From: Burkholderia seminalis DSM 23518 | GTDB taxonomy: Bacteria > Pseudomonadota > Gammaproteobacteria > Burkholderiales > Burkholderiaceae | Direction of reading: 5' to 3' | DNA: 64,000 nucleotides | NCBI RefSeq assembly: GCF_902832885.1 | Contig: NZ_CADFDK010000005.1 | Span: 124,001-188,000, forward strand | Notes under the pieces: model-generated | The model's input: the letters and a program-made list of their open reading frames with translations, nothing else | Told to the model about the DNA's origin: nothing | Databases searched by the model: none | Shown here: positions 1 through 64,000 of the stretch, in pieces | How positions within the stretch are numbered: the first letter of the stretch is position 1 | Layout of the letters: each line of letters starts with the position of its first letter | Translations under genes and position numbers: made by a program

Positions 1-1310
1 TCGGCTTCGAAGCGCATCACGACGACCGGCGTCGTGTTCGACGAACGCGCGAGACCGAAGCCGTCCGGGTACTCGACGCGCAGGCCGTCGATCGTCACGA
101 CTTCCTCGGCACCGTCGAACTTCGCCTCTTTCTGCAGCTTGTCGATCAGGCTGAAGTTCTCGCCTTCGTCGAGCCAGAGCTGCAGTTCGGGCGTGCTCAT
201 CGCGTCCGGCAGCGCATTGAGCAGCGCGCTCGGGTCGGCCGTCTTCGCGACGATCTCGAGCAGGCGCGCGCCCGTGTAGAGGCCGTCGTCGAAGCCGTAC
301 CAGCGATCCTTGAAGAACACGTGGCCGCTCATTTCGCCGGCGAGCGGCGCACCCGTCTCGCGCAGCTTCGCCTTCACGAGCGAGTGGCCCGTCTTCCACA
401 TCAGCGGCTCGCCGCCCTTCGACTTGATCCACTGCGCGAGGTGGCGCGTGCACTTCACGTCGTAGATGATCTGCGCGCCCGGGTTGCGCGACAGCACTTC
501 TTCCGCGAACAGCATCAGCTGGCGGTCCGGATAGATGATCTGGCCGTCCTTCGTGACGACGCCCAGGCGGTCGCCGTCGCCGTCGAACGCGAAGCCGAGT
601 TCGGCATCGGTGTCCTTCAGCGCCTGGATCACGTCCTGCAGGTTTTCCGGGTGCGCGGGATCGGGGTGGTGGTTCGGGAACGTGCCGTCGATGTCGGTGA
701 AACGTTCGACGAGTTCGCAGCCGAGCGCCTTGAACAGGCGCGTCGCGAGCGGGCCCGCGACGCCGTTGCCGGCGTCGACGACCAGCTTCAGCGGCCGCGC
801 GAGCTTCACGTCGCCGACGATGCGCGCGATGTACTGATCGGCGACGTCGACTTCCTCATACGTGCCGCTGCCCGTCTCGAAGCGCTCGTCGACGATGCGG
901 CGGTACAACGCCTGGATCTGCTCGCCGTAGATCGCGGCGCCGCGCAGCACCATCTTGAAACCGTTGTAGTCGGGCGGGTTGTGGCTGCCCGTGACGACGA
1001 TGCACGAATCGACGCGGCGCTCGCCGCCCTTCAGCGCCAGCGGCACGTTTGCCGCGAAATAGCCGACCGGCGTCGGCACCATGCCGACGTCGACGACATC
1101 GACACCGGCCGCACGCAGGCCATCGGCGAGCGCGCCGACGAGCTCCGGCCCGGACAGGCGGCCGTCGCGCGCGACGACGACCGCGTCGCCGCCCTGCGCA
1201 CGCACTTCGCTGCCGAATGCGCGGCCGATCCCGCGCGCCGTATCGACGTCGAGTGTCTTGCCGACCACGCCACGGATGTCATATGCCTTGAAGATGGATT
1301 GGGAGATCAT
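1..1310 (-). CDS. manB: Phosphomannomutase/phosphoglucomutase, 3' end cut by window edge
   Basis: Alpha-D-phosphohexomutase that interconverts mannose-6-P and mannose-1-P (and probably the glucose phosphates), supplying the GDP-mannose branch of the O-antigen locus. About 436 codons are visible, beginning MISQSIFKAYDIRGVVG. The phosphoserine loop TGSHNPPDYNG is present with the catalytic Ser at residue 109, the position expected for AlgC-type bifunctional enzymes. The C-terminal phosphate-binding end lies outside the window; full family length is about 460. The ATG at 1308-1310 is the first good start and directly precedes the conserved N-terminal KAYDIRG motif. The gene is divergent from the flippase gene. 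Product MANP would feed ManC at 21-22 kb. AlgC-like versus ManB-like naming is uncertain. Confidence 0.93.
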   Translation of the reverse strand, partial: MISQSIFKAYDIRGVVGKTLDVDTARGIGRAFGSEVRAQGGDAVVVARDGRLSGPELVGALADGLRAAGVDVVDVGMVPTPVGYFAANVPLALKGGERRVDSCIVVTGSHNPPDYNGFKMVLRGAAIYGEQIQALYRRIVDERFETGSGTYEEVDVADQYIARIVGDVKLARPLKLVVDAGNGVAGPLATRLFKALGCELVERFTDIDGTFPNHHPDPAHPENLQDVIQALKDTDAELGFAFDGDGDRLGVVTKDGQIIYPDRQLMLFAEEVLSRNPGAQIIYDVKCTRHLAQWIKSKGGEPLMWKTGHSLVKAKLRETGAPLAGEMSGHVFFKDRWYGFDDGLYTGARLLEIVAKTADPSALLNALPDAMSTPELQLWLDEGENFSLIDKLQKEAKFDGAEEVVTIDGLRVEYPDGFGLARSSNTTPVVVMRFEA

Positions 1311-1443
1311 CGATTCTCTTCTCTCTCAGTTGCGTGCATGGAAAATTGTCTGGCTTGGCTGGCCGCCTCTCGCCGGTGCCGCGCATGATACAGCGGCCCC
1401 GCAAAACAAGGAACGGAACGGCTGGAGCGGTCGCGATCCCACT

Positions 1444-1449
1444 TATAAT
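1444..1449 (+). promoter_or_regulatory. Candidate -10 box upstream of the flippase operon
   Basis: A perfect TATAAT lies between the divergent phosphomannomutase and flippase genes, about 115 bases before the flippase ATG. No convincing -35 hexamer is visible 16-18 bases upstream. A start of transcription near 1456 would put an ATG (1461) almost at the RNA 5' end. Confidence 0.4.
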
Positions 1450-1564
1450 CGCGGGTTTCGATGACGCGCATACCGCCCATTTTAATGCCTAGCCGTCCCG
1501 CCGCCGCCAATCCGCAGCCTTCGGGCGCCCTGCCGGCCGCCCCGCACGCGCGCCGCCGCGCCGC

Positions 1565-2821
1565 ATGCTGAAGCGCTTCGGCAACCCGGACGTCGCGAAA
1601 GCCGTCGCGAACCTCGTCTGGCTGGGGCTCGAACGGCTCACGCAGATCGGCGTCGCGATCGCGATCAGCGGCCTGCTGGCCCGTTATTTCGGGCCAGATG
1701 TGTTCGGCAAATGGCAGTATGCGAATACGCTTCTCCTGGTACTCGCGCCGCTCACCTGGGTGTGCGGCGCGGAAATCCTCGTCCCGACCATCGTCCAGCG
1801 CCCGCCCGCCCAGCTCGGCGCGGTGCTCGGCAGTGCGTTCGCGCTGCGCATCGCCGTCTCGGTCGCCGCGCTCGCCGCGACCTGGATCGCGATCGCCGCG
1901 GGCGCGTTCGACCCGCTGGTCGGTGCGATGCTCACGGGTCTCGCCGTCACGATGGTGTTCCGCGAACCGTTCGTCGGCGTGATCAACGCGTGGCTGCAAA
2001 GCATGACCTACAGCAAGCCGCAGCTCGTCACCAGCATGGTCACGGCGCTCGCGAAGGCGCTGCTCGTGTGGCTGCTGGTCCGCGCGGCCGCCGGCCCCGC
2101 CCGCTTCGCGTGGCTGTGGGCGCTCGAGGCCGCCGCGATCGGCTTCGCGCTGCTGCTGTACTACCGGCATCGTAACGGCGGCGCGCTCGGCTGGACGTTC
2201 GATAAACCGCTGTTCAGGCACTTTGCGACGGCCGGCACCGTGTTCTGGCTCGGCCTGATCTGCATGTACCTGTTCCTGAAACTCGACCGCCTGATGCTCG
2301 AGCGTCACGTGTCGTTCGCCGATCTCGGCCGCTATTCGGCCGCGCAGCAGCTCAACGAAAACTGGATCACGCTCGCGCTGATGCTCGCGCAGACCATCGC
2401 GCCCGCGTTCGTCTACCGCGTGCAGGACGTCGCGCGGCTGCGCCGCAACATCGTCCGCCTGATCGCGATGACGGCCGGCCTGATGACGGCCGGCGCGCTC
2501 GTGCTCGACGCGGCCGCCCCGCTGATCGTCGGCAAGGTGTTCGGCCACGGCTACGAGGCATCGGTCGACATCTTCCGCTGGGCCGTCTGGCTGTCCGTGC
2601 CGGCCGGCATCGAGGCGATAGGCAATCTTATCGTTCTCAAATATCAAGCAAAATTCGTGTTGCTGTCGAAATGGCTGCTCGCGCTGGCGATCGCCGCGGT
2701 CGTCAACCTGTTCGCGATCCCGCGGCTCGGCCTGTACGGCGCGCTCGTCGGGCTGGCGGCCGGCTACCTGGCCGCGGCCGCCGTCAACTTTTATTACATC
2801 CGTTTCAAGCTGCGAACATGA
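1565..2821 (+). CDS. wzx: Wzx-type polysaccharide flippase (MOP superfamily)
   Basis: Predicted inner-membrane flippase that moves undecaprenyl-linked sugar units to the periplasm. The 418 residues are almost entirely hydrophobic segments separated by short charged loops, consistent with 12 or so membrane helices and with the polysaccharide-synthesis flippase family. The start ATG at 1565 overlaps the stop of a 36-codon frame (1461-1571, ATGCTGA), which could couple translation. The last bases overlap the next gene by an ATGA, so the two are co-translated. It begins the plus-strand block flippase-GT2-GT4-galE-WecA. A Wzx flippase beside a Wzm/Wzt ABC exporter in the same locus is notable. Family assignment is by hydrophobicity and context, so substrate is unknown. 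Confidence 0.82.
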   Translation: MLKRFGNPDVAKAVANLVWLGLERLTQIGVAIAISGLLARYFGPDVFGKWQYANTLLLVLAPLTWVCGAEILVPTIVQRPPAQLGAVLGSAFALRIAVSVAALAATWIAIAAGAFDPLVGAMLTGLAVTMVFREPFVGVINAWLQSMTYSKPQLVTSMVTALAKALLVWLLVRAAAGPARFAWLWALEAAAIGFALLLYYRHRNGGALGWTFDKPLFRHFATAGTVFWLGLICMYLFLKLDRLMLERHVSFADLGRYSAAQQLNENWITLALMLAQTIAPAFVYRVQDVARLRRNIVRLIAMTAGLMTAGALVLDAAAPLIVGKVFGHGYEASVDIFRWAVWLSVPAGIEAIGNLIVLKYQAKFVLLSKWLLALAIAAVVNLFAIPRLGLYGALVGLAAGYLAAAAVNFYYIRFKLRT

Positions 2822-3642
2822 CGTCCCCTGATTGCCCGCCCCCGCTCGACGACGTGGCCGTGCTGATGCCGGCCTACAACGGGCACGACGACGTCGTCCG
2901 GACCCTTGCGTCGTTTCGCGAGGATGTGCCCGTGCACGTGCTGGTCGTCGACGACGGCAGCACGCCGCCGATCGTCGCGCCTGACCTGCCGGGCCTCGCG
3001 ATCGAGGTGCTGCGCATGCCGCGGAACGGCGGCATCGAGCGCGCGCTCGCGGCCGGCATCGACGCGCTCGCGGCGCGCGGCTTCCGCTATGCGGCCCGCA
3101 TCGACGCGGGCGACCTGGCCGTGCCGCAGCGCCTCGCGAAGCAGCGTGCGTATCTCGGCGCCCACCCGAACGTGGCCTGCGTCGGCATGTGGACGCAGGT
3201 CGTGTCGCGCGCCGGCGAACCGCGCTTCATGCTGACGCCGCCCGTCGATCCGCGCACGCTGCGCCGCACGCGCTTCCTGCGCTCGCCGCTCGTGCATCCT
3301 TCGGTGATGCTGCGCATCGACGCCGTGCGGGAAGTGGGCAACTATCGCGAGAAATACCGCGCGGCCGAGGATCTCGATCTTTTTTTACGGTTAATGCAAC
3401 GCTACGATTGCGCGAACCTGCCGGAACTCGGCCTGTATTACGAACTGAACGAGGGCGGGATCAGTGCGACCAAGCGCCGGCGCCAGCTGGTGTCGACGCT
3501 CACGCTGCTGCTGAGCCATTTCAACGCGCTGAACCCGTACGACTGGGCCGGCCTCGCCAAGAACCTGCTGCATTTCGTGACGCCGTACCGGACGTTGCAG
3601 CGGATCAAGCAGACGCTGTTCGCCGCGCGGCCGTCCGCCTGA
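2818..3642 (+). CDS. Glycosyltransferase family 2 (GT-A fold)
   Basis: A 274-residue cytoplasmic glycosyltransferase that would add a sugar to the lipid-linked repeat unit. Near the N terminus are VLMPAYNG (residues 14-21) and the nucleotide-binding VVDDGS (residues 43-48). A DXD-like metal site DAGD follows at 96-99, and the acceptor-side EDLDLFLRL motif comes later in the protein, in the usual GT2 order. The ATG at 2818 overlaps the flippase stop (ATGA). The same frame stays open further upstream, but that stretch is inside the flippase gene. The donor sugar cannot be read from sequence. A 42-base gap separates it from the next glycosyltransferase. Confidence 0.88.
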   Translation: MTSPDCPPPLDDVAVLMPAYNGHDDVVRTLASFREDVPVHVLVVDDGSTPPIVAPDLPGLAIEVLRMPRNGGIERALAAGIDALAARGFRYAARIDAGDLAVPQRLAKQRAYLGAHPNVACVGMWTQVVSRAGEPRFMLTPPVDPRTLRRTRFLRSPLVHPSVMLRIDAVREVGNYREKYRAAEDLDLFLRLMQRYDCANLPELGLYYELNEGGISATKRRRQLVSTLTLLLSHFNALNPYDWAGLAKNLLHFVTPYRTLQRIKQTLFAARPSA

Positions 3643-3684
3643 CGCCGATCCGGCATTTACGACGCTTTATTTTTTTCTTTTTTC

Positions 3685-4821
3685 ATGTCCGCCACTTCCC
3701 CGCTGCGCATCGCGCTCGTCTGCAACACGGCCTGGGCGATCTACACGTATCGCCACGGGCTGATCCGTACGCTCGTCGCGCGCGGCGCCGAGGTCGTCGT
3801 GATCGCGCCGCACGACCGTACGGTGCCGTTGCTCGAGCAGATGGGCTGCCGCTACGTGAAGCTCGCGGTCGCGTCGAAAGGCACGAGCCCGCGCGAGGAT
3901 CTCGGCACGCTCGCGGCGCTGGTGCGCCACTACCGCGCGCTCAAGCCCGATCTCGTGTTCCATTACACGATCAAGCCGAACATCTACGGGTCGGTCGCCG
4001 CGTGGCTCGCGCGCGTGCCGTCGATCGCGGTGACGACGGGGCTCGGCTACGTCTTCATCCAGAAAAGCCGCGCGGCGAGCGTCGCGAAGCGCCTGTACCG
4101 GTTCGCGTTCCGCTTCCCGCGTGAAGTGTGGTTCCTGAACCGCGACGACCTCGCGACCTTCACCGACGAGCAGTTGCTCGCGCATCCCGAGCGCGCGCGG
4201 CTGCTGCACGGCGAAGGCGTCGATCTCGAGCAGTTCGCGCCCGTGCCGCTGCCCGCCGGCGACGCGCCCGTCTTCATCCTGATCGGCCGGCTGCTGTGGG
4301 ACAAGGGCGTGCGCGAATACGTGGAAGCCGCGCGCATCGTGCGCGGCCGCTTCCCGAACGCGCGCTTCCAGCTGCTCGGGCCGCTCGGCGTCGACAATCC
4401 GAGCGCAATCGGGCGCGCGGACGTCGACGCATGGGTCGGCGAAGGCATCGTCGAATATCTCGGCGAGGCGCACGATGTCCGCCCGCATATCGCGGCGGCC
4501 GACTGCGTCGTGCTGCCGTCGTACCGCGAAGGCGTGCCGCGCACGCTGATGGAAGCATCGGCGATGGGCCGCCCGATCGTCGCGACCGACGTGCCGGGCT
4601 GCCGCGACGTCGTCGCCGACGGCGAAACCGGCTTCCTGTGCCGCGTGCGCGACAGCGCAAGCCTCGCGGAGCAACTGCTCCGCATGATCGAACTCGGAAC
4701 GGCCGGGCGCGACGCGATGGGCGCGCGCGGCCGGCGAAAAGTCACGGCGGAATTCGACGAGCAGCAGGTCGTCGAACGCTACCGGCAGACCATTCGTTCG
4801 TTGACCGGCATCACTCTCTGA
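3685..4821 (+). CDS. Glycosyltransferase family 4/1 (GT-B fold), PglA/WbpH-like
   Basis: A 378-residue retaining glycosyltransferase. The N-terminal half carries the HYTIKPNIYGS segment typical of enzymes that extend undecaprenyl-PP-linked N-acetyl sugars. The C-terminal half carries the donor-binding EX7E motif as EGVPRTLMEA near residue 282, followed by GRPIVATDVPGC. No membrane segment is evident, so it should act at the cytoplasmic face on the lipid-linked intermediate. It sits between the GT2 gene and galE on the same strand, 15 bases before galE. By analogy it may add the second sugar onto the primer made by the WecA-type transferase downstream; this is inference. Confidence 0.9.
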   Translation: MSATSPLRIALVCNTAWAIYTYRHGLIRTLVARGAEVVVIAPHDRTVPLLEQMGCRYVKLAVASKGTSPREDLGTLAALVRHYRALKPDLVFHYTIKPNIYGSVAAWLARVPSIAVTTGLGYVFIQKSRAASVAKRLYRFAFRFPREVWFLNRDDLATFTDEQLLAHPERARLLHGEGVDLEQFAPVPLPAGDAPVFILIGRLLWDKGVREYVEAARIVRGRFPNARFQLLGPLGVDNPSAIGRADVDAWVGEGIVEYLGEAHDVRPHIAAADCVVLPSYREGVPRTLMEASAMGRPIVATDVPGCRDVVADGETGFLCRVRDSASLAEQLLRMIELGTAGRDAMGARGRRKVTAEFDEQQVVERYRQTIRSLTGITL

Positions 4822-4836
4822 AGGAGCGCATCAGCA

Positions 4837-5859
4837 ATGACCGCTAAAGGCACCATCCTCGTTACCGGCGGCGCGGGCTATATCGGCTCGCACACGGCCG
4901 TCGAGCTGCTCGACAACGGCTACGATGTCGTGATCGTCGACAACCTCGTCAACAGCAAGGCCGAGTCCGTGCGCCGCATCGAGCGGATTACCGGCAAGAC
5001 GCCCGCGTTCCATCAGGTCGACGTGTGCGACGAAGCCGCGCTCGCGAAGGTGTTCGACGCGCACCCGATCACCGGCACGATCCATTTCGCGGCGCTCAAG
5101 GCCGTCGGCGAATCGGTCGCGAAGCCGCTCGAGTACTACCAGAACAACATCGGCGGGCTGCTGGCGGTGCTCAAGGTCATGCGCGAGCGCAACGTCAGGC
5201 AGTTCGTGTTCAGCTCGTCCGCGACCGTGTACGGCGTGCCCGAGCGCTCGCCGATCGACGAATCGTTCCCGCTGTCGGCGACGAACCCGTACGGCCAGTC
5301 GAAGCTGATCGCCGAGCAGATCCTGCGCGATCTCGAGGTGTCCGATCCTTCGTGGCGCATCGCGACGCTGCGCTACTTCAACCCGGTCGGTGCGCACGCA
5401 AGCGGGCTGATCGGCGAGGATCCGGCCGGCATCCCGAACAACCTGATGCCGTATGTCGCGCAGGTCGCAGTCGGCAAGCTGGAAAAGCTGCGCGTGTTCG
5501 GCTCCGACTATGCGACGCCGGACGGCACCGGCGTGCGCGACTACATCCACGTCGTCGATCTCGCGAAAGGACACATCGCCGCGCTCGACGCGCTCGCGAA
5601 GCGCGACGCGAGCTTTGTCGTGAACCTCGGCACCGGCCAGGGCTACAGCGTGCTGGAAGTCGTGCGTGCGTTCGAGAAGGCATCGGGCCGCCCGGTGCCG
5701 TACGAACTCGTCGCGCGCCGCCCGGGCGACATCGCCGAGTGCTACGCGAATCCGCAGGCCGCGGCCGACATCATCGGCTGGCGCGCGACGCTCGGGATCG
5801 AGGACATGTGTGCCGACCACTGGCGATGGCAGGAGGGGAACCCGCGCGGTTTTGTATAA
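4837..5859 (+). CDS. galE: UDP-glucose 4-epimerase
   Basis: A 340-residue NAD-dependent short-chain (extended) epimerase interconverting UDP-Glc and UDP-Gal, or their N-acetyl forms. The Rossmann motif GGAGYIGSH lies at residues 11-19, the SSSATVYG segment gives the catalytic Ser/Thr, and the YGQSK pair places catalytic Tyr at about residue 152. Length equals the family norm. A good ribosome site (AGGAG) lies 10 bases before the ATG. The stop codon TAA is embedded in GTATAAT, a chance-looking -10-like sequence just ahead of the next gene. It probably supplies a galacto-configured nucleotide sugar for the O unit. Confidence 0.96.
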   Translation: MTAKGTILVTGGAGYIGSHTAVELLDNGYDVVIVDNLVNSKAESVRRIERITGKTPAFHQVDVCDEAALAKVFDAHPITGTIHFAALKAVGESVAKPLEYYQNNIGGLLAVLKVMRERNVRQFVFSSSATVYGVPERSPIDESFPLSATNPYGQSKLIAEQILRDLEVSDPSWRIATLRYFNPVGAHASGLIGEDPAGIPNNLMPYVAQVAVGKLEKLRVFGSDYATPDGTGVRDYIHVVDLAKGHIAALDALAKRDASFVVNLGTGQGYSVLEVVRAFEKASGRPVPYELVARRPGDIAECYANPQAAADIIGWRATLGIEDMCADHWRWQEGNPRGFV

Positions 5860-5886
5860 TCCGCTGTCCATTTTTCGAGCGATCCC

Positions 5887-6993
5887 ATGCTCAGCTTCGC
5901 GTCCGGCTTCATCGTCTCCCTGCTCGTCACGCTGTTCATCGTGCGCTACGCGCACCTTCATGAGAAATTCTCGATCGACAGCGATCTGGCCGGCGTGCAG
6001 AAATTCCACGTGCGGCCCGTGCCGCGAGTGGGGGGCATCGGGATCCTCGCCGGGGTCGTCGTGGCCGCGCTGATCCTGTCGCGGCGCTATCCGACGATCG
6101 CGGGCAGCATTCTCGGCATCGCGGCCTGCGGGCTGCCGGCGTTCCTGTCCGGCCTCGTCGAGGATCTGACCAAACGCGTGTCGCCGCGCGCGCGGCTGCT
6201 CTGCACGATGGGCGCGGCCGCGCTGGCGTTCTGGCTGCTGGGCATCGCGGTCAAGCGCATCAGCGTGCCGCCGCTCGACTTCCTGCTCGGCTACGTGGCC
6301 ATCTCGGCGTTCATCACGGTGCTCGCGGTCGCGGCGCTCGCGAACGCGATCAACATCATCGACGGCTTCAACGGCCTCGCGTCGATGGTCAGCTTCATGA
6401 TGTTCGCGTCGCTTGCGTACGTCGCGTTCCACGTCAACGACCCGGTCGTGATGTCCGCGTCGATCATCATGATGGGCGCGGTGCTCGGCTTCTTCCTGTG
6501 GAATTTTCCTGCCGGGCTGATCTTCCTCGGCGACGGCGGCGCGTATTTCATCGGCTTCATGCTCGCCGAACTCGCGATCATGCTCGTGATGCGCAACCGC
6601 GAGGTGTCCGCGTGGTATCCGGTGCTGCTGTTCATGTACCCGATCTTCGAGACCTGTTTCTCGATCTACCGGAAGAAGTTCATCCGCGGGATGTCGCCGG
6701 GGATTCCGGACGGCGTGCATCTGCACATGCTCGTGTACAAGCGGCTGATGCGCTGGGCCGTCGGGACGAAGCACGCGCACGACCTGACGCGGCGGAATTC
6801 GCTGACGTCGCCGTATCTGTGGCTGCTGTGCCTCGTCGCGGTGATTCCCGCGACGCTGTTCTGGCGACACACGCTGCACCTGTTCGTGTTCGTCGTGCTG
6901 TTCGCACTGACCTACGTGTGGCTTTATCTCAGCATCGTGCGGTTTCGCGCGCCGCGGTGGATGGTGGTACGCAAGCACCGGCGCAGCCACTGA
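5887..6993 (+). CDS. WecA/WbpL-type undecaprenyl-phosphate sugar-1-phosphate transferase
   Basis: Polytopic PNPT-family enzyme (368 residues, about 11 membrane helices) that starts glycan synthesis by moving a HexNAc-1-phosphate from UDP to undecaprenyl phosphate. Seen directly: the INIIDGFNGLASM loop near residue 155 with the catalytic Asp cluster, and the FLGDGGAYFIGF loop downstream. The cytosolic HLHMLVYKRLMR segment near the C terminus matches the HIHH-type carbohydrate-recognition loop of this family. It is the last gene of the plus-strand block and is followed by a strong two-way terminator. A second enzyme of the same family lies at 8986-10002, so the locus has two priming transferases. 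Confidence 0.9.
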   Translation: MLSFASGFIVSLLVTLFIVRYAHLHEKFSIDSDLAGVQKFHVRPVPRVGGIGILAGVVVAALILSRRYPTIAGSILGIAACGLPAFLSGLVEDLTKRVSPRARLLCTMGAAALAFWLLGIAVKRISVPPLDFLLGYVAISAFITVLAVAALANAINIIDGFNGLASMVSFMMFASLAYVAFHVNDPVVMSASIIMMGAVLGFFLWNFPAGLIFLGDGGAYFIGFMLAELAIMLVMRNREVSAWYPVLLFMYPIFETCFSIYRKKFIRGMSPGIPDGVHLHMLVYKRLMRWAVGTKHAHDLTRRNSLTSPYLWLLCLVAVIPATLFWRHTLHLFVFVVLFALTYVWLYLSIVRFRAPRWMVVRKHRRSH

Positions 6994-7021
6994 ACGTCGT
7001 TGCATCGGCTTCCGGACAAAG

Positions 7022-7049
7022 AAAAAGCGCCCCGCGGGGCGCTTTTTTT
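7022..7049. terminator. Bidirectional rho-independent terminator
   Basis: A perfect 16-base palindrome GCGCCCCGCGGGGCGC (7027-7042) is flanked by five A on the left and seven T on the right. It lies between two convergent genes (stops at 6993 and 7090) and can end transcription from both sides. Confidence 0.93.
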
Positions 7050-7089
7050 CATGCATCGCCGAGCCCCGTTCGGGCTTCGCGCCGCCGCG

Positions 7090-8973
7090 TCACTTGTTCG
7101 ACGCGGCGCGCCCCGACGGTACGCTCTGCAAGGTCGGGGCAACGGCCGTCTGGTATTCCGGCACCCAGCGCCGCAGGTCGCGCCGCACTTCGTCGTCGGA
7201 CAGCACGCGGTGCTGCATCAGCCACGGCAGCAGCTCGTCGAGCAAATTGTCCGGTACTTCGCGCGCCCGCGCGATCCGCAGTTTCGGGTGCGGCGTGCGC
7301 GTCGTCGCCTCGTCGTCCGCGAGCAGCTCCTCGTAGAGCTTCTCGCCGGGCCGCAGCCCCGTGAACTCGATCCGGATCTGTTCTTCCGAGAACCCGTACA
7401 GGCGGATCAGGTCGCACGCGAGATCGACGATCTTCACCGGCTCGCCCATGTCGAGAATGAAGATCTCGCCGCCATGCCCCATGCTCGACGCCTGCAGCAC
7501 GAGCTGCGACGCCTCCGGGATCGTCATGAAGAAGCGCGTGATCTCCGGGTGCGTGACCGTGACCGGACCGCCCTTCGCGATCTGCTGCTGGAACTTCGGA
7601 ATCACGCTGCCGGCGCTGCCGAGCACGTTGCCGAAGCGCACCGTCTCGAACTGCGTGCGCGCGCTCGTCTGCTGCAATGCCTGGCACGCCATTTCGGCGA
7701 GACGCTTGCTCGCGCCCATCACGTTGGTCGGATTGACGGCCTTGTCGGTCGAGATCAGCACGAAGTGGCGCACGTCGTGACGAATCGCCGCGCGGGCCAC
7801 GCGATACGTGCCGAGCACGTTGTTGCGCAGCGCCTGCCAAGCGTTGTGCTCTTCCATCAGCGGCACGTGCTTGTAAGCGGCCGCATGGAACACGATGTGC
7901 GGCGCATGGCGCGACATCACCTGGTCCAGCAGCAGCGAATCCTTCGCATCGCCGATGATCGGCAGGACGGGCAGGTCGGGGAACCGTTCGCGCAGCTCCT
8001 CGGTGAGCCGGTACATCGCGTATTCGGACAGGTCGAATGCAACCAGTTGCGCCGGCGCGAAGCGCAGGATCTGCCGGCACAGCTCGGAGCCGATCGAACC
8101 GCCCGCGCCCGTCACCATCACGACGCGGCCGCGCAGCAGCGCCTCGACGTGCGGCGTGTCGATCGTCACGGCATCGCGGCCGAGCAGGTCCTCGAGATCG
8201 ATGTTCCGTACCTGCGACAGGAAGCCCTGCCCCGGCATCAGCGCAGTCAGCGACGGCAGCACCATCGCCTTCACGCCGGCCCGCACGCACAGCGTCGCCA
8301 CGCGACGCTGGGTCTCGACCGACGCCGACGGAATCGCGATGATCGCGTACTCGACCTTCATCGCATCGGTCCAGTGCTTGAGGTCGTTGAACGAGCCCAG
8401 CACCTTGTAGCCGTAGATTTCGCGGCCCTGCTTCGTGACGTCGTCGTCGAGCAGGCCGACGAGGCGCCATTCGCCGGAACGCGACAGTTCGCGCGCGAGA
8501 CTCGCGCCGGCCGTGCCGGCGCCGAGCACCAGCACCGGCTTGCCCTTGCCGACGAGGCCGCCGTACAGGTAGTACTCTTTCGTCGCGCGGTAGAGCGCGC
8601 GGGCGCCGCCCATCGCCAGGAACAGCATCAGCGGCGACACGAGCAGCACCGAGCGCGGAATGATCGGCTGCGGCTGGAACATCACGGCGCCGATCATCAC
8701 GATCACGCCGCCGCCGGCCACCGCCTTTGCGATGCGCATCAGGTCGGGCAGGCTCGCGAACACCCACAGCCCGCGATACAGGCCGAATCCGTGGAACATC
8801 AGCGCGTAGACGGGAAGAGCCCAGGTCAACGCCATCAGCGCACCGCCCAGGAAATCATGCGGAACGCTGCCGTTGAAACGAACGAGATAGGCGAACAACC
8901 ATGCGGCGGCAACCGCCGTCAGGTCGAACAGGAAAGCACTCAGCGACAGCCACGACGCTCTGGATCGAAACAT
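7090..8973 (-). CDS. wbiI: WbpM/CapD-type nucleotide-sugar 4,6-dehydratase (WbiI-like)
   Basis: Inner-membrane-anchored dehydratase acting on UDP-N-acetyl sugars, giving the 4-keto-6-deoxy precursor of QuiNAc/FucNAc-type residues. The 627 residues have four or five hydrophobic helices at the N terminus (about 8-110), a CoA-binding-like middle domain, and a C-terminal catalytic Rossmann domain with TGAGGSIGSE near residue 285. The Tyr of the usual YxxxK is Met here (MGASK, preceded by STDKAVNPTN), the S-M-K triad known for the large WbpM homologues. It is the last gene of a minus-strand group with the WecA-like, epimerase and GT2 genes. The group resembles the Burkholderia wbiG-wbiH-wbiI order, and the symbol rests on that. 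Confidence 0.92.
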   Translation of the reverse strand: MFRSRASWLSLSAFLFDLTAVAAAWLFAYLVRFNGSVPHDFLGGALMALTWALPVYALMFHGFGLYRGLWVFASLPDLMRIAKAVAGGGVIVMIGAVMFQPQPIIPRSVLLVSPLMLFLAMGGARALYRATKEYYLYGGLVGKGKPVLVLGAGTAGASLARELSRSGEWRLVGLLDDDVTKQGREIYGYKVLGSFNDLKHWTDAMKVEYAIIAIPSASVETQRRVATLCVRAGVKAMVLPSLTALMPGQGFLSQVRNIDLEDLLGRDAVTIDTPHVEALLRGRVVMVTGAGGSIGSELCRQILRFAPAQLVAFDLSEYAMYRLTEELRERFPDLPVLPIIGDAKDSLLLDQVMSRHAPHIVFHAAAYKHVPLMEEHNAWQALRNNVLGTYRVARAAIRHDVRHFVLISTDKAVNPTNVMGASKRLAEMACQALQQTSARTQFETVRFGNVLGSAGSVIPKFQQQIAKGGPVTVTHPEITRFFMTIPEASQLVLQASSMGHGGEIFILDMGEPVKIVDLACDLIRLYGFSEEQIRIEFTGLRPGEKLYEELLADDEATTRTPHPKLRIARAREVPDNLLDELLPWLMQHRVLSDDEVRRDLRRWVPEYQTAVAPTLQSVPSGRAASNK

Positions 8974-8985
8974 CGGCGGGAAACC

Positions 8986-10002
8986 TCAATAGTTGTTTTT
9001 GGCGGCCGACTGAAACCGGCGCCAACGCATGTCGATCAACCATCCGAAACATGCCAGGACGCCATACCACGCGAGGAACGACAGCCATTGCTGCAGTTCG
9101 GGGCGGCCCTTTGCCCACACGGCGACAATTATGCCCGCGAGCATGATGAGGTACCAATAAAGGGCGGTCCGGCCATGACTCACGCCCGATCGGACCATCC
9201 TTTGATAATAATGCTCGCGGTGCGCCTGCCAGAACTTTTCTCCGCGTAACAGGCGTCTCAAAAGTGTTACAGATGCATCGGCAATAAAGGGCGCGAACAC
9301 CATCGCCGGAAACCAGATCGGCCAGACATCGGTCCGCCAGCCCCAGTAGCCCAACGCACCGGCCAGGAACCCGAGCGGAATCGAGCCGGCGTCGCCGAGG
9401 AACAGCCTGGCCGGGTGGAAATTGAGCAGAAGAAAGCCCAGCGCCGCGCCTGCGATCGCCGCGCCTGCCACGACCAGATCGGGCGACGTATTCGCGCCGC
9501 CGAGCGCCGCGGCCGCGTATCCGCCGAAGCCGAACAGCGCCATGCCGCCCGCGAGGCCGTCGGCGCCGTCCATGAAGTTGTACAGGTTCGTCAGCCATAC
9601 CATCGCGAAACCCACACCGGCGAGCAGCCACCAGGGCGCATCGGCCGGGAACACGACGAGCAGCGCGACGACGGCCGCGAGGTGCGCCGAGAACCGCACG
9701 CGGGCCGGCAGCCCGCGCCGGTCGTCGATCTGCGACATCGCGGCCAGGCCCGCAGCGGCGATGGCGATCAGCCAGAGTCGCGGTGCCAGCGCCAGCAGCG
9801 CAACGACACAAACCGGCACGATGCCCCATCCGCCCACGCGCGGGGTGGGCAGCGTATGAAGCGAACGGTCGTTTGGAATGTCGGTCGCCAGGCGCCAGGC
9901 CAGTCCGGTGGCGAGCAGCACGCGGAGAATCGTCGTCGAAGCGAATGCGGCGGCCAGGGCCACCGCGGCCGTGGTGAGCCAGGTGGGGTTCGCGAGAAGC
10001 AT
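8986..10002 (-). CDS. wbiH: Second WecA/WbpL-type sugar-1-phosphate transferase (WbiH-like)
   Basis: PNPT-family membrane enzyme of 338 residues. Signature loops are NLYNFMDGADGLAGG (catalytic Asp residues) and LFLGDAGSIPLGF, with hydrophobic helices throughout. It would load a 6-deoxy-HexNAc-1-P (probably made by the adjacent epimerase and dehydratase) onto undecaprenyl phosphate. It is 12 bases from the dehydratase gene and 6 bases after the epimerase gene, a tight operon. The juxtaposition dehydratase-epimerase-PNPT parallels wbpM-wbpV-wbpL of Pseudomonas aeruginosa. The C terminus ends RWRRFQSAAKNNY. Sugar specificity is inferred from context only. Confidence 0.9.
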   Translation of the reverse strand: MLLANPTWLTTAAVALAAAFASTTILRVLLATGLAWRLATDIPNDRSLHTLPTPRVGGWGIVPVCVVALLALAPRLWLIAIAAAGLAAMSQIDDRRGLPARVRFSAHLAAVVALLVVFPADAPWWLLAGVGFAMVWLTNLYNFMDGADGLAGGMALFGFGGYAAAALGGANTSPDLVVAGAAIAGAALGFLLLNFHPARLFLGDAGSIPLGFLAGALGYWGWRTDVWPIWFPAMVFAPFIADASVTLLRRLLRGEKFWQAHREHYYQRMVRSGVSHGRTALYWYLIMLAGIIVAVWAKGRPELQQWLSFLAWYGVLACFGWLIDMRWRRFQSAAKNNY

Positions 10003-10008
10003 GTGGTC

Positions 10009-10974
10009 TTATTTTCGTGTATCGCGCGAACGATACCATGCGGCGGTCGCTTCGAGGCCCTGGCGGGTCGTATAGGGCGGATGCCAGCCCAGCACGCGCT
10101 TGATCCGGCCCGTGTCGAGCTGCAGGCTGCCGGTCAGGCGGTCGATCGCCGCACTACGGCCGGTCAACTTTCCGAGCACACGCAACAGCGCCGGCGGCAC
10201 CGCGATCAGCCGGGCCGGCTTGCCGAGCGCGTCGCCGACGAGACGCAGCAGGCTCGCGACCGACGGCGCATCGTCGTCGGCAACGTGAAAGCATTCGCCG
10301 GCCGCGCGCGGGTCGATTGCGCAACGCAGCAGCGCCTCGGCGAGGTTATCGACGTAGACGATGCTGCGGCGCGCCGAAACCGCGCCGAGCGGCAACGGCA
10401 TCCCGCGTGCGACCGCATCCATCATCCGCAGGAAGTTGGCGCGTACCGCCGGGCCGTAGACGAGCGGCGGACGAACGACGACGATGTCGAGCCCCGCCGA
10501 CGCGCCGAACTGCGCGAGCTGCCGCTCCGCCCGCAGTTTCGAACGGCCGTATGCATCCTGCGGATCGGGTTTGGAAGCCTCGGACAGCGGCACCCCGCCG
10601 TCGCCCTCCCCAACCGCCTTGATGCTGCTCGCGAACACGATGCGGCGCACGCCGTGATGGCGCGCCGCCTCGGCGAGACGCAGCGTACCGGCAACATTGG
10701 TGGCATCGAACGCGGCGTCGGGATCGGGCGACTCGTCGCGCATCACGTGCACGCGCGCGGCGAGATGGATCACGCAATCGGCGGCCAGATCGGCGGGCCA
10801 CGCTTCAGCCAGCGCATCGAAATCGGCGGTGTCGTGCACCCACTCGCGCACGCCGTCGATGCAGCCGCCCGGACGCCGCACCAGGGCGGTAACCGAGTGC
10901 CCGGCCTCCAGCGCGCGGCGGCAGACCGCGCGGCCGACGAAGCCGTTCGCGCCGGTGACGACGAGATGGCTCAC
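10009..10974 (-). CDS. wbiG: NAD-dependent sugar epimerase/reductase (WbiG/WbpV-like)
   Basis: A 321-residue extended short-chain dehydrogenase. The N terminus carries VTGANGFVGRA (dinucleotide site), SSIKAVGEG gives the catalytic Ser region, and YGRSKLRAE supplies the YxxxK pair. WbpV-type enzymes reduce the C4 keto group of UDP-4-keto-6-deoxy sugars to give QuiNAc or FucNAc, and the neighbouring WbpM-type dehydratase makes that substrate, so this role is likely. Its ATG overlaps the stop of the upstream GT2 gene by four bases (10971-10974), showing translational coupling. Classical UDP-glucose epimerase activity is an alternative. Confidence 0.87.
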   Translation of the reverse strand: MSHLVVTGANGFVGRAVCRRALEAGHSVTALVRRPGGCIDGVREWVHDTADFDALAEAWPADLAADCVIHLAARVHVMRDESPDPDAAFDATNVAGTLRLAEAARHHGVRRIVFASSIKAVGEGDGGVPLSEASKPDPQDAYGRSKLRAERQLAQFGASAGLDIVVVRPPLVYGPAVRANFLRMMDAVARGMPLPLGAVSARRSIVYVDNLAEALLRCAIDPRAAGECFHVADDDAPSVASLLRLVGDALGKPARLIAVPPALLRVLGKLTGRSAAIDRLTGSLQLDTGRIKRVLGWHPPYTTRQGLEATAAWYRSRDTRK

Positions 10975-11816
10975 CAGAGCCTCCAGCCGAAGCGGTTGTA
11001 GAACTTGAATGCCGATGCGGCGAACATGCGGATGTGTGCGAAGCCTTTGCGGGATGCGCCACCGCCGTGATGAATCACGCGCACCGACGGGACATACGCG
11101 ACGCGGGCGACCTCGTGCGTGCGCAGGCTCAGGTCGTAGTCCTCGAAGTACAGGAAGTAGCGCGGATCGAAGCCACCAAGTTTCTTCAGGACTTCAGTGC
11201 GGAACAGCATGAAGCAGCCGCTGACGATCGGCGGATCCCAGACGACGTCCTGGCCGTTGATGACATCGCGCATTTCGTAGCGGGCAAGGCGCCTCGCAAA
11301 ATGCGCCCGGAACCGGACCGGCAGAAAGCCCCGCACAAGCAGATCGAGAACCGCGGGGTAACGGCGGCAGAGATACTGCTGGCCGCCCGCATCGTCACCG
11401 ATCCACGGCGTGAGCGCACCGGCGTCGGGACGCGAATCGAGAAACGCACGAGCGGCAACAAGCGCGTTTACGTCGAGATCGATGTCGGGATTCAAGATCA
11501 GGTGAAACGGGCGTGTCGACGATTCGATCGCGAGATTGTGCCCCCGTCCGTAGCCGACGTTGCCGTGACCCGACAGGATCCGGGTTGTGATGCCTCGCGT
11601 ACCGAGCTCGTCAATCAATGCGGCCACGTCGCCCAGCCCGCCGTTATCGACGAGAAACAGATCGACCGGATAGGCCGATGCGCCCGCACACAAACGCGCG
11701 CACGCTACGCCCAGACTGGTCAGCGTCTGCCCAAGCTGAGCAATGTCAGGCTGATAAACGACGATGGAAACCGACAATCCTTCGGCATCACGGGGTTGCA
11801 GGCTTGTTACATTCAT
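10971..11816 (-). CDS. Glycosyltransferase family 2, rhamnosyltransferase-like
   Basis: A 281-residue GT2 enzyme. The first motif is SVSIVVYQPD, the donor region includes DLFLVDNGG, and the metal-site equivalent is HLILNPDIDLD. A downstream VSGCFMLFRTEVLKKLGGFD segment followed by FEDYDLSLR is typical of dTDP-rhamnosyltransferases and related WbbL-like enzymes. It is the first gene of the four-gene minus-strand group ending with the WbpM-type dehydratase. A 700-base gap without a clear gene lies upstream. With dTDP-L-rhamnose made by the rml genes of this locus, rhamnose is a reasonable donor guess, not a demonstrated one. Confidence 0.88.
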   Translation of the reverse strand: MNVTSLQPRDAEGLSVSIVVYQPDIAQLGQTLTSLGVACARLCAGASAYPVDLFLVDNGGLGDVAALIDELGTRGITTRILSGHGNVGYGRGHNLAIESSTRPFHLILNPDIDLDVNALVAARAFLDSRPDAGALTPWIGDDAGGQQYLCRRYPAVLDLLVRGFLPVRFRAHFARRLARYEMRDVINGQDVVWDPPIVSGCFMLFRTEVLKKLGGFDPRYFLYFEDYDLSLRTHEVARVAYVPSVRVIHHGGGASRKGFAHIRMFAASAFKFYNRFGWRLW

Positions 11817-12520
11817 CCGTAGTTCGGCTACGCGCTTGCCAGATGAAGCGCAGGTTAGAAAGTCCGGCAGGGGCAGGTTGCGGCCTCGCCCGACCGGCCG
11901 GCAAACATGCCGTGCTTTTCACGGTGCCGACAGTGCAATTCTAACGTCAGCATGGTCGTTGTCGCCGGAAAAAGCTGACCCTTTACTCTCGCACATCATT
12001 CGATGCCGTCGGTGGGCATCATGCGACACATGCCGTCTAGCAGAGCAAGTGACGTCCAATCCGCGACGTGATACCGCGCACGTTGTGTCTCATCCAAAGT
12101 GAGAACCCGCTCGCGAACGCACGTACCGTCTAGCGGCATCATTGCCTGCACGCCGACCGTGACTCGACATCCGCGCAATGCTCCACCCCACATCCGTCCA
12201 TTGCACTGAAACAGAACAACACGGCAACACCTGATGCGAACGTCGGCTCGGGACGGTAATACACGGTAACGCCAGACAGCCAAATGAAACGATCCGAATC
12301 ACCCTCTTCCTGTTTGGACTGCTTAGAATGCAGTATCGACGCATCACTTCCGATTCCATGCAGTTCGTGCCGCGTTGCCCCGCCGTGTAGCGCAGCGGTA
12401 TCGCGTTTCACGATGCTATTTGCACCATTGGCCGTCGGCCGCTTCGCAATCGAAGCGACCGACGAAGCGATGAACGATCGAATTGATGCTCTCCACGTAT
12501 CAAAGAGTGCATTTTTTGTC
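11817..12520. other. Divergent intergenic stretch without a recognisable gene
   Basis: About 700 bases between the GT2 gene and the sulfotransferase-like gene, noticeably richer in A+T than flanking DNA. No promoter of consensus quality was found. The sulfotransferase frame is open back to an ATG at 12284, so a longer N terminus is formally possible. The minus strand at 11996-12283 encodes a 95-residue open frame. Part of it (RERVLTLDETQRARYHV) looks faintly like SRPBCC-family text, so it may be debris of an old gene. Confidence 0.5.
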
Positions 12521-13726
12521 ATGCCCGACACTTTCCCCACTCCGCCGGCAATACCTCCCACACTGATCGTTGTCCTGGGCATGCATCGTAGCGGGACGAG
12601 TGTCCTCACGCGCGCGATGGAAACGATCGGCGCCGACCTTGGCGAAAGACTCATGCCTCCCGCCGCAGGCAATAACGACAAGGGGTTTTTCGAGGACCTG
12701 GATATCAATCAAGTCAATATCGAAATCCTGCACGAAGCAGGATTCGATTGGGACACCATGGCTTCGATCGACTTGAGCTCGATCGACGAGCACCGCATGG
12801 ACCAACTCCGGGCCAATGCATCGCGCGTCTTGCGCACCAAATGCGACGGCAAGATCTTTGCACTGAAGGACCCGAGAATTGCCCGGCTGCCGCAGTTCTG
12901 GCAACCAATCTTCTCCGCCCTGCCGTCTCGCGTGGTCTACGCAATCGCCGTTCGCAATCCGATCAGCGTCGCACGCTCATTATCGAAACGCGACAATTTC
13001 GCCGAAGAAAAATCACACATCCTCTGGCTTGCCTACACGGTTTCCGCACTCGAAATGACTGCGAGTCACCCGCGTACGCTGATCGGTTACGACACGTTGC
13101 TGGACGCCCCACGCCAGGAACTGGCTCGCATCTCGTCCGAGTTGGGACTGCCTTTGATCGAATCCGCAATCGATTCATTCGAGAAAGAGTTCGTCGACGG
13201 CGGTCTTCGCCATACGAGATTTACCCGTCAGGATCTAGACTCGCTTCGCTCATCTCCCCGGCAAGTCCGGGAACTGTTCTCCGCGCTCGACGAGACCATC
13301 CGGAACAGACTTCCGTCCGATAACGCGATGCTCGACCAGGCGGTCGAGCGCGCGCGCCGCTACCTCACCGACGTCTCGCCGCTGTTGAAATACGAATGGG
13401 AACTCGATTGCCATTCGAAGACGCTGAACGCGGCGGTCGCATCCCTTAATGAATCGATCGCTTCGCTCAACGAGTCAGTCCGCGTATCGGAACACGAGCG
13501 GGATGTATTGTCCGACGAGCTGCGCATGGCAAACGTCGATCGTGCCGACGCATACAACCGGCTGGATGAAGCCGAAACCGAACTGTCCGCAACCCGATCG
13601 GCGGTCGCTGCGCTGGAATCGGACGTGGTCAGCATGCGTGAATTGAACGCAGAAATGTTGTCGTCGACGAGTTGGCGGATCACGGCGCCGTTGCGCGCCG
13701 TCAAGCAACGACTGACAAGACACTGA
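12521..13726 (+). CDS. Sulfotransferase-family protein with C-terminal coiled coil
   Basis: A 401-residue protein. Residues about 13-35 contain VLGMHRSGTSVLTRAM, the PAPS 5'-phosphosulfate loop, followed by FALKDPRI. The 3'-phosphate-binding strand is AIAVRNPISVARSL. The last 130 residues are charged and heptad-like, with a tandem SLNESIASLNES, and end in a SWRITAPLR motif often found at the ends of polysaccharide-modifying enzymes. It would move sulfate from PAPS to a glycan. The ATG at 12521 was chosen because the PAPS loop then sits near the N terminus, as is normal; the frame is open to 12284. It stands alone on the plus strand among minus-strand genes and has lower G+C, suggesting insertion by transfer. 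No PAPS-synthesis gene is in the window. Confidence 0.78.
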   Translation: MPDTFPTPPAIPPTLIVVLGMHRSGTSVLTRAMETIGADLGERLMPPAAGNNDKGFFEDLDINQVNIEILHEAGFDWDTMASIDLSSIDEHRMDQLRANASRVLRTKCDGKIFALKDPRIARLPQFWQPIFSALPSRVVYAIAVRNPISVARSLSKRDNFAEEKSHILWLAYTVSALEMTASHPRTLIGYDTLLDAPRQELARISSELGLPLIESAIDSFEKEFVDGGLRHTRFTRQDLDSLRSSPRQVRELFSALDETIRNRLPSDNAMLDQAVERARRYLTDVSPLLKYEWELDCHSKTLNAAVASLNESIASLNESVRVSEHERDVLSDELRMANVDRADAYNRLDEAETELSATRSAVAALESDVVSMRELNAEMLSSTSWRITAPLRAVKQRLTRH

Positions 13727-13755
13727 CGTCGCGCTTGCAAGCGGCGACCGAATCC

Positions 13756-13795
13756 GGCGGCACTGCCGGACACGCTGCCTCACGGCAGTGCCGCC
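13756..13795. terminator. Strong inverted repeat between convergent genes
   Basis: A 13-base-pair perfect stem, GGCGGCACTGCCG at 13756-13768 and its complement at 13783-13795, with a 14-base loop. It lies between the sulfotransferase stop (13726) and the opposite-strand stop at 13859. There is no clear T tract, so it may be a weak or factor-assisted terminator. Confidence 0.55.
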
Positions 13796-13858
13796 GCGCG
13801 ACTTCGGATCGGGTGATGGCGTCGACACTCAACCGAGGCCAACGCCATACCGCACTCG

Positions 13859-16800
13859 TTACCGGTTACCGGACTGCCCGGGCATTGCACCGAGGATTTC
13901 ATTGATTCGATCCGTCGCATGGTGACCAGCCGTGGTCAGAGACAGATTGACGAGCGCGCTTTCGCGGGCACGGGCGCCGAGCTCACGCGCCCATTCCTGA
14001 TTCTCGAACACCTTGCGCATCGCTTTCGCTGCCTCATCGACCGACGGCTCCGCCCAGTGGAGATTCGCATCGTACGGAGGAATCGGTCGCCCCAGTTTCA
14101 CCAGATCGTAGGGAACGAGAAGGCTGTTGCTGTCGTCCATGAAGTCCACGTTGCCCGAGTAGTTCGTCGCAATGACGGGTTTTCCCATCAGCATGGCTTC
14201 CGCCATCGTAAGCCCCAATCCCTCGCTTCTGTGCAGAGACACATACGCGTCGCACGCATCCATGAGCGACAGCACTTCGTCCGGTGAATACACTTGGTCG
14301 ATGATCTTGATCTTCACCCCCGACATCTCGGCCGCAAGCCGCAATTCCTTGATCTGGGCCGGATGACGATCGCCGAACGAAGTCTTCAGCACCAGACAGA
14401 CCGGATCGTCCGGCCCGAACGCCTTGCTGAATGCACGAATCAACCCCATCGGATTCTTGCGCTCCATGACGCTCATCATGTGGAACGTAAAGAGGAACGT
14501 ATATTCGCCGTCGTTCAGTCCGAAGTACGATCGATCCCGGCGCTGATACTGGCCAAGTTGCACCCCCGGGAAAATCGTCCTCACCGGTATGGCCAACCGT
14601 TCGCGCAACCCCTTGGCGACAAACTCGGTCGCAGTCCAGACTTCATCGATGCGCGCGGCTTGATCGAGCCAGCTGTCCGGTATCGAATCGAATTCCCAAT
14701 ACCAGTATGCGATCCGGTAGGTTCGTTGCGCGCGCTCGAGCAAATCGGATCGCCCGTATGCATCGTCGAAAAACGGCTCCGGCTGCGTGTGAATGATCGT
14801 GATGTCGAAATCTTCCGTACCGGAAAAATCGACGTGATGCGGATCATCCCTCTGATCGGTACGAAGATCGCGCAACGACGTCTGCATCTCGACCTCGCGC
14901 ATCCCCTTCACCAATGCTTCCGCCGAGACGCGCAGACCCGACGGATAGCAGAAGTGTGCGATCACGTTGACGCCGGGCTTCGCCAGCGAAGCGGCCACCG
15001 CATCGACTTCCTGCGATTCGCACCATGAGCGAACGTCGTGCGGCAATGCGGCTTCGTCCGTTCGCAGCCATTCGATCAGTGCTCGCGCATCGGCCGCGTC
15101 ACGCAGCACTGCGGGAAAACGATCGCGCCAGTCTTCACGGGCGTTGTATGCCGTTCGAATCTGCTCGGCAGGCGACAAGTCGATCGGCCAGGTCTCCGGC
15201 ACCACCCACGAGTCGTGGACCCTGTATGTTGCGGCAAACCATGCAGCAAATGCGGCACGCCCGAAAATCGTCAAGCCGTCCGGGTGGAGTCGTTGCCATG
15301 CCGGTGTAAAGCGATAGGCTTCCACAAGTTCACGAGCCGGCGCTTCTGACGCTTGCCAGAAGAGCCACCAGATTTGCTCGAGTTGAAGGTCCGCGTCGAC
15401 ACGCCCATGCTGGATGAACCACTCGAACAGATCCGTCTGCCCGACCGGCGTCAACCCGTGCGGCATCAGCGCCCGGACATCCTGACGGAACATGAAGAAC
15501 TGTCGCGCCGGCGCGCCAAAATCCTGCTCGAACAGTTGCCCGATCGCCGTGACGCCCGCATCCGTCAAGCCGAGGGCACGCCCTCCTCCTGCAAGCAGCC
15601 ATTGCGCAAACGCGCCGTTACGTCCGGCCGAAAGCGCCTGCGGGAAGCGGACACGAAGATCGGCCCGGCGTCGCAACAGATCCAGACACCAACGCGCTGC
15701 GCTCCAGATATCGGAAACCTTGTGAGCGGGTTGCGGGGGCCACACGACTTCGTCTCGCGCCAATCCTGCGATTTCCATGCAAATGCCTTCGTCGTCGAGA
15801 CGAAGCGCCCTCGCCGGCAACGGGAGCGATCCCGAGTCTCGAAGCTGCCGGTCGAGTTCCGCCCGTACGGAAATGCCATCCTGCAGACGCAGGGTCGGAA
15901 TGGCATGGCGACCATCCAGTTCGGGGTGAAGATACGGATCCTCGTCGATGCCCAAATGACGGATGTCGTCTGCCAGGCGCCGGATATCCTCGACCGGATT
16001 GCTGTTCCCTCTCGTCGCCCCTTCGTGATGCACAAGACAGGCGTACGGCGTATAGGCCGTACGATAGCCGGCACGCCATATCCGCATGCACAGCGCGACG
16101 TCGCTCATCGCAATCAGATACGATTCGTCGAATCCCCCAACCTCTTCGAAGGCGCTCCTGCGCACCATCTGGCAGGCGCCCATGATCGCAAGCCAGTTTC
16201 GCGGATGATCCGGCGAGCCGAATACATCCCATTCGATACCGCCGCCGCTCCGGTACATCAATGCGGCGAGGTGGATGCCGATCGACACGCCTGCATGCTG
16301 CAGTTCCAGCGACGGATAGATCAGCTTCGTACCCACGACACCGACGCCCGGACGCATCGCAAACCGGACGAGTTCCTGCAGCCAGTCGCTCTTGATGATC
16401 TCGATATCGTTATTGAGGAAAAGCAGAAACTCGCCACGCGCTCTCACCGCACCGAAATTGCATGCGGCCGAATAATTGAACTTGTTCCGGAAATGAACGA
16501 TTCGAACCTGCGGCTCGGATTTCAGCTGCTCGTAGTATGCGAGCGTCTCGGGTTCATCCGATCCCGTATCGACGACGATGACTTCCTTGTTCGGATAGTC
16601 GGTTGCATGCAGTAGCCCCTCCAGGCACATCCGGAGCAGCTCTGGCTTGTTCTTGGTGGGAATGACAATCGAAACCAGCGGCGCCTGCTCGATCTGCCAG
16701 GTGGCATGCTGAGTGCCGTTTGATTGGGTTTCAACGGTCACCGCACCGCTAACGCCGTGACGCTCCCAATATCGCTGGATGGCCGCGCGATGATCACCGG

Positions 16801-16948
16801 CTTCGATGGTGTCGGGTGCAGGTCGCTCCTGGCATGCGCCCGGCTTGCGATGGCACAGTACCTTCGGAACACGAACGATGTTCTGCGCAAGGTCACTGAC
16901 ACGCAGGTTGAGATCCCATTCGACAGCCGTCGCGGCAGCAACGTCCAC
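13859..16948 (-). CDS. C-terminal part of a split giant glycosyltransferase (second GT2 + GT4)
   Basis: This 1029-codon frame has no natural N terminus: it opens at a GTG inside a glycosyltransferase domain, in the -strand frame that continues the 16893-18794 gene once one G is removed at 16950-16956. It holds a second complete GT2 domain (SIVIPTKNKPELL, VVDTGSDEPETL, LFLNNDIE, then VGGFDESYLIAMSD). A middle region of about 350 residues is unassigned, and a C-terminal GT-B domain carries the EX7E motif SEGLGLTMAEAM and GKPVIATNYSGN. The intact fused protein would be 1644 residues (4935 coding bases). If the frameshift is genuine this part is translated only by slippage or from the weak GTG. 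Confidence 0.85.
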   Translation of the reverse strand: MDVAAATAVEWDLNLRVSDLAQNIVRVPKVLCHRKPGACQERPAPDTIEAGDHRAAIQRYWERHGVSGAVTVETQSNGTQHATWQIEQAPLVSIVIPTKNKPELLRMCLEGLLHATDYPNKEVIVVDTGSDEPETLAYYEQLKSEPQVRIVHFRNKFNYSAACNFGAVRARGEFLLFLNNDIEIIKSDWLQELVRFAMRPGVGVVGTKLIYPSLELQHAGVSIGIHLAALMYRSGGGIEWDVFGSPDHPRNWLAIMGACQMVRRSAFEEVGGFDESYLIAMSDVALCMRIWRAGYRTAYTPYACLVHHEGATRGNSNPVEDIRRLADDIRHLGIDEDPYLHPELDGRHAIPTLRLQDGISVRAELDRQLRDSGSLPLPARALRLDDEGICMEIAGLARDEVVWPPQPAHKVSDIWSAARWCLDLLRRRADLRVRFPQALSAGRNGAFAQWLLAGGGRALGLTDAGVTAIGQLFEQDFGAPARQFFMFRQDVRALMPHGLTPVGQTDLFEWFIQHGRVDADLQLEQIWWLFWQASEAPARELVEAYRFTPAWQRLHPDGLTIFGRAAFAAWFAATYRVHDSWVVPETWPIDLSPAEQIRTAYNAREDWRDRFPAVLRDAADARALIEWLRTDEAALPHDVRSWCESQEVDAVAASLAKPGVNVIAHFCYPSGLRVSAEALVKGMREVEMQTSLRDLRTDQRDDPHHVDFSGTEDFDITIIHTQPEPFFDDAYGRSDLLERAQRTYRIAYWYWEFDSIPDSWLDQAARIDEVWTATEFVAKGLRERLAIPVRTIFPGVQLGQYQRRDRSYFGLNDGEYTFLFTFHMMSVMERKNPMGLIRAFSKAFGPDDPVCLVLKTSFGDRHPAQIKELRLAAEMSGVKIKIIDQVYSPDEVLSLMDACDAYVSLHRSEGLGLTMAEAMLMGKPVIATNYSGNVDFMDDSNSLLVPYDLVKLGRPIPPYDANLHWAEPSVDEAAKAMRKVFENQEWARELGARARESALVNLSLTTAGHHATDRINEILGAMPGQSGNR

Positions 16949-18794
16949 GCCCCCCCGCCTGCGTCACCAACGCACGGCGAAGCAACGTCAACCGCCCGAA
17001 GTAGTTGAACGCATAGAGAAGATCAGGTGACCAGGTCGGCTTGAAGTACGGCCGCTCGCGCGTTTGAGATGCCGACTGCACGTCTTCGTCGCCATAGACG
17101 ATGTCTGCCTGCGGCGACTTCGCGAGTACTGAAACGACATCGTTCAGCGCACTAGGCGCCAGAATATCGCCACTATCCAGAACGGCGACGAACTTGCCCT
17201 TGGCGTGATCGAGACCCCTTGCCAGGTTTGCCGGCCGCCCTTGGGCCGCGCCTGACGCGGCAACAGCGATCACGCGCGAATCGGCACCCGTCCACTCTTC
17301 GACGAGTTTCAGCATCGCCGCATCGTTGTCAGCGTGAACAACGATGGCTTCCCAGTTTCGATACGATTGCGCGCGAATCGAACCAACGGTTCTCGACGCG
17401 CTCTCGATCGAATCGACATCGGCAAGCAAAAAGCTCACGAGCGGCCCATCAACCTTGATCCTGGCATCGGCGCTCGACCGGGTTTCGACTGTGCGAATCC
17501 ATTCCGCGTACCGCCCCGACGACGCGGCACCGGGAATACCGCTGTCTTGCAGGACTTCGACCTGATCACTCACGGCTTGCTGCTCGCGAAGAAGGGTAGC
17601 CCGCCGCTGCCGCAAGAACTCCAGCCGTGCCGGCATCCGCCACGGCGTGGCCAGCCACCACGCGGCCTTGGCTACCTGACGCGCGCGCCCCCGCGCAGAT
17701 GGAGGCATCATCGCCCCGATCCGGCGCGCCGGCGACGTCGCGCGCCAGAACATCGATTGCGTGACGGCTTGATACTGCTGCTCGACCAGTTCGGCCCGGT
17801 GGCTGGCCTGCTGTGCCATCACGTCGCGGCCGGAGAGCGCGGAACGCAATTCGGCAATCTGGTTTTCAGCATCCTTGTGCCGACGCTTGTGCTCGTGCTC
17901 CATCTCCGCCCGCCGGCTTTCCATCGCCGCTGCCTGGCGCATCAACTCCTTGTTCAGGCGTTCGAGCTCCTGGTACTTCGCTTCATGCTCCTTAAGTACC
18001 TTTTCCACCTCGGTCTGCCGCACAAACTCCACCGCATCGCGTTCCCGCTGCTCCGCGTCCACGACCTGGGCGGTCAAGGTCTCAACCTGACCAGCCAGTT
18101 CGGCCGTCCTTGCAGGCACGAAATCGTCAAAGACGTTGGGCGGATACTTGAACGCGTCGATGAGCTCAGATCGTTCGCCGGCTACGTAGAACCGGTTGAG
18201 ACCGTCCGAATAGACATGCACGTAGTTCGCACCCAGAAGAATGCTCTCCCACTCCTGATGGGATTCCTTCTGGGTTAGCGGCAGCGTTGCCTCCACCACG
18301 ACGATCCACGGCCGGTTGCGTTTCCAGTCGTTGCCGGCCAGCACCGCGCGCTCAGCCCCTTCGACATCGACTTTCAGAAAATGAACCTCTCGCCCAGCAC
18401 TGACGTGCTCTCGCCAGATGTTGTCGAGGGTCGTCAGCGCAACGTCCTGAACATTCTCGCTCCACCCTGCCGCGACATGTTCACCGGCAATCTGGCCGTC
18501 GAGCGTCGACAATCCAGTGTCTTGAAACAAATGGATACGCCCCGTACCTGCGCTATCACCCACCGCGACCCGAAGATTGATATCGCGAGGACGCCGGCTT
18601 TCGAGTCGAGCAAAATAGACGGGATTGGGTTCGACATTGATGCCACTCCACCCCATCTCACTGAACGCTCGAGTCACCGAATGCTCGTCGGGAGACCATG
18701 CGCCAACGTCGATGTAAAAACCGGCCATCACATGCTGCAGCGCGCGATGCAGCATGACGTCTTCGAAATTTTGCGCGTAGGAAACAAGAGGCAT
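16893..18794 (-). CDS. FkbM methyltransferase-coiled coil-GT2 protein, truncated by frameshift
   Basis: N-terminal part (633 codons as read) of the giant protein. Residues about 1-200 are a FkbM-type SAM methyltransferase, with FYIDVGAWSPDEHSVT and FLKVDVEGAERAVLAG. Residues about 235-345 form a charged coiled coil ending near SMFWRATSPARR. From about 430 on, a YAEWIR module leads into the first half of a GT2 domain, with DSGDI and DIVYGDEDVQSAS. Reading passes a run of seven G (16950-16956 on the plus strand, seven C) and turns into a short out-of-frame tail that ends in a stop at 16893. Removing one G restores QAGGVDVAAATAVEWDLNLRV, a sensible GT2 continuation. It is the last gene of the rml-wzm-wzt operon and probably both methylates and extends the glycan. 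Confidence 0.87.
   Translation of the reverse strand: MPLVSYAQNFEDVMLHRALQHVMAGFYIDVGAWSPDEHSVTRAFSEMGWSGINVEPNPVYFARLESRRPRDINLRVAVGDSAGTGRIHLFQDTGLSTLDGQIAGEHVAAGWSENVQDVALTTLDNIWREHVSAGREVHFLKVDVEGAERAVLAGNDWKRNRPWIVVVEATLPLTQKESHQEWESILLGANYVHVYSDGLNRFYVAGERSELIDAFKYPPNVFDDFVPARTAELAGQVETLTAQVVDAEQRERDAVEFVRQTEVEKVLKEHEAKYQELERLNKELMRQAAAMESRRAEMEHEHKRRHKDAENQIAELRSALSGRDVMAQQASHRAELVEQQYQAVTQSMFWRATSPARRIGAMMPPSARGRARQVAKAAWWLATPWRMPARLEFLRQRRATLLREQQAVSDQVEVLQDSGIPGAASSGRYAEWIRTVETRSSADARIKVDGPLVSFLLADVDSIESASRTVGSIRAQSYRNWEAIVVHADNDAAMLKLVEEWTGADSRVIAVAASGAAQGRPANLARGLDHAKGKFVAVLDSGDILAPSALNDVVSVLAKSPQADIVYGDEDVQSASQTRERPYFKPTWSPDLLYAFNYFGRLTLLRRALVTQAGGRGRCCRDGCRMGSQPACQ
16950..16956 (-). 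repeat. Homopolymeric G7 tract at the frameshift
   Basis: Seven G on the coding strand, context CAGGC then G7 inside the alternating GT2 coding region. Six G would join the two halves in one frame. The tract is either a sequencing/assembly error, a fixed mutation or a slippage site for phase variation. Confidence 0.85.
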
Positions 18795-18934
18795 AAATTT
18801 TCACTTACCTGGGCTATGAGAATTCGAGTCGGTATCGAGGAAAACATCGGCACCGCCCCGATTTCCTGCATTTCTGGCCATGACCGTGCCGTGCATATCG
18901 GCCACGCCGAACATGCCGTCAACAGTCAGTTCGC

Positions 18935-19825
18935 TCATGGATGTTCGAGCATCCATGCAAGCGTGTTACGAAGCGGTATCGCGTGAGTCGAACCGATCGC
19001 ATGTTCGAGCGCCCGGCAATTTCCGACGAGCTTGTGGACCTCGTTCGCACGCACGAACTGCGGATTCACCTTCACCTCCAGTTCGTGCCCGGATAGTTCC
19101 TGCACTGTCGCCAAGACGTCCTGCAGCGAATACCCGACGCCTGAACAGACGTTGAACGTCCGTCCAGCGAAGTCGCCTTCGATCAACTTCCGATACGCCG
19201 CGACCACCATGCGCACGTCCGAGAAATCCCGTACGACATTCAGATTTCCCAACTCGATGCGCACCGCGCGCTCGCTGAAATGCCGAACGATCTTGGGCAG
19301 AAGGAACCGCTCGTCCTGACCCACACCCGTGTAATTGAACGGCCGCACGACGACGATCGGAAGTTTGTCCTGCCACGTGTGTGCGACCATTTCCATCGCC
19401 AGCTTGCTGATCGCGTAATCGTTTGCGGGTGCCGGCGCAGTGGTTTCATCGATGACTTCCCGGTCGGAATTGCCATAGACGTTGGCACTGCTTGCCAACA
19501 ACACGGCTTGCGGCCGGCATGCCGCGCGAGTCAGCGCGTCAAGCAGGTTGCGCGTCCCGACTACATTGGTCTGGTAGATCGCACCGACGTCGCCGTGCTG
19601 AACGAACGCAATAGCCGCCAGATGCACGACGGCATCCGGCTTTTCGTCGGACAGCACACGAACCAGCGCGTCGAGATCAAGCAGATCGCACACGTGCGTT
19701 CGCCACGGAGCACCGGAAATCGGCTTGTGAACGATCCCGCAGACCTCGTGACCCGAGCGGATCAGTTCCTCCGCCATATAGCGGCCGGTAAATCCGTCCA
19801 GGCCCGTTACGAAGACTTTTGCCAT
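18935..19825 (-). CDS. rmd: GDP-6-deoxy-D-mannose (GDP-D-rhamnose) reductase-like
   Basis: A 296-residue extended short-chain dehydrogenase. FVTGLDGFTGRYM is the dinucleotide site, SSANVYGN holds the catalytic Ser region and YAISKLAME gives the YxxxK pair. RPFNYTGVGQDERFLLPK matches the Rmd/RfbD-type GDP-sugar reductases. It reduces the 4-keto-6-deoxy product of Gmd to GDP-D-rhamnose. The gene is immediately downstream of gmd with only 4 bases between them, the arrangement expected for a GDP-D-rhamnose pathway. Other 4-keto-sugar reductases (for example for talose) are possible, so the exact epimer is inferred. A 140-base gap follows before the FkbM-type gene. Confidence 0.85.
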   Translation of the reverse strand: MAKVFVTGLDGFTGRYMAEELIRSGHEVCGIVHKPISGAPWRTHVCDLLDLDALVRVLSDEKPDAVVHLAAIAFVQHGDVGAIYQTNVVGTRNLLDALTRAACRPQAVLLASSANVYGNSDREVIDETTAPAPANDYAISKLAMEMVAHTWQDKLPIVVVRPFNYTGVGQDERFLLPKIVRHFSERAVRIELGNLNVVRDFSDVRMVVAAYRKLIEGDFAGRTFNVCSGVGYSLQDVLATVQELSGHELEVKVNPQFVRANEVHKLVGNCRALEHAIGSTHAIPLRNTLAWMLEHP

Positions 19826-19829
19826 GGCC

Positions 19830-20864
19830 TTAGAACGAGAAGCCTGCTTCGTTCCGACGAATGTCGGCCTCGACCATCATCTGGCAAAGCTGCTCGAGCG
19901 TCGTCTTCGGCACCCAACCGAGTTCCTTGCTCGCTTTCTCGGGGTTGCCAATCAGCAGATCGACTTCGGCGGGCCGGTAGAACTTAGGGCTGACCTTGAC
20001 CACGGCGTTGCCGGTTCGGGTATCGACGCCCGTCTCGTTCTCGCCAACACCTTGCCATGCGAGTTCGATGCCTGCCGCCTGTGCCGCCATCGACACGAAA
20101 TCCCGTACCGTCTCGGTCCGGTTCGTCGCCAGCACGTAGGTATCGGGGCGTTCCGCCTGCAGCATGCGCCACATGCCTTCAACGTATTCCTTCGCATAAC
20201 CCCAGTCACGCTTGGCGTCGAGGTTGCCGAGCTCCAGCACATCGAGCTTGCCGAGACGGATCTTGGCAAGACTGTCCGTGATCTTCCGCGTCACGAACTC
20301 GCGGCCGCGCAGCGGCGATTCGTGGTTGAACAGGATGCCGCTGCAGCCGAAGATGTTGTAGCTCTCGCGATAGTTGATTGTCATCCAGTGCGCGTAAAGC
20401 TTTGCGACGCCGTACGGGCTACGCGGATAGAAAGGTGTAGTTTCAACCTGCGGAACGGCCTGTACCTTGCCGAACATTTCCGACGTGCTGGCCTGGTAGA
20501 AGCGGATCGCAGGATTGACCGTTCGAATTGCCTCGAGCAAGTTGAGCGCGCCAATCCCGGTAATCTCCGCGGTGGTCGCCGGCTGATCGAACGACACGCC
20601 GACGAAACTTTGAGCCGCCAGGTTGTAGACCTCCGTCGCCTGCGTCGCCTGAAGCAGACGGATGCTTGCGCCGAGATCGGTCAGATCGTATTCGACGAGG
20701 TGAAGATTGGGATGATTGCTGACGCCGAGTTCGTCGATTCGCCAAAAGTTCACCGAGCTGGTACGCCGGTAGGTGCCGTAAACGGTGTAGCCCTTCTCGA
20801 GAAGAAGCTCCGCAAGATACGCACCGTCCTGCCCCGTAATGCCAGTAATGATCGCAACAGTCAT
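19830..20864 (-). CDS. gmd: GDP-mannose 4,6-dehydratase
   Basis: A 344-residue enzyme converting GDP-D-mannose to GDP-4-keto-6-deoxy-D-mannose. The N terminus [18 protein letters not shown] is the family signature. YGTYRRTSS binds the NADP ribose-phosphate, ASTSEMFGK holds the catalytic Thr/Ser-Glu pair, and [15 protein letters not shown] gives the Yxxx[19 protein letters not shown] is the conserved tetramer/substrate loop. Length matches the family. It lies directly between manC (113 bases upstream) and rmd, so the three steps mannose-1-P to GDP-mannose to GDP-D-rhamnose are consecutive. Confidence 0.97.
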
Positions 20865-20977
20865 GTTCTTTCCAGTTTGTTCAGTGTGTTGAAGCTCCGA
20901 CCCGAATCGTCAATCGCGATCACGCCATGCGGGCGACCGATGCGACGCTGAGTCCAGGCCGGACGTTCCAATCGTGG

Positions 20978-22420
20978 TTACTTGCCGGTCGCAGCAACGA
21001 CATCCCGGCCGTAGTTGTCGTCGAGACGGACGATATCGTCTTCGCCAAGATACGAGCCCGATTGAACCTCGATCAGTTCAAGCGGAATCTTCCCCGGGTT
21101 CTGCAGCCGATGCGTCACGCCCAGCGGAATGTAGGTCGACTGATTCTCGCTCAGCAAAATGACCTGGTCGCCGTTGAAGACCCGCGCGGTACCGCGAACG
21201 ACGACCCAGTGTTCAGCCCGATGGTGATGCATCTGCAAGCTGAGTGACGAGCCCGGATTGACGATGATGCGCTTGACCTGAAAGCGTTCGCCCTGGTCGA
21301 TACTCTCGTATGAACCCCATGGCCGAATGACCTTCCGGTGCGTCACCGACTCGTGCCGCCCCGATGCACTGAGGCGCTCAACGATCTTCTTCACGCGCTC
21401 GGACTGATCGCGATGCGTGACGAGGACCGCGTCCGCCGTTTCGACGATGATCAAATCCTTGACGCCGATGGCCGTGACCATTCGATGATCGGCCCGGATA
21501 TAACTATCGGAAACGTCGTCGGTCAGCACATCACCCGACAGCGTATTGCCCGTATCGTCGGTATCCGAAATATCTGCAAGCGCGGCCCACGAGCCGATAT
21601 CGCTCCAGTTCAGGCCGGCTGCCGCGACCATCACCGCGTGGTCGGTTTTCTCCATCACCGCGTAGTCGATCGAGATGTTCGGGCATGCCTCGAATGCATC
21701 GGCGTCAAGTCGGACGAAATCCTCATCGCGCTTTGCCTGCTTGACCGATAGCGCAACCTGTTCGAGCACGGCCGGTTCGAATCGCTTGAGTTCGTCCAGA
21801 TACACCGACGCCTTCAGCATGAACATACCGCTGTTCCAGTAGTAACCGCCTTCCGACACGAAGCGCGCCGCCGTATCCGCATCCGGCTTCTCGACGAACG
21901 CATCGACACGAAACGCGTCGTCATGCGACGTCAATGCGTTGCCGCTGCGGATGTAGCCGTATCCGGTGTGCGGCTTGGTCGGCTCGATACCGAACGTGAC
22001 GAGATGCCCGCCGTTGGCGATAACGCGCGCCTTCTCGGCCAGATTTGCGAACACCGCCTCGCTCAGGATCACATGGTCGGACGGCAGCACGAGCAGCAAT
22101 GCATCCGGCGACTGCTCCATCGCGAGCAACGCCGCCGCCGCAACCGCGGGCGCAGTATTGCGCCCGACCGGCTCCAGGACGACCGCCGACGCAGTCACGT
22201 CGATGCTGCGCAACTGATCGGCCACGATGAAGCGTTGTTCCGCATTCGTGATCATGATCGGCGCTTCGACACCGGGCACGCCCTGCAGACGCAGCACGGT
22301 CTGCTGAACCAGCGTGTGTTCTCCGGCCAACTTGAGGTACTGCTTCGGATAACCACCCCGGGACAATGGCCAGAGACGGGTGCCGCTACCGCCGCACAGG
22401 ACTACAGGGAAGATGTTCAC
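20978..22420 (-). CDS. manC: Mannose-1-phosphate guanylyltransferase / mannose-6-phosphate isomerase
   Basis: A bifunctional 480-residue enzyme of the AlgA/WbpW type. The N-terminal nucleotidyltransferase domain has the pyrophosphorylase signature GGSGTRLWPLSRGGYPKQY (residues 10-28) and the mannose-binding FVEKPD. The C-terminal cupin isomerase domain has RPWGSYESID and the metal-site histidines in LQMHHHRAEHW. It makes mannose-6-P from fructose-6-P and GDP-mannose from mannose-1-P, with ManB at the left window edge providing the middle step. It precedes gmd on the same strand. A 98-base gap separates it from the GT2 gene upstream. Confidence 0.96.
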   Translation of the reverse strand: MNIFPVVLCGGSGTRLWPLSRGGYPKQYLKLAGEHTLVQQTVLRLQGVPGVEAPIMITNAEQRFIVADQLRSIDVTASAVVLEPVGRNTAPAVAAAALLAMEQSPDALLLVLPSDHVILSEAVFANLAEKARVIANGGHLVTFGIEPTKPHTGYGYIRSGNALTSHDDAFRVDAFVEKPDADTAARFVSEGGYYWNSGMFMLKASVYLDELKRFEPAVLEQVALSVKQAKRDEDFVRLDADAFEACPNISIDYAVMEKTDHAVMVAAAGLNWSDIGSWAALADISDTDDTGNTLSGDVLTDDVSDSYIRADHRMVTAIGVKDLIIVETADAVLVTHRDQSERVKKIVERLSASGRHESVTHRKVIRPWGSYESIDQGERFQVKRIIVNPGSSLSLQMHHHRAEHWVVVRGTARVFNGDQVILLSENQSTYIPLGVTHRLQNPGKIPLELIEVQSGSYLGEDDIVRLDDNYGRDVVAATGK

Positions 22421-22518
22421 GTCAACTCCGTTCGATATACCTTCAATTTTTTCGCCCCGCCAGATCAGTACGACTCATTGATTCCAGCGACATCCGACCT
22501 GTATCACCGGGCATGCGC

Positions 22519-24396
22519 TCAGACGAGCGCGCCCGCCCGTGACGGCCAGGCCAGACCGATATCCTCTTCGTTCAGCGTCAGATTTGGACTGTATGAGGAA
22601 TCATTCCGCAGCAGTTCTCCCCAGTGCTTTTGCATGTACTCGGTCTCGCGGTCGAATCGGGCCTGTTTGACGGGATCGTCCTCGTAACCACGCGTCGCCG
22701 ACTCATGGTGATACAGCTCCGCATACGGAGTCCAAACGTTGCGATAGCCGGCCTTTTTCAAGCGGAGACAAAAATCGATATCGTTGAACGCAACGCCCAG
22801 ATCCTGTTCGTTCATTCCCGCCACTTCACGATAGGCCGCCTTGCGCACGATCATGCATGCAGCGGTCACTGCGGAGAAGGCGCCGATCAGGCTGGCGCGA
22901 CCGAAGTACCCGAACGATCCGCGAGGAACGTGCTTGTGCACATGTCCCGCCACGCCGCCAAGCCCGAGCACCACGCCGGCATGCTGGACAGTGTCGTTCG
23001 GATAGAGCAGTTTCGCGCCCACCGCGCCGACGCCGGGTTGCAATGCAATGCTGACCATTTCCGTCAACCAATCGGGAGAAATCACCTCGATATCGTTGTT
23101 GACCAGTCCGATGACCTCACCGCTCGCAACCTCGACGGCCGCATTGCACAATGCCGCGAAATTGAACGGCCGATCGTCGCGCAACACCCGGAAACGCGTG
23201 TCATTCTCAAGCGACGCGAGGTAGTTCAGCGTCTCGGGATCGTCCGAACCGTTGTCAACGATGACGATTTCGTAGCTTCCGTACGTCGTCTTGCCAACGA
23301 TGCTCGCGACGCACTGCCGAATCAGGTTCAGCCCGTTGCGCGTCGGAATGATCAGGCTGACGAGCGGCACCGGATCCGGCATCGCATAACGCGCACGGTA
23401 GCCGTTTCCTGCGTACTCCGCCACACCGCGAACGCCCGTTCGCTCGAAGTGGTCGTTGAGTGCCCGCTCGCCGGCCACCACCGCGTAGGGCTTTGCGTCC
23501 GTTCCTGACGAGGTGCTTTCCGCGTGGACGCGCCAGTGATACAGCACCCTCGGAATATGATGAATTGCCGCAGCGCCTGCCCGGTCGACACAACGCAGGG
23601 CCAGATCATAGTCCTGGGACCCTTCATACCCTTCGCGGAAACCGCCGACCTCGTCGAGCAGGGCCTTTTGAAATACCCCCAGATGACTGAACATATTCTG
23701 CGAAAGGAACAGATCGGGATTCCAGTCACACTTGAAGTACGGTTCACGACGCTTGCCCGAGCCATCGATCTTGTCTTCATCAGAATAGATCATCCGAATC
23801 GACGGATCGCGCTCTATCGCATCCGCGACGCAATAGAGCGCGTGCTCCGGCAACAGGTCATCGTGATCGAACAGCGCGACCCACGTGCCCGCCACGAGTT
23901 CGAGCGCAGAATTCGATGCGGCCGAAATATGGCCGTTCTTCTGCCGGAACGCGACCTTGATCCGCGGGTCCTGGGAAGCATAACGTTCGAGCAGCGGGCG
24001 GATGGCCGGATTCGTCGACACGTCGTCGGCAATGCAGAGTTCCCAATGCGGATAAAGTTGTCCGCGGATGGACTCAATTGCCTCCGCAAGCCACGCGGGA
24101 TCGGGATTGTAGACGGGCATCACTACCGAAATCAGCGGCGGATTCGAGAAGCCAGCGATTCGCTCGCGAATGGCCACCCGGGTTGCATCGTCAACCTGAT
24201 CGTAACGGCGCACCCATTCTGCGTAGAGAACCGGGTCGATGACACCCGGAGCGCCCGCGCGCAACCATGCAATCCGGCTCTTGACGCCGGCGACCCCTTC
24301 CCGGCGGAAGATGCCGTAAGCCTTGCGCACGACCAGTCGCAATCCACCGTCACCTGCCACCCGGTTCACGAACGAACGTGCTTTGCGCAACTTCAT
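22519..24396 (-). CDS. Two-domain glycosyltransferase family 2
   Basis: A 625-residue cytoplasmic protein with two tandem GT2 domains. The first begins PPLISVVMPVYNPD near residue 92 and has FDHDDLLPEHAL as its metal loop. The second begins PLVSLIIPTRNGL near residue 350, with VDNGSDDPETLNYL and LVNNDIEVISPDWL. A YAEWVRRYD module precedes the first domain, the same kind of module found before the GT2 region of the FkbM fusion gene in this operon, so the two are related. Such proteins often build the repeat backbone of D-rhamnan or mannan-like chains. The start ATG lies after an untranslated gap of 42 bases from wzt. Donor is unknown; GDP-D-rhamnose is the local candidate. Confidence 0.9.
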   Translation of the reverse strand: MKLRKARSFVNRVAGDGGLRLVVRKAYGIFRREGVAGVKSRIAWLRAGAPGVIDPVLYAEWVRRYDQVDDATRVAIRERIAGFSNPPLISVVMPVYNPDPAWLAEAIESIRGQLYPHWELCIADDVSTNPAIRPLLERYASQDPRIKVAFRQKNGHISAASNSALELVAGTWVALFDHDDLLPEHALYCVADAIERDPSIRMIYSDEDKIDGSGKRREPYFKCDWNPDLFLSQNMFSHLGVFQKALLDEVGGFREGYEGSQDYDLALRCVDRAGAAAIHHIPRVLYHWRVHAESTSSGTDAKPYAVVAGERALNDHFERTGVRGVAEYAGNGYRARYAMPDPVPLVSLIIPTRNGLNLIRQCVASIVGKTTYGSYEIVIVDNGSDDPETLNYLASLENDTRFRVLRDDRPFNFAALCNAAVEVASGEVIGLVNNDIEVISPDWLTEMVSIALQPGVGAVGAKLLYPNDTVQHAGVVLGLGGVAGHVHKHVPRGSFGYFGRASLIGAFSAVTAACMIVRKAAYREVAGMNEQDLGVAFNDIDFCLRLKKAGYRNVWTPYAELYHHESATRGYEDDPVKQARFDRETEYMQKHWGELLRNDSSYSPNLTLNEEDIGLAWPSRAGALV

Positions 24397-24438
24397 CGGT
24401 TCAGCACCCAGCCATACTGGCGTTCGACTTCACAACCA

Positions 24439-25191
24439 TCACTCCCCCACCGACGCAGCATATTGCGATACGACGTCGTCGACCTCTCCGAAAGCACGCA
24501 CTCGCCCGCGCTCCATCCAGAGCGCCTTGTTGCACACCTTGCGGATTTCCTTGTTCGAGTGCATCGCGAGCACAACGATCTCGGCACGGTCGTGCAGTTC
24601 CTCGAGACGGGCCTCGGCCTTGTGCATGAACGACGCATCGCCCACGCCCATGACTTCGTCGAGCAGCAGGATCTCGGCATCGACCGCCGTCGAAACGGCA
24701 AAGGCGAGCCGCATCTTCATGCCGCTCGAATAGGTACGGATAGGTAGATCGAGGTAGTCGCCCAATTCGCTGAATTCGGCAATATCGCTCTGCTTTCTGC
24801 GAATCTCCGCGTCGGTCATGCCGAGCAGCAGGCCGCGCAACCGGATGTTCTGCATGCCGGTCGAGTTCTCGTCCATACCGAGACTGATGTCGAGCAGCGG
24901 CACGGCCTTGCCTACTCGCGACAGCGAGCCGGCCGTCGGAGGATAAATGCCGGCCATCGCGCGCAGCAGCGTCGACTTTCCCGCGCCGTTGTGGCCGATG
25001 AGCCCCACGCGATCGCCGCGATCGAAGCGGAAACTCAGATCGTCGAGTGCACGGACGACGATGACGCCGTCATTACCCTCCGCAATCCGGTTACGTCGCC
25101 CCATGCGAAGCACCTGCTTCTTCAGCGAGCGGCCCTGGACGTCATAGATCGGCAGATCCAGCGTCACGTTCTTCAGTTCAATGTGTGCCAT
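24439..25191 (-). CDS. wzt: O-polysaccharide ABC exporter, ATP-binding subunit
   Basis: A 250-residue ATPase: Walker A GHNGAGKST, ABC signature YSSGMKMRLAFAVS, Walker B ILLLDEVMGVGD and the switch histidine in VVLAMHSN. With Wzm it exports complete undecaprenyl-linked polysaccharide. It is the short form: it stops right after the nucleotide-binding domain and lacks the C-terminal carbohydrate-binding domain that recognises capped chains in E. coli O8/O9a. Export therefore should not depend on a terminal modification read by Wzt. The gene follows wzm with a 10-base gap. Confidence 0.95.
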   Translation of the reverse strand: MAHIELKNVTLDLPIYDVQGRSLKKQVLRMGRRNRIAEGNDGVIVVRALDDLSFRFDRGDRVGLIGHNGAGKSTLLRAMAGIYPPTAGSLSRVGKAVPLLDISLGMDENSTGMQNIRLRGLLLGMTDAEIRRKQSDIAEFSELGDYLDLPIRTYSSGMKMRLAFAVSTAVDAEILLLDEVMGVGDASFMHKAEARLEELHDRAEIVVLAMHSNKEIRKVCNKALWMERGRVRAFGEVDDVVSQYAASVGE

Positions 25192-25201
25192 GTCGCTCCC
25201 T

Positions 25202-25984
25202 TCAGACCCAGTACGGAAGACGTTTCAGATAACGACCGGTCATGAGCAGTGCGATCGGCCATCCAACGATCGCCATGCCGATGGTCACTCCCCACGTCAG
25301 CGCGCTCGGCATTTGTCCGATCAGCGGACCGCGAACGACATCGATCAGGTACGCAAGCGGATTCCATTCGACGATGAACGAAAAGCGATTCAGCGCGTCG
25401 GGACGAAAGATGATGGGCGTCACATAGAATGCGACCTGAAGCAGCGCACCAATGATTTGCGGAAGGTCGCGAAAACGTGCCGACAACAGACTTGTCAGCA
25501 TGGCGATCCACATCGCATTCAGCACATACAGAAGCAGCCCAGGAATGAACATCGGCAGCGTCTCCCAGCTCTTGACGCCAAAGATCATCAGAAGACCGAT
25601 GACGATCACGAAGTTGTGCGCCAGCACGATCAGATTCCGCCATACGACTTGCAGAATGTAGATCAGCTTCGGCGTGGGCACCTGGCGAATGTAGGCGCCG
25701 CTGCTGATATACGCGATGCTCCCTTCCTGGATCGTCTGCGAGAAAAGCCCCCACAGCACGATACTCGATGCGAGAAACGGCAGGTACTCGTTCATCTTTT
25801 GTCCGAACAACGTACCGTAGACCACGCCAAGCGACGTAATCATCACGCCCATGCTGATCGTGAGCCAGAACGGTCCGACTCTCGAGCGGGCATAGCGCTG
25901 CCGGATTTCGAGCCAGCCAAGCAGCGTCCACAACCGCCACGAGGCAATGCTCTGTTTGAGGTCAGCAAGTGAAAGAGTCAGCAT
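25202..25984 (-). CDS. wzm: O-polysaccharide ABC exporter, permease subunit
   Basis: A 260-residue ABC-2-type permease with about six membrane helices and the characteristic N-terminal amphipathic stretch including RYARSRVGPFWLTISMG. The conserved YVTPIIF...NPLAYLIDVVRGPLIG run lies in the C-terminal half. It forms the membrane channel with Wzt for lipid-linked O-polysaccharide. It lies between the GT2 gene (46 bases upstream) and wzt. Length and topology match Wzm proteins from rhamnose-rich O antigens. Confidence 0.95.
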   Translation of the reverse strand: MLTLSLADLKQSIASWRLWTLLGWLEIRQRYARSRVGPFWLTISMGVMITSLGVVYGTLFGQKMNEYLPFLASSIVLWGLFSQTIQEGSIAYISSGAYIRQVPTPKLIYILQVVWRNLIVLAHNFVIVIGLLMIFGVKSWETLPMFIPGLLLYVLNAMWIAMLTSLLSARFRDLPQIIGALLQVAFYVTPIIFRPDALNRFSFIVEWNPLAYLIDVVRGPLIGQMPSALTWGVTIGMAIVGWPIALLMTGRYLKRLPYWV

Positions 25985-26030
25985 GCAAGCTTTCTAGTTG
26001 AATGAGATTGAAAAATGGGGTGCCGGCGCA

Positions 26031-26939
26031 TCAAAGCGCCCCGGTACGACCGGTCAGTCCGTGCCAGATCCCGAGCAACGACAGCCGCAGGTGCGCGAAG
26101 CGAGGCTGCATGAACAGCGCATAGATCGCGAGCCGGACCGGCATCTTGACGAGTTCCGTCGACTTCCAGCTCCACGGAACATAAGCGCGCCGGATCAGCG
26201 CGATCGCGTTGCGGAACAGATAGTAATGCCGAACCGGGCCGTGTCCGGGATAGCTTCGCCCGAACACCTTGACCGGTTCGCCGCCCAATTCGTGCGTCAG
26301 CCGCAACGCTGGCGCGCCGAGCACCGAATATCCCATCGAGCGAGCGCGGACACACCATTCCAGATCGACGAAGTCGATGAACAACGAGTCGTCCATCGGA
26401 CCGATGTCGCGCCACACATCGAGATTCACGCACGACCCCGACGTGATCAGAAAGTCGACTTCGACCGGCTGCACACCCTTCGGCTGAACCCGGCGCAGCT
26501 TCACGTACCCGAATCGAACGAACGGCGCGACACCGCCCAGCCGTGCGTCCTCGTACGCGGGGCCAACGAGTGCCACGCGACGATTGCGCATGCGCTCGGT
26601 CGCCATTGTCCGAGGCAGTTCGATCAGCAGTTCGTCCGATGGCTCACTATCCTGATCGAACAGCAATACCGACGTACAGTTCGCCGCAGCCAGGCGTTCG
26701 ATACCCTGGTTGAGCGCAGTCGCGATCCCAAGATTGGCGCCGTTCGCGACATAGTCGATACGCGCGTCGAGCCCGAGCGCGCCCGGCGCACTGATGCTCT
26801 CCGTGTTGTCCACCACCACGCAGGGCCATACTTGGGCGAGCCGATTCGCGCGAGCCACGCAACCGCTATCTGGTCGATAGAACACGATGACGACACCGGC
26901 CCGCTCCTGAACCGCGGAATTCTGATTCAAGTTACTCAC
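26031..26939 (-). CDS. Glycosyltransferase family 2, rhamnosyltransferase-like
   Basis: A 302-residue GT2 enzyme of the rhamnosyltransferase kind. It has a first strand GVVIVFYRPDSG, the loop VVVDNTES, a metal-site equivalent LLFDQDSEPSDELL, and LITSGSCVNLDVWRDIG followed by DFVDLEWCVRAR. The FDQDSEP motif is particularly common in dTDP-rhamnosyltransferases. Its start overlaps the rmlD stop by eight bases (26932-26939), so dTDP-L-rhamnose synthesis and use are translationally linked, which supports L-rhamnose as donor. The linkage formed is not predictable. Confidence 0.9.
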   Translation of the reverse strand: MSNLNQNSAVQERAGVVIVFYRPDSGCVARANRLAQVWPCVVVDNTESISAPGALGLDARIDYVANGANLGIATALNQGIERLAAANCTSVLLFDQDSEPSDELLIELPRTMATERMRNRRVALVGPAYEDARLGGVAPFVRFGYVKLRRVQPKGVQPVEVDFLITSGSCVNLDVWRDIGPMDDSLFIDFVDLEWCVRARSMGYSVLGAPALRLTHELGGEPVKVFGRSYPGHGPVRHYYLFRNAIALIRRAYVPWSWKSTELVKMPVRLAIYALFMQPRFAHLRLSLLGIWHGLTGRTGAL

Positions 26940-27831
26940 TCAGGCACAGCTTCAATGCATCGGCCCAGTCCGGCAACCGCAGCCCGAATGCTTCGGTCAG
27001 CTTGTCGTGCGACAGTCGCGAATTGGACGGACGCTTGGCGGGAACCGGGTAGTCGCTCGCCGGAATCGGCAACACCTTCGGCGCACGCTCGCCCATCGCG
27101 TGGGCGAAGATTGCCTCGGCAAACCCGTGCCACGACGTCGCGCCTGCCGACGTGAAGTGATAAACGCCGGAACGCTGCGCCCACCAGCCCGCGTCATCGG
27201 CCGCCAACGCCTGCGTGACGATGTGCGAGGTCGCGGTGGCGATCGTCTTCGACCACGTCGGCGCGCCAACCTGATCCGCGACGACGCGCAGTTCCGGACG
27301 TTCGCTGCCGAGCTTCAGCATCGTCAGCAGGAAGTTCTTGCCGCGACGGCCGTACACCCAGCTCGTCCGCAGAATCAAGTGCGCGCAACCCGTCGCCGCG
27401 ATGGCCTGCTCGCCCTCAAGCTTGGTCAGCCCGTACACGTTCTGCGGATTGGTCGCATCCGTTTCGACGTAGGCACCGTCTTTGGTCCCGTCGAACACGT
27501 AGTCGGTCGAATAATGAATCAGCGCTGCGCCGAGACGCGCCGCCTCCTCCGCAAAAGCGCGCGGAACTTCGGCATTCAGCCGGCGCGCGGCGTCAACGTC
27601 CGTCTCGGCCTTGTCGACCGCCGTATACGCGGCCGGATTCACGATGATCGACGGCTTCAGCCCGCGTACGACACTGCGCACCCGATCGAGATCGGACAGG
27701 TCGAGCATCGAGCGGTCGCACCCCACCACACGGCCGAGACCTTGCAGCGAGCGCAGCAGTTCGAACCCGACCTGGCCATTCACACCCGTCACGAGGATCG
27801 TCGGCTCTGGAGTCACACCCACCTCACGCAT
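26932..27831 (-). CDS. rmlD: dTDP-4-dehydrorhamnose reductase
   Basis: A 299-residue NADPH-dependent reductase making dTDP-L-rhamnose in the last step of the pathway. LVTGVNGQVGFELL is the dinucleotide site, YSTDYVFDGTKDGAYVE holds the catalytic Thr/Asp region and YGLTKLEGEQ supplies the catalytic Tyr and Lys. Length is that of RfbD/RmlD. The gene overlaps rmlC by eight bases upstream and the GT2 gene by eight bases downstream, so translation is coupled. Confidence 0.96.
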   Translation of the reverse strand: MREVGVTPEPTILVTGVNGQVGFELLRSLQGLGRVVGCDRSMLDLSDLDRVRSVVRGLKPSIIVNPAAYTAVDKAETDVDAARRLNAEVPRAFAEEAARLGAALIHYSTDYVFDGTKDGAYVETDATNPQNVYGLTKLEGEQAIAATGCAHLILRTSWVYGRRGKNFLLTMLKLGSERPELRVVADQVGAPTWSKTIATATSHIVTQALAADDAGWWAQRSGVYHFTSAGATSWHGFAEAIFAHAMGERAPKVLPIPASDYPVPAKRPSNSRLSHDKLTEAFGLRLPDWADALKLCLSE

Positions 27832-28375
27832 AAACTTCGGCTTCGCTCAAACGCTTGCCGGCTGCGTCCTTCGCCGCCAGCAGCGGCTCGAAATCGATCG
27901 GCCACTCGATTCCGATCTCCGGGTCGTTCCACACGATGCTGCGCTCGTGTTCCGGAAACCAGTAGTCGGTCGTCTTGTAGAGGAACTGCGCGGCCTCCGA
28001 CAGCACGACGAAGCCGTGTGCGAAACCGGGCGGCACCCACAGCTGCCGATGGTTGTCGTTCGACAGGACAACCCCTACCCACTTGCCGAAGTTCGGCGAA
28101 TCCTTGCGAATGTCGACGGCCACGTCGAACACTTCGCCCTCGACCACGCGAACGAGCTTGCCCTGCGCGTGCTGGATCTGATAGTGCAGCCCGCGCAGCA
28201 CGCCCTTCGACGAGCGTGAGTGGTTGTCCTGCACGAATTCGACGCCGGGTGCGACCTGCTCGGCGAATTCCTTCCCGTTGAAGCTTTCGTAGAAGAACCC
28301 GCGCGCGTCGCCGAACACCTTCGGCTCGATGATCTTGACTTCCGGCAGTGCCGTCGCCGTTACTTGGATGGCCAT
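27824..28375 (-). CDS. rmlC: dTDP-4-dehydrorhamnose 3,5-epimerase
   Basis: A 183-residue cupin-fold epimerase. Family motifs are [34 protein letters not shown] (catalytic His in the last stretch), and [14 protein letters not shown]. The ATG at 28373-28375 begins [15 protein letters not shown], giving the standard length. A longer open frame runs upstream but is inside rmlA. The start overlaps the 3' end of rmlA by 16 bases and the stop overlaps rmlD by 8 bases. Confidence 0.96.
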
Positions 28376-29253
28376 GCGACTTGATCCGTAAGAATGTTCT
28401 TGAGGTATTGACCGTATGCGTTCTTCGCGAGCGGCTGCGCCAGCTTCAGCACTTGCTCCGCATCGATCCAGTTGCGGCGATAGGCGATTTCTTCCGGACA
28501 TGCGACGACGAGACCCTGCCGCTTCTGCAACGTCGCGATGAAGCTGGCCGCCTCGATCAGCGAATCGTGCGTGCCGGTATCGAGCCACGCATAACCGCGC
28601 CCCATGATCTCGACGTTCAGCGCACCGCTGTCGAGATAGCGCGAGTTGACATCGGTAATTTCCAGCTCGCCGCGCGGCGATGGCTTGATGTCGGCCGCGA
28701 TGTCGCATACGCGGTTGTCGTAGAAATACAGGCCCGTCACTGCGTAGTTCGAACGCGGCTTCGCCGGCTTTTCCTCGATCGACAGCGCACGGAACGACTT
28801 GTCGAATTCGACGACGCCGTAACGCTCCGGGTCATGCACGTGATACGCAAACACGGTCGCGCCAGTTTCCTGTGCATGCGCGCGCTCCAGCTGCTTCGCC
28901 AGATCGTGCCCGTAGAAGATGTTGTCGCCGAGAATCAGCGCCGACGGATCGTTGCCGACGAACGCCTTGCCGATGATGAACGCCTGCGCGAGACCGTCGG
29001 GCGACGGCTGCACCGCGTACTGGATGTTCATCCCCCACTGGCTGCCGTCGCCGAGCATCGCTTCGAAGCGCGGCGTGTCCTGCGGCGTGGAGATGATCAA
29101 TACATCGCGAATGCCCGCGACCATCAACGTCGACAGCGGGTAGTAGATCATCGGCTTGTCGTACACCGGCAGCAGCTGCTTGGAGACGACGTGCGTGATC
29201 GGATACAGCCGCGTGCCGGAACCACCGGCGAGAATGATGCCTTTACGTGCCAT
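28360..29253 (-). CDS. rmlA: Glucose-1-phosphate thymidylyltransferase
   Basis: A 297-residue enzyme making dTDP-glucose from dTTP and glucose-1-P, the first committed and feedback-controlled step of dTDP-rhamnose synthesis. [14 protein letters not shown] is the nucleotidyltransferase signature near the N terminus, followed by [18 protein letters not shown], then the [10 protein letters not shown] segment that contacts the sugar. The ATG at 29251-29253 has an excellent ribosome site (AGGAGAG) just upstream. A longer frame beyond it is inside rmlB. It lies 11 bases after rmlB. Confidence 0.97.
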
Positions 29254-29264
29254 CGCTTCTCTCC

Positions 29265-30326
29265 TCAAGTGCGTTTCGCGTAGTTCGTCTCGACCCACTT
29301 GCGGTACTCGCCCGATGCGACCTCGTCGACCCAGACCTGATTGTCGAGATACCAGTCGACCGTCTTCGCCAGGCCAGTCTCGAACGTTTCCGCGGGCTTC
29401 CAGCCGAGCTCGCGTTCGAGCTTGCGCGCATCGATCGCGTAGCGGCGATCGTGGCCGGGCCGGTCCGTCACATAGGTGATCTGGTCGCGGTACGAACCCG
29501 CTGCCTTCGGGCGCGCCTTGTCGAGCAGGTCGCACAGCGTATGCACGACTTCGAGGTTCTTCTTCTCGTTCCAGCCGCCGACGTTGTACGTCTCGCCGGG
29601 CACACCGCGCGCGAGCACTTCGCGAATCGCGCTGCAGTGATCGCCGACGTACAGCCAGTCGCGCACGTTCTGGCCGTCGCCATACACTGGCAGCGGCTTG
29701 CCCGCGAGCGCGTTCGCGATCATCAGCGGAATCAGCTTCTCGGGGAACTGATACGGGCCGTAGTTGTTCGAACAGTTCGTCGTCAGCACCGGCAGGCCGT
29801 ACGTATGATGGTATGCACGCACCAGATGGTCGGAACCCGCCTTCGTCGCCGAATACGGGCTGTTCGGCGCGTACGGCGTCGTTTCGGAGAATTGCGGGTC
29901 GGTGGCCGACAGCGAACCGAACACCTCGTCGGTCGACACGTGCAGGAAGCGGAACGCAGCCTTGTCGGCGTCGTTCAGTCCGTTCCAGTACTGGCGGGTC
30001 GCCTCGAGCAGCGTGAACGTGCCGACGACGTTGGTCTGCACGAAGTCCGCGGGGCCGTGGATCGAGCGATCGACGTGGCTTTCCGCGGCGAAGTGCAGTA
30101 CCGCGCGGGGCTTGTGCTCGGCGAGGAGCGCATCGAGTGCGTCACGGTCGCAGATGTCGACGCGCGCAAACACGTGCTTCGGGTTCCCGTCCAGCGACTG
30201 CAGCGTGCGCAGGTTCCCTGCGTACGTCAGCTTGTCAACGTTGAGCACGGCTTCGTCGGATGCGCGCAGCCAGTCGAGTACAAAATTGGCACCGATAAAA
30301 CCCGCGCCGCCCGTAACCAGGATCAT
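29265..30326 (-). CDS. rmlB: dTDP-glucose 4,6-dehydratase
   Basis: A 353-residue extended short-chain dehydratase. [15 protein letters not shown] is the NAD site, [12 protein letters not shown] and STDEVFGSL are family signatures with the catalytic Thr-Asp-Glu, and [15 protein letters not shown] supplies the YxxxK. Length is normal. It is the first gene of the long minus-strand O-antigen operon that continues down to 13.9 kb. The A+T-rich gap upstream carries a perfect -10 hexamer oriented toward this gene. Confidence 0.97.
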
Positions 30327-30669
30327 GAGGCTCCCTCAAATAATGTGTGGCAGGCGTCATCAGGCGCCGGCCACATCAGATTCGCAAATGCTAGTAACTT
30401 GTGATTGCTACGTCAGACCGGGAATTTTAACCGGTCGACATGGCCTCCAAAGTCATGAAATGCTAATTTTGTTGGGGAAAATGATAATTATAGGGAGCCG
30501 CCCCCTGCAAAAGCCATGCCGCTAACAACTTGATACAGCGCTTCGAACCCTTTCCGAGCATGAAATTTCTTGCCAAATCAACCCGCCGTCGCAGAATGTA
30601 AATTGCGCCACGCTGCATTGATTGGATGATTTTTCCCGCGTTATCGATACTCGCAAAATCCGCCGCCCC
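30327..30669. other. A+T-rich intergenic control region between rmlB and apaH
   Basis: About 340 bases, strikingly A+T-rich for this genome, between divergent rmlB and apaH. It contains the -10-like box described separately. I looked for a JUMPstart/ops element (GGCGGTAG) and did not see one. A small open frame inside it (minus strand) overlaps apaH and has no family resemblance. The A+T richness may mark an H-NS-type silencer target at the edge of the acquired O-antigen block, which is inference. Confidence 0.5.
30487..30492 (-). promoter_or_regulatory. Candidate -10 box for the rml O-antigen operon
   Basis: TATAAT on the minus strand about 160 bases before the rmlB start codon, in an A+T-rich region. 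No good -35 hexamer stands 16-18 bases upstream, so the promoter may need an activator or an extended element. The long leader would fit the elongation control seen for O-antigen operons elsewhere. Confidence 0.4.
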
Positions 30670-31509
30670 ATGCCCCTCCCCCCCATCGCCATCGGCGACA
30701 TCCAAGGCTGTCATTCCGCTTTCCGGTCGCTGCTCGACAAGCTTTCGCCGCCAGCCGACACGCCGCTGTGGATCGCCGGCGACGTCGTCAACCGCGGACC
30801 CGGCTCGCTTGCCGCGCTACGTGCGGTCGTGGACCTCGGCCCATGCGCGACCGTCGTGCTCGGCAATCACGACCTTCACCTGCTCGCGGTCTCCGCCGGG
30901 CTGCGCACCGAGCGCCCGGGCGACACGATCGGCGAGATCCTCGACGCGCCGGATGCCGACGCGCTGCTCGACTGGGTGCGCCACCGCCCGTTCGTCCATG
31001 CGGAGGACGGAATGCTGCTCGTGCATGCGGGCGTACTGCCGCAATGGGACACCACGCTCGCGCTCGAACTCGCGGACGAACTGCAGCGTGCGCTGCGCGC
31101 GCCCGACTGGCGCGACACGCTGCAAGGCCTGTACGGCAATGAGCCGAATCAATGGAGTCCGAACCTGAAGAAGCGGGACCGGATGCGCGTCGCCTTCAAC
31201 GCGTTCACGCGCGTACGCTTCTGCACGCCCGACGGCGCCATGGAATTCAAGGCGAACGGCGGCCCGGACAGCGCGCCGCCCGGCTACCTGCCGTGGTTCG
31301 ACGTACCAGGGCGCCGCACGGAGGACGTGACGGTCGTGTTCGGGCACTGGGCCGCGCTTGGCCTGACGCTGCGCGACAACGTCGTCGCGCTCGATTCGGG
31401 ATGCGTATGGGGGAACCAGTTGTCGGCCGTCAGGCTGACGGCAGACCCCGCGCAGCGTACGGTCACGCAGGTGCAGTGCGAAGCGTGCCGCTCACCGGGC
31501 GGCGAGTAA
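30670..31509 (+). CDS. apaH: Diadenosine tetraphosphatase (symmetrical)
   Basis: A 279-residue metallophosphatase that splits Ap4A into two ADP. The phosphoesterase motifs are in order: AIGDIQGCHSAF (GDxxG), WIAGDVVNRGPGS (GDxVxRG), VLGNHDLHLLA (GNHD) and LLVHAGVLPQWD. The ATG at 30670 starts MPLPPIAIGDI, the usual N terminus. The frame is open back to 30622 but that adds nothing conserved. It marks the right boundary of the O-antigen locus, as in other Burkholderia. Its 3' end faces the acyltransferase gene with a 32-base gap. Confidence 0.96.
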   Translation: MPLPPIAIGDIQGCHSAFRSLLDKLSPPADTPLWIAGDVVNRGPGSLAALRAVVDLGPCATVVLGNHDLHLLAVSAGLRTERPGDTIGEILDAPDADALLDWVRHRPFVHAEDGMLLVHAGVLPQWDTTLALELADELQRALRAPDWRDTLQGLYGNEPNQWSPNLKKRDRMRVAFNAFTRVRFCTPDGAMEFKANGGPDSAPPGYLPWFDVPGRRTEDVTVVFGHWAALGLTLRDNVVALDSGCVWGNQLSAVRLTADPAQRTVTQVQCEACRSPGGE

Positions 31510-31541
31510 CGACACGCCGATTCGCGCAAACGGGGTGCGCG

Positions 31542-32399
31542 TCAACCCTCGCGCCCCGGCACCGGCTCATCGGCCGCCGCATCGGCTGCCGCCCCGCCAC
31601 CGAGCTCGGTCGCCGGATACGCATGCTTCTGCAACTCCGCGAGCGCCTCGGCCGACGGCTTGCCGACCGTCTCCTGCAACGTCGCCAGCGCGGCCGCGAT
31701 CGCATCGCGCGCCGCCGCGGACGTCGCCCGCCGGTCGCCGCCCGGCGCAATCGGATCGCACACGTACAGATGCGCGACGAGCGGCCCGCCACGCAGCACC
31801 ATGTCGAGTGACTTGCCGAGCGACAGGTCGCCCGTGTAGGCCGGCGCGACCGACTGACGCCCTTGCGCATCCTCGTACATCAGACAGATCGGCTGCACCG
31901 CGCAGCCGGCCGATACCGCGGCCTGGAACAGGTTCGCATGGAACGGCAGCAGCGCCTGGCCGTCGGACGTCGTCCCTTCCGGAAACACGCACATCACACC
32001 ACCGTTGCGCAACCGCTCCGCCATCTCGTGCATCACCCGCATTGCCTCGGTGCGCTTCTCGCGCTGCAGAAACACGGTGTCGAGCTTCTCGGCCAGCCAA
32101 CCGACCACCGGCCACTGCCGCACCTCGGCCTTCGACACGAACGGCGTCGGCCGCCACGCGTTGACGGTGTAGATGTCGAGCCACGACACATGGTTGCCGA
32201 CGACGAGCGCACCCGCGTCGAGGCGCGCCGCGTCGTTGTGGACGACGACGCGCATCCCGCAGATCCGCAGCATCTTGACCGACCAGCGACGTATCAGCTC
32301 GGCGCGACGCGCGGGCGTGACATGCGAAAAACGCGGCGCGACGATCGCCATGCCGCGCAACAGGTGAAAAACGAGACGCAGCTTGCGAAGGGCGGTCAT
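31542..32399 (-). CDS. plsC: 1-acyl-sn-glycerol-3-phosphate acyltransferase
   Basis: A 285-residue membrane-associated acyltransferase of the PlsC/LPLAT family, making phosphatidic acid. The catalytic HX4D motif is NHVSWLDIYT near residue 75. The glycerol-phosphate-binding block is VCVFPEGTTSDGQALLPFHANL, and a hydrophobic N-terminal helix is present. It is the last gene of the yqgE-ruvX-pyrR-pyrB-pyrC' operon, 19 bases after pyrC'. The same neighbourhood occurs in other beta-proteobacteria. An ornithine-lipid acyltransferase is an alternative role. Confidence 0.9.
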   Translation of the reverse strand: MTALRKLRLVFHLLRGMAIVAPRFSHVTPARRAELIRRWSVKMLRICGMRVVVHNDAARLDAGALVVGNHVSWLDIYTVNAWRPTPFVSKAEVRQWPVVGWLAEKLDTVFLQREKRTEAMRVMHEMAERLRNGGVMCVFPEGTTSDGQALLPFHANLFQAAVSAGCAVQPICLMYEDAQGRQSVAPAYTGDLSLGKSLDMVLRGGPLVAHLYVCDPIAPGGDRRATSAAARDAIAAALATLQETVGKPSAEALAELQKHAYPATELGGGAAADAAADEPVPGREG

Positions 32400-32418
32400 G
32401 GCGAGGATCCGGCGTGGT

Positions 32419-33705
32419 TCAGTGACGCTCGAATGCGACCTGCCCGGACACGAGCGTCGCGCGCACGGTGGCCGGCAGTTCGTAGCCGAGGAACGGCGAG
32501 TTGTGGCCCTGGCTCTTCAGCGCGCGCGGTTCGACGCGCCAGTGCGCGCGCGGATCGAACACGCACAGATCGGCCGCGCCGCCTTCGGCGAGGCGACCTG
32601 CCGGCAGCTGCAGCACGTCGGCCGGCGCCGACGTGATGCGGCGCAGCGCCTGCGCAAGCGGCGTACGCGTCTCGTCCGCCCACTTCAGCGTCAGCGACAG
32701 CAGCAGCTCGAGGCCCGTCGCGCCAGGCGTCGCTTCGCCGAACGGCAGCAGCTTCTCGTCGTCGTCGACCGGCGTGTGGTCGGAGCAGATCGCATCGATC
32801 GTGCCGTCGGCGAGCGCCACACGGATCGCCTCGCGGTCGCGCTCGCCGCGCAGCGGCGGATCGAGCCGGAACTGCGAGTCGAAATAGCCGATGTCGACGT
32901 CGATCAGGTGCAGATGGTTCACGCCGACGTCGCAGGTCACGGGCAGCCCTTCCGCCTTCGCCGCGCGCACGAGCGCGAGGCCGGCCGCGGACGACAGCCG
33001 CGCGAGGTGCACGCGCGCGCCCGTCACGCGCATCAGCTCGAAGATCGTGTGCAGCGCGATCGTCTCGGCCGCGACCGGCACGCCGGACAACCCGAGCCGC
33101 GACGCGAGTGCGCCGCTCGCGGCCACGCCGCCGCGGCCGATGAACGCGTCGAGCGGACGCAGCCACGTCGTGTAGCCGTAGGTGCTCGCGTACTGCAGCG
33201 CGCGCAGCAGCACCTGCGTGTCGCGCACCGGCACGTTCGCATGCGTGAAGCCGACGCAGCCGGACTCGGTCAGCGCGACCATCTCGGTGATCACTTCACC
33301 CTTGAGGCCGACGGTCAGCGCGCCCAGCGGGTGCACGTTCGCCTGGTGCAGGTTGCGCGCGCGGAACTTGAGCATCTCGACGAGGCCCGGCTCGTCGAGC
33401 ACGGGGTCGGTATCCGGCGGGCACACGAGCGTCGTGACGCCGCCGGCGACGGCCGCGGCCATCTCGGACGCGAGCGTCGCCTTGTGTTCGTAGCCGGGCT
33501 CGCGCAGCCGCGCGCACAGGTCGACGAGGCCGGGCGCGACGATCAGGCCCGACGCGTCGATGGTCTTCGCGGCGTTGAAATCGGCCGGCGCCTTGCCGTC
33601 CTCGGCGATCGCGACGATCTTGCCGGCCGCGACGAATACATCGGCCTGCCGCTCGGTGCCGGCGACCGGATCGATCAGCGTGCCGCCTTTGATATGAATC
33701 TTCAT
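32419..33705 (-). CDS. pyrC': Inactive dihydroorotase-like subunit (PyrC'/PyrX)
   Basis: A 428-residue dihydroorotase homologue that is expected to be non-catalytic. The metal-binding HxH of true dihydroorotases (DxHxHLREPG) reads DLCARLREPG here, with Cys64 and Arg66 in place of the two histidines, though the fold motifs LREPG, PPDTDPVLDEPG and CSDHTPV remain. In Pseudomonas such a subunit is needed to assemble and support the aspartate transcarbamoylase dodecamer with PyrB. It lies directly downstream of pyrB (52 bases), exactly the pyrB-pyrC' pairing. An active PyrC must be encoded elsewhere. Confidence 0.93.
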   Translation of the reverse strand: MKIHIKGGTLIDPVAGTERQADVFVAAGKIVAIAEDGKAPADFNAAKTIDASGLIVAPGLVDLCARLREPGYEHKATLASEMAAAVAGGVTTLVCPPDTDPVLDEPGLVEMLKFRARNLHQANVHPLGALTVGLKGEVITEMVALTESGCVGFTHANVPVRDTQVLLRALQYASTYGYTTWLRPLDAFIGRGGVAASGALASRLGLSGVPVAAETIALHTIFELMRVTGARVHLARLSSAAGLALVRAAKAEGLPVTCDVGVNHLHLIDVDIGYFDSQFRLDPPLRGERDREAIRVALADGTIDAICSDHTPVDDDEKLLPFGEATPGATGLELLLSLTLKWADETRTPLAQALRRITSAPADVLQLPAGRLAEGGAADLCVFDPRAHWRVEPRALKSQGHNSPFLGYELPATVRATLVSGQVAFERH

Positions 33706-33757
33706 GCGCTGTCAGTGAATGCGTTGATTGCGTGAATAAGGAGGCGCGAAAGCGGGC

Positions 33758-34789
33758 TCAGTCGCTGTTGCCGGCAACGATGCCCATCACCGCCATCCGC
33801 ACGGCGATGCCGAACGTGACCTGGTTGAGGATCACCGACTGCGGGCCGTCGGCGACCTGCGAATCGATCTCGACGCCGCGGTTCATCGGGCCCGGGTGCA
33901 TCACGATCGCGTCGGGCGCGGCGAGCGCGAGGCGCTCGGGCGTCAGGCCCCACGTCTTGAAGTACTCCTGCGCGGACGGCAGCAGCGCGCCGCTCATCCG
34001 TTCGTTCTGCAGGCGCAGCATGATGATCACGTCGACGCCCTTCAGCCCTTCGTCGAGGTTGTGGAACACCTTCACGCCCATCTGCTCGAGCCCGCCCGGC
34101 AGCAGCGTGCGCGGCCCGATCGCGCGCACTTCCGGCACGCCGAGCGTGGTGAGCGCATGGATGTCGGAGCGCGCGACGCGCGAATGCAGGATGTCGCCGA
34201 CGATCGCCACGCGCAGCTTCGTGAAGTCGCGCTTGTAGTGACGGATCGTGTACATGTCGAGCAGGCCCTGCGTCGGGTGCGCGTGGCGGCCGTCGCCGGC
34301 ATTGATCACGTGCACGTGCGGCGCGCAGTGCTCGGCAATCAGGTACGGTGCGCCGCTCGACGCATGGCGCACGACGAACAGATCGGCATGCATCGCCGAC
34401 AGGTTGTTGATCGTGTCGAGCAGCGATTCGCCCTTGCTCGTCGACGACGCGTTGATGTTCAGGTTCAGCACGTCGGCCGACAGGCGCGTCGCGGCGATCT
34501 CGAAGGTCGTGCGCGTGCGCGTCGAGTTCTCGAAGAACAGGTTGAAGACGGACTTGCCGCGCAGGAGCGGCACCTTCTTCACTTCCCGGTCCGTCACGCT
34601 GACGAACTGCTCGGCCGTATCGAGGATATGGTTGACGATCGAGCGCGGCAGGCCCTCGATCGACAGCAGGTGCTTCAGCTCGCCGTTTTTCGTGAGCTGC
34701 GGGTTGCCCTTCAGGAACCCGTAGCGGAACCGGTCGGGGCTCGCGGCCGCGGCGGGATTGCCGGTGCGGCCAGTGGTGTCGGTGGTCAT
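33758..34789 (-). CDS. pyrB: Aspartate carbamoyltransferase catalytic chain
   Basis: A 343-residue enzyme joining carbamoyl phosphate and aspartate, the first pyrimidine step. Carbamoyl-phosphate loop [38 protein letters not shown] and [11 protein letters not shown] are all present. The N terminus is about 35 residues longer than in E. coli, the extension that contacts PyrC' in the Pseudomonas-type class A complex. I chose the ATG at 34787-34789 ([10 protein letters not shown]). The frame stays open to 34909 but runs into the pyrR spacer, and homologues are about this size. It lies between pyrR and pyrC'. Confidence 0.94.
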
Positions 34790-34862
34790 GGTGTGCGTGA
34801 TTCCAACTATGCAAACGGGCCGCGGTGCAAACCAGCGGCCCGGGATACGGTTCGCGTGTCGT

Positions 34863-35375
34863 TCAGGCGCCGTGCGGGTCGACGCGCAGCGTGAACCGCG
34901 CGTCGTCACGCGCGAGCACGAGCGTCGCGCCGGCCGGCACGTCGAGCGTGCCGCCCGCGAAGCGTGCGGCGACCGGCAACTCGCGGCCGCCGCGATCGGC
35001 CAGCACCGCGAGCTCGACCGCGGCCGGACGGCCGTAGTCGAACAGCTCGTTAAGCGCCGCGCGCACGGTGCGCCCGGTGTACAGCACGTCGTCGACGAGC
35101 ACGATGCGCGCGCCGTCGATCTCGAACGGCAGCGATGTCGGGCTGGCCTGGCTGTGGAGCCCCTTCTTCGCGTAGTCGTCGCGATGCAGCGCGACGTTCA
35201 CGACGCCGAAGGCCGGCGCGCCGAGATCGCGTGCGAGACGCTCGGCCAGCCATGCGCCGCCGCTGTGAATGCCGGCGAGCCGCGGGCCGCCCGGTTCGGC
35301 GAACGCCGTGCCGTACGCGGCGCGGATCTGGTCGAGCAGGACGCGGTAAAGCGCCTCGGCATCAATGGTGCTCAT
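34863..35375 (-). CDS. pyrR: PyrR bifunctional regulator / uracil phosphoribosyltransferase
   Basis: A 170-residue type-I phosphoribosyltransferase-fold protein. The PRPP-binding motif is [13 protein letters not shown] near residues 90-102, and a flexible loop HRDDYAKKG precedes it. In Gram-positives PyrR attenuates pyr mRNAs; in proteobacteria it may act mainly as a UPRTase, so the regulatory role here is not certain. The start codon (ATG at 35373-35375) lies inside the ruvX 3' end with a 14-base overlap. It is followed by pyrB after 73 bases, and I see no attenuator hairpin in that gap. Confidence 0.92.
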
Positions 35376-35811
35376 GATCGGACAATTGATCGAGATACTG
35401 TTGAAGAATGACGCGGGCGGCCTCGGCATCGAGCATCTCCGCGCGGGCGCGGCCGCGCACGTTGCGCTCGCGCAGCCCGGCCTCGGCCTCGACCGACGAA
35501 TAACGCTCGTCGACCCACGTGACGGGCAGCCCGAAGCGGCCGTTCAGCTGGTTGCCGAAGCGCTTCGCCTGCTGCGTCATGTCGTGCGGCGTGCCGTCCG
35601 GATGCATCGGCAGGCCGACGACGAGCGCGTCCGGCCGCCATTCGGCCAGCAGGTCGCCGACCGCCTTGAAACGGTGTTCGCGATTCAGGTTCTGGATCAC
35701 GACGAGTGCACGGGCCGAGCGCGTCAGCGCGTTGCCGACCGCGACGCCGATCCGTTTTTCGCCGTAGTCGAACGCCAGGAGCGTCGCATCGCGCGCGCTC
35801 GCGCCGCTCAT
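35362..35811 (-). CDS. ruvX: YqgF/RuvX-family Holliday-junction resolvase-like protein
   Basis: A 149-residue RNase H-fold protein required for pre-16S rRNA 5' end maturation. The first Asp is in [16 protein letters not shown], the second strand motif is [15 protein letters not shown], and the third acidic cluster is [12 protein letters not shown]. Length matches the family. Its ATG overlaps the yqgE stop by four bases (35808-35811) and its stop region overlaps pyrR by 14 bases, so the three are a tightly packed operon. Confidence 0.94.
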
Positions 35812-36386
35812 GCGTGCCCTGCTTCGCCGGACAACATCGACGAGCTGACGCCGAGCAGGCCGAGGGCGGCTTCGAAGCGCTCTTCGGCCGGCGTGTCGAA
35901 CACGATGCGCGGATCGGCGGCCACGGTCAGCCACCCGTTGCGGGAAATTTCTTCCTCGAGCTGCCCCGCGCCCCAGCCGGCATGGCCGAGCGTCAGCAGG
36001 AAGCGTTTCGGGCCGGTGCCCGTCGCGACCGCCTCGAGCACGTCCTTCGACGTCGTCATCTCCAGCCCGCCGTCGACGGACATCGACGAGTTGTAGTTCG
36101 CGCCCTCGACCGGCTCGTGCAGCACGAAGCCGCGCTCGGTCTGGACCGGGCCGCCGAAGTACACGGGAATGTGCAGCAGCGGCTCGATGTCGAGCTTCAG
36201 GTCGATACGGTTGAACAGCGATTCGAGATCGATGTCGGTAGGACGATTGATGACGAGGCCGAGCGCACCGCGCTCGCTGTGATCGCAAAGATAGACCACC
36301 GTTCCCGAGAACGTCGGATCGGCCATGTTGGGCATGGCGATCAGGAACTGGTTGGTGAGATTGATGCGATCGGAAGGCTTTGACAT
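35808..36386 (-). CDS. yqgE: YqgE/AlgH family protein
   Basis: A 192-residue DUF179 protein of the UPF0301 family, of unknown biochemistry (AlgH in Pseudomonas was first linked to alginate control). Family motifs: the FLIAMPNM segment, the [20 protein letters not shown] block and the [13 protein letters not shown] segment. The ATG at 36384-36386 gives [14 protein letters not shown]. An in-frame extension upstream to 36452 has no conserved residues. It is the first gene of the yqgE-ruvX-pyrR-pyrB-pyrC'-plsC operon. Confidence 0.94.
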
Positions 36387-36568
36387 GGTTTGAATTTTAG
36401 CAAAGACGCCGCGACCTGACCGGGCCGCGATCAACAAGCAACGCCGCGCCACGCTGGCAACGACGCGCGCGGATCACACGGCACTCTAACACGCGCGCGG
36501 GTGCTGTCGGCAGCGTGTTGCAGGCCCGCGCGACAAGGGGCGCCGCCATCTGCCCGTCCCCTCGTTCG

Positions 36569-37870
36569 TCAGGTCCGGCCGAGCGCCGTGCCGAGCGCGC
36601 CGGATGCCGCGGTGAGGTCCGGCGGCGCGACGCCGGCCGCGATCTTCAGCAGCGCCGCGCGCAGCATGTCGGACGCGTGGCCGTGCGCGTCGAGGCCGCC
36701 GTCCGCGAGCGGCATGCCGTGGGCGGCACGGCGCCATGCGAGGCCGAGCGTATCGGCCAGCAGTGCCGCGTGGCCGAGCCCGAGCGCGCACGCGGCCGTC
36801 CCGACCCGGTAGGCGGCGCCGGACGCGTGCCAGGCGGCGCCTGCGTCGGCTCGGGCCGGATCGGCGGCGAGGTCGGCCATCGACGCATCGGCCGTCTGCA
36901 GGAAATCCTCGTACGCATGCGCGTTGACGGTCACGACGCCGAGCGCGCGGGTCGGCGCGACGGCGACCGCATCGTGCTCGGCCCGCGCGGCATCGGCTTC
37001 CCACAACGCCTCGGACGCCGGCGTGCCGGCGACGTGCCAGTCGACCGTCAGCCCGTAGTCGTGCAGCACCTCGACGAGCGCGACGTCCTCGGCCGCGGCG
37101 CCAAACAGCGCGAAATCGCGCCACAGCAGCGCCACCGTCTCGCGCACGAGCTCGGGCGGCGCACTGCGCCGGCCCCGCACCTGTTCGGCGAGCAGCAGGT
37201 TGGTCCGCGCGAGAAAGCGTTTCAGCTCGGGCGCGCCGCTTGCGCGCAGCGCGCGCAGGCACGCGTTCGCGAGCCGCCAGAAATCGTACGGCCCGTCGTC
37301 GGCGAGCGCGACCTGCATCGCATCGAGTTCGTCCAGCGCCGCGTCGGGCGCGCCGCGCTCTACGCGCAGCAGCCCGAGCAGCGCCTGCTCGTAGCGGGCG
37401 CGGATCCGGGCCGCTAACGCGTCGGGCAGCGCGCGCAACGTGGCCGGCGGCACCGCGCGGCCGACCAGCGCGAGCGCGTCGGGCGGCGCGCTGGCACGCA
37501 GGTCGGCGGCGCTTTGCGCGCGCAGTGCACGGAAATGGTCGAGGAGAACGGGCGAGCACGCGAGCTCGCGCAGGTTGTGACGCCCGACGGCCGCGCGGAA
37601 GTCGCGCAGCGCGCCACGCCAGCCGGCCGACGTCGGCTCGGCGGCGACCAGCGGCGCGGCGGCCGCCAGTTGCCCGGCGAACCGCGCGGCCGGCAGCCAG
37701 CCGGCTTCCGCCAGCACCGCCGCGGCGGCGGACAGCGGCGCAGCCGCATCGTCGTGCCGCCCGAATGCGTCGGCGGCCGCCGCAAGCCATGCGTCGGCCG
37801 CGCGCACGGCCCCGCCGCGCGGGTTGGGCAGTGCGTCAGGGTGGGGAACGTTCGCCGGATCGGACGTCAT
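36569..37870 (-). CDS. Alanine-rich protein of unknown function
   Basis: A 433-residue protein very rich in Ala, Leu, Arg and Asp, with no signal peptide or membrane span. It is predicted helical throughout. The text near the C terminus (SGAAYRVGTAACALGLGHAALLADTLG) resembles a histidine-phosphotransfer-like helical bundle. In some beta-proteobacteria the same rubredoxin-adjacent slot holds twitching-motility chemotaxis genes (pil/chp), so this may be a relic of a ChpA-type N-terminal region. That is only inference. The real start is likely the ATG at 37868-37870; a GTG two codons upstream is possible. It lies 104 bases after the rubredoxin gene on the same strand. Confidence 0.7.
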   Translation of the reverse strand: MTSDPANVPHPDALPNPRGGAVRAADAWLAAAADAFGRHDDAAAPLSAAAAVLAEAGWLPAARFAGQLAAAAPLVAAEPTSAGWRGALRDFRAAVGRHNLRELACSPVLLDHFRALRAQSAADLRASAPPDALALVGRAVPPATLRALPDALAARIRARYEQALLGLLRVERGAPDAALDELDAMQVALADDGPYDFWRLANACLRALRASGAPELKRFLARTNLLLAEQVRGRRSAPPELVRETVALLWRDFALFGAAAEDVALVEVLHDYGLTVDWHVAGTPASEALWEADAARAEHDAVAVAPTRALGVVTVNAHAYEDFLQTADASMADLAADPARADAGAAWHASGAAYRVGTAACALGLGHAALLADTLGLAWRRAAHGMPLADGGLDAHGHASDMLRAALLKIAAGVAPPDLTAASGALGTALGRT

Positions 37871-37974
37871 GGACACGCGCGCCTGTCATCGTCAAGTCGC
37901 TCGCCCGAACCGCGGCGCGCGAGCGCCGGGCCGATGCGAGGCCGGAGCGGAGTGTCCGTGGGCCAGCGGTCCGA

Positions 37975-38145
37975 TCAGATCTGGACCATCTCGAAGTCTT
38001 CCTTGCGAGCGCCGCATTCGGGGCACGTCCAGTTGATCGGGACGTCTTCCCAGCGCGTGCCCGGGGCAATGCCCTCTTCCGGCAGCCCGGCTTCTTCGTC
38101 GTAAATCCAGCCACAAATCAGGCACATCCAGCTCTTGTATTCCAT
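37975..38145 (-). CDS. rubA: Rubredoxin
   Basis: A 56-residue one-iron electron carrier. Both Cys pairs of the FeS4 site are present: CLICGW at residues 8-13 and CPECGA at 41-46, with the conserved WEDVPINWTCP between them. The ATG at 38143-38145 (MEYKSWM) and stop at 37975-37977 give the normal length of a 1Fe rubredoxin. It is divergent from the ThiD-like gene, and the following downstream gene is the 433-residue unknown protein. Redox partner unknown. Confidence 0.96.
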   Translation of the reverse strand: MEYKSWMCLICGWIYDEEAGLPEEGIAPGTRWEDVPINWTCPECGARKEDFEMVQI

Positions 38146-38397
38146 CTTAGCCGCGTCGGGAAAAGTCGGTAAATTCGGGAGCCATGATGGTACCGTGTCG
38201 GGGCCGGACTGCCTAGCAATCGCGCTGGAGGACGGCGACTACGTTGCGCTGCGCTAAAAAATCCGTCGTGCGGGCCGGATTCCACCGCATAATGGCTGAA
38301 AAGTGCGGCCTGCCGGGCAACACAGGGCCGAAAACGGCCACTCGCCTCGCGGTCCGCATCTCCGTCGCTTTCCGTTTTTCTCTTGCCCCATTTTTAC

Positions 38398-39264
38398 ATG
38401 TCCAGCAACGCCCCTCCGATCGTCCTCACCTTCGGCCTGTCCGATCCCACCGGCGGCTCCGGCCTCCAAGCCGATCTGATGACCCTGGCGAGCATGGGCT
38501 GTCACGGCGTGTCCGTCCTGACGGGCTACACCGTGCGCGACTCCGCCGCCTGCGACGAAGTGACCGGCCTCGACCCCGAAGTCGTCGCCGCCCAGGCGCG
38601 CATGCTGCTCGAGGACATGCCGGTCGCCGCGTTCAAGATCGGCGCGGCGACGCGCGCGGAAGTCGTCAGTGCGATCGCCGAGGTCGTCGCCGACTACGAC
38701 GGCGTGCCGCTCGTGCTCGCGCCGGATTTCACGCTCGACGACGAGCACGTACTCGCGGCCGACGACCTGCGCGAGTCGATCGCCGACCTGCTGGCGCCGC
38801 AAACCACGCTGCTGGTCGCCGATCACGCCACGCTGATCGCGCTCGCGCAGCCGGACGGCGACGCCGAGGCGCCGAATCTCGACGCCGCCGTGTCGCACCT
38901 GCTGTCGCAGGGCTGCGAGTACATCCTGTCGTCGGAGACGGGCTCGCACCGGCTCGTCAACACGCTGTACGGCGAGGAAGGCCAGCTTCGCGAGGACATG
39001 TGGGATCGCTCGCCGCACCGGCTGATGGGCATCACCGATACGCTCGGCGCGGCCATCGCGGCGCTGCTCGCGAACGGCCAGGAACCGCCCGAGGCGGTGC
39101 GCGAGGCGCAGGAGTACCTGTACCAGGCCGTGCGCGACGCGTTCCGGCCCGGCATGGGCGCCTACCTGCCCGACCGGTTCTTCTGGGCGCGCAGCAATGA
39201 AGAATCGGATACGCCACCGGCCGTGAAGGCCGATCCGGTATCGCGGACGTCGCACCGGCATTGA
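38398..39264 (+). CDS. thiD: ThiD-like hydroxymethylpyrimidine (phosphate) kinase with altered active-site motif
   Basis: A 288-residue ribokinase-superfamily protein. The substrate loop FGLSDPTGGSGLQADL near the N terminus matches the HMP-P kinase DPSGGAGIQAD motif. The anion-hole motif, GTGCTLSAAI in ThiD, reads GITDTLGAAI here. The catalytic Cys is therefore Asp at residue 214 and the GTG glycine pair is lost; Asp is the base used in most other ribokinase-family enzymes. It may be a bona fide ThiD variant or a paralogue for another substrate. The ATG at 38398 follows an A+T-rich leader, and I saw no TPP riboswitch in the 250 bases upstream. Confidence 0.8.
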   Translation: MSSNAPPIVLTFGLSDPTGGSGLQADLMTLASMGCHGVSVLTGYTVRDSAACDEVTGLDPEVVAAQARMLLEDMPVAAFKIGAATRAEVVSAIAEVVADYDGVPLVLAPDFTLDDEHVLAADDLRESIADLLAPQTTLLVADHATLIALAQPDGDAEAPNLDAAVSHLLSQGCEYILSSETGSHRLVNTLYGEEGQLREDMWDRSPHRLMGITDTLGAAIAALLANGQEPPEAVREAQEYLYQAVRDAFRPGMGAYLPDRFFWARSNEESDTPPAVKADPVSRTSHRH

Positions 39265-39368
39265 CGCGGGCACGGCGGGCGCGCCCCGCCGTCGCACCTG
39301 CCGCGCCACCGCGGGCGCAACGCCTCCGGCCGCCCCGCACGCACATCAAGATCCTCGCACCAATAAAA

Positions 39369-39394
39369 AAAGACCCGCATCGCTGCGGGTCTTT
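39369..39394. terminator. Bidirectional terminator between thiD-like gene and groEL
   Basis: An 11-bp stem, AAAGACCCGCA (39369-39379) and TGCGGGTCTTT (39384-39394) with loop TCGC, is flanked by A-rich and T-rich runs on both sides. It separates the convergent genes whose stops are at 39264 and 39451. Confidence 0.9.
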
Positions 39395-39450
39395 TCTTTT
39401 GGCTGGAACGCGCATCGCTGCACGTTCCGGACACCATCGACCGAGGTCGA

Positions 39451-41094
<1,644 letters not shown>

Positions 41095-41137
41095 CTAACT
41101 CCTTGAATTCTTGGGAATATGTACCGTCGGAGGACGC

Positions 41138-41431
41138 TTACTTCGCGTTGACCACGGCCATGATGTCTTCTTCGCGCATGACCAGCAGTTCCTGGCCGTC
41201 GACCTTCACGGTCTGGCCTGCGTACTTGCCGAACAGGACGCGATCGCCGACCTTCACGTCGAGCGCGATCGGTGCGCCCTTGTCGTCGCGCTTGCCCGGG
41301 CCGATGGCCAGGACTTCGCCCTGGTCCGGCTTTTCAGCAGCGGCGTCGGGGATGACGATGCCCGAGGCGGTCTTGGTTTCCTGATCCAGGCGCTTGACGA
41401 TCACGCGATCGTGCAAAGGACGAAGGTTCAT
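41138..41431 (-). CDS. groES: 10-kDa co-chaperonin GroES
   Basis: A 97-residue co-chaperonin, [14 protein letters not shown] at the N terminus with the mobile loop [14 protein letters not shown] and the roof and C-terminal EEDIMAVV. The true start is the ATG at 41429-41431 because AGGAG lies five bases upstream. A GTG two codons further upstream is part of that ribosome site. It is followed by groEL. The promoter and CIRCE operator lie about 75-130 bases upstream. Confidence 0.98.
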
Positions 41432-41504
41432 ATTCACTCCTCTCTTGACTGAGATTGAAGAACGCTTAGGGAATCTGCCCGGCTTGTCGCCCGGCAGAGA
41501 ATTG

Positions 41505-41531
41505 TTAGCACTCTCGTGCAGCGAGTGCTAA
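41505..41531 (-). promoter_or_regulatory. CIRCE operator (HrcA binding site)
   Basis: A perfect TTAGCACTC-N9-GAGTGCTAA inverted repeat with all 18 consensus bases, located in the groES leader immediately downstream of the -10 box. HrcA bound here blocks groESL transcription at normal temperature. Confidence 0.97.
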
Positions 41532-41559
41532 TTATATGGACGGGTTTTGACAAATTCAA
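41531..41559 (-). promoter_or_regulatory. Housekeeping promoter of groESL
   Basis: On the minus strand, TTGAAT (41554-41559) and TATAAT (41531-41536) are separated by exactly 17 bases, a consensus-like sigma-70 promoter. The -10 box touches the CIRCE operator. The CTTGAA at the -35 region also resembles the heat-shock sigma-32 -35 element, so dual control is possible. Confidence 0.88.
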
Positions 41560-42100
41560 GAAGGGAAACCGGACGAATTTTCAACGCGGCACGGAAGCGG
41601 GGAAAACACCCGAAAATCACGAAAAATCCTTTTAAAACAAAACCCTGACCCACGCTACCCGGCTTGGCGGGCGAGCCCGCGCGGCCCGCGAATCGCATCC
41701 AGCCCCGTTTGGACACCGGGTAAGCACGGAGTTCCTGCGACCGGCGACATCGCATCGAAAAACCCGCGCAGGCGCCGATTCCGTCCGCCACAACGCGCCC
41801 GGTGCCCCGTCCCGCCCCCCCTGCCGGCAATCCATCGCTCCGCATCGAAGCATTCATTTTCATTACGCCGATATTTACGTTTTTTCTTTCGGAAAACACC
41901 CGTCGGCCCCCATCCGTAAGCCCTCCCATTACATTCAGTAATTTAGATGCGAATCATTCTCGTTTACATTGACATTCCCATTCGACACTCCTACGATGCG
42001 CCGCGTTGCGCTCTTCTTCGTGCCCTGGCCGATCGGTGCCGAGCGTCGGGACAGCGACCGACAAGCAGGACTCCAAACCAATTAGAATCAGGAATTTGAT
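41560..42100. other. Intergenic region upstream of the iron operon
   Basis: About 540 bases between the groES promoter and the OprB-type porin gene, without a recognisable gene. The left two-thirds shows nothing distinctive. The right part, from about 41850, is A+T-rich, with ATT/CATT-rich runs and the Fur-like site at 41943-41961, which suggests an iron-controlled promoter. Confidence 0.55.
41943..41961. promoter_or_regulatory. Candidate Fur box upstream of the iron operon
   Basis: The 19-base window centred on GAATCATTCTC matches 12 of 19 positions of the GATAATGATAATCATTATC consensus, including the core AATCATT. It lies about 140 bases before the porin start, in an A+T-rich stretch upstream of ferric transporter and DyP genes. 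Confidence 0.6.
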
Positions 42101-43567
42101 ATGAAGGTTGCGTCGTTCCATGGAGACCGCGTCCGCACCCGGATGCGCCCCGCCGCCTGTGCGGCCGTCCTCGCGTGCGCATCGTTCGCGAGCGGCGCTG
42201 CGTTCGCCGCCGCGTCGGTCGACGCGCAGCCCGAAGCGCCCGAGGCCGACCTCGCGATCCAGGCGAAGCCGGCCGGCATGTGGACCGGCATCTGGACGCG
42301 CCAGAGCCTGCTCGGCGACATGGGCGGCATCCGCCCGTGGCTCGGCAAGTACGGCGCGACGCTGCAGATCACCGAAACCAGCGAATACCTCGCGAACCTG
42401 CGCGGCGGCCTGAACCGCGGCGGCACGTATGACGGGCTGACGACCGCGACGCTGACGGTCGATACGCAAAAGGCGATCGGCCTGCCCGGCGGCACCTTCA
42501 ACGTCAGCGCGCTGCAGATCCACGGCAGCAACCTGAGCGCGCGCAATCTCGGCACGCTCAACACCGCGAGCGGCATCGAGGCGCAGGACACGACGCGCCT
42601 GTGGGAACTCTGGTACCAGCAATCGTTCCTCGACAAGCGCGTCGACGTGAAGATCGGCCAGCAGAGCCTGGACCAGGAGTTCATGGTCAGCACGTATGCG
42701 AACACGTTCGTCAATACGATGTTCGGCTGGCCCGCGCTGCCGTCGTACGATCTGCCGAACGGCGGCCCCGCGTATCCGCTCGCGGGCCTCGGCGTACGCG
42801 TGCGCGCACAGCTCACGCCGAAACTCACCGCGCTCGCGGGCGTGTTCGACGGCGATCCGCTCGGCAACAACCCGGGCAACCTGAGCGGCACGAACTTCAA
42901 CCTGCACAACGGCACGCTCTATATCGGCGAGCTGCAGTACGCGCTGAACCAGCCGTCCGACGGCGAAATGGACACCGGCCATTCGAACGGACTGCCGGGT
43001 ACCTACAAGATCGGCCTGTGGTATCACAACGGCCGCTTCGCGGACCAGAACGCCGGCACCGACGGTCTGTCGCTCGCCGATCCCGCATCGAACGGCAACG
43101 CGCGGCAGCACCACGGCGACTACAGCTTCTACGCGGTGGCCGACCAGATGATCTGGCGTCCCGACCCCACCGGCGCGAAAAGCCTCGGGGTGTTCGCGCG
43201 CGTGATGGGCGCGCCGGGCGACCGCAACCTCGTGAGCTTCGCGGCGAACGCGGGCATCGTGCTGAAGGCGCCGTTCGACGGTCGCGACAACGACAGCGTC
43301 GGCCTCGCCGTCACGTACATCCAGGTCGGCAGCCACGTGACCGACCTCGACCAGGCCGCGCGCAACTTTGCGGCCGGTCCGTACGGCGTGCGCACCCGCG
43401 AGACGACCGTCGAGGCGACCTACCAGTATCAGGTCAACCCGTGGTGGGTGATCGCGGCCGATGCGCAGTACACGTTCAACGCCGGCGCGGGCCAGAACCC
43501 GAGCGACGCGACCCAGCCGCTGCGCAATACGTTCGTGCTCGGCGCACGCACGACGATCACGTTCTGA
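42101..43567 (+). CDS. OprB-family outer-membrane porin
   Basis: A 488-residue secreted protein with an N-terminal signal peptide (about residues 1-37, ending ASGAAFAAA). The mature part is a carbohydrate-selective OprB-type beta-barrel: GDMGGIRPWLGKYGATLQI at the start, repeated amphipathic strands, and a C-terminal aromatic residue (ARTTITF), the outer-membrane assembly signal. OprB porins usually take up sugars. Here, leading an iron-transport operon, it may let a ferric chelate or its sugar-like carrier enter. It is followed 77 bases later by the beta-propeller gene. Confidence 0.86.
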   Translation: MKVASFHGDRVRTRMRPAACAAVLACASFASGAAFAAASVDAQPEAPEADLAIQAKPAGMWTGIWTRQSLLGDMGGIRPWLGKYGATLQITETSEYLANLRGGLNRGGTYDGLTTATLTVDTQKAIGLPGGTFNVSALQIHGSNLSARNLGTLNTASGIEAQDTTRLWELWYQQSFLDKRVDVKIGQQSLDQEFMVSTYANTFVNTMFGWPALPSYDLPNGGPAYPLAGLGVRVRAQLTPKLTALAGVFDGDPLGNNPGNLSGTNFNLHNGTLYIGELQYALNQPSDGEMDTGHSNGLPGTYKIGLWYHNGRFADQNAGTDGLSLADPASNGNARQHHGDYSFYAVADQMIWRPDPTGAKSLGVFARVMGAPGDRNLVSFAANAGIVLKAPFDGRDNDSVGLAVTYIQVGSHVTDLDQAARNFAAGPYGVRTRETTVEATYQYQVNPWWVIAADAQYTFNAGAGQNPSDATQPLRNTFVLGARTTITF

Positions 43568-43644
43568 CCGCCGCGCGCCCGCCGTCCGCCCACGCCACCC
43601 GTTTTCGCGCGCCGCCGACGCGGCGCGCCTCCCAGGAGATCCCG

Positions 43645-44778
43645 ATGATTCAATCCGCCCCGCTTCGCCGCCTCGCGACGGGCGCGCTGGCCGCCGTCGC
43701 GCTGACGGCCGCCGCCGGCGCGTTCGCCGAGCCGCAAGGCTTCCTCGAGACGCTGCATCGCCATACGCTGCTCGTCAACACGGTGCCCGACAACGGCGAC
43801 CAGAACCCGTACGCGATCGCGGTTGCACCGGTGTCGGCCGGCACGCTCCAGGCAGGCGACGTGCTCGTCGACAACTTCAACAACGCGGCGAACCTGCAGG
43901 GCACGGGCAGCACGATCGTCGACTATCGGCCGTCGACCAAGCAGATGAGCCTGTTCGCGACGATTCCACGCGACCTGAAGGCGTGCCCGGGCGGCGTCGG
44001 CCTGTCGACCGCGATGACGATGCTGAAGTCGGGCTGGGTGATCGTCGGCAGCACGCCGAGCAACGACGGCACGACGTCGACGAAAGGCGCCGGCTGCCTG
44101 ATCGTGCTCGATCCGCACGGCCGGATCGCCTCGACGTGGTCGAGCGCGAACATCAACGACCCGTGGGGCAACATGGCCGTGGTCGACCGCGGCGACAGCG
44201 CGACGCTGTTCGTCAGCATGGCCGGCTTCGGCGTCGGCGGCGCGGACGGCAACCCGCCCGTCTACAAGCAGGCGACGGTACTGCGCCTCGACCTCGACGT
44301 GCCGGCCGGCAAGCCGCCCGTCATCAAGCAGGAAACGGTCGTCGCGAGCGGCCTCGGCGCGCAGGCCGACAAGGGCGTGTTCCTGGTCGGCCCGACCGGC
44401 CTCGCGCTGTCGGGCGACCAGAAGAAGCTGTACGTCTCCGACGCGATCGGCAACCGCGTCGTCGAGATCGACGATCCGCTCACGCGCGACACGAGCGCGG
44501 GCGTCGGCCGCCAGGTGACGGCCGACGGCTTCCTGCGCCGCCCGCTCGCACTCGCGACCGCGCCGAACGGCCATCTGCTCGCGACCAACGCGCTGAACGG
44601 CCAGGTCGTCGAGATCGATCCGGTCGCCGGCAAGCAGCTCTATGCGCGCTGGATCGATACCGACAAGGCGCAGTCGCCGCCCGGCAACGGCGACCTGTTC
44701 GGGATCGCGATGACGCCCGACGGCGACGGCTTCTATTACGTCCAGGACGACGTCAACACGCTGATGCTCGCGAAGTAA
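43645..44778 (+). CDS. Secreted NHL/SMP-30-like beta-propeller protein
   Basis: A 377-residue protein with a signal peptide (LATGALAAVALTAAAGAFAE, cleavage after about residue 28). The rest has recurring short blade-like segments (GDVLVDNFNN, GCLIVLDPHG, KLYVSDAIGNRVVEID, GHLLATNALNGQVVEIDP), suggesting a six-bladed propeller in the periplasm. The ribosome site AGGAG lies eight bases before the ATG. It sits between the porin and the DyP peroxidase, suggesting a shared iron/haem-related role, but no catalytic motif was seen. Function unknown. Confidence 0.8.
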   Translation: MIQSAPLRRLATGALAAVALTAAAGAFAEPQGFLETLHRHTLLVNTVPDNGDQNPYAIAVAPVSAGTLQAGDVLVDNFNNAANLQGTGSTIVDYRPSTKQMSLFATIPRDLKACPGGVGLSTAMTMLKSGWVIVGSTPSNDGTTSTKGAGCLIVLDPHGRIASTWSSANINDPWGNMAVVDRGDSATLFVSMAGFGVGGADGNPPVYKQATVLRLDLDVPAGKPPVIKQETVVASGLGAQADKGVFLVGPTGLALSGDQKKLYVSDAIGNRVVEIDDPLTRDTSAGVGRQVTADGFLRRPLALATAPNGHLLATNALNGQVVEIDPVAGKQLYARWIDTDKAQSPPGNGDLFGIAMTPDGDGFYYVQDDVNTLMLAK

Positions 44779-44789
44779 CGGAGCCGACC

Positions 44790-46097
44790 ATGGCAGACGA
44801 TCTGAACCCGCCGTCGCGCCCCGCGCGCCGCGGCTTCCTGAAGGCCGGCGGCGCCGCAGTGGCCGCGGGCCTCGCGGCGGGCACGATGCCGGCCGCACGC
44901 GCGGCCGACGCGGCGCCCGCGGTCGCACCGGGCGCGCACGCGCACGACGACGACATCGAGCCGTTCTACGGCAAGCACCAGGGCGGCATCACGACGCCGC
45001 AGCAGCGCAACGCATATTTCGCGGCGCTCGACCTCACCACGACCCAACGCGCGGACGTGATCGCGCTGCTGAAGACCTGGACCGACGCGGCCGCACGCCT
45101 CACGCGCGGCGCCCCCGCGCAGCCGCTGCCGGCGAACGGCGGCGACGACGTCGCGCCGGCCGACTCGGGCGACGCGCTCGGCATCGGCGCGTCGCGGCTG
45201 ACGATCACGTTCGGCTTCGGGCCCGGCCTGTTCGCGGTCGCGGGCAAGGACCGCTACGGCCTCGCGAAGCAGCGCCCGGCCGCGCTCGTCGACCTGCCGC
45301 GCTTCAACGGCGACCAGCTGATTCCGGAGAAGACCGGCGGCGACCTGTTCATCCAGGCGTGCGCGAACGACGCGCAGGTGGCGTTTCACGCGGTGCGCCA
45401 GCTCGTGCGCCTCGGCGGCAAGGCCGTGCAGATGCGCTGGGGCCAGGCCGGCTTCACGTCCGGCAAGCCGGGCGAGACGCCGCGCAACCTGATGGGCTTC
45501 AAGGACGGCACGATGAACCCGTCGCGCGACGATCCGGCCGCGATGAACGAATTCGTGTGGGCCGGCAACGAAGGCCCGGCGTGGATGAACGGCGGCACCT
45601 ACACGGTCGTGCGCCGCATCCGCATCACGCTCGAACACTGGGACAACACCGAGCTCGGCTTCCAGGAACAGGTGTTCGGCCGCAAGAAATACAGCGGCGC
45701 ACCGATCGGCGGCCAGCACGAGTTCGAGGCGCTCGACCTCGACGCGGTCGACAAGGACGGCAATCCGGTGATCCCCGACAACGCGCATGCGCGTCTCGCA
45801 TCGCCTCAGGTGAACAACGGCGCGCAGATCCTGCGCCGCGCGTATTCGTACAACGACAGCACGAACTTCTACATCGAGCGCTGGCCGCCGTGGCGCCAGC
45901 AGACCGAGTACGACGCGGGACTGATGTTCGTCGCGCACCAGCGCGACCCGCGCCGCGGCTTCATCCCGATCAACGAGAAGCTCGCGAAGCTGGACATCAT
46001 GAACCAGTTCACCACGCACGTCGGCAGCGCGATCTTCGCGTGTCCGCCGGGCGCGCAACCCGGTTCGTACATCGGCGCCGCGCTGTTCGAAGCGTAA
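44790..46097 (+). CDS. Tat-exported DyP-type peroxidase (EfeB-like)
   Basis: A 435-residue haem peroxidase. The N terminus has a twin-arginine signal, ARRGFLKAGG (residues 12-21), followed by a hydrophobic run to about residue 40. The distal GxxDG motif reads MGFKDGT near residue 235, and RIRITLEHWD provides the distal Arg region; the haem-ligand His is probably the one in GGQHEFEAL or DNAHAR. EfeB/DyP proteins oxidise substrates or release iron from haem. The ATG at 44790 is 11 bases after the propeller stop. A longer open reading frame continues upstream to 43461 but crosses the other two genes. Confidence 0.92.
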   Translation: MADDLNPPSRPARRGFLKAGGAAVAAGLAAGTMPAARAADAAPAVAPGAHAHDDDIEPFYGKHQGGITTPQQRNAYFAALDLTTTQRADVIALLKTWTDAAARLTRGAPAQPLPANGGDDVAPADSGDALGIGASRLTITFGFGPGLFAVAGKDRYGLAKQRPAALVDLPRFNGDQLIPEKTGGDLFIQACANDAQVAFHAVRQLVRLGGKAVQMRWGQAGFTSGKPGETPRNLMGFKDGTMNPSRDDPAAMNEFVWAGNEGPAWMNGGTYTVVRRIRITLEHWDNTELGFQEQVFGRKKYSGAPIGGQHEFEALDLDAVDKDGNPVIPDNAHARLASPQVNNGAQILRRAYSYNDSTNFYIERWPPWRQQTEYDAGLMFVAHQRDPRRGFIPINEKLAKLDIMNQFTTHVGSAIFACPPGAQPGSYIGAALFEA

Positions 46098-46158
46098 CGG
46101 CATCGCGACGCCACGCTCCATTTCCCCGGCCCGCCCGGATGCAACTCACGACGACGAC

Positions 46159-47193
46159 ATGAACACTTTTCCCGTTAGCCGCCCGCTGCGGCACCTGATC
46201 GCCGCGGCCGCCGCCGCGCTGATGCTGACCGGCGCGCTGCACGCCACGCGCGCGCACGCCGCGACGCTCACGCTGTACAACGCGCAGCACGAGCAGGTCG
46301 TCAACCAGCTCGTCAAGGACTTCGAGGCACAAAGCGGCATCACCGTGAAGGTGCGCTCGGGCGAAGGCCCCGCGCTCGCCGCGCAGATCGTCGCGGAAGG
46401 CGACCGCACGCCGGCCGACGTGTACTTCACCGAGAACTCGCCGGAACTCGTGCTGCTCGACCGCAAGGGCCTGCTCGCGAAGACCGACAGCGCAGCGCTG
46501 CAGGCGGTCCCCGCCCGCTTCAACCCGGCCGACGGCAACTGGGTCGGCGTGCTCGCGCGCGAGAACGTGCTCGTCTACAACACCGCGAAACTCCAGCCGC
46601 AGCAACTGCCCGCGTCGCTGCTCGATCTCGCGAAACCGGAATGGAAGGGCAAGGTCGGCATCGCGCCGAGCGATGCGGACTTCCTGCCGCTCGTGAGCGC
46701 GGTGCTCGCGCTGCACGGCGAAGCCGCGACGCTGCAATGGCTGAAGGGCCTGAAGGCCAACGCGCAGATCTTCGACGACGACGAAGGCGTGACGGCGGCC
46801 GTCAACCGCGGCGGCGTGCAAACCGGCATCATCAACAACTACTACTGGGACCGCCTGCACGCGGAGCTCGGCGACAAGTCGACGAAAAGTGCGATCCACC
46901 ACTTCGGCAACCATGACGTCGGCGCAGCCGTGAACGTGTCGGGCGCCGCCGTGATGAAGGCATCGAAGCACCAGGCCGATGCGCAGAAGTTCGTCGCGTA
47001 TCTTGTCGGCGAGCGCGCGCAGAAACTGATGGCGAACGGCCGCATCAGCTTCGAGTATCCGCTGCATCCGGGCGTCGCCCCCGATCCGATCCTGAAGCCG
47101 TTCAACGAACTGAGCCCGCCGGCACTGACGTTCGAACAGCTCGGCGACGACAGCCAGGCCGGCAAGCTGCTGCGCCAGGCCGGCCTGCTCTGA
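46159..47193 (+). CDS. fbpA: Periplasmic ferric-iron-binding protein (FbpA family)
   Basis: A 344-residue solute-binding protein with a signal peptide ending near residue 34 (ATRAHAATLTLYN). The ferric-site tyrosines occur in GIINNYYWDRL, the paired-Tyr motif of FbpA/FutA proteins. NAQHEQVVNQL at the start provides the conserved His. It delivers Fe(III) to the permease and ATPase encoded next. It follows the DyP gene by 61 bases and precedes the permease gene by two bases. Confidence 0.92.
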   Translation: MNTFPVSRPLRHLIAAAAAALMLTGALHATRAHAATLTLYNAQHEQVVNQLVKDFEAQSGITVKVRSGEGPALAAQIVAEGDRTPADVYFTENSPELVLLDRKGLLAKTDSAALQAVPARFNPADGNWVGVLARENVLVYNTAKLQPQQLPASLLDLAKPEWKGKVGIAPSDADFLPLVSAVLALHGEAATLQWLKGLKANAQIFDDDEGVTAAVNRGGVQTGIINNYYWDRLHAELGDKSTKSAIHHFGNHDVGAAVNVSGAAVMKASKHQADAQKFVAYLVGERAQKLMANGRISFEYPLHPGVAPDPILKPFNELSPPALTFEQLGDDSQAGKLLRQAGLL

Positions 47194-47195
47194 CC

Positions 47196-48794
47196 GTGAG
47201 CGACGCCGTGTCCCGCACGGCGCGCATCGCGCGCGACGCAGCGCGCCCCGCGACGCGTCGGCGCCCGTCGCGCGCGCTCGTCGCCGCGGCCGCGTGCGGG
47301 CCGCTCGCGATCCTGCTGCCGCTCGCCTTCACGCTGTACCGCGCGGCCACCTTCGGCGTCGACGATGCGATCGCGCTGCTGTGGCGCCCGCTCGTCGGCG
47401 AGCTGCTCGTCAACACGCTGTCGATCGCATGCGCCGCGACGCTCGCATGCGCGCTGCTCGGCACCGCGGCCGCGTGGTTCATCGAGCGCACCGACCTGCC
47501 CGCGCGGCCGCTGTGGACCGCGCTCGCCGCGGCCCCGCTCGCGGTGCCGCCGTTCATCACGAGCTACGCGTGGGTGTCGCTGAGCCTCGACCTGCAGGAC
47601 TTCGCCGGCGCGCTGATCGTGCTGACGTCCGCGTACTTCCCGCTCGTCTACCTGCCGGTGGCCGCCGCGCTGCGCGAGCTCGACCCCGCGCTCGAAGAAA
47701 GCGCGCGCACGCTCGGCTGCCCGCCGTGGCAGACGTTCTTTCGCGTCGTGCTGCCGCAATTGCGCCCCGCGCTGTGCGGCGGGATGCTGCTCGTCGCGCT
47801 CGGCGTGCTGTCCGAATTCGGCGCGTTCCAGCTGCTGCGCTTTCGCACGTTCACGACCGAGATCTATGCCGAGTACCGCACCGCGTTCGACGGCGGCGGC
47901 GCATCGCTGCTCGGCTGCGTGCTGATCGCGCTGTGCCTGCTGTGCCTCGCGATCGAGGCGCGCGCTCGCGGCCACGCGCGCTACGGTCATACGCACCGCG
48001 CCGCACGCCGCGTCGCGATGCGTTATCCGCTCGGCCGGTGGCGCGGCCCCGTCACCGTCGCATTCGCCGCGCTCGCGGCCGCGACGCTCGGCGTGCCGCT
48101 CGCGATGATCGGCTACTGGCTCACGCAACAAGGGGCCGCCGCCGTCACGCCGGCCGACGTGTCGCCCGAACTGCTGTGGCAAGCCACGCTCGCATCGTCC
48201 AGCTACGGCCTGATGGCGGCAGCCGTTACCACGCTGCTCGCGCTGCCGCTCGCGTTCCTGCTGGTCCGTTATCCGGGCCGCGTCGCGACGCTCCTCGAGC
48301 GCACGGCGATGACCGTGCAGGGCGTGCCGGGCATCGTCGTCGCGCTCGCGATCGTGTCGATCACGGTGCGGCTGCTGCAGCCGCTCTACCAGAGCGCGCC
48401 GGCGCTCGTCGCCGCGTACGCGATCCTGTTCCTGCCGCTCGCGGTCGTGAGCGTGCGCGCGGCGCTGTCGCACGTGCAGGTCCGGCTCGAGGAAACCGCA
48501 CGCTCGCTCGGCCTCGGCTGGCGCGCAACGCTCACGCGCGTGGTGCTGCCGCTCGCGGCACCCGGCCTCGGTGCGGCCGCGACGATGGTGTTCATCTCGG
48601 TCGTCACCGAACTCAACGCGACGCTGCTGCTGTCGCCGATCGGCACACACACGCTCGCCACACAGGTATGGAGCGATACGGCGACGCTCGCGTTCGCGGC
48701 CGCGGCACCGTACGCGGCGCTGCTCGTCGCGCTGTCGCTCGGCGCATCGGGACTGCTGTTCCTGCTGCTCGGCCGCGCGTCGGTGCGCAACTGA
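47196..48794 (+). CDS. fbpB: Ferric iron ABC transporter permease (FbpB family)
   Basis: A 532-residue membrane protein with about 12 helices arranged as two homologous halves. Each half ends in an EAA-type loop facing the ATPase: LEESARTLGCPPWQTFFRVVL in the first and LEETARSLGLGWRATLTRVVL in the second. The GTG start at 47196 is two bases past the fbpA stop, so translation is coupled. It belongs with the binding protein before and the ATPase after as one ferric importer. Confidence 0.93.
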   Translation: MSDAVSRTARIARDAARPATRRRPSRALVAAAACGPLAILLPLAFTLYRAATFGVDDAIALLWRPLVGELLVNTLSIACAATLACALLGTAAAWFIERTDLPARPLWTALAAAPLAVPPFITSYAWVSLSLDLQDFAGALIVLTSAYFPLVYLPVAAALRELDPALEESARTLGCPPWQTFFRVVLPQLRPALCGGMLLVALGVLSEFGAFQLLRFRTFTTEIYAEYRTAFDGGGASLLGCVLIALCLLCLAIEARARGHARYGHTHRAARRVAMRYPLGRWRGPVTVAFAALAAATLGVPLAMIGYWLTQQGAAAVTPADVSPELLWQATLASSSYGLMAAAVTTLLALPLAFLLVRYPGRVATLLERTAMTVQGVPGIVVALAIVSITVRLLQPLYQSAPALVAAYAILFLPLAVVSVRAALSHVQVRLEETARSLGLGWRATLTRVVLPLAAPGLGAAATMVFISVVTELNATLLLSPIGTHTLATQVWSDTATLAFAAAAPYAALLVALSLGASGLLFLLLGRASVRN

Positions 48795-48822
48795 GCATCG
48801 CCCCTTTTTCCCGGAACCGCCC

Positions 48823-49872
48823 ATGAGCGAACTACGCATCCACGGCCTGTCGAAATCGTTCGGATCGCATACCGTCCTGCACGACATCGATCTCACGGTA
48901 CGGCGCGGCTCGCGCCTCGCGCTGCTGGGCCCGTCCGGCAGCGGCAAGACGACGCTGCTGCGCGTGCTGTGCGGCTTCGAGCGCGCCGAGCGCGGCACCG
49001 TCGAGATCGACGGACGCCGCGTGGCCGCCCCCGACGTGCACCTGCCGCCCGAACGGCGCCGGATCGGCTACGTGCCGCAGGAAGGCGCGCTGTTTCCGCA
49101 CCTGTCGGTGGCCGACAACATCGCGTTCGGGCTGCCGCGCGCGGCACGGCGCCGCCATCACCGCGTCGACGAACTGCTCGAGATGGTCGGGCTGCCGGCG
49201 TCGTATGCGAGCCGCGCGCCGCAGCAGCTGTCCGGCGGCCAGCAACAGCGCGTGGCCCTCGCGCGCGCGCTGGCGCCCGAGCCCTCGCTCGTGATCCTCG
49301 ATGAACCGTTCTCCGCGCTCGACACGTCGCTTCGCCATGAAACGCGCAGCGCGGTGGCCGACGCGCTTGCCGCGGCCGGCGCGACGTCGGTGCTCGTCAC
49401 GCACGACCAGCCCGAGGCGATGACGCTCGGCGACGAAGTCGCGGTGATGTGGCAAGGCAGGCTCGTGCAGACGGCCGCGCCGCAGATGCTGTACCGGCAG
49501 CCCGTCACGCGCGACGTCGCGTCGTTCGTCGGGCAGGCCGTGCTGCTCGCGGGTCACGTGCGCGATGCGCGCATCGCCTGTGCGCTCGGCGAGCTGCCGC
49601 TCGTCGCCCCGCTGCCCGACGGGCCGGCCGACGCGATGCTGCGTCCCGAGCAGATCGACATCGTGCCGGTCGCGCAGGCCGGCGCGGCGAGCGGCCGGAC
49701 GGCGCGCGTCGAAGCCGCGCAGTTCGCGGGCCAGGATGCCGACGTGCTCGCACGCCTCGATGCCGATCGCGACGTGCTCGTGCGTATCCGCGTACCGGGA
49801 CACCGGTGCCCGGCCGTCGGCGAACGCATCGCGCTGGCGGTGGACGGCGCGGTGATGGCGTACGCGCGCTGA
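48823..49872 (+). CDS. fbpC: Ferric iron ABC transporter ATP-binding protein (FbpC family)
   Basis: A 349-residue ATPase: Walker A GPSGSGKTT, Q-loop GYVPQEGALFPHLS, signature LSGGQQQRVALARAL, Walker B LVILDEPFSALD and switch LVTHDQPEA. The C-terminal 110 residues form the TOBE-like domain typical of FbpC/PotA. The ATG at 48823 (MSELRIHGLSKSF) is the family start; an open frame extends upstream in the permease gene. Last gene of the iron operon, 28 bases from the convergent SRPBCC gene. Confidence 0.95.
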   Translation: MSELRIHGLSKSFGSHTVLHDIDLTVRRGSRLALLGPSGSGKTTLLRVLCGFERAERGTVEIDGRRVAAPDVHLPPERRRIGYVPQEGALFPHLSVADNIAFGLPRAARRRHHRVDELLEMVGLPASYASRAPQQLSGGQQQRVALARALAPEPSLVILDEPFSALDTSLRHETRSAVADALAAAGATSVLVTHDQPEAMTLGDEVAVMWQGRLVQTAAPQMLYRQPVTRDVASFVGQAVLLAGHVRDARIACALGELPLVAPLPDGPADAMLRPEQIDIVPVAQAGAASGRTARVEAAQFAGQDADVLARLDADRDVLVRIRVPGHRCPAVGERIALAVDGAVMAYAR

Positions 49873-49900
49873 CCGACGCGACGCGCGTCCTCACGCGCTG

Positions 49901-50416
49901 CTACGCATCGGCGCAGCCTGCGCCGGACAGCGGCCGGAAGGTCCGGCCATCCGTCTCGACGGCCGCCCCCAGCAATCGCGCGAGCCCCTTCGCGCCTTCG
50001 CGCATCACGACGTCGTGATTCCAGCGGAACAGCGGGCGCGCGAGCGGCTCGAGCCAGTTCATCCAGCGCACCTGCGTGCGAATGTGCCAGTCGTAGCGCA
50101 CGACGGTGTGCGCGCCGTCGCCGGCGAACGACCAACGCCCGTCGCCTTCGATCGCGCCGCTTGCGCGGCCTTCGAGCGCATGCGGCCGCTCGACGCGCCG
50201 CACGCGCATGTCGAACGTCAGCCGGTACGGCAACGCGCCCTTCCACGTATACCGGTGCAGCGCCCCGACGCCGCGCGCGTCGCCATGCTCGATCTCGACG
50301 GTGCGCACGGCGCCCTTCCACCAGTCGGGCCAGCGGTCGACCTGGTAGATCGCGTCCCAGACCGCCGCGAGCGGCGCGTCCACGCGCCAGGTCGTCGAGA
50401 ACCGGTATTCCGCCAT
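49901..50416 (-). CDS. SRPBCC (START-like) family protein
   Basis: A 171-residue protein of the polyketide cyclase/SRPBCC fold: an N-terminal TTWRVDAPLAAVWDAIYQVDRWPDWWKG segment and the WSFAGDGAHTVVRYDWHI strand. It has no signal peptide, so it is probably cytoplasmic and lipid- or ligand-binding. A strong ribosome site GGAGG is four bases before the ATG. It is the last of six genes in the sigma/anti-sigma operon, 44 bases downstream of the LolA-like gene. No substrate can be named. Confidence 0.86.
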   Translation of the reverse strand: MAEYRFSTTWRVDAPLAAVWDAIYQVDRWPDWWKGAVRTVEIEHGDARGVGALHRYTWKGALPYRLTFDMRVRRVERPHALEGRASGAIEGDGRWSFAGDGAHTVVRYDWHIRTQVRWMNWLEPLARPLFRWNHDVVMREGAKGLARLLGAAVETDGRTFRPLSGAGCADA

Positions 50417-50460
50417 GCAGCCTCCGGGCTGTCCGTCACGGACACGCGCCCACTCGTCGG

Positions 50461-51093
50461 TCAAGGTGCGAAGAAACGCTCGGGGAACGCGACGTCGATT
50501 TCGACGTCGTCGAGCGTCACGGTTTCGAGCGGCACGTCGTCGCCGTCGGCGAAGCTGACGACCTTCAGCGGAAAGCCGTCCCCGGCGTCCAGCCACAGCC
50601 GGTAGCGATGCACGCCGTCGACCGCGTGCGCGGGTGCGCCGGTGACCGACACGCGCAGCGCGGTCCGGCCGCCGACGGCCTCCTCGCCTTCGGTCACCGT
50701 CGCGCCGCCCTGCTGCAGCGCATGCACGTTGCGCAGCAGTTCGCCGACGTCCGACCGGTCGACCCGGTGGCCGCTGCGGTCGCGCACGAGCGGATTGGAC
50801 GGCGACAGCGTCAGCGCGGGCGGCGCGTGCGCGCCGAACGGGCGCAGCCGCACCTTGCCGTCGCCGGGATCGTACGCGAGCACCGCGCCGCGGTGCGGCG
50901 ACACGAAATCCATCCGGACGAAGCCCGGTTTCAGGTAGGCGTAGCGGATTTCGGTGTGTTCGCCACCGCGCGCCGACGAGCGGATCGTCGCGCGATACGA
51001 GCGGACGTGGTCGAAATGCGCCTGGGCGACGGTCACGGGGTCGGCTGTCATGCTCGCTCCTATCAGGCTCGCGGCCAGCAACGCGGCGATCAC
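50461..51093 (-). CDS. Secreted LolA-like protein, possibly DUF1571 family
   Basis: A 210-residue exported protein. The GTG start (51091-51093) opens a short hydrophobic leader IAALLAASLIGAS, then TADPVTVAQAHFDHVRSY. The remainder alternates hydrophobic strands such as HTEIRYAYLKPGFVRMDF and RYRLWLDAGDGFPLKVV, like a LolA-type half-barrel or lipid-binding sheet. The start overlaps the cupredoxin stop by four bases (51090-51093, GTGA). The link between cell-surface lipids and the regulon is inferred from the operon. Confidence 0.72.
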   Translation of the reverse strand: MIAALLAASLIGASMTADPVTVAQAHFDHVRSYRATIRSSARGGEHTEIRYAYLKPGFVRMDFVSPHRGAVLAYDPGDGKVRLRPFGAHAPPALTLSPSNPLVRDRSGHRVDRSDVGELLRNVHALQQGGATVTEGEEAVGGRTALRVSVTGAPAHAVDGVHRYRLWLDAGDGFPLKVVSFADGDDVPLETVTLDDVEIDVAFPERFFAP

Positions 51094-51512
51094 GGCGCCG
51101 CCTCGACATCGAGCACGCCTTCCATTCCGCGCTCGCGATGGCTCCTGAAAAACAGCAGCCGATGCGTGCAATAGTAGGCGAACCGGCCCGGCTGCGCCGG
51201 CGTGAAGCGGAACGTCTTCGGCGTCGTGCCGAGCTCGGTGCGCACCGCCATGCCGGCCTGCGGCGGCGCAGCGATCTCGAAGCTGTGCGGCACGACGCCC
51301 GGCTCCGCCGACACGGTCAGCTCGACCGGCACGTGCGCGCGCACGATCACATGGTTCGGCCGGAAGAAATAGCTGCCGCCGACGATGGCGACCCGCTGCA
51401 CGCCGTCGGCGTCGACCGGCACGCGCACGGGCGCGTCGCCGTCCGCCCGCGCGAGGGTCGCACCCGCGGCGAGCGCCGCCGCCACGAGCACCTTCGTCAT
51501 CGTCGTCTTCAT
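51090..51512 (-). CDS. Periplasmic cupredoxin-like protein
   Basis: A 140-residue protein with signal peptide VLVAAALAAGATLARAD. A type-1 copper pattern is visible: a His in VVPHSFEIA, then CTHRLLFFRSHRERGM providing Cys, His and Met of the C-terminal loop. The Cys-His spacing (CxH) differs from azurin-type proteins, so copper binding is likely but not certain. It sits between the anti-sigma gene (26 bases) and the LolA-like gene (4-base overlap), suggesting copper or redox stress sensing. Confidence 0.82.
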   Translation of the reverse strand: MKTTMTKVLVAAALAAGATLARADGDAPVRVPVDADGVQRVAIVGGSYFFRPNHVIVRAHVPVELTVSAEPGVVPHSFEIAAPPQAGMAVRTELGTTPKTFRFTPAQPGRFAYYCTHRLLFFRSHRERGMEGVLDVEAAP

Positions 51513-51538
51513 CGCCTGCTCCCTGCCGGTGGCACGCG

Positions 51539-52321
51539 TCAGCTCTTCCACGCGTCGGTCGGGCCGCCGAGCGCGCCGCACGCCTCGATCGCGAGCGCGC
51601 GCAGGCGCCGTTCGTCGCCGCGGCCGGACAACGCATAACCCATGCCGCGATCCGACCAGAAATACGTGTAGCGGCCGTCGGCCGACATCGACTGCGGCGC
51701 GAGATGCCGCGCATCGTAGGCGGTCACGTAAAGCGTCACGCGTGCGCCGTCCGCGCGCTGGTACATGAACTGCGCGGCCGGCCCGCCATCGCCGGGGAGC
51801 AACCGGCCGCCCAGCAGCACGTAGCCGTATTCGTCGAGCGACGGGGCGCGCACGGGCCGTCCGACGCGCGCCGACAACCACGCGGCGAGATACGCGGGAT
51901 CGCCCGCGCCGACCTCGACCGGATGGTCGCGATCGGCTGCGTACACGGCATACGCGACATCGGCGCGCGCGGCGAACGCCGGGTCGCGGCCGATCGCCAG
52001 CCAGCCCGCAGGCAGCGCAACGCCGATCAGCAGCCCGGCGGCCAGCCCCGCGAACGCATACGCGAAGGCACGACGGCGCGGCGCGCGACGCTGCACGAAC
52101 AGCGCGGGGGCCGCGCCCGGCAGCGGGAACAGCGCCTTCAGCGCGTCGCGCTGCGCGCGGTAATGCGCGAATCGTTCGGCCTCCTCCGGATCGGACTGCA
52201 GGCGCTCGAGCATCTCGCGCCGCTCGCTCCCGGACAGCTCGCCGTCCAGCAACGCGGACAGCAGTTGCGCCGACGCGTCCTCGTCCCGCCCGTTCGAAGG
52301 CTTGTGCGGATCGTCCATCAT
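51539..52321 (-). CDS. Membrane anti-sigma factor
   Basis: A 260-residue protein with a cytoplasmic N-terminal domain (ALLDGELSGSERREMLERLQSDPE, the usual anti-sigma helix), one membrane helix at about residues 86-107 (YAFAGLAAGLLIGVALPAGWLA), and a periplasmic part. There is no HxxxCxxC zinc motif in the first 60 residues, so it is a non-zinc type. It overlaps the sigma gene by ATGA (52318-52321), the usual coupling for ECF partners. The periplasmic domain should sense the signal; the adjacent cupredoxin may be connected to it. Confidence 0.87.
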   Translation of the reverse strand: MMDDPHKPSNGRDEDASAQLLSALLDGELSGSERREMLERLQSDPEEAERFAHYRAQRDALKALFPLPGAAPALFVQRRAPRRRAFAYAFAGLAAGLLIGVALPAGWLAIGRDPAFAARADVAYAVYAADRDHPVEVGAGDPAYLAAWLSARVGRPVRAPSLDEYGYVLLGGRLLPGDGGPAAQFMYQRADGARVTLYVTAYDARHLAPQSMSADGRYTYFWSDRGMGYALSGRGDERRLRALAIEACGALGGPTDAWKS

Positions 52322-52833
52322 GTTTTCCCGATCACCCGTAACGCGGCCGTGCCGTGCGCCGACGGCTCGTCCGACAGCAAGGCGCGCATCTGCGCGCGCG
52401 CCCGCGCGAGCCGCGACATCACCGTGCCCACCGGTACGCCGAGTACCTGCGCGGCGTCGCGATAGCTCAATTCTTCAAGCGCGACCAGCAGCAGCACCTC
52501 GCGCTGCTCGACCGGCAACCGGTACAACGCGCGCTGCACGTCGCGCAGCACCAGCCCACCGATCTCGCCGGCCGGCGCGGCCATCGTCTGCCACGGCGCG
52601 GTCGCATCGTCGACCGCGATCTCGCGCCGCGCGCGCAACTGGTCGATGAAACGGTGCCGCAACAGCGTCAGCAGCCACGCGCGCAGGTTGCCGCCGTCGC
52701 GCGGCGGCCGGTTCAGCGCACGCTCGAGCGTGTCCTGCACGAGATCGTCCGCCCACGCGCGGTCGCCCGTCAGCGCACGCGCATAGCGCGTGAGACGCGG
52801 CAGCCACACCAGCAGATCCGATTCGTAGCTCAT
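52318..52833 (-). CDS. ECF-type RNA polymerase sigma factor
   Basis: A 171-residue sigma-70 group 4 factor. Region 2 contains DDLVQDTLERALNR, region 4 contains YRDAAQVLGVPVGTVMSRLARARAQ. The stop overlaps the anti-sigma ATG by four bases. The gene lies 33 bases downstream of the small lipoprotein-like gene, so the promoter for both is probably upstream of 53226. A candidate self-regulated promoter is listed separately. Confidence 0.95.
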   Translation of the reverse strand: MSYESDLLVWLPRLTRYARALTGDRAWADDLVQDTLERALNRPPRDGGNLRAWLLTLLRHRFIDQLRARREIAVDDATAPWQTMAAPAGEIGGLVLRDVQRALYRLPVEQREVLLLVALEELSYRDAAQVLGVPVGTVMSRLARARAQMRALLSDEPSAHGTAALRVIGKT

Positions 52834-52866
52834 CAGGAAGCCTTGCGCATCCGCATCGCCGCGCGG

Positions 52867-53226
52867 TCACGGGTGCGCGACGTGCCACATGCCGCCGATC
52901 CCGTCGCCGCCCGCGTCGCCCGCCTTGCGGTCCATCTTCCAGCGATACAGCGGGCGGCCGCGGTACGCCCATTGCTTCTTGCCATCGTCCCGCGCGACGA
53001 GACTCAGTGCGCCCGATGCCTTGTCGTACGCGTCCGCGATCGCGGGCGGCCAGTTGGCCGCACACGCGCTGTCGCACGCGCTCTTGCCGGGCGCATCGCG
53101 ATCGAACACGTACAGCGTCATGTGTGCCTCGTCGACCAGTTTCCCGTCGCTCACCTGAGGCGGTTCCGCGGCCGCCGGCCGCACGATCGCCGCCGTCAGC
53201 GCGGCGGCAAAGACCATCCGTTTCAT
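52867..53226 (-). CDS. Secreted YxFxxD-motif protein (COG4315-like)
   Basis: A 119-residue exported protein with signal peptide (MVFAAALTAAIVRPAAAE). It has the family's repeating LYVFDRDAPGKSAC segment and two conserved Cys in KSACDSACAANWPP, then the second repeat RPLYRWKMDRKAGD. The motif is often found with redox and copper-related ECF operons. First gene of the six-gene operon. Biochemical role is unknown. Confidence 0.85.
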   Translation of the reverse strand: MKRMVFAAALTAAIVRPAAAEPPQVSDGKLVDEAHMTLYVFDRDAPGKSACDSACAANWPPAIADAYDKASGALSLVARDDGKKQWAYRGRPLYRWKMDRKAGDAGGDGIGGMWHVAHP

Positions 53227-53331
53227 TCCCGTTCTCCTTGGCAGGGCCTGGCGGCACGGCGCCGCCGGACGGGACGATCGGTTTCGTTGCGACCATTATC
53301 CCGCCGGCGGGCCGGGCCGGAACTCGGTAGG

Positions 53332-53359
53332 TAAACGGACGGCGGGAACCGGTTATTCC
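53332..53359 (-). promoter_or_regulatory. Candidate ECF sigma promoter of the six-gene operon
   Basis: On the minus strand a GGAATAAC (53352-53359) and a CGTTTA (53332-53337) are about 14 bases apart, in the style of ECF-type -35/-10 pairs, about 105-130 bases before the first gene's ATG. A GATAAT box nearer the gene is an alternative housekeeping -10. Confidence 0.35.
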
Positions 53360-53425
53360 ATGCCGCGTTGAAATAGTCGGCGGCGGTTGCTCATGCGACG
53401 CAAGACAGCGGGAAGCCCGAAAAGA

Positions 53426-53459
53426 CAACGCGGCATGACATCGCTGTCATGCCGCGTTG
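53426..53459 (-). terminator. Terminator of the repeat-protein gene
   Basis: A 15-bp perfect inverted repeat (CAACGCGGCATGACA with its complement, loop TCGC) lies after the stop of the 799-residue repeat protein gene on the minus strand and is followed by TCTTTT. A part of the arm (CATGCCGCGTTG) recurs at about 53359-53370. Confidence 0.8.
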
Positions 53460-53510
53460 CGCGAGCGCGGCGCACGGCGGCCATGCGGCGCCGCCGTGCG
53501 GATCCGGCCC

Positions 53511-55910
53511 TTACTTCGGCAGTGCGCCGGTCAGCGACTGGAGCAGCGACGTCACCGGCGCGAGCGGGTTGTTCGGCGCGCTATTGCCCGAATGCGGCGT
53601 CACCGACAGGCTCGGCGCGGAACCGAGCGCCGTACCCACCGACGTGCCGGCCGCATTGACGACCGTCGCCGTCGCGTTGGCGCCCGTCGTCAGCAGCGAG
53701 CCGACTGCACCCGCCGTGCCGCCGGCCGCGTTCGCGCCCGAGCCGAGCAGGCTGCCGCCCGCCGCGGCCGTCGAACCGGCCGCGCCCGACAGCGCACCGG
53801 CCGCCTGGCCGAGGGCTGCCGGGCCGTTCGCGAGTGCGCCCGTCACCGAGCCGAGCGCACCGGTCAGTGCGCCGGCCGGGTTGCCGCCGCCCGTCAGGCC
53901 GTTCACGAGGTTCGTGATCGGGGCGATCGGGCTGCTGCCCGCCGCGCCCGACAACGCGCCGACGACCTGGTTCACGACGCCTTGCACCGGCGCCAGCGGG
54001 TTCGTGCCGCCGAGGTTGCCGAGCGTCCCGACGACCTGGTTGACGACACCCTGTACCGGCGCCAGCGGGTTCGTGCCGCCCAGCGCGCCGAGCGCACCCG
54101 CAACCGAGCCGACCGCGTTGCCGAGGGCGCCCGTGGCCGTCCCGACCGCGTTGCTCAACGTGCCGGCCGGATTGCTCCCGCCGAGCGTGCCGACGACCTG
54201 GTTGACGACACCTTGCACCGGCGCCAGCGGGTTCGCGCCGCCGAGGTTGCCGAGGGCGCCCGTGACCGAACCCAGTGCGCCGGTCAGCGCACCGGCCGGA
54301 TTGCCACCCGGCAGCGCGTTCTGCAGGCCGTTGACGAGGTTCGTGATCGGCGCGATCGGGCTGCCGCCGCCCGCACCCGACAGCGTGCCGACGACCTGGT
54401 TCACGACGCCCTGCACCGGCGTCAGCGGATTCGCGCCGCCGAGCGCACCCGTCACGGCGTTCAGCGCGTTCGTCAGCTCGCCGGCCGGATTGCCGTTGCC
54501 GAGCGTGCCCGCGAGTTGCGTCACGACGCCTTGCACCGGTGCCAGCGGGCTCCCGGCGCCGCCGAGGTTACCGAGCGAGCCCGTGATCGTGTTGACCGCG
54601 TTGCTCAGCGTGCCGGCCGGATTGCCGCCGCCAAGCGTACCCGTGACCTGGTTGACGATGTTCTGGATCGGGGTAATTGGATTCGTGCCGCCGCCGATGC
54701 CGCCCAGTGCGCCCGTGACCGTACCGAGGGCGCCGGTCAGCGCGCCAGCCGGGTTGCCGCCGCCGATTCCGCCCAGTGCCCCCGTGACCGTACCAAGTGC
54801 GCCGGTCAAGGCACCTGCCGGGTTCCCGCTACCGAGTACGCCCGTGACACCGTTCACGACGCCTTGCACCGGCGCCAGCGGGTTCGAGCCGCTGCCGAGA
54901 TTACCTAGCGCCCCCGTCACCGTGTTGACGACACCCGTGAGTGCGCCCGCCGGATCGCCGCCACCAATCGACCCCGTAAGCCCGTTCACCACACCCTGCA
55001 CCGGCGCCAGCGGGTTCGAACCGCCGCCGATACCACCCAGTGCACCCGTCACCGTGCCGAGTGCGCCCGTCAGCGCCCCGGCCGGGTTGCCACCACCCAA
55101 CGCGCCCGTGACTTGATTCACCACACCTTGCACCGGCGCCAGCGGGCTCGACCCGCCGCCGATACCGCCCAGTGCGCCCGTCACCGTGCCGAGCGCACCG
55201 GTCAGCGCGCCGGCCGGGTTCCCGCCACCGAGCGCACCCGTGACCTGATTCACCACACCTTGAACCGGCGCCAGCGGGCTCGACCCGCCGCCGATGCCGC
55301 CCAGTGCGCCCGTCGCGGTGCCGAGCGCATTGCTCAGCGCGCCGGTCGCCGTATTCAGCGCGCCCGTCAGTGCACCGGCCGGATTGCCGCCGCCGAGCGC
55401 GCCCGTCACCTGATTCACCACGCCCTGCACCGGCGCCAGCGGGTTCGAACCGCCGCCGACATTCCCCAATGCGCCCGTTACGGTGCCAACCGCATTGCTC
55501 AGCGTCCCCGTCGCCGTATTCAACGCACCGGTCAGCGCGCTTGCCGGGTTGCCGCCATTCAGCGCCCCCGTCACCTGGTTCAACACACCCTGGACCGGCG
55601 CGAGCGGCTGCACCGTGCCGCCGCCGAGTGCGCCCGTCACCGCCCCCACGGCTCCCGACAGCACTTGTCCCGGATCGCCGAGCGACGTCTGGATCGCGCC
55701 CGACCCGCCCGCCGTCACGGTGACCGAGCCCAGCGGCGACGTGCCCGTGGCGACCAGCCCGACCGACACGCTGTTCGTCGGCGGGTTGACGATCACTTGC
55801 GGGATCGGCAGCGAATCGAGGGCACCCGCCACTGCGGAACCCGAAGCCAGTACCCCGAACACCGTCGCGACCGACAGCGCCACACCCGTCAATTTAAGAT
55901 TGTGTCCCAT
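53511..55910 (-). CDS. Secreted protein of about fifteen near-44-residue repeats
   Basis: A 799-residue protein with a signal peptide (VALSVATVFGVLASGSAVAG). After a short unique N-terminal region (SLPIPQVIVNPPTNSVSVGL), almost the whole length consists of imperfect repeats typified by PLAPVQGVVNQVTGALGGG and NPAGALTGALGTVTGAL. The unit of about 44 residues (132 bases) is nearly identical where 55.0-55.3 kb is read. It is rich in Gly, Ala, Thr, Asn and Val, with no Lys/Arg clusters, no transmembrane barrel end and no Gly-X-Y collagen pattern. It ends APVTSLLQSLTGALPK. The ATG at 55908-55910 (MGHNLKLTGV) was chosen over an in-frame upstream codon at 55985 because the signal peptide starts there. 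Function unknown; a surface, biofilm or amyloid-like structural role is plausible. Confidence 0.82.
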   Translation of the reverse strand: MGHNLKLTGVALSVATVFGVLASGSAVAGALDSLPIPQVIVNPPTNSVSVGLVATGTSPLGSVTVTAGGSGAIQTSLGDPGQVLSGAVGAVTGALGGGTVQPLAPVQGVLNQVTGALNGGNPASALTGALNTATGTLSNAVGTVTGALGNVGGGSNPLAPVQGVVNQVTGALGGGNPAGALTGALNTATGALSNALGTATGALGGIGGGSSPLAPVQGVVNQVTGALGGGNPAGALTGALGTVTGALGGIGGGSSPLAPVQGVVNQVTGALGGGNPAGALTGALGTVTGALGGIGGGSNPLAPVQGVVNGLTGSIGGGDPAGALTGVVNTVTGALGNLGSGSNPLAPVQGVVNGVTGVLGSGNPAGALTGALGTVTGALGGIGGGNPAGALTGALGTVTGALGGIGGGTNPITPIQNIVNQVTGTLGGGNPAGTLSNAVNTITGSLGNLGGAGSPLAPVQGVVTQLAGTLGNGNPAGELTNALNAVTGALGGANPLTPVQGVVNQVVGTLSGAGGGSPIAPITNLVNGLQNALPGGNPAGALTGALGSVTGALGNLGGANPLAPVQGVVNQVVGTLGGSNPAGTLSNAVGTATGALGNAVGSVAGALGALGGTNPLAPVQGVVNQVVGTLGNLGGTNPLAPVQGVVNQVVGALSGAAGSSPIAPITNLVNGLTGGGNPAGALTGALGSVTGALANGPAALGQAAGALSGAAGSTAAAGGSLLGSGANAAGGTAGAVGSLLTTGANATATVVNAAGTSVGTALGSAPSLSVTPHSGNSAPNNPLAPVTSLLQSLTGALPK
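55180..55575 (-). repeat. Block of nearly identical 132-bp coding repeats
   Basis: Inside the repeat-protein gene the motif CACCGGCGCCAGCGGG-like segment recurs about every 132 bases (for example near 55132 and 55264), with almost identical surrounding bases. The high identity between neighbouring units at the DNA level favours unequal recombination and length variation. Confidence 0.7.
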
Positions 55911-56448
55911 CGTTATTTTCCCTATCTCGGTTGGCACTACGTTGATAAAGCATGGGGACGGATTGCACGAAGCGTGCCAATTCAAAAAAAGGACGGATTC
56001 GTCAGCCTATTGACCGGCAATAACGATTTTTTAATCGATTTAAGACGAAATTCAGGGGTTGCCCAGGGATTGACGGGCATCAATCGTCTGATGAAAAAGG
56101 CGGACAGGGCGTGGATGTAACGTAACGTTTGCGAGCCCCGCAGTAACGTGTTCCGGTACATTCCACGCGGCGCCGGAACAGCCGGTCGCGATGGTGCCCG
56201 ATACCGTCATGGACGGCTGCCCATTACGCATTTCACCGATATGAAAATGCATTGATAAATCGCTGATTTACTAATTTTTTGATTCGCGATTTTCTTTCTT
56301 GACGATTACGCAGATCATTTTCGATCACGCGGCTCTCGATTATCCGGACAGCAGAATGAAATACTGTGAATGCCCTCTCGTGATCGGCGCGCGTGACGCG
56401 ACGCACGGCGGCGGCGGCAGGCGCCGCTTCGCCGCGTAGCGTCGCCGG
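55911..56448. other. A+T-rich intergenic region upstream of the repeat-protein gene
   Basis: About 540 bases with no recognisable gene. It holds the sigma-54-like element at 55963-55980 and poly-A/T runs near 55981-56040. A further A+T-rich patch with a loose inverted repeat (AAATCGC and its complement) lies near 56256-56300. Small open frames in it have no family text. Confidence 0.5.
55963..55980 (-). promoter_or_regulatory. Candidate sigma-54 promoter of the repeat-protein gene
   Basis: On the minus strand TTGGCACGCTTCGTGCAA matches the sigma-54 consensus YTGGCACGrNNNTTGCW at all but two positions, with GG and GC separated by exactly 10 bases. The start codon is about 55 bases downstream. 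The element is also a dyad (GCACG-CTT-CGTGC), so a repressor site is an alternative. Confidence 0.55.
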
Positions 56449-57693
56449 TCAACCGAAGCGCGCGGGCCGGTATGGACGGGGATCGATGTAGGTCGGCGCG
56501 CCGGTCATCATTTCGGCGAGCAGGCGCCCGGTCGCGGGGCCGAGCGTGAGCCCGTGGTGGCAATGACCGAACGCGAACCACAGATGGCGATGGCGCGGCG
56601 CGGGCCCGATCACCGGCCGCATGTCGGGCGTGCACGGCCGCATCCCGAGCCACGGCTCGGGATCGAGCCGCTCGCCGATGCCGAACGCGTCGCGCGCCAG
56701 CGGTTCGGCGCGCGCGAGCTGCACGCCGGTCGGCGGCGCACCGCGCAGCGCGATCTCGACGCCGGTCGTGAGCCGCAGGCGGCCGCCCTCCATCGGCGCG
56801 ACGACGAATCCTTCCTCGGTATCGCACACGGGCACGTTCAGCGGCGTGCGCGTCGGCCGGTAATGCATGTGATAGCCGCGCTTCGCGCGCAGCGGAATGC
56901 GGTAGCCGAGCGGCGCGAACACATGATCGGACCACGGTCCGAGCGCGACCACGGCCGAACGTGCCGAAATCGGCCCGTGTTCGGACCCGACCCGCCAGCC
57001 GCCGTCCACCTGCGCGAGCGTCCTCGCGTCGCCGAGCGCGAACGTGCCGCCGTCGCGCTCGAACAGCCGCGCGTAGGCCTTGGTCAGTCCGCCCGGGCTC
57101 GACACGGTCTTTGGGTCCTGCCAGTGGAAGGCGCCGCAGAATGCGTCGCCGATGCCGGGCTCGCGCTCGCGCAGCGCACGCGCGTCGAGCACGGCCATCC
57201 GCAGGCCGTGCTCGACAGCCACGCGTTGCTGCGCGCGCGCTTCGGCATCGAACAGCGCGGGCGAGCGGAACGCCTCGATCCACCCGCCGTCGTGCACGAG
57301 CGGCTGGGCATCGGTACGCGCGAGCAGCGCGTCGTGCTCGACGACGCTCGCCGCGACGAGCGGCAGCAGGTCGCGTGCGGCGGCCGCGAGCCGCTGCGGC
57401 GACGATTCGCGCCAGAACCGCGCGAGCCAGCCCGCATAAGCGGGCAGCGCGCGGTAGTCCCAGTACAGATCGACCGAACGGTTGCGCGCGTAGCGCAGCA
57501 GCGTGCCGAGCCGGCGCGGAAACGCGTACGGCACGACCGACGAGCGTTCGATCAGCCCGGCATTGCCGTGGCTGGTTTCCTCGCCGGGCGCGCGCCGATC
57601 GACGAGCGCGACGCGCAGCCCGCGATCCTGCAGGTGCAGCGCCGACGACACGCCGACGATGCCGGCCCCCAGAACGATGACGTCGAAATCCAT
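56449..57693 (-). CDS. FAD-dependent D-amino-acid dehydrogenase (DauA/DadA-like)
   Basis: A 414-residue DAO-family oxidoreductase. The FAD site is VIVLGAGIVGVSSALHL at the N terminus, followed by VDRRAPGEETSHGNAG, and near the C terminus FAFGHCHHGLTLGPATGRLL. DadA/DauA enzymes oxidise D-amino acids to the keto acid, passing electrons to the membrane. The ATG at 57691-57693 is preceded by a GGGGAA ribosome site. It lies 67 bases after the periplasmic binding-protein gene, and the divergent side has the enzyme expected to rebuild the L-amino acid. D-Arg is one possible substrate; a hydroxyproline epimer is another. Confidence 0.86.
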   Translation of the reverse strand: MDFDVIVLGAGIVGVSSALHLQDRGLRVALVDRRAPGEETSHGNAGLIERSSVVPYAFPRRLGTLLRYARNRSVDLYWDYRALPAYAGWLARFWRESSPQRLAAAARDLLPLVAASVVEHDALLARTDAQPLVHDGGWIEAFRSPALFDAEARAQQRVAVEHGLRMAVLDARALREREPGIGDAFCGAFHWQDPKTVSSPGGLTKAYARLFERDGGTFALGDARTLAQVDGGWRVGSEHGPISARSAVVALGPWSDHVFAPLGYRIPLRAKRGYHMHYRPTRTPLNVPVCDTEEGFVVAPMEGGRLRLTTGVEIALRGAPPTGVQLARAEPLARDAFGIGERLDPEPWLGMRPCTPDMRPVIGPAPRHRHLWFAFGHCHHGLTLGPATGRLLAEMMTGAPTYIDPRPYRPARFG

Positions 57694-57760
57694 GGTTCCC
57701 CGTCCTGCGTCGAGATTCGATGCGCCGCGCGCCGGCACCGCGGCCGGCGCGCGGCGGTGC

Positions 57761-58540
57761 TTATTTCGCGATGATGTCGCGCTTGAAGTACTTCTGCGAC
57801 AGCGCGCTCAGCGTACCGTCCTTCTTCAGCGCATCGAGCGCGCCGACGATCTTCGCCTGCAGCGCCTTGTCGCCCTTGCGCATCCCGAAGCCCGTGCCTT
57901 CGCCGAGCGTCGCCGGATCCTTCAGCGCGTCGCCGACGATCTGGTAGTCGCGGCCGGCCGGCTTGTCGAGGAACCCGTCCTGCGCGGTCTGCGCTTCCTG
58001 GACGGCCGCGTCGAGCCGCCCCGCGACGAGATCGGCGTAGATCTGGTCCTGATCCTGGTACGACACCACGGCCACGCCCGCATTGGCCCAGTGCGCCTTC
58101 AGGAAATCCTCCTGCGACGAACCCTGCAGCACGCCGACGTGCTTGCCGCGCAGGCTCGCGACGTCGGGCCGCAGCGGCGAGCCGCGCTTCGCGACCATCA
58201 CGATCGGCACCACGTAGATCGGCGGCGTGAAATCGATGCTCTGCTTGCGCTTCGCGGTGATGTTCATCGCCGAATTGATCGCATCGAACTTGCGCGCCTG
58301 CAGCGCCGGGATCAGCCCGTCGAACGCGTTCTCGACCCACACGCATTTCACGTTCAGCTTCGCGCACACCGCGTTGCCGAGGTCGACGTCGAACCCCTGC
58401 AGCTGGCCGGCCGGCGTCTTGCTCTCGAACGGCGGATAGGCGGCTTCGATGCCGAAACGCAGCGTGGTCTGTTCCGCATGGGCCGTGACGGCCGCGCACG
58501 CGAGCGCCGCAGCGGCGCAAAGGGAAAGCTTCCAGTTCAT
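57761..58540 (-). CDS. Periplasmic amino-acid-binding protein
   Basis: A 259-residue solute-binding protein of the polar amino-acid type. Signal peptide LSLCAAAALACAAVTAHAE, then TLRFGIEAAYPPFESKTP and GFDVDLGNAVCAKLNVKC, with KFDAINSAMNITAKR and LQGSSQEDFLKAHW further on. It should bind a basic or neutral amino acid and feed an importer; no permease or ATPase gene is adjacent, so the partner is elsewhere. The ATG at 58538-58540 follows the divergent control region, and the operator at 58674-58688 lies 134 bases upstream. Confidence 0.92.
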   Translation of the reverse strand: MNWKLSLCAAAALACAAVTAHAEQTTLRFGIEAAYPPFESKTPAGQLQGFDVDLGNAVCAKLNVKCVWVENAFDGLIPALQARKFDAINSAMNITAKRKQSIDFTPPIYVVPIVMVAKRGSPLRPDVASLRGKHVGVLQGSSQEDFLKAHWANAGVAVVSYQDQDQIYADLVAGRLDAAVQEAQTAQDGFLDKPAGRDYQIVGDALKDPATLGEGTGFGMRKGDKALQAKIVGALDALKKDGTLSALSQKYFKRDIIAK

Positions 58541-58664
58541 GACGGTCCTTCTGTTCCGGATTGAGGCGAGGAAGATCGGTCGCACGACGCCGTCGGACAG
58601 GCGCCGGATCGGCCGATGCAGGCGGCCGCCGCAACGCGACATGCCGTATCCCGCAGCCGAAATA

Positions 58665-58688
58665 TAGACTCAAAGTCTACTATAGACT
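58665..58688. promoter_or_regulatory. Operator 1: AGTCTA-N3-TAGACT palindrome with an extra half-site
   Basis: AGTCTA (58674-58679), spacer CTA, TAGACT (58683-58688) is a perfect dyad; a third half-site TAGACT lies at 58665-58670, so the three half-sites are nine bases apart. This geometry suits a dimeric or higher-order regulator. Confidence 0.7.
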
Positions 58689-58829
58689 ATAGGGGATACG
58701 ATGATCGTGCGTCGTCGCGTGACCTCCCCGCTTGTGCCCGCCACGACGAACACCGTTGATTTACCTATGTTTTCCCGGAAAACCACGGCGAAACACGGTC
58801 TCGAAAAGAAAAATTCTCCAGATCTTGTT

Positions 58830-58844
58830 TGTCTATATTAGACT
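58830..58844. promoter_or_regulatory. Operator 2: TGTCTA-N3-TAGACT palindrome
   Basis: TGTCTA, spacer TAT, TAGACT matches operator 1 at eleven of twelve half-site bases. It overlaps a TATATT -10-like box and lies 75-90 bases before the DauB-like start codon. Confidence 0.7.
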
Positions 58845-58918
58845 TTTCGTCCATCACGAACACCGCCGGACACCGTCTTTCGAGACCGTCCTGTCCGGCC
58901 CCGACCGGAGATGTCCCC

Positions 58919-59881
58919 ATGACGCAAACCGCCCCGACCCCGCCACTGACCGTCGACGAAGCCGCGGTGCGCGCGGCCCTGCCGTCGCTCGACGTGCTCG
59001 GCACGTTGCGCCGCATGTTCGCGTCGCTCGCCGCGGCGCGCGCGGTGCAGCCGCCGCAGACGCTCACGCTGTTTCCCGACCAGGCCGGCGACTTCATCAC
59101 GTATCTCGGCGCGCTCGCCGATGCGCAGGTGTTCGGCGCGAAGTTGTCGCCGTACGTCGTGACGGGCGGCAAACCGATCGTCACGGCCTGGACCGCGCTG
59201 ATGTCGATGCAGACCGGCCAGCCGCTGATGTGGTGCGACGCGGGGTTGCTGACGGTCGAACGCACGGCCGGCACGACGGCGCTGGCGGTCGACTGCCTCG
59301 CGCCGCGCGACGCACGCCGTCTCGCGATCGTCGGCGCGGGCGCGGTCGGTCTCGCGCATCTGCGGCACACGGCGGCGCTGCGCGACTGGGAGACGATTCG
59401 CGTGTACTCGCCGGCGCTGGCCGGCAATGCGCCGCTGCAGGCCACGCTCGCCGAACTCGACCCGCGCGCCCGTGCGGCGGCGAGCGTCGCAGCCTGCGTG
59501 CGCGACGCGGACGTGGTGATGCTGTGCACGTCGTCGGGCACGCCCGTGCTCGGCGACGGGATGCTCACGCGCCCGGCGCTCGTCACGTCGATCAGCACGA
59601 ACGTCGCGCGCGCGCACGAAATCCCGCCCGCCTGGCTGCCCGACATGGATGTCTACTGCGACTACCGGCACACGACGCCCGCCAGCGCCGGCGAAATGCA
59701 GATCGCGACGGCCGATCACGGCTGGGATGCCGGGCGGATCGTCGGCGACCTGCCCGCGCTCGTCGCCGGCACCTGCGCGGCGCCGTCGCGCACGCGTCAC
59801 GCGTTCTTCCGCTCGATCGGCCTCGGGCTCGAGGACATCGCGATCGCGCACGCGCTGTACACGCACCTGACGCACGCATGA
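58919..59881 (+). CDS. Ornithine cyclodeaminase/mu-crystallin-family enzyme (DauB-like)
   Basis: A 320-residue NAD(P)-binding enzyme. The dinucleotide site RRLAIVGAGAVGLAHLR lies near residue 135, with GGKPIVTAWTALMSM and DVVMLCTSSGTPVLG as other family blocks. In Pseudomonas aeruginosa, DauB of this family reductively aminates the keto acid made from D-Arg by DauA, so the pair works as a two-step racemase. Other members reduce pyrroline-2-carboxylate. The ATG (58919-58921) has GGAG about eight bases upstream. It is followed by the regulator gene, and the FAD enzyme is on the divergent side. Confidence 0.85.
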   Translation: MTQTAPTPPLTVDEAAVRAALPSLDVLGTLRRMFASLAAARAVQPPQTLTLFPDQAGDFITYLGALADAQVFGAKLSPYVVTGGKPIVTAWTALMSMQTGQPLMWCDAGLLTVERTAGTTALAVDCLAPRDARRLAIVGAGAVGLAHLRHTAALRDWETIRVYSPALAGNAPLQATLAELDPRARAAASVAACVRDADVVMLCTSSGTPVLGDGMLTRPALVTSISTNVARAHEIPPAWLPDMDVYCDYRHTTPASAGEMQIATADHGWDAGRIVGDLPALVAGTCAAPSRTRHAFFRSIGLGLEDIAIAHALYTHLTHA

Positions 59882-60012
59882 GCGGCGCGCGCGCGCGGGG
59901 CCGATACAATGGCGCAACCGCCGCGGCGGCCGCGCGCGGGCGCACGGGCATGCCGGCCACCGGTATGCCCGTGCGCCGGCCCGATGCGCTGCCCGGCCCC
60001 CGCCCACCCGAG

Positions 60013-60672
60013 ATGGCGACACCGATGCGCAAGAAGAAATCCCCCGTCAAAGACCTGCTGCTCACCCGCTATGCGCCGATCGCCGACGGTATCGCCGCGC
60101 TGTTCTTCCCGTACGCGGAAGTCGTGATCCACGACCTGCACGACCAGACCGTGCTGTATCTCGCGAACAACCTGTCCAAGCGCGAGGTCGGCGACGATTC
60201 CGCGCTCGAGGAAATCGATCATTCCGCGCGCGAACGCGTGATCGGCCCGTACGAGAAGCTGAACTGGGACGGACGGCGGATGCGCTGCGTCAGCAACGTG
60301 CTGTTCGACGACGAAGGCCGCCCGGCCGGGATGATGTGCATCAACTTCAACATCGCGGTGTTCGACGAGGTGCGCGCGACGCTCGACCTGTTCATCAAGG
60401 GCGCGGGCGTCGTCGCTCAGCCCGACGAGCTGTTCCGCGACGACTGGCAGGAGCGCATCAACACGTTCCTGCACGGCTGGCTGCGCGAGCGGCAGGTCGG
60501 GCTGAACGGGCTCACGCGCGAGCACCGGCGCGAGCTCGTCGAGGCGCTGTACGCGGAAGGCGCGTTCCGCGGCAAGAGCGCGGCCAACTACGTCGCGAAC
60601 GTCCTCGGGATGGGGCGCGCGACAGTCTACAAGCACCTCAAGCACCTGAAGGAAACGCAGGGCGACGCGTAA
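60013..60672 (+). CDS. YheO/DauR-type transcriptional regulator
   Basis: A 219-residue protein (215 if the ATG at 60025 is the start). The N-terminal two-thirds is a YheO-like PAS domain: ALFFPYAEVVIHDLHDQTVLYLANN near residues 30-54 and MMCINFNIAVFDEVRATLDL. The C-terminal 45 residues hold a helix-turn-helix, KSAANYVANVLGMGRATVYKHLKHLK. DauR of the D-arginine locus has this layout. It follows the DauB-like gene on the same strand and probably acts at the shared palindromes. No good ribosome site is seen before either start, so the exact N terminus is uncertain. Confidence 0.85.
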   Translation: MATPMRKKKSPVKDLLLTRYAPIADGIAALFFPYAEVVIHDLHDQTVLYLANNLSKREVGDDSALEEIDHSARERVIGPYEKLNWDGRRMRCVSNVLFDDEGRPAGMMCINFNIAVFDEVRATLDLFIKGAGVVAQPDELFRDDWQERINTFLHGWLRERQVGLNGLTREHRRELVEALYAEGAFRGKSAANYVANVLGMGRATVYKHLKHLKETQGDA

Positions 60673-60854
60673 GCGCCCTGCGGCGGGCGCACGACGGCCG
60701 CCTCGGTCATCGCTATCGGGATGCCGTTTCCCTGTCTATGCTTCGTGGTACGCCGGGCGCGCCCCCGCTCCACACGGAGCTTCGCGCGACCGGCGGTGTC
60801 GAAGCACGAAATGATACAATCACGGTTACATTTCATTGCCGCCCGGAACCACCC

Positions 60855-61586
60855 ATGACGACTGCTCCCGCCCCGACTGCCCGCCCGACCCTGACCGTCG
60901 AAATCTGGTCCGACCTGATCTGCCCGTGGTGCTGGATCGGCAAGCGCCGCTTCGACGAGGCGCTCGCCGCGTTCGCGCACGCCGATCGCGTCGATGTCGT
61001 GCTGCGCGCGTACCGGCTGATGCCCGGCCAGCCGGTCGAGCCGGTCGAGGTCATGCTCGCGGGCAAATACCGGATGTCGCCCGCGCAGGTCGACCAGATG
61101 CTGCGCCAGGTGACCGATGCGGCCGCGAGCGTCGGACTGCGCTACGACCTGCCCGGCACGCTCGTCGGCGATACGCTCGACGGCCACCGGCTCGTGAAGC
61201 TCGCGGAAGCGACGGGCCGCGCGCACGCGCTGACCGAACGGCTGTACCGCGCGTATTTCTGCGAACACGGCTCGCTGTTCGATCACGCGGCGCTGACCGA
61301 ATTCGCGGTCGAGGCGGGGCTCGAACGCGCGGCCGTCGAAGCCGTGCTGCGCAGCGATGCGTACCGCGACGAAGTCGAAGCCGACATCGCGCGCGCCGCG
61401 CAGATCGGCGGGCGCGGCGTGCCGCTGTTCGTGTTCGGCGGCCGCTACGCGGTGTCGGGCGCGCAGCCGGCCGACGCCTTCGCGCAGGCGCTCGACCAGG
61501 CGTGGCGCGACGGCATCGTCGAACTCGACGGCGCCGACGCGGCCGCCTGCGGCCCCGACGGCTGCGCACTGCCGGCGCGCGCGTAA
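60855..61586 (+). CDS. DsbA-family (FrnE-like) thiol oxidoreductase
   Basis: A 243-residue cytoplasmic DsbA-like protein without signal peptide. The redox motif is LICPWCWIGKRRF near residues 20-32, followed by the helical insertion typical of FrnE proteins. The GGRYAVSGAQPADAFAQAL segment corresponds to the cis-Pro-containing end of the thioredoxin fold. FrnE-type proteins act in oxidative and metal stress or polyketide tailoring. A TACAAT at 60815-60820 may be the -10 box. It has no close functional link to the neighbours visible here. Confidence 0.92.
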   Translation: MTTAPAPTARPTLTVEIWSDLICPWCWIGKRRFDEALAAFAHADRVDVVLRAYRLMPGQPVEPVEVMLAGKYRMSPAQVDQMLRQVTDAAASVGLRYDLPGTLVGDTLDGHRLVKLAEATGRAHALTERLYRAYFCEHGSLFDHAALTEFAVEAGLERAAVEAVLRSDAYRDEVEADIARAAQIGGRGVPLFVFGGRYAVSGAQPADAFAQALDQAWRDGIVELDGADAAACGPDGCALPARA

Positions 61587-61724
61587 CGCGCGTCGATGCG
61601 TCCGGCCCGCCCGTCCGCGGATGCGTGCCACTACGCGACGCTCCTGCCACAAACCGGCAGGAAGCGCGCACCGATGACGTCTACAATGCATCCCTTCAAA
61701 TAACTGTCAGAAGGCTGCGAGCCC

Positions 61725-63164
61725 ATGACTCACGGGATCCACGGCGAGAAACGCTGGTACGCGCTGATCGTTCTCTGTCTCGGCGTGCTGATGATCGTGC
61801 TCGACAGCACGATCGTGAACGTTGCGCTGCCGTCGATCAGCACCGACCTCCATTTCACCGAAACGGCCCTCGTGTGGGTCGTCAACGCGTACCTGCTGAC
61901 GTTCGGCGGCTGCCTGCTGCTCGGCGGCCGGCTCGGCGACCTGTACGGCCAGCGGCGCATGTTTCTCGCGGGCCTCGTCGCGTTCACGCTCGCGTCGCTC
62001 GCATGCGGCCTCGCGCAATCGCAGACGATGCTGATCGCCGCGCGCGCGGTGCAGGGGCTCGGCGGCGCGGTGGTGTCGGCCGTCTCGCTGTCGCTGATCA
62101 TGAATCTCTTCACCGAGCCCGGCGAGCGCGCACGCGCGATGGGCGTCTACGGCTTCGTCTGCGCGGGCGGCGGCAGCATCGGCGTGCTGCTCGGCGGGCT
62201 GCTGACGAGTTCGCTGTCGTGGCACTGGATCTTCCTCGTCAACCTGCCGATCGGCATCGCGGTCTATGCGATGAGCGCGGCGCTGCTGCCGCGCAGGCGC
62301 GCGCCGGCCGGCGCCGCGCGGCTCGACGTCGCGGGCGCGATCACCGTGACCGCTTCCCTGATGCTGGCCGTCTACGGGATCGTCGGCGGCAACGAGGCCG
62401 GCTGGCTGTCGACGCAGACCGTCGCGCTGATCGGCGCGGCCGCCGTGCTGCTCGCGCTGTTCATCGCGATCGAGGCGCGCAGCGCGCATCCGCTGATGCC
62501 GCTCTCGCTGTTCGCCGCGCGCAACGTCGCGCTCGCGAACGTGATCGCCGTGCTGTGGGCGGCCGCGATGTTCGCGTGGTTCTTCCTGTCGGCGCTGTAC
62601 ATGCAGCGCGTGCTGCAATACGGGCCGCTGCAGGTCGGGCTCGCGTTCCTGCCGGCGAACCTGATCATGGCCGCGTTCTCGCTCGGGCTGTCGGCGCGGA
62701 TCGTGATGCGCTTCGGGATCCGTGGCCCGATCGCGGCCGGCCTGCTGATCGCGGCCTGCGGCCTCGCGCTGTTCTCGCGCGCGCCGGTCGACGGCGGCTT
62801 CGTGTTGCACGTGCTGCCCGGCATGACGCTGCTCGGCATCGGCGCGGGCGTCGCGTTCAACCCGATGCTGCTCGCCGCGATGAGCGACGTCGATCCGGCC
62901 GATTCGGGGCTGGCGTCGGGGATCGTCAATACCGCGTTCATGATGGGCGGCGCGCTCGGCCTCGCGGTGCTCGCGAGCCTCGCGGCCGCCCGCACCGATG
63001 TGCTCGCGGCCGCGCAGGCCGCGCCGCTCGCCGCGCTGAACGGCGGCTACCACGCGGCATTCGCATTCGGCGCGGTGTTCGCCGCCGTGGCCGCGCTGAT
63101 CGGCTTCGCGCTGCGGATCCGGCGGCAGGAAGCCGTCGAAAGCACCGGCCCCGCGATGCACTGA
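61725..63164 (+). CDS. MFS drug efflux transporter, DHA2 (14-TM) family
   Basis: A 479-residue inner-membrane antiporter. Motif A-like GGRLGDLYGQRRMFLAGL follows the second helix, motif C-like GGSIGVLLGGLL follows the fifth, and LDSTIVNVALPSI opens the first helix as in EmrB/QacA proteins. About 14 hydrophobic segments are visible. It would export drugs or other amphiphiles using the proton gradient. A possible -10 (TACAAT, 61683-61688) lies close to the ATG. Substrate unknown. A terminator follows. Confidence 0.92.
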   Translation: MTHGIHGEKRWYALIVLCLGVLMIVLDSTIVNVALPSISTDLHFTETALVWVVNAYLLTFGGCLLLGGRLGDLYGQRRMFLAGLVAFTLASLACGLAQSQTMLIAARAVQGLGGAVVSAVSLSLIMNLFTEPGERARAMGVYGFVCAGGGSIGVLLGGLLTSSLSWHWIFLVNLPIGIAVYAMSAALLPRRRAPAGAARLDVAGAITVTASLMLAVYGIVGGNEAGWLSTQTVALIGAAAVLLALFIAIEARSAHPLMPLSLFAARNVALANVIAVLWAAAMFAWFFLSALYMQRVLQYGPLQVGLAFLPANLIMAAFSLGLSARIVMRFGIRGPIAAGLLIAACGLALFSRAPVDGGFVLHVLPGMTLLGIGAGVAFNPMLLAAMSDVDPADSGLASGIVNTAFMMGGALGLAVLASLAAARTDVLAAAQAAPLAALNGGYHAAFAFGAVFAAVAALIGFALRIRRQEAVESTGPAMH

Positions 63165-63188
63165 GCGGCGGCCGCCGCCATCGAACCG

Positions 63189-63214
63189 GGGCGCGCACTG
63201 TCGCGCCCTTTTTT
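63189..63214 (+). terminator. Rho-independent terminator after the MFS gene
   Basis: GGGCGCG (63189-63195), loop CACTGT, CGCGCCC (63202-63208), then six T. It lies 25 bases past the MFS stop codon. Confidence 0.88.
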
Positions 63215-63463
63215 ACGCATGCCGGGCGCGGCACGCGCCGGATTCGTCATGCGTTTGGCGCGATCGCGCACGATCGGCCGCACCGCCCGTGCGAACGACC
63301 GCGCCCCCGCCGTCCGCCGCCCGCCGTCCCGTCGCACGGGCTTTCCCGGCCTATTTTTAACGCAGTCGTACGCCGACGCGCCACATTTGCGACAATGGCG
63401 GACTTTGATGCGCGCGCCGCAGCCACGCGCCGCCGCAGAACGCCGCATAACCGCCTGCTTCCG

Positions 63464-64000
63464 ATGTCGCTTCCCCATATCGATCTGCTGTACTCCCTGT
63501 CCGGCCTGTTCGTCGGCATTCTCGTCGGCTTGACGGGCGTCGGCGGCGGTTCGTTGATGACGCCGATCCTCGTGCTGCTGTTCGGCGTGCACCCCGCGAC
63601 GGCGGTCGGCACCGATCTGCTGTACGCGGCCGCGACCAAGGCCACCGGCACGCTCGTCCACGGCCTGAAAGGGTCGATCGACTGGCGCATCACCGGCCGG
63701 CTCGCGGTGGGCAGCGTCCCGGCCGCGGCCATCACGCTGTGGTGGCTGCATACGCACGGGATGAATGCGCCCGGCACCGCGCGGATGATCCAGCTCGTGC
63801 TCGGCATCGCGCTGCTGCTCACGTCGATCGCGCTGATCTTCCGGCCGCAACTCACCGCGTTCGCCGCGCGCAACCCGCTCGCGCCGAGCCCCGCGCGCAC
63901 GCTGTGGTCGACCGTGCTGACGGGCGCCGTGCTCGGCGTGCTCGTGTCGATGACGTCGGTCGGTGCCGGCGCGATCGGCGTCACCGTGCTCCTGCTGCTG
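63464..64000 (+). CDS. TauE/SafE-family permease, 3' end cut by window edge
   Basis: About 179 codons of a TSUP-family membrane protein (full length usually 250-270). The first helix reads LSGLFVGILVGLTGVGGGSLMTP with the characteristic glycine-rich GVGGG, followed by VGTDLLYAAATKATGTLVHG. The second repeat starts LTGAVLGVLVSMTSVGAGAIG at the edge. The family exports or imports sulfite, sulfoacetate or organic anions. The ATG at 63464 (MSLPHIDLLYS) begins just before the first helix. The rest lies to the right of the window. Confidence 0.9.
   Translation, partial: MSLPHIDLLYSLSGLFVGILVGLTGVGGGSLMTPILVLLFGVHPATAVGTDLLYAAATKATGTLVHGLKGSIDWRITGRLAVGSVPAAAITLWWLHTHGMNAPGTARMIQLVLGIALLLTSIALIFRPQLTAFAARNPLAPSPARTLWSTVLTGAVLGVLVSMTSVGAGAIGVTVLLLL

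What the first reader, a model, noticed from the sequence alone, without database searches (positions are those of the whole stretch)
16950..16956. G7 tract splits a three-domain methyltransferase-GT2-GT4 protein
Seen: reading from 18794, a FkbM methyltransferase-coiled coil-GT2 frame runs into seven G and goes out of frame, ending at 16893. The rest of the GT2 domain plus a GT4 domain continues in another frame from 16948 to 13859. Removing one G gives exactly 4935 coding bases (1644 residues) and a sensible join. Mononucleotide tracts in surface-glycan genes are classical phase-variation sites, and with the end of the operon here, on/off switching would change O-antigen methylation or extension.
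Basis: partly seen in the sequence, partly recalled or inferred. Interest (0 to 1): 0.85.

Follow-up and report, generated by a model that had tools for sequence, protein, structure and literature searches.

The report
Split sugar-polymer gene, likely sequencing error
A large bacterial gene for building surface sugar chains is cut in two at a run of seven Gs, but the same genome shows unrelated genes cut at similar G/C runs, so this is most likely a sequencing or assembly error and not an on/off switch.

Summary
Seven C (+ strand) lie at 16950-16956. The FkbM methyltransferase-GT2 frame (18794-16893) leaves frame there and the rest continues in another frame to 13859. The pieces belong to one gene: 20 orthologue rows (19 distinct loci) are open across this point, and three intact orthologues carry FkbM, two GT2 and one GT4 domain. 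Phase variation is not supported. No orthologue row has a G run above four there, and runs of seven are not unusually frequent. The same assembly changes frame at G/C runs of 7-9 in eight other genes of unrelated function, among them xylose isomerase, IlvE, a ROK-family gene, FixL/FixJ-like and CobN/chelatase ATPase. It also holds C12 and C25 runs. mutS and mutL are full length. Best reading: consensus error at G/C runs in a Burkholderia draft genome. Second: a private slippage mutation. A true switch is unlikely but cannot be excluded without reads. A different break in the same gene in sister genome G026 is one of nine G026-private shifts in 400 kb, so it is weak support.

The parts
16950..16956 (-). 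G7 run (C7 on +) at the frame break
16893..18794 (-). Piece 1: FkbM methyltransferase, helical Glu/Ala/Arg-rich linker, first part of the first GT2 domain
13859..16948 (-). Piece 2: rest of the first GT2, complete second GT2, GT4 domain
18935..22420 (-). SDR reductase, GDP-mannose 4,6-dehydratase and mannose-1-phosphate guanylyltransferase genes (GDP-6-deoxysugar supply)
22519..24396 (-). Protein with two GT2 domains
24439..25984 (-). Wzt-like and Wzm-like ABC exporter genes (best NCBIfam matches below the curated cut-offs)
26031..30326 (-). Weak GT2-like gene, then rmlD-, rmlC-, rmlA- and rmlB-type genes

Best explanation
The gene codes a methyltransferase-GT2-GT2-GT4 enzyme of an ABC-exporter O-antigen cluster, and its frame break at the G7 run is most likely a consensus error in this draft assembly. 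Shown: the pieces form one frame in relatives; the run is private to this genome among those compared; the same assembly changes frame at G/C runs of 7-9 in many unrelated genes. Inferred: the cause is technical, over-called or mis-resolved G/C runs (dark-signal poly-G or PCR slippage in GC-rich DNA; recalled, from no call). In the living strain the protein would then be one polypeptide, a chain-building enzyme whose N-terminal methyltransferase may cap and size the chain, as the analogous K. pneumoniae O7 protein does.
For: 20 of 20 orthologue rows open across the point, none with a G run above four. Of 7 G000-private frame shifts in 400 kb, 4 are at G/C runs of 7 or more; 0 of 3 in G041 and 0 of 9 in G026 are. 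Outside that stretch: ROK-family gene 155 aa against 346-435 aa in 14 of 14 matching Burkholderia; FixL/FixJ-like fused, separate in 15 of 15; CobN/ATPase fused, separate in 7 of 7; ICMT-like 190 against 235 aa in the one other match; xylose isomerase and IlvE split between consecutive profile positions at C8 and C9. C11, C12 and C25 runs. mutS and mutL full length. Both pieces under purifying selection, dN/dS 0.10 and 0.07 against G041.
Against: Reads were not seen. Exact G8 counts do not single out this genome (24; others 1-28). Several coding runs of 7 read in frame: three near N-termini by relatives, L153, L171 and L175 by eye. The C25 run lies in an open frame. In the 400-kb stretch no G000-private shift falls at a run of 5 or 6, and true slippage also grows with run length. 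The tests outside contig 5 were on runs I had picked.
Confidence: 0.62

Rival explanations
1. A real, private slippage mutation: the run arose by substitutions in this lineage and slipped, so the strain has lost the fused enzyme. No switching is implied; a mutator strain would explain the other breaks.
For: Frame changes sit at G/C runs in many genes. Indels in homopolymers rise with run length and with loss of mismatch repair (Vibrio, PMC5854121, passages). O-antigen loss by mutation occurs in B. dolosa (PMC12287342, passages).
Against: mutS and mutL are full length (missense not excluded). A split IlvE and xylose isomerase would be costly to a free-living strain, unless paralogues serve (not tested). 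No decay in either piece.
Confidence: 0.25
2. Phase variation: the G run slips back and forth in the population, switching the fused enzyme and so O-antigen capping, length or presence.
For: G run at a frame break in a surface-glycan gene; both pieces still under purifying selection, as expected of a switching gene but also of an error or a recent mutation.
Against: Run absent in 20 of 20 orthologue rows; only seven G; similar breaks in metabolic and regulatory genes. Two searches of an incomplete library listed no paper on homopolymer phase variation of Burkholderia O-antigen.
Confidence: 0.08
3. Recoding or two working genes: the full protein is made by ribosomal or transcriptional slippage on the run, or piece 2 is translated from the GTG beside it.
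For: A GTG directly follows the run. Loci whose match covers only about residues 347-395 to 1018-1026 of piece 2 exist in Variovorax and relatives.
Against: The split falls inside a GT2 domain; orthologues are single frames with no such run; the usual -1 ribosomal slip would not lead into the second ORF (direct reading); the G run touches the GTG, leaving no normal spacing for a ribosome-binding site.
Confidence: 0.05

Closest known systems
Klebsiella pneumoniae O7 ORF6 (PMC11231755; abstract and passages)
   Same: N-terminal methyltransferase, middle helical region, C-terminal GT modules in one protein; cluster with wzm, wzt and rhamnose supply
   Different: O7 has a methyltransferase-kinase and two GT2; here an FkbM domain, two GT2 and a GT4; coiled coil not shown here; homology between the methyltransferases not tested
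WbdD (E. coli O9a, K. pneumoniae O3/O5; passages in PMC11231755)
   Same: Methyl-type terminator logic in ABC-exporter O-antigen assembly
   Different: WbdD is separate from the polymerase
Simple-repeat contingency loci (review PMC11868660, passages)
   Same: Homopolymer at a frame break in a surface-structure gene
   Different: Run short, private to one genome, with similar breaks in unrelated genes
B. dolosa wbaD stop codon and its reversions (PMC12287342, passages)
   Same: O-antigen glycosyltransferase off or on by mutation in Burkholderia
   Different: Point mutations found in sequenced isolates, not a repeat; that study discarded variants around homopolymers

Membership tests
Simple-repeat phase-variable locus | Repeat at the point of frame change | tested here: met
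Simple-repeat phase-variable locus | Repeat kept (with varying length) among relatives | tested here: not met
   0 of 20 orthologue rows have a G run above four; only other species were available
Simple-repeat phase-variable locus | Repeat longer or commoner than composition predicts | tested here: not met
   3 against 4.0 expected in the window; 87 exact G7 runs in the genome
Simple-repeat phase-variable locus | Frame changes at such repeats concentrated in surface or modification genes | tested here: not met
   ilvE, xylA, cobN, fixL/J-like and others affected
Simple-repeat phase-variable locus | Reversible length change within a clone | not testable with these tools
   no reads or further strains of the species held
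Methyltransferase-ruler-GT terminator/polymerase of ABC-exporter O antigens | Methyltransferase and GT modules in one protein | tested here: met
   in three intact orthologues; split in the window
Methyltransferase-ruler-GT terminator/polymerase of ABC-exporter O antigens | Coiled-coil ruler between them | tested here: inconclusive
   residues 226-345 are rich in Glu, Ala, Arg and poor in Pro/Gly, but the heptad signal is weak (0.50 against 0.34)
Methyltransferase-ruler-GT terminator/polymerase of ABC-exporter O antigens | Wzm/Wzt exporter in the cluster | tested here: met
   matches below the curated cut-offs of the galactan models
Methyltransferase-ruler-GT terminator/polymerase of ABC-exporter O antigens | Methylated chain end | not testable with these tools
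   needs glycan chemistry

The most novel reading that the evidence does not exclude
A G7 run newly arisen in one Burkholderia lineage switches a fused O-antigen terminator-polymerase between a full methyltransferase-GT2-GT2-GT4 protein and a methyltransferase fragment, so that chain capping, length or presence varies within a clone; with the other runs it would be a first sign of genome-wide poly-G contingency in a GC-rich Burkholderia.
Probability: 0.07. Interest if true: 0.6.

Novelty: not a real feature. Interest (0 to 1): 0.13.

Why it matters
Taken at face value, the split would be annotated as a phase-variable O-antigen gene or a pseudogene. That this assembly changes frame at G/C runs in unrelated genes warns against reading homopolymer frameshifts in it as biology. 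The intact gene in relatives is a probable terminator-polymerase fusion worth study in its own right.

Tried and rejected
Two genes: rejected, orthologue rows are single frames. Support from the G026 break in the GT4 part: set aside, since G026 has 9 private shifts in 400 kb. Mutator by loss of mutS or mutL: no support.

Frame shifts in 400 kb: one search lists 18 in 236 G041 genes and 25 in 262 G026 genes compared with G000. Many lie near ORF starts that my simple gene caller may have set too far upstream; a recount keeping only places seen from both relatives leaves 7 private to G000: 4 at runs of 7 or more (one, segment 41761, in an ORF of doubtful coding status, not counted among my nine genes) and 3 not at long runs (234664, 108554, 105552; coding status there not settled). 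A further one near 388925, seen from the G000 ORF against both relatives, is not at a long run and is unexplained. Three of the runs aligned that differ from relatives are outside clear coding sequence.

A codon-usage scan without relatives had low power: it called the present locus unclear. Of five G000 tracts outside contig 5 that rated in-frame or break I tested four by relatives (L142, L144, L149, L151; all four shifted) and judged L162 a gene boundary; L163, flagged, was not followed. Of 8 tracts rated in-frame, six were only read by eye (L153 and L175 look truly in frame, L171 N-terminal, L158, L168, L180 spurious). All six G006 breaks looked like gene boundaries. Of 38 places with runs of 8 or more, 6 were in contig 5 and 20 more were fetched; I listed fragments for seven and named two by profile. 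Structure prediction was not run. Searches gave nothing used beyond PMC5854121.

Full report
Where it is. The window is bases 124001-188000 of contig 5 of a 7.97-Mb, 55-contig genome, G000. Its genus is inferred to be Burkholderia: same-genus genome G006 has a contig of the same length (133,823) with the same match as the named record of B. catarinensis strain 89. No call names the species.

What is there. Seven C on the + strand lie at 16950-16956. On the - strand, piece 1 (18794-16893, 633 aa) holds an FkbM methyltransferase domain and the first part of a GT2 domain. Piece 2 (16948-13859, 1029 aa) holds the end of that GT2, a complete second GT2 and a GT4. The gene ends a - strand group with rml-type genes, Wzm- and Wzt-like exporter genes, a protein with two GT2 domains, a mannose-1-phosphate guanylyltransferase, GDP-mannose dehydratase and an SDR reductase. 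I infer an ABC-exporter O-antigen locus with L-rhamnose and probably D-rhamnose supply.

One gene, not two. Each piece was searched alone. In 20 orthologue rows (19 distinct loci: B. catarinensis held twice, sister genomes G041 and G026, Variovorax, Acetobacter, Belnapia, Rhodopila) the frame is open across the junction; in 17 rows piece 1 also matches up to it. In 19 of 20 rows the place codes Gly-Gly with mixed codons, and in no row is there a G run above four. Three intact orthologues of 1644-1675 aa carry FkbM, two GT2 and one GT4. Both pieces evolve under purifying selection (dN/dS 0.10 and 0.07 against G041; six neighbours 0.03-0.10).

Is the run special? In the window there are 3 G/C runs of 7 or more against 4.0 expected, while runs of 6 or more are rarer than expected (4 against 18.3). 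Exact G7 runs: G000 87, G041 52, G026 24, G006 66. Exact G8 runs: G000 24, the 64 others of the genus 1-28. In the matched 400-kb stretches G000 has 16 G/C runs of 7 or more, 6 of them longer than 7; G041 has 6 and G026 2, none longer than 7. So the run is ordinary by genome count; its placing at a frame break is what needs explaining.

The same assembly changes frame elsewhere. I compared 400 kb of contig 5 with 400 kb of G041 and of G026. Keeping only net frame shifts seen from both other genomes, 7 are private to G000, 3 to G041 and 9 to G026. Of these, 4 of 7, 0 of 3 and 0 of 9 lie at G/C runs of 7 or more. The four are the present gene (C7), an aminotransferase-like gene (C8), a lipoprotein-like gene (C9; both named by reading the protein) and a doubtful ORF (C7). 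Three other coding runs there, near N-termini, are in frame.

Outside contig 5 I tested picked runs. A ROK-family gene has a 155-aa frame against 346-435 aa in 14 of 14 matching Burkholderia of 15 searched. FixL- and FixJ-like parts form one 1132-aa frame but lie in two frames in 15 of 15 Burkholderia. CobN and a chelatase ATPase form one 1629-aa frame but lie in two in 7 of 7. An ICMT-like protein is cut to 190 aa against 235 aa in G041, the one other match among 8 genomes. At longer runs, xylose isomerase is split between profile positions 187 and 191 (C8) and branched-chain aminotransferase IlvE between 234 and 238 (C9), pieces searched apart and judged against family profiles only. Runs of C11, C12 and C25 occur too; the last lies at the start of a permease-like frame that stays open. 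Against this, L153, L171 and L175 hold G7 runs that read in frame by eye. In 40 G006 regions the relatives-free reading found no convincing in-gene break, at low power.

Reading. Nine genes of unrelated function with frame changes at G/C runs of 7-9 in one draft genome, with mutS and mutL full length (886 and 685 aa), is best explained by consensus errors at such runs. True slippage in a mutable strain is the main rival. A locus-specific switch predicts a run kept among relatives and breaks concentrated in surface genes; neither is seen. Sister genome G026 has its own break in the GT4 part of the same gene, one of its 9 private shifts in the stretch.

What the intact gene probably does. In K. 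pneumoniae O7 one protein joins a methyltransferase, a coiled coil and two GT2 modules; in such systems the terminator sits at the far end of a coiled-coil ruler that sets chain length (PMC11231755, abstract and passages). The intact Burkholderia protein has a like order with an FkbM domain and an added GT4. I infer a chain-building enzyme that may cap by methylation. The ruler is not shown: the heptad signal is weak. By sequence, solved structures matched only GT modules, best GalT1 and chondroitin synthase.

Literature. O-antigen switching by successive point mutations is known in B. dolosa (PMC12287342, passages). In the passages seen, a phase-variation review mentions Burkholderia only for an IS-bounded element (PMC11868660). 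Two searches for homopolymer phase variation of Burkholderia O-antigen listed 8 and 5 papers, none with that in its title or shown abstract; the library is partial.

Noticed in passing
L254, about 984-1008 (G000:C7, near 307060): A run of 25 C at the start of a sugar-permease-like frame, which stays open through it; artefact or a very mutable tract.
   Followed up: partly
L240 near 1001 and L248 near 1000 (G000): Xylose isomerase and branched-chain aminotransferase genes each lie in two frames at a C8 and a C9 run.
   Followed up: partly
L076, near 16235 (G026): The same glycosyltransferase gene has a different frame break in its GT4 part in sister genome G026.
   Followed up: partly
L018-L032, L034, L035: Matches to the GT4-side part alone (about residues 347-395 to 1018-1026 of piece 2), so this module seems to occur apart from the full fusion.
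   Followed up: no
window 12284-13726 (+): A 480-aa ORF facing the split gene with no Pfam match; its sequence recalls sulfotransferases (by eye).
   Followed up: no
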